Assembly: GCA_017543025.1 (NCBI GenBank)
Contig: JAFYGX010000029.1
Coordinates: forward strand, 1-18,994
From: Solobacterium sp.
Lineage (GTDB): Bacteria; Bacillota_I; Bacilli_A; Erysipelotrichales; Erysipelotrichaceae
Direction: 5' to 3'
DNA length: 18,994 bases
Below are positions 1 through 18,994 of this stretch, one piece after another (position 1 is the first letter of the stretch; each line of letters begins with the position of its first letter). Made by a program: the position numbers and the translations under genes. The notes beneath the pieces were generated by a model. That model saw only the letters and a list, made by a program, of their open reading frames with translations. It was not told the origin of the DNA and did not search any database.

Positions 1-336
1 CAGATAGATATTCTCGAGGCCGGAATATTCCATATTGAATCCCGCGCCGAGTTCGAGCAGTGCAGAGATACGGCCATTGATCGTGATCGTGCCGGAAGTG
101 GGACTGAGAACGCCGGTGATCATTTTCAAGGTAGTTGACTTGCCCGCTCCGTTGGAGCCGATGATTCCGATCGTTTCACCTTTCTTTACGGAGAAGGAAA
201 GATGATCAACCGCACGGTATTCCCGGTAAAGCTTGTGGCGGGCAAGGCCGAGCGAGTCTTTCAGCCGGTCAAGCGGTTTATCATACAGCCTGTATACTTT
301 GCATACATCCTTGAGTTCGATCGCATTGTCTGACAT
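1..336 (-). CDS. ABC transporter ATP-binding protein for polysaccharide/teichoic acid export (N-terminal part, runs off the window)
   Basis: This is the ATPase half of a two-component glycan exporter, acting at the inner face of the membrane with the permease encoded just upstream. The first 112 residues are visible and translate without interruption to the window edge. A Walker A motif GSNGAGKST lies at residues 60-68, and the stretch ALLELGAGF followed by ENIYL is typical of the Wzt/TagH/RfbE branch rather than importers. The Q-loop region onward (signature motif, Walker B, any C-terminal glycan-binding domain) is outside the window, so Wzt-like and TagH-like versions cannot be told apart. 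The start is the ATG at 334-336, with GGAGG directly after the TAA stop of the permease gene (15-base gap), which implies one transcript and coupled translation. Confidence 0.93.
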
Positions 337-351
337 CGTATTCTTTCCTCC

Positions 352-1755
352 TTACAGGATGTCCGCAAAATGCGGACGCAGTCTGCGGAAGATCAGGAAT
401 CCGAACCCGCAGGTCAGGAAAACGACCGTCCAGAAATAAACGGTAAGTCCCGGCATCTCGAAAAACCAGCGCCGGGTAATCAGTGCATCCCGGTAGCCGT
501 TGACAATATAGAAGACCGGATTCAGTTTCAGAATCCTTACCAGAATCGGAGGAAACGCGCCGGAATCAATATTCCACATGATCGGCGTCACCCAGACCAG
601 CACCTGCATCACAATTGAGATCAGATGAGTGAAATCCCGGAAAAAGACAACAATCGCACTGCTGAAATAGGAAAACCCCGTAACAAACGCAGCCATGCAC
701 AGAAAATAGTACAGCAGCTGCAGTGTATGCCACCCCGGATAAAAGCCGAAAATACATCCAACCACTATTGCGGCAGCCACAAAGAACAGATGCACAAACA
801 CACTGGAGACCACTTTTACCATCGGCAGAATACTGATATGAAACACAACTTTCTTGACGAGATAGTTATACTCCAGCAGCGCATTGGAGGCAGTAACCAT
901 CACTTCCTGAAAATAGAACCACGGCACAAGACCTGCAATCAGCCAGAATACAAACGGAACGCTGATGCCGCTGCGGGCTGCCTGTGAACCGGCATGAAGC
1001 GCTTTTTCAAATACAAACCAGTACAGAAGAACCGTTACAACCGGTGGGATAAATGCCCAGACCGTACCGAGCACCGAGCCGGAATAACGGGTTCTGAAAT
1101 CATTGCGGGCAAGCGTGAGCACCAGTTTCCGGTTTGCGATCACTTCGCACGGAATCTCGATCAATGCGTTAAACTTCCGGAAGGAAATCACTGCGATCAG
1201 AAGCACAACAGCTGTACCGAACCACTTCAATGCGGCTGTAAACGGCGCCAGCGCTTTTTTTACCGTATCCGCCTGAAGCACCGGGTCCATCCGGTAGACC
1301 AGTGTTCCTTCGTGCTGACCGGTCACAACATGAAGCTGCTGATTTTCCGTTTCCATCCGCTCTACATGTTCTGTGTCTTCCGGGGCTGAAAACGAATAAC
1401 CGGACATATCGAACAGCGTATCATGAAAGGCAAGTGAAAAATCCGACAGCTTCACATCCGCAGGCTGATCGGACACAACCACCCGGATGACGGAGGAATT
1501 TGCCGGAATATCAAATTTCAGCGTTTCTTCCGCATCTGCCTTACAGGCAGCGGCGGATGAGCGCTGTTCGGAAAATACAGGTTCTTCTCCTTCCGCATAG
1601 TAGGCCCTTACAATCGAGTCATGATCGGAATGCATCGTAAACGCAAAGCGAAGCAGCTGATCGGAAGTATCCGTATCCGCCTTCCAGATCCCTCCCAACA
1701 TCAGTCCGAATACCGCCAGAAGACACAGCTGTACCGCTCTTTTTTTCAATGACAT
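352..1755 (-). CDS. ABC-2 type glycan exporter permease with extra N-terminal ectodomain
   Basis: This is the membrane subunit of the exporter. The last ~260 residues (about 205-467) are a standard Wzm/TagG-type ABC2 permease: NDFRTRYSGSVLGTVWAF at 218-235, LVKKVVF at 299-305, and FYIVNGYRDAL near the end at 415-425, with about six hydrophobic segments. Family members are usually 260-280 residues, but this one has 467. The additional part is a membrane anchor (about 8-24), a polar, beta-rich region (about 26-170) and a second membrane segment (about 172-192), which places the polar region outside the cell. I do not recognise that domain. The start at 1753-1755 is preceded by AGAGGA at good spacing and by a 7-bp hairpin. 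The ATPase gene follows after 15 bases. Confidence 0.93.
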   Translation of the reverse strand: MSLKKRAVQLCLLAVFGLMLGGIWKADTDTSDQLLRFAFTMHSDHDSIVRAYYAEGEEPVFSEQRSSAAACKADAEETLKFDIPANSSVIRVVVSDQPADVKLSDFSLAFHDTLFDMSGYSFSAPEDTEHVERMETENQQLHVVTGQHEGTLVYRMDPVLQADTVKKALAPFTAALKWFGTAVVLLIAVISFRKFNALIEIPCEVIANRKLVLTLARNDFRTRYSGSVLGTVWAFIPPVVTVLLYWFVFEKALHAGSQAARSGISVPFVFWLIAGLVPWFYFQEVMVTASNALLEYNYLVKKVVFHISILPMVKVVSSVFVHLFFVAAAIVVGCIFGFYPGWHTLQLLYYFLCMAAFVTGFSYFSSAIVVFFRDFTHLISIVMQVLVWVTPIMWNIDSGAFPPILVRILKLNPVFYIVNGYRDALITRRWFFEMPGLTVYFWTVVFLTCGFGFLIFRRLRPHFADIL

Positions 1756-1772
1756 ATCGTTTCCTCTTATCT

Positions 1773-1793
1773 GCGGCAGAACATAGCTGCCGC
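1773..1793 (-). promoter_or_regulatory. Leader hairpin just upstream of the permease ribosome binding site
   Basis: GCGGCAG at 1773-1779 and CTGCCGC at 1787-1793 form a perfect 7-bp stem with a 7-base loop, ending a few bases before the AGAGGA ribosome binding site of the permease gene. There is no T-run after it, so it is not a terminator. It may affect translation initiation or mRNA stability. The structure is seen in the sequence; the role is inferred. Confidence 0.4.
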
Positions 1794-2010
1794 ATTGAAC
1801 TCACACAGTAAAAAACACTTCAGGACCATTCGTCCTGCCAACCTATTTTACCTTAACGGCAGAAGGTTTGAAAGGAAGTTTAGAAGGTGGTAGAAGGACG
1901 TAAAAGGAGGGAAAAGGAGAAACCCGCCCGTCGGTACAGGCAGCTGTCATCTGCCTGCAGTCCGTTTCCGCTTTCCTGTCCCGCTTGCGGTTTCTCCTTC
2001 TGCGGCGCGT

Positions 2011-2038
2011 TTGTTTTTGTCTGCAGCTGCGATATGAT
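2011..2038 (+). promoter_or_regulatory. Candidate promoter of the plus-strand glycosyltransferase gene
   Basis: TTGTTT at 2011-2016 and TATGAT at 2033-2038 are separated by 16 bases, a reasonable sigma-A type promoter placed 60 bases ahead of the ATG at 2098. An AAAGGA ribosome binding site follows at 2081-2086. This gene therefore seems to be transcribed alone, independently of the minus-strand locus. Confidence 0.5.
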
Positions 2039-2052
2039 AGAAGAGAAATTCC

Positions 2053-2080
2053 CGTAACGGTTACCTGTTACGCAGTTACG
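2053..2080 (+). repeat. Three GTTAC direct repeats with an inverted CGTAAC in the 5' leader
   Basis: GTTAC occurs at 2060-2064, 2067-2071 and 2075-2079, and the reverse complement GTAAC at 2054-2058. CGTAAC at 2053-2058 can pair with GTTACG at 2067-2072 or 2075-2080. The cluster sits between the -10 box and the ribosome binding site, where it could be an operator or a leader structure. Confidence 0.4.
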
Positions 2081-2097
2081 AAAGGATTTTTAAAGCT

Positions 2098-3795
2098 ATG
2101 AAAAACTGGAAACGATCCCTGCGTTTATGGGATTACATGTCTGCTTACGGCCTCGGCGCATCGCTCCGCAAAGCCATCTATAAATTCAACCCTGCCTATC
2201 AGCAGTGGTTTCTTTCCCAGCAGGCCGACAACGAACTGCTGCTGAAACAGTCAGAGACCCGCTTTTCCTATGCCCCTCTGATCAGTATTCTCATGCCCGT
2301 ATACAACACTCCCCCTGCCCTTCTGCAGGCAGCGCTGGATTCTGTTGTGCTGCAGTCCTATGCAAACTGGGAGCTGTGCATTGCCAACGGCGGATGCGGA
2401 AGAGAAGCACAGGAGATTCTGGAAGATTATGAAGCAGCCGATCCCCGGATCAAAGTCATCACCCTGCCGGAAAACCGCGGGATTTCCGGCAATACGAACG
2501 CCTGTCTGGAACTGACGGAAGGCGAATATACCGCACTGTTTGACCATGACGATCTGCTTGAGCCGGATGCGCTGTTTGAAATCGTAAAAGCGCTGCAGGA
2601 AAAGCGGCATGATGTGCTGTATACCGATGAAGACAAATACCGCACGTCGTTCGGCCGGTTCTTCGAGCCGAACTACAAGCCTGATTTCTCGCCGGAGTAT
2701 CTTCGTTCCTGCAATTACATCACCCACTTTTTCGTGGTGAAAACCGCCCTTGTCAGAACGCTTGGCGGCTTTCGCTCCGCCTATGACGGCTCACAGGATT
2801 ATGATCTGATCCTGCGGTGCGTCAGTGCGGCAGAATCTGTCTTTCATATCCGGCGCATTCTGTATCACTGGTGCATTCATTCCGGTTCAACGGCAGACGA
2901 TCCTGAAAGCAAGCGCTACTGTTTTGAAGCTGGTGCAGCCGCGATCCATGACAGCGATCAGAATAACGGCATTGACAATGAGGTAACCATCTATCCCGGT
3001 CTTTATACGGTATATCAGTCACATATTCGCCCCCGTACGCTGCGCAGCCTGAGTGTGCTGATTGCCTGCAGGAGCCATGACAATGAACAGCTTGCCGGCT
3101 GTATTGCCTCCGTTCGAACTGCACTTGAGCAGCAGCAGATCATTCCTCACTTCATAATAATCGGAGATGAAGCAGCCGAAAGCCGGTACCGCCAGCTTTC
3201 AGAACACAAATCTGATCTTTCCTTTCTGAAGGAAGCAAATTCGGTTTATGAGAGTTTCAATCTTGCCGTACAGATGGCTGACACAGATGATGTGCTGTTT
3301 CTTTCCGACGAACTGCGGCCCGATGCAGAGGCAGATTTCGCTTCTGCCCTCTCACTACTGTCTGTTCCGGGCGTCAGCGTGCTTGGCGCAAAGCTTCTGA
3401 ATGGAGATACCATCGTATCTTCCGCAAAGACAATCGACGCAAAAGGAACAGAATACGATATATTCCGCGGGCTGAACCGCGGCGAACACGGCTATCAGTA
3501 CCGGGCAGTCATACCGAACAATGTGCGTTCGGTGTCCCTTTACGGAATGTGCACAAGACGGGAAACATTTCTGTCCATGGGCGGATTTGATCCTTCGGCC
3601 GGCCCTTCCCCGGAGTTTCACTACTGTCTTCGTGTATGGGATCAGAGACAGCGTGTTGTCTTTGTCCCGGAGCTTCTGTTTCAGACACCTGCGATGCCAG
3701 GCAGTCTGTTCAGGCCATCCCGGGATACCGTATTCGTGGATAACGATCCGTTCTGGAATCCGCGGATCTTCTTTCACTCCGGCTACTACCGCTGA
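2098..3795 (+). CDS. Two-domain GT2 family glycosyltransferase
   Basis: This is a cytoplasmic or membrane-associated GT-A fold enzyme that probably adds sugar(s) to the lipid-linked glycan. The first GT2 domain (about 60-285) is intact: ISILMPVYN at 62-70, ENRGISGNTN at 125-134, the metal-binding FDHDD at 148-152, YTDEDK at 175-180 and GSQDYDL at 231-237 with the later YHW, which resembles RgpF/O-antigen-type rhamnan or galactan transferases. The second half (about 318-565) follows the same fold pattern and ends in NDPFWNPRIFF, common in this subfamily, but shows LSDELRP where a DxD motif is expected and may be non-catalytic. It is the only plus-strand gene of the window, with its own promoter, and is convergent with the 3866-4576 gene. 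The donor and acceptor sugars cannot be read from the sequence. Confidence 0.93.
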   Translation: MKNWKRSLRLWDYMSAYGLGASLRKAIYKFNPAYQQWFLSQQADNELLLKQSETRFSYAPLISILMPVYNTPPALLQAALDSVVLQSYANWELCIANGGCGREAQEILEDYEAADPRIKVITLPENRGISGNTNACLELTEGEYTALFDHDDLLEPDALFEIVKALQEKRHDVLYTDEDKYRTSFGRFFEPNYKPDFSPEYLRSCNYITHFFVVKTALVRTLGGFRSAYDGSQDYDLILRCVSAAESVFHIRRILYHWCIHSGSTADDPESKRYCFEAGAAAIHDSDQNNGIDNEVTIYPGLYTVYQSHIRPRTLRSLSVLIACRSHDNEQLAGCIASVRTALEQQQIIPHFIIIGDEAAESRYRQLSEHKSDLSFLKEANSVYESFNLAVQMADTDDVLFLSDELRPDAEADFASALSLLSVPGVSVLGAKLLNGDTIVSSAKTIDAKGTEYDIFRGLNRGEHGYQYRAVIPNNVRSVSLYGMCTRRETFLSMGGFDPSAGPSPEFHYCLRVWDQRQRVVFVPELLFQTPAMPGSLFRPSRDTVFVDNDPFWNPRIFFHSGYYR

Positions 3796-3808
3796 TCATG
3801 CATACAGT

Positions 3809-3849
3809 AAAACACAGCGCCAACCAGATGATACAAGGCACTGTGTTTT
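3809..3849. terminator. Bidirectional hairpin terminator between convergent glycosyltransferase genes
   Basis: AAAACACAG at 3809-3817 pairs with CTGTGTTTT at 3841-3849, extended inward by GCC/GGC. The A-run on one side and the T-run on the other let it work in both directions. It lies 13 bases after the plus-strand stop and 16 bases after the minus-strand stop. Confidence 0.8.
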
Positions 3850-3865
3850 TCTGAATCTCTGTATC

Positions 3866-4576
3866 TCAATGTGTCCTGGCAATCCGCAGCAGCAGTTCTT
3901 CTGTGAAATGAATCCGGTTTGTGATCATTTTCAGCAGCGGGTAATGATGCATTGACGTCACATTTCCGCCATGCCTGCGATAGGAAATCAGTTTATCATC
4001 AATAAAACGGCCGCAGTGCTTCCACTCGCTGATCAGTCCGATCCATGTATCATGCATTTCAATATTCTGCGGAATCGGAAGAATATATTCTTTCAGCTCC
4101 CGTTTGAACGCCACGCAGCAGCCAAGATATGAATTGCGCAGAAGATTGGCAAACAGGCCCGGCTTTGAATGACGCAGTTCATAGAAGGATTCAAAGATGA
4201 CATTAGTTCCCGTTTCATCCACGACGTTCGCATCATGAACCACAGTCCATACCTCCGGCTGCTTCATCGCCTCCAGAACGGTTTCCGCTTTATTCGCCAT
4301 CCAGAGATCATCCTGATCGCTGAGAAAAATCACATCGCCGGAAGCGTGTGCAATCGCATTGGCGAAGTTCTGATGGACGCCTTTTTTCGGCCCCTGCAGG
4401 ACAGTGATATGCGGAAAACGCTTCTGAAATTCCGCAATGACCGCAAGCGTACCATCCTGTGATCCGTCATCGGAAATGATGATTTCATCTTCGTCTTTCA
4501 GATTCACAAGAATCGTTTCAAGCTGTTCGCTGAGATACTTTTCACCGTTATAGGTTGCCATGCATACTGAAATCAT
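3866..4576 (-). CDS. GT2 family glycosyltransferase (short, CpsI/RgpB-like)
   Basis: This 236-residue GT-A enzyme is predicted to transfer one sugar onto the undecaprenyl-linked glycan in the cytoplasm. Visible signatures are ISVCMATYNGEKYLSEQL at the N-terminus, IISDDGSQDGT at about 33-43, the nucleotide-sugar/metal motif LSDQDDLW at 85-92, MHDTWIGL as the acceptor-side motif, and the closing YRRHGGNVT. This set is typical of streptococcal-type rhamnosyl or galactosyl transferases, but the exact sugar is unknown. The preceding gene's TGA (4586-4588) overlaps the GAGGG ribosome binding site, with 9 bases between the two reading frames, so translation is likely coupled. It is the last gene of this operon before the shared terminator. 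Confidence 0.92.
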   Translation of the reverse strand: MISVCMATYNGEKYLSEQLETILVNLKDEDEIIISDDGSQDGTLAVIAEFQKRFPHITVLQGPKKGVHQNFANAIAHASGDVIFLSDQDDLWMANKAETVLEAMKQPEVWTVVHDANVVDETGTNVIFESFYELRHSKPGLFANLLRNSYLGCCVAFKRELKEYILPIPQNIEMHDTWIGLISEWKHCGRFIDDKLISYRRHGGNVTSMHHYPLLKMITNRIHFTEELLLRIARTH

Positions 4577-4585
4577 CTTCTGCCC

Positions 4586-5350
4586 TCATTCTGACCGGAT
4601 CCGGAAATAGATTGATTTGATCAGCTCCCAGCCATAGGATTCCAGCCAGTAAATACGGCTGTAGCCGTTGTCCCGGTAAGCCCGGTATTTTTCAGTCGCC
4701 CGCTTCAGCACACTGCTGAGACGGGTGTCCGTGCTGATGCCGTCCGCCGGGAAATTCGTAATGATCTTCGGAATTACCCGGATTCTGATATCTGTTTTCC
4801 GCAGTCTGGTATACAGATGGAAATCCGCATAATACCGGTAGGTTTCATCAAAGAAATACTTCTGATAGATCTCTCTTCTCAGAAACATGCTCGGATGGTT
4901 CCAGTGTCTCGAAGAGATGGGAAACCGGTCGATTCTTGACATCTTCACCGTAACCGATCCGTCGGGATTGATATAGTTCAGCCCGCCGTATGTCAGATCA
5001 AACGGTTCTTCCGCATAGAACGCATTGACATCACTGAGGGCGGACGGAAGATATGTATCACCCGCATTCAGAAAGGAAATGAAATCTCCCGATGCCAGGC
5101 GGATTCCCTTGTTCATCGCATTGTAAATGCCTGTATCCTTCTCGCTTGCGACGGTATATGCGATTCCTTTCGCTTCAAACGCACTGCGGTAACGCTCCGC
5201 AATCGAAACCGTACGGTCTGCGGATGCGCCATCCAGTATCAGATATTCATACGGTACGTATTCCTGGTTCAGGACGGACTGAATCGTCGGTTCAATGACC
5301 GCTTCCGCATTGTAGCAGACGGTTATGACAGAAAATCGAAGTCCTTTCAT
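4586..5350 (-). CDS. GT2 family glycosyltransferase (WcaE-like)
   Basis: This 254-residue glycosyltransferase contains FSVITVCYNAE at 6-16, ILDGASADRT at 38-47, the strongly characteristic SEKDTGIYNAMNKG at 69-82, and NAGD at 95-98 in the position of the usual DxD. The tail WNHPSMFLRREIY plus FDETYRYYADFHLYTRL is typical of the colanic-acid WcaE/PssK-like branch of GT2. It has no membrane segment. The start at 5348-5350 follows AAGGAG at good spacing, 24 bases after the sugar-transferase gene's stop codon. It is the middle gene of a three-gene minus-strand operon, and probably adds an early sugar after the priming enzyme. Confidence 0.92.
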   Translation of the reverse strand: MKGLRFSVITVCYNAEAVIEPTIQSVLNQEYVPYEYLILDGASADRTVSIAERYRSAFEAKGIAYTVASEKDTGIYNAMNKGIRLASGDFISFLNAGDTYLPSALSDVNAFYAEEPFDLTYGGLNYINPDGSVTVKMSRIDRFPISSRHWNHPSMFLRREIYQKYFFDETYRYYADFHLYTRLRKTDIRIRVIPKIITNFPADGISTDTRLSSVLKRATEKYRAYRDNGYSRIYWLESYGWELIKSIYFRIRSE

Positions 5351-5374
5351 TCAAAACTCCTTCCCCGCGGCATC

Positions 5375-7471
5375 TCAGAGCGCGCCCTTTCCGGAAAAGA
5401 CCGAGCCGAACGTCTTGAAGAAGATCCGAAGATCAAACCAGAGCGAGCGGTGTTCGACATAATAAAGCTCCATGGACTGCCGCTTCCCGTCGCCGTATCC
5501 TGCTTCATTTCTAGCATAGGCCTGCCAGTATCCGGTCATGCCCGGCTTGACGCTCAAGAATTTCTCGGTATCCGGGCCATAGTTGCTGATCTCATCTTCA
5601 ACTACCGGCCGTGGTCCGATCAGGCTCAGCGAACCTCCGAGAACATTGAACAGCTGCGGAAGTTCATCCAGGCTCGTTCTTCTTAACAGCAGACCGATTT
5701 CCGTAATGCGGGGATCATTGTTGATCTTGAATTCCTTCCGGTACTGTTCAAGCTGTTCGGGCGTCAGAAGTCTTGTCAGATCACCGGCATCTTCCCGCAT
5801 ACTGCGAAACTTGAAGATCCGGATGCGCTGGCCATGTTTGCCGATCCGGCTGTGTGCATAGAACGGAGTCCCGCCGTCTGTGCCGATGATCGCAATCGCA
5901 ATAATGAGATATACCGGAATAAGGACAAAAATGCCGGCAGCGGAGAGCACAATATCTGCGGTTCGCTTGAGGAAGCGGTACAGAAATCCGCCTCTTGGCT
6001 GATATCCGGTTTTCGCATAGGCAAGCGGAATCCGTTCCGCAAAGAGTTCACGGCACTGAATCCGCTCTTCCGCTTCATATTCGTGATACCACTTGGAACG
6101 GTTGCTGCGGAATGTGATAAACCGGAAGACTGCAGTTAACAGGATCGCCGCATAGCCGACTAATCCACGCTCATTTTCAAAGTCGTTGTTGCGGTTGTAT
6201 TCATCGATCGCCCAGTTGCCGGTAACACCGGGTTTTGCGGTATACTGCGAGCGCTCTTCCTTGTTCATGGAAAGATAATCTTTCAGAAGCGCCGGTTTCG
6301 GTCCGACAAAACCCATTTCCCGCGAGAAGACGTTGATCCACTGCGGCATTCCGTCCATATGAAAGAAGCGCAGAATTCTTCCGGCCGGCGTAATGACAGA
6401 CTGCCCTTCTGCCTCGCGTTCATGCGCATTTACATACATCGTGCGAAAGCGATACAGATAGAAGCGTCCGCCGCTCTGTCCGATCCGCACGTGTTCGGTA
6501 AACAGCGGTCCGCGGGAAAACAGCAGATTCAGAAATGCAGTCAGAACCGTAACAGCCGCAAATACAGGAAGTGTAGCCAGACACAGAATGAGATCGGTCA
6601 CACCTTTGAAAATCATCGTACGCCTTGCCATCGGAGCTCCCGGAAGAAACGTCATGACAGACAGTCCGCCCAGCGTATCCAGTTTCTTCGTTGAAACCGA
6701 CAGCGTCACATCTTCCAGATGCAGGTGGATTGTCTTCCCCATTGCACTGAACATCTCAAGATGTGCTTCCTTTTCCTTTGCCGGAATATCAGTCAGCGCA
6801 TAGAACACAGATGAGGTCCTGAATTCAATGAACTCTCTGGCAGACTCCAGATCTCTGCCGACAACCGGAATTCCGCAGAGTTCTTTCTCTCCTGAATCCC
6901 CTTTTCCTTCATCCGTCTGATCCACGAGCACGATGCCTGTCACCCGATACCGCCAGTCATTGGAGCTGATGAGATGCTTCAGAATGTCTTCTGCCTGATG
7001 GGAATCAGAGATGACAACGATTTTCTCGGCACTGTCGCTTTCCTTGTATTTCGGAAGGAGAATCCGCTTTACCGCCATGCGCAGCGCGACATCAATCACG
7101 ACAAATACGATCGAAAAGATGCCGATGAACATACGGGAATAATAGAAGCTGGTCTTCAGCGCAAAAAACAGAATCAGAATCAGAGAGATCACGTAGAACG
7201 TGAGCTTGATCACCGCAACCACTTCTTCCCCGAAGCCGCGGTTGAGATACTGATCATCCGTATACAGCGTCAGAACATTCGTAATCACATATGCGACAAC
7301 AACGATCATCATGAACTGTACATAACGGGAAAACTGAATCGTTCCGTAGACATCTTTCTCCCGGAAAAAGGAAGAAAACGCAAGGAAATATGCCGGGTAA
7401 TAGGAAAGAATAAAACTCAGCAGATCGATCATATTCAGGATATATAGCGTATATCGTTTTAAATTCTGCAT
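5375..7471 (-). CDS. Polyprenyl-phosphate sugar phosphotransferase with two fused bacterial sugar-transferase domains
   Basis: The enzyme is predicted to start the glycan by moving a sugar-1-phosphate onto undecaprenyl phosphate. Layout of the 698 residues: four N-terminal membrane segments within about 8-135; a Rossmann-like CoA_binding_3 region (about 148-278); a first sugar-transferase domain (about 284-450); a bridge; and a second one (about 497-698). The second is complete: KFRSM at 554-558, NDPRIT at 585-590, catalytic LDELPQLF at 601-608 (Asp602-Glu603), SLIGPRPV at 616-623, KPGMTGYWQ at 642-650. The first keeps RFRTM (341-345), GFVGPKPA and KPGVTGNW, but reads HMDGMPQW at 371-378, so the partner Glu of the Asp-Glu pair is Gly. 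Ordinary WbaP/PglC-superfamily enzymes of this size class have one catalytic domain (about 450-500 residues). Start chosen at 7469-7471; its ribosome binding site is weak and distant. Confidence 0.93.
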   Translation of the reverse strand: MQNLKRYTLYILNMIDLLSFILSYYPAYFLAFSSFFREKDVYGTIQFSRYVQFMMIVVVAYVITNVLTLYTDDQYLNRGFGEEVVAVIKLTFYVISLILILFFALKTSFYYSRMFIGIFSIVFVVIDVALRMAVKRILLPKYKESDSAEKIVVISDSHQAEDILKHLISSNDWRYRVTGIVLVDQTDEGKGDSGEKELCGIPVVGRDLESAREFIEFRTSSVFYALTDIPAKEKEAHLEMFSAMGKTIHLHLEDVTLSVSTKKLDTLGGLSVMTFLPGAPMARRTMIFKGVTDLILCLATLPVFAAVTVLTAFLNLLFSRGPLFTEHVRIGQSGGRFYLYRFRTMYVNAHEREAEGQSVITPAGRILRFFHMDGMPQWINVFSREMGFVGPKPALLKDYLSMNKEERSQYTAKPGVTGNWAIDEYNRNNDFENERGLVGYAAILLTAVFRFITFRSNRSKWYHEYEAEERIQCRELFAERIPLAYAKTGYQPRGGFLYRFLKRTADIVLSAAGIFVLIPVYLIIAIAIIGTDGGTPFYAHSRIGKHGQRIRIFKFRSMREDAGDLTRLLTPEQLEQYRKEFKINNDPRITEIGLLLRRTSLDELPQLFNVLGGSLSLIGPRPVVEDEISNYGPDTEKFLSVKPGMTGYWQAYARNEAGYGDGKRQSMELYYVEHRSLWFDLRIFFKTFGSVFSGKGAL

Positions 7472-7505
7472 AACAAAAAAACACCCTGCCTTACGGCACT
7501 GTTCT

Positions 7506-7514
7506 ATTGTACCA
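7506..7514 (-). promoter_or_regulatory. Extended -10 promoter candidate for the sugar transferase-glycosyltransferase operon
   Basis: Read on the minus strand this is TGGTACAAT, a TGn extended -10 with a 5/6 TATAAT match, placed 35 bases upstream of the sugar-transferase ATG. No good -35 box is present at 17-18 bases, which is usual for extended -10 promoters. It would make the glycosyltransferase operon independent of the surface-protein genes. Confidence 0.5.
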
Positions 7515-7554
7515 CTGAACGACCGGATTCCCCTTATGCGATCATGAGAAAAAC

Positions 7555-7603
7555 GCCTGGTTCTGAAGCAGCCAGCCGGTTCATCGGTTCAGAACTGACT
7601 GGC
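7555..7603 (-). terminator. Second terminator-like hairpin downstream of the first surface-protein gene
   Basis: GTTCTGAA at 7560-7567 pairs with TTCAGAAC at 7588-7595, with an outer GCC/GGC pairing (7555-7557 with 7601-7603) across a small internal loop. On the minus strand the stem is followed by GTTTTTCT. The 20-base loop makes it weaker than the hairpin at 7682-7716. Confidence 0.4.
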
Positions 7604-7673
7604 AGCACTCACTCAGGGCACTGCGGGTTTACTTCAATACCGTTTTCGCTGTCTCTCCTACAGCCGTAACGCG

Positions 7674-7716
7674 TAAGAAAAAGGATCCCTGAATGCAGCG
7701 CGCAGTCAGGAATCCT
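7674..7716 (-). terminator. Rho-independent terminator of the surface-protein gene at 7753-10860
   Basis: AGGATCCCTGA at 7682-7692 and TCAGGAATCCT at 7706-7716 form an 11-bp stem (one G-T wobble) followed on the minus strand by TTTTTCTT. It ends 37 bases after the stop codon. Confidence 0.85.
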
Positions 7717-7752
7717 CTCTGTTTGCTCAGAATGATCTGCAGTGCTGCAGAA

Positions 7753-10700
7753 TCAGTTCTTTTTTGCGGCGTAGAATCCGATGCCTTCGTTTTTCCAGCC
7801 AGCCTGAACCAGAGAATCACGTTCTTCTGTACTGGTCGTGTAATGGTGCGATCCGGCAGTCGCATTCGGGTTGTACAGACGATACAGCGGCATGCCGTCA
7901 GAGTCTGCAGAATACCATGCAATGCCTTCATACTTCCAGCCGGCGTTTACGAGGCTGTCGCACTCTGCCTTACTGGTCGTGTAATGATGATCGCCGGCAT
8001 TCGGGTTGTAAACACGGTATACCGGATGGTCCGATTTCACCGGCGCCCGGAATCCGATTCCTTCATCCTTCCAGCCCGCATTTACAAGCACTGCTTTCTC
8101 CTGTGCGCTTCCGGTATAGAAGTGTTCACCGGAGTTCGGGTTGTAAAGCCGGAACATCTCAATCGAGTCCGTCGGGGTTGGTGTCGGGGTTGGTGTCGGT
8201 GTCGGTGTCGGAGTCGGAGTGGGAGTGGGAGTAGGAGTGGGAGTGGGAGTAGGAGTGGGAGTCGGTTCCGGTCCTGCATCCTTTACCGTAAAGACAGCTT
8301 CCGCAGGATTCTTCGAATCTGTAAATGTTACAGCCAGCTTATGTTCTCCTGCCGAAAGCGTTTCCAGATATACAGTTTTCAGGGTGAGCACAAGCCCTTC
8401 ATCTCCTTTTGCGGTTTTTGTCTGATACGCATCTGCCGCAAGTTCTTTTCCATCAACTGTTACAGCTGCCATTCGCTCAGCGGTATCAGCGTCAAACATA
8501 CTCGCATTGATGGTGAATTCGAGATCTTTCGCTGATTTTTTCTCATAAACAGACTGATCTCCTGCAGTGAACTTATACACTTTAAGTTCAAATGGATATA
8601 TGAATCCTCTGTACGCATTCAGATTTTCTGTCTCATCGACCACGTATGTGTAGTATTTTCCATCATTATCCATGAAGCAGGCGCCTTTTTTACTGCTGAA
8701 CGCCACTTTGTCATCGAACACTTTTCCTCCGGCTGTATAGATGAGAAGGCGATTATGAGTATCTGCGCTGAAGGAATCTGTCAGTGTGGTTCCTGCCACA
8801 CCGCCGATCCCATATCCGTCTGCCAGCATAATACCAAGTGCGCCTTCGCCCGAGAAAAACAGATTTCCTTCTGAATAGATGCCATATGTTACCGTATTGT
8901 TTTCCGGTTTGGAAACAAGATCCAGTGCTGTGAAATCCCCGCTCTGCATTGCTTTCTGAGCCTCTTCACTATCACCTGCCGACAGGATGGTACTGGTATT
9001 GTTCAGATGGATCTCCAGTGATTTCAGGCCGCTGTAAATACCGCATCTCTGCTCCGTGCCAACCTCTTTTGTCATCGGCATCAGTGACGCTCCATTCAAT
9101 GTCAGCACATGATTGATGTGATCATACTGAACGGAAGCTTTGCTGTCCTTCATGACATTATTCCGATTCAGTCCGGTAACCCGAATATCGGAAACCCAGA
9201 GGTCATACTTCACTTCACTGAGGATCACTGCTTTCTGACTGTTCAGATCGGTTTCAAATGCATCATTATCGCTGAAGAAATATTTCAGCCAGCTTTCATC
9301 TTCCAGCTGATTGCTCAGCACAGCCCCGGAATCCTCATTGCTTTCACTTGTCAGTCCGAAACATGCCCCATCCGAAAGACCTTCCGCTGTCACGACATTG
9401 CCTTTCATCAGGAAGATATTGTCTGCTGTCTTCTTCTGTTCTTCACCGGTTCCGCTTGCACGGAAGTTGTCTTTTACAACCGCATTCTGTGTGACAGTAA
9501 ACCGGGATTCCCCGTCAGGCGCACTGCCTGCTTCCGTATAAATGCCGCCGCCGGCCCCGGTCCCGGCATCGATGACCTGATTATTGCATACAAGACTGGA
9601 CTCTCCCATATGGAAGTTTCCGTTCAGCGCAAGGTAAACGCCGCCGCCGTTCACATTTGCCGAGTTATCAGTGATCTTTGCGGCTGTTTCCCCTTCTCCG
9701 TTCAGGGATGCAATTCCATAGCGGTCAATATAGATCGCGCCGCCCTTTTCATCCGCATAGTTGTTGCTCAGAACCGTATTGTTCAGCTCGAGTTCCGCAC
9801 TCGCACTGACCCAGCTGTTCGCTGCGCCTTCCAGGTAGATTCCGGCACCGTTTCCGCCGGTTTTTCCCGCTTTCACTGCCTGGCTTAACATAACCCTGCT
9901 GTTGTTCAGAATAACTCTCGCAGTATGTGCCTGGGAAGTCCGTGAGCTGAAACCGGATACGCCTGCTTTTGCGTAAACCGCACCGCCATTCTGCGCATGT
10001 CCGCTGAGCAGGGTGCTGTTTATTTCCATCATCGTATCTTCACTGACATAAACTGCACCGCCGTTCTGGGCTGCTTTACCCAGAATGTCACTTTTTTCCG
10101 CATGAAGCTCACCGCCAGCTTCGATATAAACCGCGCCGCCGTTCTTCTTGGACTCACCCAGCAGCGTAGCATCTTCCAGATTGACGGTTCCGCCGCTCAC
10201 AAGGATTACACCTCCGTTGCCATCGGAAACGCCATTCAGACCAGCTCCTCTGACATTCAGTATGTTATTGATTCCAAGAATTCTTGAATCCGTAACATTC
10301 GCAATCCGGCCGGTTTCAGATATGATTACGCCATTATCCACATCACCCTCTGTTTCTGAAATGATGTTCAGGGTTCCTCTTCCGCCATTCAGCAAAAAGT
10401 AATTAACGGTAAACAGCGTTCCGCTTCCTTTATAGGTAAGCGAATGGCTGTTCAGATCAATCGTCCGTTCACCGCCATTAACCGTAAACGTATTGTCACC
10501 GGCATCCGCATCTTTGAGAAGAACCAGCTTATCGCCGTTACTCCAGTTCTGCGCAGCCTTTACAAACGTACTGATGTAGGTCACTTCACCCTTACTGTCG
10601 ATCTTCTGTACTTCAGGATCAACGGGATCACCTTCGAGGTCATTTTCCTCTTCTGTTACATCTGCAGGTTCTTCTGTCTGTACGACATCCTCTTCCTGCT

Positions 10701-10860
10701 CATCCGTTTCTTCCTCATCCACGGACTCCGCGGTAATTTCTTCTGCTGTTTCTTCTCCTATCTCTGCTTCTTCGGCAGATACTGCAGCAGAAATATTGCC
10801 GCCGGCCATGAACAATGCCAGAACAGACGCAAGCATGGTCCGAAAAACTTTCGTTTTCAT
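7753..10860 (-). CDS. Secreted multidomain surface protein 1: beta-helix, YDLWV module, X2-like domain, (PT)16 linker, three DUF5648-type repeats
   Basis: This 1035-residue exported protein has an unknown role; adhesion or glycan binding is plausible. The signal peptide ends at AVSA (29). A very acidic tail (30-85) follows, then a right-handed beta-helix-like region (about 95-490) with repeated NGGAVY/GGAIY/GGGVY turns recalling chlamydial Pmp repeats (for example KGGAIYID at 372-379). Next come a module beginning YDLWVSDIRV (552-561) with LTLNGA and GIYS turns, an X2-like beta-sandwich (about 748-862), a (PT)16 linker (866-897) and three C-terminal repeats (903-1035) of the type I know as DUF5648. 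The start at 10858-10860 follows GGAGGGAATCC. No LPXTG, SLH or transmembrane anchor is visible. It is transcribed alone and is the leftmost of four paralogues. Confidence 0.94.
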   Translation of the reverse strand: MKTKVFRTMLASVLALFMAGGNISAAVSAEEAEIGEETAEEITAESVDEEETDEQEEDVVQTEEPADVTEEENDLEGDPVDPEVQKIDSKGEVTYISTFVKAAQNWSNGDKLVLLKDADAGDNTFTVNGGERTIDLNSHSLTYKGSGTLFTVNYFLLNGGRGTLNIISETEGDVDNGVIISETGRIANVTDSRILGINNILNVRGAGLNGVSDGNGGVILVSGGTVNLEDATLLGESKKNGGAVYIEAGGELHAEKSDILGKAAQNGGAVYVSEDTMMEINSTLLSGHAQNGGAVYAKAGVSGFSSRTSQAHTARVILNNSRVMLSQAVKAGKTGGNGAGIYLEGAANSWVSASAELELNNTVLSNNYADEKGGAIYIDRYGIASLNGEGETAAKITDNSANVNGGGVYLALNGNFHMGESSLVCNNQVIDAGTGAGGGIYTEAGSAPDGESRFTVTQNAVVKDNFRASGTGEEQKKTADNIFLMKGNVVTAEGLSDGACFGLTSESNEDSGAVLSNQLEDESWLKYFFSDNDAFETDLNSQKAVILSEVKYDLWVSDIRVTGLNRNNVMKDSKASVQYDHINHVLTLNGASLMPMTKEVGTEQRCGIYSGLKSLEIHLNNTSTILSAGDSEEAQKAMQSGDFTALDLVSKPENNTVTYGIYSEGNLFFSGEGALGIMLADGYGIGGVAGTTLTDSFSADTHNRLLIYTAGGKVFDDKVAFSSKKGACFMDNDGKYYTYVVDETENLNAYRGFIYPFELKVYKFTAGDQSVYEKKSAKDLEFTINASMFDADTAERMAAVTVDGKELAADAYQTKTAKGDEGLVLTLKTVYLETLSAGEHKLAVTFTDSKNPAEAVFTVKDAGPEPTPTPTPTPTPTPTPTPTPTPTPTPTPTPTPTDSIEMFRLYNPNSGEHFYTGSAQEKAVLVNAGWKDEGIGFRAPVKSDHPVYRVYNPNAGDHHYTTSKAECDSLVNAGWKYEGIAWYSADSDGMPLYRLYNPNATAGSHHYTTSTEERDSLVQAGWKNEGIGFYAAKKN
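7756..8154 (-). repeat. Three C-terminal DUF5648-type repeats of surface protein 1
   Basis: The repeats are 44, 45 and 44 residues long. Each reads roughly YRxYNPNxGxHxYT, then an acidic/basic helix-like part, then AGWKxEGIxFY. Repeat 1 has SGEHFYT, repeat 2 AGDHHYT, repeat 3 a two-residue insertion and GSHHYT. Confidence 0.9.
8170..8265 (-). repeat. Hexanucleotide array encoding (Pro-Thr)16
   Basis: Sixteen six-base units, each a CCN-ACN codon pair on the minus strand. Codon choice is not random along the array: one side uses CCA/CCG-ACA/ACC, the other CCC/CCT-ACT, with an 18-base higher-order unit repeated in tandem around 8215-8255. Length changes by whole units would keep the frame. Confidence 0.95.
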
Positions 10861-10887
10861 TATGTTGGATTCCCTCCTATAGTGCGG

Positions 10888-10916
10888 ATTATATCATTCC
10901 GAATTACAAATCACCA
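10888..10916 (-). promoter_or_regulatory. Candidate promoter of surface-protein gene 1
   Basis: A consensus TATAAT lies at 10888-10893 (minus strand), 27 bases ahead of the ATG. A poor -35 box TGGTGA at 10911-10916 is 17 bases upstream. The leader is short and carries the strong GGAGGG ribosome binding site. Confidence 0.55.
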
Positions 10917-11001
10917 GCACATCAGAAGAAGGATTTTACACATGCATTCATTTCATTCCTCTCACGCTTCCGCAATGCCTGCGGAACGGATCTAAGCAGG
11001 T

Positions 11002-11036
11002 AAAAAAAATCCCTGAATAAAATGCTTCAGGGATTT
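11002..11036 (-). terminator. Rho-independent terminator of surface-protein gene 2
   Basis: AAATCCCTGAA at 11007-11017 and TTCAGGGATTT at 11026-11036 form a perfect 11-bp stem with an 8-base loop. A T8 run follows on the minus strand. It lies about 30 bases after the stop at 11067. Confidence 0.92.
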
Positions 11037-11066
11037 CATATCCGGATTTTGATTCAGCTGCCGGAA

Positions 11067-13913
11067 TCAATTGGCCTTTGCGGCATAGAATCCGATGCCT
11101 TCATCTTTCCAGCCAACAGAGACAAGATAATCACGTTCCTGTGCGCTGGACGTATAGTGATGGGAACCGGTTAATGCATTCGGGTTGTACAGACGATACA
11201 TCGGAATACCGGTGCTGTCTGCCGCATACCATGCCACGCCTTCGTAGGTCCATCCGTTTTTGATCAGCAGTTCACACTCTTCCAGATTCAGTGTGTAGTG
11301 GTGATCACCGACATTCGGGTTATACAGACGATAGACCGGCTTGCTGGAATTCTTCATCGCATAGAAGCCGATGCCTTCATAACTCCATCCGGCAGAAACC
11401 AGACGGCCGCGTTCCTCTTCATTTGCAGTATAGAAGTGCTCTCCGCTGTTCGGGTTGTACATCCGGTACATCGGAACCGTCTGATCATCGACAGGGGTTG
11501 GTGTCGGAGTCGGGGTTGGTGTTGGAGTTGGTGTAGGAGTCGGAGTCGGCGTAGGTGTAGGCGTCGGTGTAGGAGTCGGAGTTGGTGTCGGAGTGGGGGT
11601 TGGTGTCGGAGTGGGGGTTGGTGTCGGTGTCGGAGTCGGAGCAGGTTTATCCTCCACGGTAAGTGTGGCTGTAACAGCGTCAGCGAAATCAGAGAACGAA
11701 ACCGAAACCGTATATTCTCCGGCAGGCATTGCGTCCAGTTTCTCCGCATTCAGACGCAGGGAAAGACCTTTTCCGTCTTTGGCTGCAGCGACTGTATAGT
11801 CTTCCGCTGCCAGTTCTGTGCCATTCAGCGCAGCAGTGCTGAAACGGCTCAGCGTATCTTCGTCAAACATGGATGCCGCATAGGTGAATTCAGGACCTTC
11901 GGCAGAGCCTTTGACCCATTTCTGCGATGCTGCAGAAGTAAGGGAGTAGGTCTTGAGTTCACTTGGATACTGGAAGTACGGATATGCATGCAGATCCTTG
12001 CCGGCAGGCATGATCGTATAACGGTTTCCGTCCGCATCCTTTACCAGAGCACCGGAGTTCCCATACACATTCACGTATTCAGAAAGCGCGCTTCTGCCTG
12101 CTTCAATTTTCACCGTCGTATGATCATCCAGCGCAAAGGTTGTTCCGCTTTCCGTTTCTTTCTCACGGACGAAGAATCCATCCGACTGTTCAGAGGCATC
12201 CGCAATCTTCAGATCGAGGTCTGCTCCGGCGAAGCCGGAAGACTGATCCAGCATGAAGCCGCATCTTACTTTGCCGTCTTTTCCTTTCAGCTGGATATCA
12301 ATATTGCTTACCATCACTGCAAGGTTCTGGGACCTGATTCCGATCTGTGCGGTATTGCCGGAGGTCATGGAAATATTGATCGGCGAATTGAGGATCACCA
12401 TCGATTTCTGTGAAAAGAGACCAATACCGGTTTTATTCGGTGTAAGGCTGATATCAAGACTTCCGTTCTTGCCTTCGATGCCAAGTCCGCCGTTGCTGTA
12501 AATACCGTATACATCATCTTTCGGATAAATTCCGTTTTTGATTGTTGTCTTGCCGTTTAGAACGACTTTCAGAGTCTCAAGACCGGAAAGCACAGCATAG
12601 CCGCTTTCATTTGCAGGATCAACGATCGAAGCAACCAGTGTCGCGTTATTAAGCGTCAGTTCATTAGTCTCCGGGTTAAAGGAAACTGTACCGTCTTCCT
12701 TGATGTCATCCCGGTTCGTTCCGCACACCTGAACGCCTTCAACCCAGAGATCATAGGTCTTCTCCGCAAAGATCGCAGCATTCGTTTTCGAAGCGATGAC
12801 CTCATACCGATCATCATCACTGACAAAGTTCAGCCCTGCCCTCTCGGCATCCGGCAGACTCGTGGTCAGCTCCATGCCCTGGGCGGCAGCTTTCTTATAA
12901 TCACTGACACTGAGACCAAGATATGCGCTGAGATCAAGATCACTGCTGATCAGGAGCTTGTTTTCAATCCAGCTTGTGGGGCCAAATTTTCTGATCACCA
13001 GATAGACGTTGTTCTGTACCGATTCGGTTTCAGAAGTCCTGAAGTTATCACGGACTGTCGGACCTCCGGCAACCGTTACTACACCATCCGCGTAGACACC
13101 GCCGCCGTTTTCAGAAGCGCTGTTGCCTTTGATCATGCCGTCATTCAGCGTAAATGTTCCAAAATCCGCTACATAGACGCCGGCGCCGTTTCTCGCAGTA
13201 CTGTCAGAGATTACACCGCCGTTCATGTTGAAGATACCGCCTGCGGAAACTTTGACTGCACCGCCGTTTTCCGCAGTATTACCGGTAAGCGTTCCGGACT
13301 GAAGCTGAAGAATTCCGCCGACACCGGGCAGCGGACTTCCCTTGACTTCCGCAACCCGTCCGTTTTCCGCAAGGATGGCACCGCCGTCCTTTGAGGAAAC
13401 AATATCAAGTTTTCCTCTGACGGAATTGGATTCAGACGGCACTTTTGTGTTTTCCTTTACCACAAACAGCGTATCGGTGTCTTTGCCGGTCAGTGTATGG
13501 CCGGTGAGATCAAGCGTAAAGTCTCCTTCATCGAATACATAGCTTTTGCCGCAGACTGTAACATCTGACAGAAGATACAGCGTATAACCGTTCTGCCAGT
13601 AGCTTACACAGAGATCGAAGGGGCCGGTCATAACCAGCTTGCCCTCGCCGTCTTTCACATATGCCTCAAAAAGAGCCTGGTCTTCTGAGGGTTCTTCGGC
13701 TTCCGGCAGCGTTCCTTCCGCTTCGGAAATGACTGTTTCTTCCTCTTCTTCCTGGGATTCTGCAGGCTGATCTTCTGCTTCATTTACTGTTTCAGCAGTT
13801 TCTTCTGTCTCTTCTTCTGCTTCTTCCGCAGAAACCATCGGAGAAACAGCACTGCCGAACAGGAAACAGGCCATGGAGGCACCAAGCAATGCCCGTAATT
13901 TCCTAGTAATCAT
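11067..13913 (-). CDS. Secreted multidomain surface protein 2: beta-helix, YDLWV module, X2-like domain, (PT)24 linker, three DUF5648-type repeats
   Basis: A paralogue of the neighbouring genes, 948 residues from the chosen start. Order: signal peptide ending MVSA (29), acidic tail (30-80), beta-helix-like region (about 83-310; ENGGAV, RNGAGVY, ENGGGVY turns), YDLWVEGVQV module from 387, X2-like beta-sandwich (about 640-755), a P(TP)24 linker (759-807), and three DUF5648-type repeats (815-948). An upstream in-frame ATG (13968-13970) would add 19 hydrophilic residues ahead of the signal peptide. I reject it because the ATG at 13911-13913 has GGAAAGGGAATCC in front, as in the sister genes, and gives the same cleavage position. 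No wall-sorting or membrane anchor is seen. It is monocistronic, and its function is unknown. Confidence 0.92.
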   Translation of the reverse strand: MITRKLRALLGASMACFLFGSAVSPMVSAEEAEEETEETAETVNEAEDQPAESQEEEEETVISEAEGTLPEAEEPSEDQALFEAYVKDGEGKLVMTGPFDLCVSYWQNGYTLYLLSDVTVCGKSYVFDEGDFTLDLTGHTLTGKDTDTLFVVKENTKVPSESNSVRGKLDIVSSKDGGAILAENGRVAEVKGSPLPGVGGILQLQSGTLTGNTAENGGAVKVSAGGIFNMNGGVISDSTARNGAGVYVADFGTFTLNDGMIKGNSASENGGGVYADGVVTVAGGPTVRDNFRTSETESVQNNVYLVIRKFGPTSWIENKLLISSDLDLSAYLGLSVSDYKKAAAQGMELTTSLPDAERAGLNFVSDDDRYEVIASKTNAAIFAEKTYDLWVEGVQVCGTNRDDIKEDGTVSFNPETNELTLNNATLVASIVDPANESGYAVLSGLETLKVVLNGKTTIKNGIYPKDDVYGIYSNGGLGIEGKNGSLDISLTPNKTGIGLFSQKSMVILNSPINISMTSGNTAQIGIRSQNLAVMVSNIDIQLKGKDGKVRCGFMLDQSSGFAGADLDLKIADASEQSDGFFVREKETESGTTFALDDHTTVKIEAGRSALSEYVNVYGNSGALVKDADGNRYTIMPAGKDLHAYPYFQYPSELKTYSLTSAASQKWVKGSAEGPEFTYAASMFDEDTLSRFSTAALNGTELAAEDYTVAAAKDGKGLSLRLNAEKLDAMPAGEYTVSVSFSDFADAVTATLTVEDKPAPTPTPTPTPTPTPTPTPTPTPTPTPTPTPTPTPTPTPTPTPTPTPTPTPVDDQTVPMYRMYNPNSGEHFYTANEEERGRLVSAGWSYEGIGFYAMKNSSKPVYRLYNPNVGDHHYTLNLEECELLIKNGWTYEGVAWYAADSTGIPMYRLYNPNALTGSHHYTSSAQERDYLVSVGWKDEGIGFYAAKAN
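11070..11471 (-). repeat. Three C-terminal DUF5648-type repeats of surface protein 2
   Basis: These 134 residues show the same order as in the sister proteins: MYRMYNPNSGEHFYT, VYRLYNPNVGDHHYT and MYRLYNPNALTGSHHYT open the three repeats, and each closes with GW followed by EGIGFY or EGVAWY. Confidence 0.9.
11493..11639 (-). repeat. Hexanucleotide array encoding P(TP)24
   Basis: These 147 bases form 49 alternating Pro and Thr codons. An 18-base higher-order unit is repeated exactly at 11583-11600 and 11601-11618, which points to expansion by slippage or unequal exchange. Confidence 0.95.
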
Positions 13914-13945
13914 TCGTGGATTCCCTTTCCCTTTCATATGACTGA

Positions 13946-13954
13946 ATTTTACCA
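13946..13954 (-). promoter_or_regulatory. Candidate extended -10 promoter of surface-protein gene 2
   Basis: The minus strand reads TGGTAAAAT, an extended -10 element 32 bases ahead of the chosen ATG at 13913. A TTGATA further upstream (13972-13977) is at a poor 20-base spacing. This placement also argues against the upstream ATG at 13970, which would lie before the promoter. Confidence 0.45.
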
Positions 13955-14007
13955 TGTTCCTTAACTGCATTTATCAAAAAAACTGCTTTCTGTCACGAAT
14001 GCAGAGA

Positions 14008-14035
14008 AAAAATGATTCTGCCGGGCAGAATCATT
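14008..14035 (-). terminator. Rho-independent terminator of surface-protein gene 3
   Basis: AATGATTCTG at 14011-14020 pairs with CAGAATCATT at 14026-14035 (11 bp with the C-G loop closure), followed by a T-run on the minus strand. It lies about 40 bases after the stop codon at 14075. Confidence 0.85.
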
Positions 14036-14074
14036 CATGCATATACGCAAATGGTTATGAATCAGCGTCCATTT

Positions 14075-15880
14075 TTACTCTTCGGTATAGAACGCGATTC
14101 CTTCAAACTTCCAGCCTGCTTTGATCAGGCTGTCACGTTCCTTCTGATCGGATGTATAGAAATGTGCGCCAGCTTCCGCATTCGGATTATACAGACGATA
14201 CTGTGCAGCACTGCCGGAGGCATACCATGCAATTCCTTCATCTTTCCAGCCTGCTTTGACCAGAAGCTCTTTTTCTGCAGGATTTACGGTATAGAAGTGA
14301 TCTCCTGCATTCGGGTTGTATACGCGGAATACCGGACGGGCAGAAGTCTTCAGCGTAATGAAGCTGACACCTTCATAGAACCATCTGGTGTTGATCAGAT
14401 GATCGCGTTCCTGCGGGTTTGCGGTATAGAAGTGTTCCCCGGAATTCGGATTATAGAAGCGATAGACCTCGGTATACTCTTTTGCCGGAGGGGTTGGTGC
14501 AGGCGGATCTGCTTCTGCAACTGAGAAACCGGCTCTGATTTTTGTTTCCCAGTCCGTAAAGGTAATTGTCAGTGTATGCGTTCCGACCGAGAGTGTTTCA
14601 AGCTTATCCCGGTACAGCGATATGACCACTCCTTTATTGCCGTGACCGGCGTTGGAGGTATATTCCTCCGAGGAAAGCAGTTTGCCGTCAAGCTCGACCA
14701 TTGAAAGATTCCTGCTGGTATCTTCATCAAGCAGGGATGCGCTGCAGGCAAAGGAGATTCCATCCTGTCCCCCTTTCTTCCACTCCTGCTGATCTCCGCT
14801 GACAAGCGAATAGGTCTTCATCTCATACGGAGCTTCCAGATAGCAGTACCCCGACATATCATAGCCGGACGGATTAAAGGTGAGCTGGCTTCCCTCTCTG
14901 TCTTTTGCAAGTGCAGTCAGACCGGTCTTGATGAAAAAGCGCTTATTTGCGAAGGAACCGTTCCGTGTGTCAATCTTCAGCGAACATTGTTCATCGAATG
15001 TCATTTCGGAATAATTAGCGGTATAGAAGCCAAATGCATCGGTAACCGCCGGATCAAGCACAAACTCAACGGAAGACCCCGCAGCAAAGGACTTATTGCC
15101 GATTACTGCTCCGATATGTCCCTGGCCAAACGAGCCGGACAGCTTTTCGCGAAGTTCTGTTCCCTTAAGATTCAGCGCGCCGTCAGTATAAATACCGGTA
15201 AGCGATCCGCGGCCTGACATATCCATCGTCGTCTGTTTGTTTTCAAGCTCGATATTTCCGCCTGCCTTCAGACCGATGGCATGATAATTGGAAGTATATC
15301 TGATGTTCAGACTGCCGTTTCCGGTCAGCTTCAGGCCCTTTTTTGCATAGATTCCATTCGCATCATAGTCATAGACAAGACCGTTTTCCAGATCTTCTCC
15401 GTTCTCGGAAGATCCTGCAAGTTCCGGCCTGTTCTCAGTTTCGTTCGATATCCGGTTTGTTCCGTAGAGTACAACTGTGAGATCCCGGTCAATTCCGCAA
15501 TAGATGCCATAGAATGTACTGCTGCCTTCCCGTAACGATCCAAGAATCGCTGCGTTCTGAAGCGAGAGCGTATTGGTATCCGGGTCATAGCTTCCGGTAC
15601 CGTTGTCACCCATAGGAAAAACATCAGAATTCTTGCTGGTAATCTGAAGTGAACCAACATACAGATCATAGTTTATTACCGGTTCATCCCCTTCCAGCGG
15701 TTCTTCTTCCCCGCTGTCTTCCGGTTCCGGTTTTTCCGGTTCTTCCGTTTCATTCCCGAAAACAGTGATCGATTCCGGTTCTTCCGCTTCTTCTGCATGG
15801 ACGGCAGGTCTCAGTGTTCCGCCCATCAGGAAAACAGCCAGAAATGCCAAAGACAGTACGCTGAATTTATTTCTGCTCAT
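14075..15880 (-). CDS. Secreted surface protein 3: YDLYV module, X2-like domain, short linker, three DUF5648-type repeats
   Basis: A 601-residue paralogue lacking the beta-helix and the long Pro-Thr linker. The signal peptide ends AVHA (29), then a Glu/Pro-rich acidic tail (30-66). Next is a module opening YDLYVGSLQI (71-80) with SYDPDTNTLSLQNA and GIYC/GIYA/GIYTDG turns, the conserved ALAKDREG stretch, an X2-like beta-sandwich (about 340-457; HTLTITFTDWE), a short Pro-rich joint (PPAPTPPA) and three repeats (472-601). The start at 15878-15880 is chosen over an ATG 63 bases upstream because GGAAAGGGGTAAATTCG precedes it and the signal peptide then aligns with the sister proteins. No surface anchor is recognised. 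It has its own promoter and terminator; function unknown. Confidence 0.91.
   Translation of the reverse strand: MSRNKFSVLSLAFLAVFLMGGTLRPAVHAEEAEEPESITVFGNETEEPEKPEPEDSGEEEPLEGDEPVINYDLYVGSLQITSKNSDVFPMGDNGTGSYDPDTNTLSLQNAAILGSLREGSSTFYGIYCGIDRDLTVVLYGTNRISNETENRPELAGSSENGEDLENGLVYDYDANGIYAKKGLKLTGNGSLNIRYTSNYHAIGLKAGGNIELENKQTTMDMSGRGSLTGIYTDGALNLKGTELREKLSGSFGQGHIGAVIGNKSFAAGSSVEFVLDPAVTDAFGFYTANYSEMTFDEQCSLKIDTRNGSFANKRFFIKTGLTALAKDREGSQLTFNPSGYDMSGYCYLEAPYEMKTYSLVSGDQQEWKKGGQDGISFACSASLLDEDTSRNLSMVELDGKLLSSEEYTSNAGHGNKGVVISLYRDKLETLSVGTHTLTITFTDWETKIRAGFSVAEADPPAPTPPAKEYTEVYRFYNPNSGEHFYTANPQERDHLINTRWFYEGVSFITLKTSARPVFRVYNPNAGDHFYTVNPAEKELLVKAGWKDEGIAWYASGSAAQYRLYNPNAEAGAHFYTSDQKERDSLIKAGWKFEGIAFYTEE
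14078..14467 (-). repeat. Three C-terminal DUF5648-type repeats of surface protein 3
   Basis: Repeats of 45, 44 and 41 residues open with VYRFYNPNSGEHFYT, VFRVYNPNAGDHFYT and YRLYNPNAEAGAHFYT. The first repeat is the most diverged at its end (NTRWFYEGVSF instead of AGWKxEGIxF). Confidence 0.88.
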
Positions 15881-15913
15881 CGAATTTACCCCTTTCCGTA
15901 AACAACTGGTTTT

Positions 15914-15943
15914 ATTGTAACTGTTTCGTTTCTTTCCAATCAA
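15914..15943 (-). promoter_or_regulatory. Candidate promoter of surface-protein gene 3
   Basis: On the minus strand TTGATT (15938-15943), an 18-base spacer and TACAAT (15914-15919) lie about 34 bases upstream of the ATG at 15880. This is the best-formed -35/-10 pair among the four paralogues. The longer reading frame starting at 15943 would overlap this promoter. Confidence 0.55.
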
Positions 15944-15987
15944 CAGGAGTTTTTTTCAAATCACATCCTGCGCTCTGCCGGAATATG

Positions 15988-16018
15988 AAAAAGCCCTGAA
16001 TCCTGCAATTCAGAGCTT
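15988..16018 (-). terminator. Rho-independent terminator of surface-protein gene 4
   Basis: AAGCCCTGAAT at 15991-16001 pairs with ATTCAGAGCTT at 16008-16018 (11 bp, one wobble on the minus strand), loop CCTGCA, followed by a T-run. It lies 15 bases after the stop codon. Confidence 0.85.
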
Positions 16019-16032
16019 CAAATCATCAGTGT

Positions 16033-17685
16033 TTATTTCACAATGCAGAATGCAATTCCTTCATCCTTCCAGCCTGCTTTGACAAGTGCTTCCACTTCCT
16101 CTTTGCTGGAGGTAAAGTGATGCGCACCGGTTTCTGCATTCGGGTTGTACAGGCGATACAGCGGTGTTCCGTCTTCACCGGACGCATACCAGGCAACGCC
16201 TTCGTCCTTCCAGCCGGCTTTGACAAGAGTCTCAAGCTCTTCCCTGCTGGAGGTATAGTGATGATCTCCCGCATTGGGATTATAGACACGGTATACCGGC
16301 ATATCACTGGTCTTCAGTGCAGTAAATCCGATACCTTCATTTTTCCAGCCTGCTGCTTCAAGCGCTGCAGCTTCTTTCGGATTACCGGTATAGAAATGCT
16401 CGCCGGAACTCGGATTGTACATACGGTTCAGTTCGGTTACATCCAGCTTGCCTTCCGCAATCGTGAACAGTGAATCTACCGATTCTTCCGAATCAATGAA
16501 ATCAACGCTCAGATAATGTTCGCCGGCTTCCCACTCCGCCAGTTCTTCCGGGAATACCGTAAGAACCAGTCCGGTTCCGTCTTCCTTTGCGTCAAACAGA
16601 ATGGAATCATCGCTGAGTTCAAATTCGTCAATCGCACACGTGTCAAACCGCAGCATCGTATCTTCATCGAAGATGGAGCTCTTGTAAGTAAAGGTCAGGC
16701 CTTCCTCACTGCCCGTGGTCCAGGTCTGATTATCGCCGGAGACCAGAGAATAGGCTTTCATTTTATACGGCATCTCAAGATAGACATAGGCCGAAAGATC
16801 TTCTGTTTCAGGCAGGATGGTATAGCGCTCACCTTCCGCATCCTTTACCAGCGCAGTCTGTTCGCTCATCAGCCATGCCTGTGAACTGCCGACATTACCG
16901 TTTCCGGTATCAATGGTCATCTTTGTCTTTTCATCGACATAGAAGACCGCTTCCTGTTCTTCCAGGGAGCTGCTGAGACCGACTCCGCCGACAACAGTCA
17001 GATTGAGCTCAGACTCTGTGAACTCCGCATCCGAATCATTCAGAACAATTCCGTTCTGATCCGTCTCAGAACCGGTATTGCCGTTAATCCGCATGGAAAG
17101 CACCGCATGTTCAAGCTTCAGTCCTTCATCACCGGCCTCAATTCCGAACTTTGACTGATTGCCGTTCAGATCAATATTGAGTGCGGCATTACGGATTGTC
17201 AGACCGCCGGCAGAAATACCGAAATTATCCTCATTGGAGATCAGACTGATGTCAAGTGATCCCTCACCGGCAATCACAACCGGGCCATTGCTGTAGATGC
17301 CTCCGTGAATTCCGGCAGTCCGATCATTTTTAATCGTATTCTTTCCCGTGAGTTCAACCGTCAGGTCGTCAACCTCTGAAAAAATACCGTAAAATGCGTC
17401 CTCTTCCGCCTTTCCGGTGCTGAACGCCGCATTGTCCAGTGTCAGTTTCTTTGCGGCTGCGTCATAGGAAACCTTCTTATTTCCCAGTACATCAGCCGCA
17501 TTATCAGATGTGACCTGCTTCCCGCCGACCCAGAGCGGATATGGTTCTGCAAGTTCGGTAATTTCACCTGCTGTTTCTCCTGTTTCAACCGGTTCCTCCG
17601 CCATTACTGCAGGATTCAGCAGAGTTCCGAGCATCAGAACCGCTAATCCCGCTGCCGGCATAATTCTGAAACATAACCTGTTCAT
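16033..17685 (-). CDS. Secreted surface protein 4: YPLWV module, X2-like domain, three DUF5648-type repeats, no linker
   Basis: The shortest paralogue at 550 residues. The signal peptide ends AVMA (29), followed by a short acidic stretch (30-47). The module begins YPLWVGGKQVTSDNAADV at 49-66, then VSYDAAAKKLTLDNA and repeated GIFS/GIYSNG turns, a beta-rich arrangement common in secreted proteins of gut Bacillota (Cthe_2159-like in style; assignment uncertain). ALVKDAEGERYTI precedes the X2-like beta-sandwich (about 296-412), which runs straight into the three repeats (419-550). No Pro-Thr linker and no anchor motif are present. The start at 17683-17685 follows GGAAAGGGATAAATCGA. It is the first of the four paralogues after rfbC but is separated from it by a terminator, so it is not in the rfb operon. 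Function unknown. Confidence 0.92.
   Translation of the reverse strand: MNRLCFRIMPAAGLAVLMLGTLLNPAVMAEEPVETGETAGEITELAEPYPLWVGGKQVTSDNAADVLGNKKVSYDAAAKKLTLDNAAFSTGKAEEDAFYGIFSEVDDLTVELTGKNTIKNDRTAGIHGGIYSNGPVVIAGEGSLDISLISNEDNFGISAGGLTIRNAALNIDLNGNQSKFGIEAGDEGLKLEHAVLSMRINGNTGSETDQNGIVLNDSDAEFTESELNLTVVGGVGLSSSLEEQEAVFYVDEKTKMTIDTGNGNVGSSQAWLMSEQTALVKDAEGERYTILPETEDLSAYVYLEMPYKMKAYSLVSGDNQTWTTGSEEGLTFTYKSSIFDEDTMLRFDTCAIDEFELSDDSILFDAKEDGTGLVLTVFPEELAEWEAGEHYLSVDFIDSEESVDSLFTIAEGKLDVTELNRMYNPSSGEHFYTGNPKEAAALEAAGWKNEGIGFTALKTSDMPVYRVYNPNAGDHHYTSSREELETLVKAGWKDEGVAWYASGEDGTPLYRLYNPNAETGAHHFTSSKEEVEALVKAGWKDEGIAFCIVK
16036..16431 (-). repeat. Three C-terminal DUF5648-type repeats of surface protein 4
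   Basis: Repeats of 45, 45 and 42 residues open with LNRMYNPSSGEHFYT, VYRVYNPNAGDHHYT and LYRLYNPNAETGAHHFT, each closing with AGWKxEG followed by an aromatic-rich end. The order of the three types is the same as in the other paralogues. Confidence 0.9.
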
Positions 17686-17717
17686 TCGATTTATCCCTTT
17701 CCAACTAAGTACTTTCT

Positions 17718-17748
17718 ATTCTACCTTATTGCCATTTTTCTGTGACAA
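17718..17748 (-). promoter_or_regulatory. Candidate promoter of surface-protein gene 4
   Basis: TTGTCA (17743-17748) and TAGAAT (17718-17723) on the minus strand, with a long 19-base spacer, lie 33 bases ahead of the ATG. The spacing is not ideal, so the call is tentative. Confidence 0.35.
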
Positions 17749-17830
17749 CAAGAATCATATTTTTTTCCTGCTCCGCTTCCATCGAAGATCATCTTTCGTT
17801 AACGGGAACCGAACCCCAGAAAAAGAAATG

Positions 17831-17860
17831 AAAGAAAAGCCGCAGCCATCAGACTGCAGC
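17831..17860 (-). terminator. Probable terminator downstream of rfbC
   Basis: GCCGCAG at 17839-17845 and CTGCAGC at 17854-17860 pair on the minus strand (7 bp, one G-T wobble), followed by TTTTCTTT. It lies about 90 bases after the rfbC stop. The stem is short, so read-through into surface-protein gene 4 is possible. Confidence 0.55.
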
Positions 17861-17951
17861 CTGTCATAAACCATTTATTCCGTCTCTGCGCAGAATGAAG
17901 CCACAGATGTTGCGTGACCGCCATTCCTGTGCCGATGGTTCATTTTCCGGT

Positions 17952-18518
17952 TCAGTATTTGGCAAACCAGGCAAAATCCTGTTCCTTGAACGACTGATGA
18001 AGCTTGTCCTTCGGGCTTGTCACATAAGGAATATCAAGCGAAGGCCATTCCACGCCAATCGTCGGATCGTCCCATGGTATGCCGCCTTCACTGGACGGAT
18101 CATAAAGATCGGTGCACTTGTAAACAAACTGGGCGGTATCGCTCAGTACCAGAAACCCATGCGCAATGCCTTCCGGCATATAGAACATGTTCTTTTTCTG
18201 CGAATCCAGCACGACGCCGGTCCATTTGCCGAATGTTTCGGAATTCGGACGGCAGTCCACCGCAACGTCATATACCGTTCCGCTTGTCACCCGGACAAGC
18301 TTTCCCTGGGTATGGTTTTTCTGAAAGTGAAGACCGCGCAGCACTCCCTTCGTGGAAAAGCTTTCGTTGTCCTGAACAAACGGTTTTGTAATGCCGGCAG
18401 CGGCGAAGTCCTGTTCATGATAGGTCTCCATGAAGTAACCGCGCTCATCCCCGAACACCCGGGGCTGAATTACATATACGCCTCTGACTGCGGTTTCCGT
18501 AAATTCAAACTGTCCCAT
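17952..18518 (-). CDS. rfbC: dTDP-4-dehydrorhamnose 3,5-epimerase
   Basis: RmlC epimerises C3 and C5 of dTDP-4-keto-6-deoxyglucose, the third step of dTDP-L-rhamnose synthesis, in the cytoplasm. The 188-residue cupin has the full family pattern: VFGDERGYFMETY at 21-33 (substrate loop), QDNESFSTKGVLRGLHFQ at 49-66 with the catalytic His64, YDVAVD at 83-88, MPEGIAHGFLVL at 114-125, and Tyr133 in FVYKC as the likely acid. Length and motifs are normal. It starts 6 bases after the rfbB stop, and its GGGG ribosome binding site lies inside the end of rfbB, so the two form an operon. rfbA and rfbD are not in the window and may lie to the right. Confidence 0.97.
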   Translation of the reverse strand: MGQFEFTETAVRGVYVIQPRVFGDERGYFMETYHEQDFAAAGITKPFVQDNESFSTKGVLRGLHFQKNHTQGKLVRVTSGTVYDVAVDCRPNSETFGKWTGVVLDSQKKNMFYMPEGIAHGFLVLSDTAQFVYKCTDLYDPSSEGGIPWDDPTIGVEWPSLDIPYVTSPKDKLHQSFKEQDFAWFAKY

Positions 18519-18524
18519 AACGGT

Positions 18525-18994
18525 TTATTCCCCGATCGCTTCCTTTGCGCTGTACATCTGTTCGTAATACTTCTGATAATCACCTGAAGTAATGTGATCA
18601 ATCCATTCTTCATGCGTCAGATACCAGTCGATTGTCAGAATAATGCCCTTTTCAAACGGTGTCTCCGGATACCAGCCCAGATGCTCTTTGATCTTGGTCG
18701 GATCGATGCCGTAACGTCTGTCGTGGCCAAGCCGGTCTGTTACATGCATGATCAGGGAATCGTTGATGCCTTCATCATTGAGACGCTCATGGAGCGTATC
18801 AATGATTGTATTGACAATGAAAATATTGGTACGTTCGTTATGACCGCCGACGTTGTATACTTCGCCGATCTGTCCGTCAGAGGCAACCATGTCGATCGCC
18901 TTGCAGTGGTCTTCCACATACAGCCAGTCTCTGATCTGCATGCCATCGCCATACACCGGCAGGCTCTTATGATGCTTGACGTTGTTGATCATCA
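18525..18994 (-). CDS. rfbB: dTDP-glucose 4,6-dehydratase (C-terminal part, starts outside the window)
   Basis: The last ~156 residues of RmlB, the NAD-dependent short-chain dehydratase that makes dTDP-4-keto-6-deoxyglucose from dTDP-glucose (step two of dTDP-rhamnose synthesis). The conserved C-terminal substrate-binding stretch LPVYGDGMQIRDWLYVEDHC is present, followed by GEVYNVGGHNERTN and the late motif DRLGHDRRYGIDPTKI, with HLGWYPE further on. The NAD-binding Gly-rich loop and the catalytic Thr-Asp-Glu and Tyr-Lys residues would be upstream and are not visible. An internal ATG at 18990-18992 is not the gene start: it falls inside the conserved fold. The gene is followed directly by rfbC. 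Confidence 0.96.
   Translation of the reverse strand, partial: MINNVKHHKSLPVYGDGMQIRDWLYVEDHCKAIDMVASDGQIGEVYNVGGHNERTNIFIVNTIIDTLHERLNDEGINDSLIMHVTDRLGHDRRYGIDPTKIKEHLGWYPETPFEKGIILTIDWYLTHEEWIDHITSGDYQKYYEQMYSAKEAIGE

Follow-up and report, generated by a model that had tools for sequence, protein, structure and literature searches.

In an 18,994-nt stretch of Solobacterium sp. DNA (the window), a row of four genes for secreted proteins interrupts a set of glycan genes. What do these proteins do, and does their position mean that they work together with the glycan encoded around them?

Four paralogous proteins with a constant tail

The array consists of four intact, consecutive open reading frames on the minus strand at 7753-17685 (7753-10860, 11067-13970, 14075-15943 and 16033-17685; Table 1). 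For genes 2 and 3 we prefer the ATG codons at 13913 and 15880, since these starts agree better with genes 1 and 4 and each has a purine-rich stretch just upstream. All four proteins share a common layout of signal peptide, β-helix, X2-like domain and a single C-terminal DUF5648 domain (PF18885), the last matched at 164.6-184.1 bits in the profile search, with a curated cut-off of 25 bits. Genes 1 and 2 encode additional N-terminal stretches, with a Chlam_PMP-type repeat in gene 1 (PF02415, E 6.3e-6) and PMP-type repeats in gene 2 (TIGR01376 POMP repeat, E 7.5e-4). Compared with 50 shuffles, the paralogy z-scores were 8-34 for the β-helix, 18-31 for the X2-like domain and 55-95 for DUF5648. By sequence comparison, the four proteins are thus paralogues across the entire core, tail included; identity is 59-66% among the tails and just 27-38% among the heads. 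With four intact frames, PF18885 in each and high z-scores against shuffles, the paralogous secreted array first recognized in a sequence-only reading is real.

Table 1. Features of the array and of the flanking glycan genes, in window coordinates.
Feature	Position	Strand	Evidence and remarks
ABC exporter ATPase, N-terminal part	1..336	-	PF00005 E 1.7e-15
ABC-2 type exporter permease	352..1755	-	PF01061 E 3.3e-16 at 212-425; ~200 additional N-terminal residues
Family 2 glycosyltransferase, opposite strand	2098..3795	+	PF00535 E 4.2e-27
Family 2 glycosyltransferase	3866..4576	-	PF00535 E 2e-26
Family 2 glycosyltransferase	4586..5350	-	PF00535 E 3.9e-27
Polyprenyl glycosylphosphotransferase	5375..7471	-	PF02397 E 5.7e-88, two Bac_transf stretches
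Array gene 1	7753..10860	-	1035 aa; PF18885 E 1.7e-54
DUF5648 domain, gene 1	7756..8157	-	PF18885 E 1.7e-54
Pro-Thr linker, gene 1	8171..8265	-	6-bp tandem repeat
Terminator-like hairpin 3' of gene 2	11006..11037	-	12 pairs
Array gene 2	11067..13913	-	948 aa from ATG 13913; ATG 13970 gives 967 aa
DUF5648 domain, gene 2	11070..11471	-	PF18885 E 3.2e-52
Pro-Thr linker, gene 2	11494..11641	-	6-bp tandem repeat
Terminator-like hairpin 3' of gene 3	14010..14036	-	12 pairs
Array gene 3	14075..15880	-	601 aa from ATG 15880; TTG 15943 gives 622 aa
DUF5648 domain, gene 3	14078..14467	-	PF18885 E 9.3e-49
Terminator-like hairpin 3' of gene 4	15990..16019	-	13 pairs
Array gene 4	16033..17685	-	550 aa; signal peptide, β-helix, X2-like domain, DUF5648
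DUF5648 domain, gene 4	16036..16431	-	PF18885 E 1.7e-48; model pLDDT 94.5, pTM 0.84
X2-like β domain, gene 4	16471..16758	-	~residues 310-405; model strands 330-396; paralogy
β-helix, gene 4	16816..17544	-	residues 48-290
Terminator-like hairpin, rmlC/array gap, upstream of array	17837..17862	-	11 pairs, 6 G-C
rmlC, dTDP-4-dehydrorhamnose 3,5-epimerase	17952..18518	-	PF00908 E 3.1e-71
rmlB-like dTDP-glucose dehydratase, 3' part, runs off window	18525..18992	-	PF16363 E 9.7e-21, PF01370 E 2.1e-11

The core order proposed in that reading stood as regards the C-terminal DUF5648, but its three DUF5648 repeats per protein did not. The predicted structure of the gene 4 domain contains three strand-strand-helix-strand units, in agreement with the three β-α blades within one domain described in PMC12853789, and the count of three domains was dropped in favor of a single domain built from three ~45-residue blades. 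No solved structural relative of this fold turned up in our analysis. The X2-like assignment is weak: the profile matches of genes 1 (CBM_X2, E 0.013) and 2 (Shr-like_HID, E 0.0012) fall under the cut-off, and the profile search returned no Pfam match for this stretch of genes 3 and 4. The gene 4 model has a distinct β domain at this position. NCBIfam matches of the array proteins all fell below cut-off; among them, those to an LPXTG-protein family (gene 3 residues 22-77, E 0.043) and to internalin K (genes 1 and 2, X2 and linker region) were judged compositional.

The top fold match of the heads is the binding region of an adhesin; the heads align with the Lactobacillus reuteri adhesins (5ny0, 5nxk) at 9-15% identity. 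Unrelated β-helices score close behind, so the fold by itself leaves head function undecided. The heads could instead have an enzymatic role, trimming or modifying the polysaccharide of the locus in the manner of Pantoea WceF, with DUF5648 keeping them at their substrate. We consider this highly improbable: between residues 48 and 300 of gene 4, nearly every position that is invariant across all four paralogues is structural, with D251 and D282 alone being charged; no lyase or hydrolase Pfam match was found in the four proteins at E up to 1; and the top fold match, for all the closeness of the unrelated β-helices, is a binding region.

DUF5648 on phage lysins and toxins

Of 40 DUF5648-encoding loci on viral contigs, 13 encode endolysin-type enzymes, which belong to at least four different catalytic families and carry DUF5648 at the C-terminus every time. 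The C-terminus of endolysins is the usual site of the wall-binding domain. The occurrence of DUF5648 on these wall-cutting enzymes therefore suggests that the tail most likely attaches the array proteins to the cell wall. A GH25-DUF5648 prophage lysin of E. cecorum and GH70 enzymes with DUF5648 have been described (PMC13379245, PMC11299179), and the domain was put through muropeptide docking in PMC13379245. In Bacteroidales, a group of toxins, some of which target O-antigen, is reported to end in a DUF5648 domain, and the C-termini of BSAP-2 and BSAP-3 fall within the DUF5648 group (PMC12853789). Together with the lysin C-termini, this toxin group supports the earlier proposal that the array encodes surface proteins and that DUF5648 is connected with surface glycans. 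DUF5648 is not confined to protein ends, since 32 of 124 best domains are located elsewhere, and close relatives of the array tails carry other heads, such as papain-like ones (P0005, P0024), from which it follows that the tail is not bound to this locus.

The toxins also suggest that the tail might be a lectin for foreign or host glycans, the proteins being secreted agglutinins or neighbor antagonists encoded beside the producer's own, non-recognized glycan genes. BSAP-2 would be the precedent, as its gene adjoins a resistant O-antigen locus (PMC4999547) and BSAP-2 and BSAP-3 target O-antigen. This is improbable for the array, however: no MACPF or other killing domain was found in the four proteins (Pfam, E up to 1), the heads are β-helices with an adhesin as best match, and phage lysins work on the phage's own host, which would favor self-wall binding for DUF5648.

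We favor, with a probability of roughly 0.58, a reading in which the array encodes four exported surface proteins whose C-terminal DUF5648 keeps them at the cell envelope. The three-blade module would bind a wall component non-covalently, most likely a wall glycopolymer; the X2-like domain and linker would serve as a stalk, and the β-helix would form the head, exposed and diversified and most likely adhesive. This reading draws on the observed domain order and paralogy, on the contrast between a constant tail and variable heads, and on the tail's place at the C-terminus of phage lysins, and it presupposes a Gram-positive cell. That the tail is the anchor is probable. Whether its ligand is a glycopolymer and not peptidoglycan is an even call, and binding of host, diet or neighbor glycans by the heads is plausible at slightly less than even odds. 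If DUF5648 is a wall anchor, many poorly annotated secreted proteins could be assigned a place in the cell and a ligand open to testing, and lysins bearing the domain would gain a targeting rule.

The array and its glycan-gene neighbors

Open reading frames and Pfam matches confirm that the array lies between rmlC/rmlB (17952-18992) and a 698-aa sugar transferase (5375-7471), which also matches TIGR03025 at 417 bits (cut-off 295.55). The sequence-only reading took this position as a sign of a working link with the glycan; on position, such a link is not established. Glycan-assembly genes were found near DUF5648 in 0/8 plasmid neighborhoods (flanks 10-15 kb, L062 6.5 kb on one side) and 0/5 genome neighborhoods (~5-10 kb per side), all from other lineages. 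The plasmids are 8 of 339 matching records, in a collection whose gene table is incomplete by its own account. The genome neighborhoods cover five of the six DUF5648 genomes (G673, locus L056, was left out) and were queried with the window's own glycan proteins only, minus the ABC ATPase; at L051 and L052, an overlapping frame was taken instead of the DUF5648 frame in ORF picking. A polysaccharide deacetylase ~9 kb from DUF5648 on plasmid L060 and one weak glycan match at L055 (GT2c, E 3.8e-4) were left out of the counts. RmlC was not enriched in DUF5648-bearing genomes (2/6 vs. 35/101 in the phylum sample), and DUF5648 itself is rare, in 5/299 genomes of the surveyed phylum and 1/391 of the class. 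These neighborhood samples are biased, coming from lineages other than the window's and mostly from plasmids, which in our judgement rarely hold wall-glycan loci.

Each gene had also been assigned its own candidate promoter and terminator. Terminator-like hairpins do follow genes 2, 3 and 4, but none of those listed in the window scan lies 3' of gene 1, and promoter-like sites were placed upstream of gene 4 (17746-17718) and gene 3 (15943-15914). Across the window, promoter-like sites number 27 (shuffles, 19.3 ± 4.3) and terminator-like sites 18 (shuffles, 17.1 ± 4.8), so individual sites carry little weight. Codon usage differs slightly between array and glycan genes (chi-square p 2.7e-4; GC3 0.489 vs. 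0.553 expected), and the two could therefore have separate histories.

The position may then be a coincidence, the array being tandem-duplicated wall-anchored adhesins in a glycan locus, without a working link; their tail would attach to peptidoglycan or to some polymer synthesized elsewhere. The neighborhoods free of glycan-assembly genes point this way, as do the hairpins after genes 2-4 and between rmlC and gene 4, the codon usage, and the many unrelated heads that carry the tail. The sampling of other lineages, mainly plasmids, tempers this, and BSAP-2, with its DUF5648-group C-terminus, is encoded beside an O-antigen locus (PMC4999547), while C. difficile has the same layout with a different anchor. 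We rate coincidence somewhat below an even chance; it agrees with wall anchoring and opposes only the glycan link. It appears doubtful that the tail has as its ligand the polymer from the flanking rml, transferase and ABC genes.

Relation to known systems

The L. reuteri adhesins matched by the heads are serine-rich repeat proteins (5ny0, 5nxk; PMC6973325). In contrast, the array proteins have a DUF5648 tail, their translations contain no serine-rich repeats, and no accessory Sec gene was found among the window ORFs scanned. The E. cecorum GH25 lysin and the GH70 enzymes share DUF5648 with the array, there as a putative wall-binding or auxiliary domain, but are described as enzymes and not as a surface-protein array (PMC13379245, PMC11299179). 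BSAP-2 and BSAP-3 have a C-terminal DUF5648-group domain, with bsap-2 beside a surface-glycan locus, but are reported to be MACPF pore-formers targeting O-antigen (PMC12853789, PMC4999547), whereas the array proteins have no MACPF match.

The mode of action that we propose would resemble that of the C. difficile cell-wall proteins. In the Cwp/SlpA system, a CWB2 triplet attaches proteins to polysaccharide II, the proposed product of the locus adjoining the Cwp gene row (PMC4973711), and a phage endolysin has a CWB2-derived binding domain (PMC9045149). The array is likewise a row of secreted-protein genes beside a glycan locus, whose product is a candidate ligand; its putative anchor is likewise formed by three repeated units, and DUF5648 also occurs on phage endolysins. 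The anchors themselves are unrelated: no CWB2 match was found in the four array proteins (Pfam, E up to 1), and the window ORFs identified include neither a SecA2 nor an S-layer gene. In its broadest form, which we hold to be unlikely, DUF5648 would be a three-blade wall-glycopolymer anchor common to surface adhesins, peptidoglycan hydrolases, plasmid-borne surface proteins, phage lysins and toxins directed at glycans, and the window a self-contained display locus, making both the polymer and four proteins with different heads that dock onto it, as a counterpart of Cwp and polysaccharide II. If the ligand is the polymer of the flanking genes, the array would add, on an unrelated anchor, a second example of wall proteins whose genes lie next to those for the polymer that holds them.

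Gene order and paralogy of the array

Read in the direction of transcription, the minus strand carries a partial rmlB, then rmlC, the four array genes and a glycosylphosphotransferase, followed by two family 2 glycosyltransferases and the permease and ATPase of an ABC-2 exporter; a third family 2 glycosyltransferase is on the plus strand. The array genes are all intact; every protein ends in a single PF18885 (DUF5648) domain (E 1.7e-48 to 1.7e-54, profile search) and has a signal peptide recognizable in its sequence. Their core is the same: a beta-helix that starts at a DLWV-type motif comes first, then an X2-like beta domain, from which a linker leads on to DUF5648. The four-gene array of the sequence-only reading is thus real, with its common core order and DUF5648 tails, while the three DUF5648-type repeats proposed per protein proved to be one domain rather than three separate ones. 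Genes 3 and 4 have a short linker; in genes 1 and 2 it consists of Pro-Thr repeats, and these two also have N-terminal additions matching Chlam_PMP/POMP-type repeats. The Pro-Thr linkers are encoded by 6-bp tandem repeats, so a change in copy number would alter stalk length with the frame kept.

Pairwise identity among the four proteins is 27–38% in the beta-helix, 33–44% in the X2-like domain and 59–66% in DUF5648, in each case above shuffled controls. Against 138 proteins, an X2-like profile matched a single sequence beyond the window proteins, the database copy of gene 4. This result fits an origin of the array by local duplication of whole genes. Tail trees of 121 rows and few columns point both ways on that origin: a quick free search grouped the four array tails with database proteins P0003, P0005 and P0024, but a tree keeping the four together was 20.9 log units better (p-AU 0.689). 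The beta-helix module occurs as four stretches in P0137 and two in P0138, which suggests a transferable repeat unit; P0138 also has PF00404, presumably a dockerin.

The glycosylphosphotransferase contains two Bac_transf stretches, the second reading LDELPQ and GPRP where the first has MDGMPQ and GPKP. We take the DE pair of LDELPQ to be catalytic; with DG instead, the first copy may be inactive, and the protein may be a tandem enzyme with a degenerate first copy. Long relatives P0122–P0124 (48–56% identical) have DG in the first copy in 3/3 cases. The permease has ~200 extra N-terminal residues before its membrane domain (PF01061 at 212–425).

Coordinates of features in the window and at DUF5648 loci elsewhere
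Feature	Source	Positions	Strand	Remark
Array gene 1	window	7753-10860	minus	
Pro-Thr linker, gene 1	window	8171-8265	minus	
Array gene 2	window	11067-13913	minus	
Pro-Thr linker, gene 2	window	11494-11641	minus	
Array gene 3	window	14075-15880	minus	
Array gene 4	window	16033-17685	minus	
Polyprenyl glycosylphosphotransferase, 698 aa	window	5375-7471	minus	downstream of array
ABC-2 permease	window	352-1755	minus	
DUF5648 match in ORF33	L010, Lactococcus phage BK5-T	2911-3687		annotated GH25
DUF5648 gene	L057, mobilizable E. avium plasmid	9911-10636		adjoins conjugation and adhesin genes
DUF5648 gene	L062, L. cremoris pFI430	6368-7390		adjoins conjugation and adhesin genes

DUF5648 in phage lysins and other contexts

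DUF5648 is encoded at 40 viral-contig loci. ORFs from 20 of these, the first ten picked for a lysin-like layout, were scanned with Pfam; all 20 matched DUF5648, and 11 had a lytic domain besides: CHAP (L021, L024, L027, L028, L029), ELLD (L011, L030, L036), Amidase_2 (L025, L039) or Amidase_3 (L026). A PHROGs search of seven viral ORFs matched two (L023, L037) to endolysin families. About 11 of these 13 lysins are distinct, because L021 and L024, and likewise L027 and L028, are close copies. The remaining seven scanned loci encode small secreted proteins (L012, L014, L031, L032), a ricin-lectin protein (L020) and long proteins (L038, L041). Since the 20 loci outside the Pfam scan, including L044–L050, are either akin to the non-lysin kinds or match weakly, the lysin share of the whole viral set is 13/40.

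In all 13 viral lysins, the catalytic part is followed by DUF5648. When lysins with unrelated catalytic domains end in one common domain, that domain is usually the one that binds the wall, and the phage lysins provide new support for DUF5648 as a putative anchor. In PMC13379245, DUF5648 is a putative wall-binding domain of one prophage lysin type from E. cecorum, and the paper argues for another domain that a C-terminus shared across lysins marks wall binding. DUF5648 is also described as the C-terminal domain of a BSAP toxin group, including O-antigen-targeting members (PMC12853789), and GH70 enzymes carry it as an auxiliary domain (PMC11299179).

BK5-T ORF33 does not belong to a lysis cassette; it is flanked by a regulator gene and an integrase, and is possibly a lysogeny-conversion surface protein; similar secreted proteins occur on L031–L035 and L040. 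Viral contigs L012–L019 encode small secreted proteins with little beyond a signal peptide and DUF5648 (L012 and L014 by Pfam), which, speculatively, might cover the wall and keep phages or lysins from binding.

Among protein matches and window proteins, the best DUF5648 domain is C-terminal in 92 of 124; among 120 matches listed, at least 14 have a peptidoglycan-acting domain. Plasmid records matching DUF5648 number 339 (192 predicted conjugative), and conjugation and adhesin genes surround the DUF5648 gene in 2/8 plasmid regions. DUF5648 is rare in genomes of the sampled phylum (5/299 and 4/299, overlapping samples) and class (1/391). In one scan of named genomes, the hits were two transferases, both distant.

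The flanking glycan genes

That the array is tied to the glycan made by the adjoining genes is plausible but unproven. Its position inside the glycan locus counts for such a link, as do the C. difficile layout discussed below and the precedent of BSAP-2, a DUF5648-group protein reported in PMC4999547 to be encoded beside an O-antigen locus. Counting against it, glycan-assembly genes were found near DUF5648 in 0/8 annotated plasmid and 0/5 genome neighbourhoods, RmlC was present in 2/6 DUF5648-bearing genomes vs. 35/101 sampled genomes of the phylum, and the codon usage of the array is slightly different from that of the glycan genes. The neighbourhood and RmlC samples are biased and come from lineages distant from that of the window; they weaken a general DUF5648-glycan rule and leave this locus unsettled. 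Of the working glycan link proposed from sequence, the position holds, while co-occurrence did not extend to these other neighbourhoods.

Probable wall display and the C. difficile comparison

The array probably encodes wall-display proteins. Each is likely exported, anchored on the wall through DUF5648 and thereby able to present its beta-helix head on a stalk. In C. difficile, according to PMC4973711, the slpA/cwp genes are directly followed downstream by the AP locus, the proposed source of polysaccharide II, and this polysaccharide is the ligand of CWB2 repeats; PMC9045149 describes a C. difficile phage endolysin with a CWB2-derived binding domain. As in the window, surface-protein genes adjoin a glycan locus, but the Cwp anchor is CWB2 whereas the array tail is DUF5648. 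A profile search gave no CWB2 match in any of the four array proteins, ruling them out as CWB2-family members. The array proteins may work like CWB2 wall proteins.
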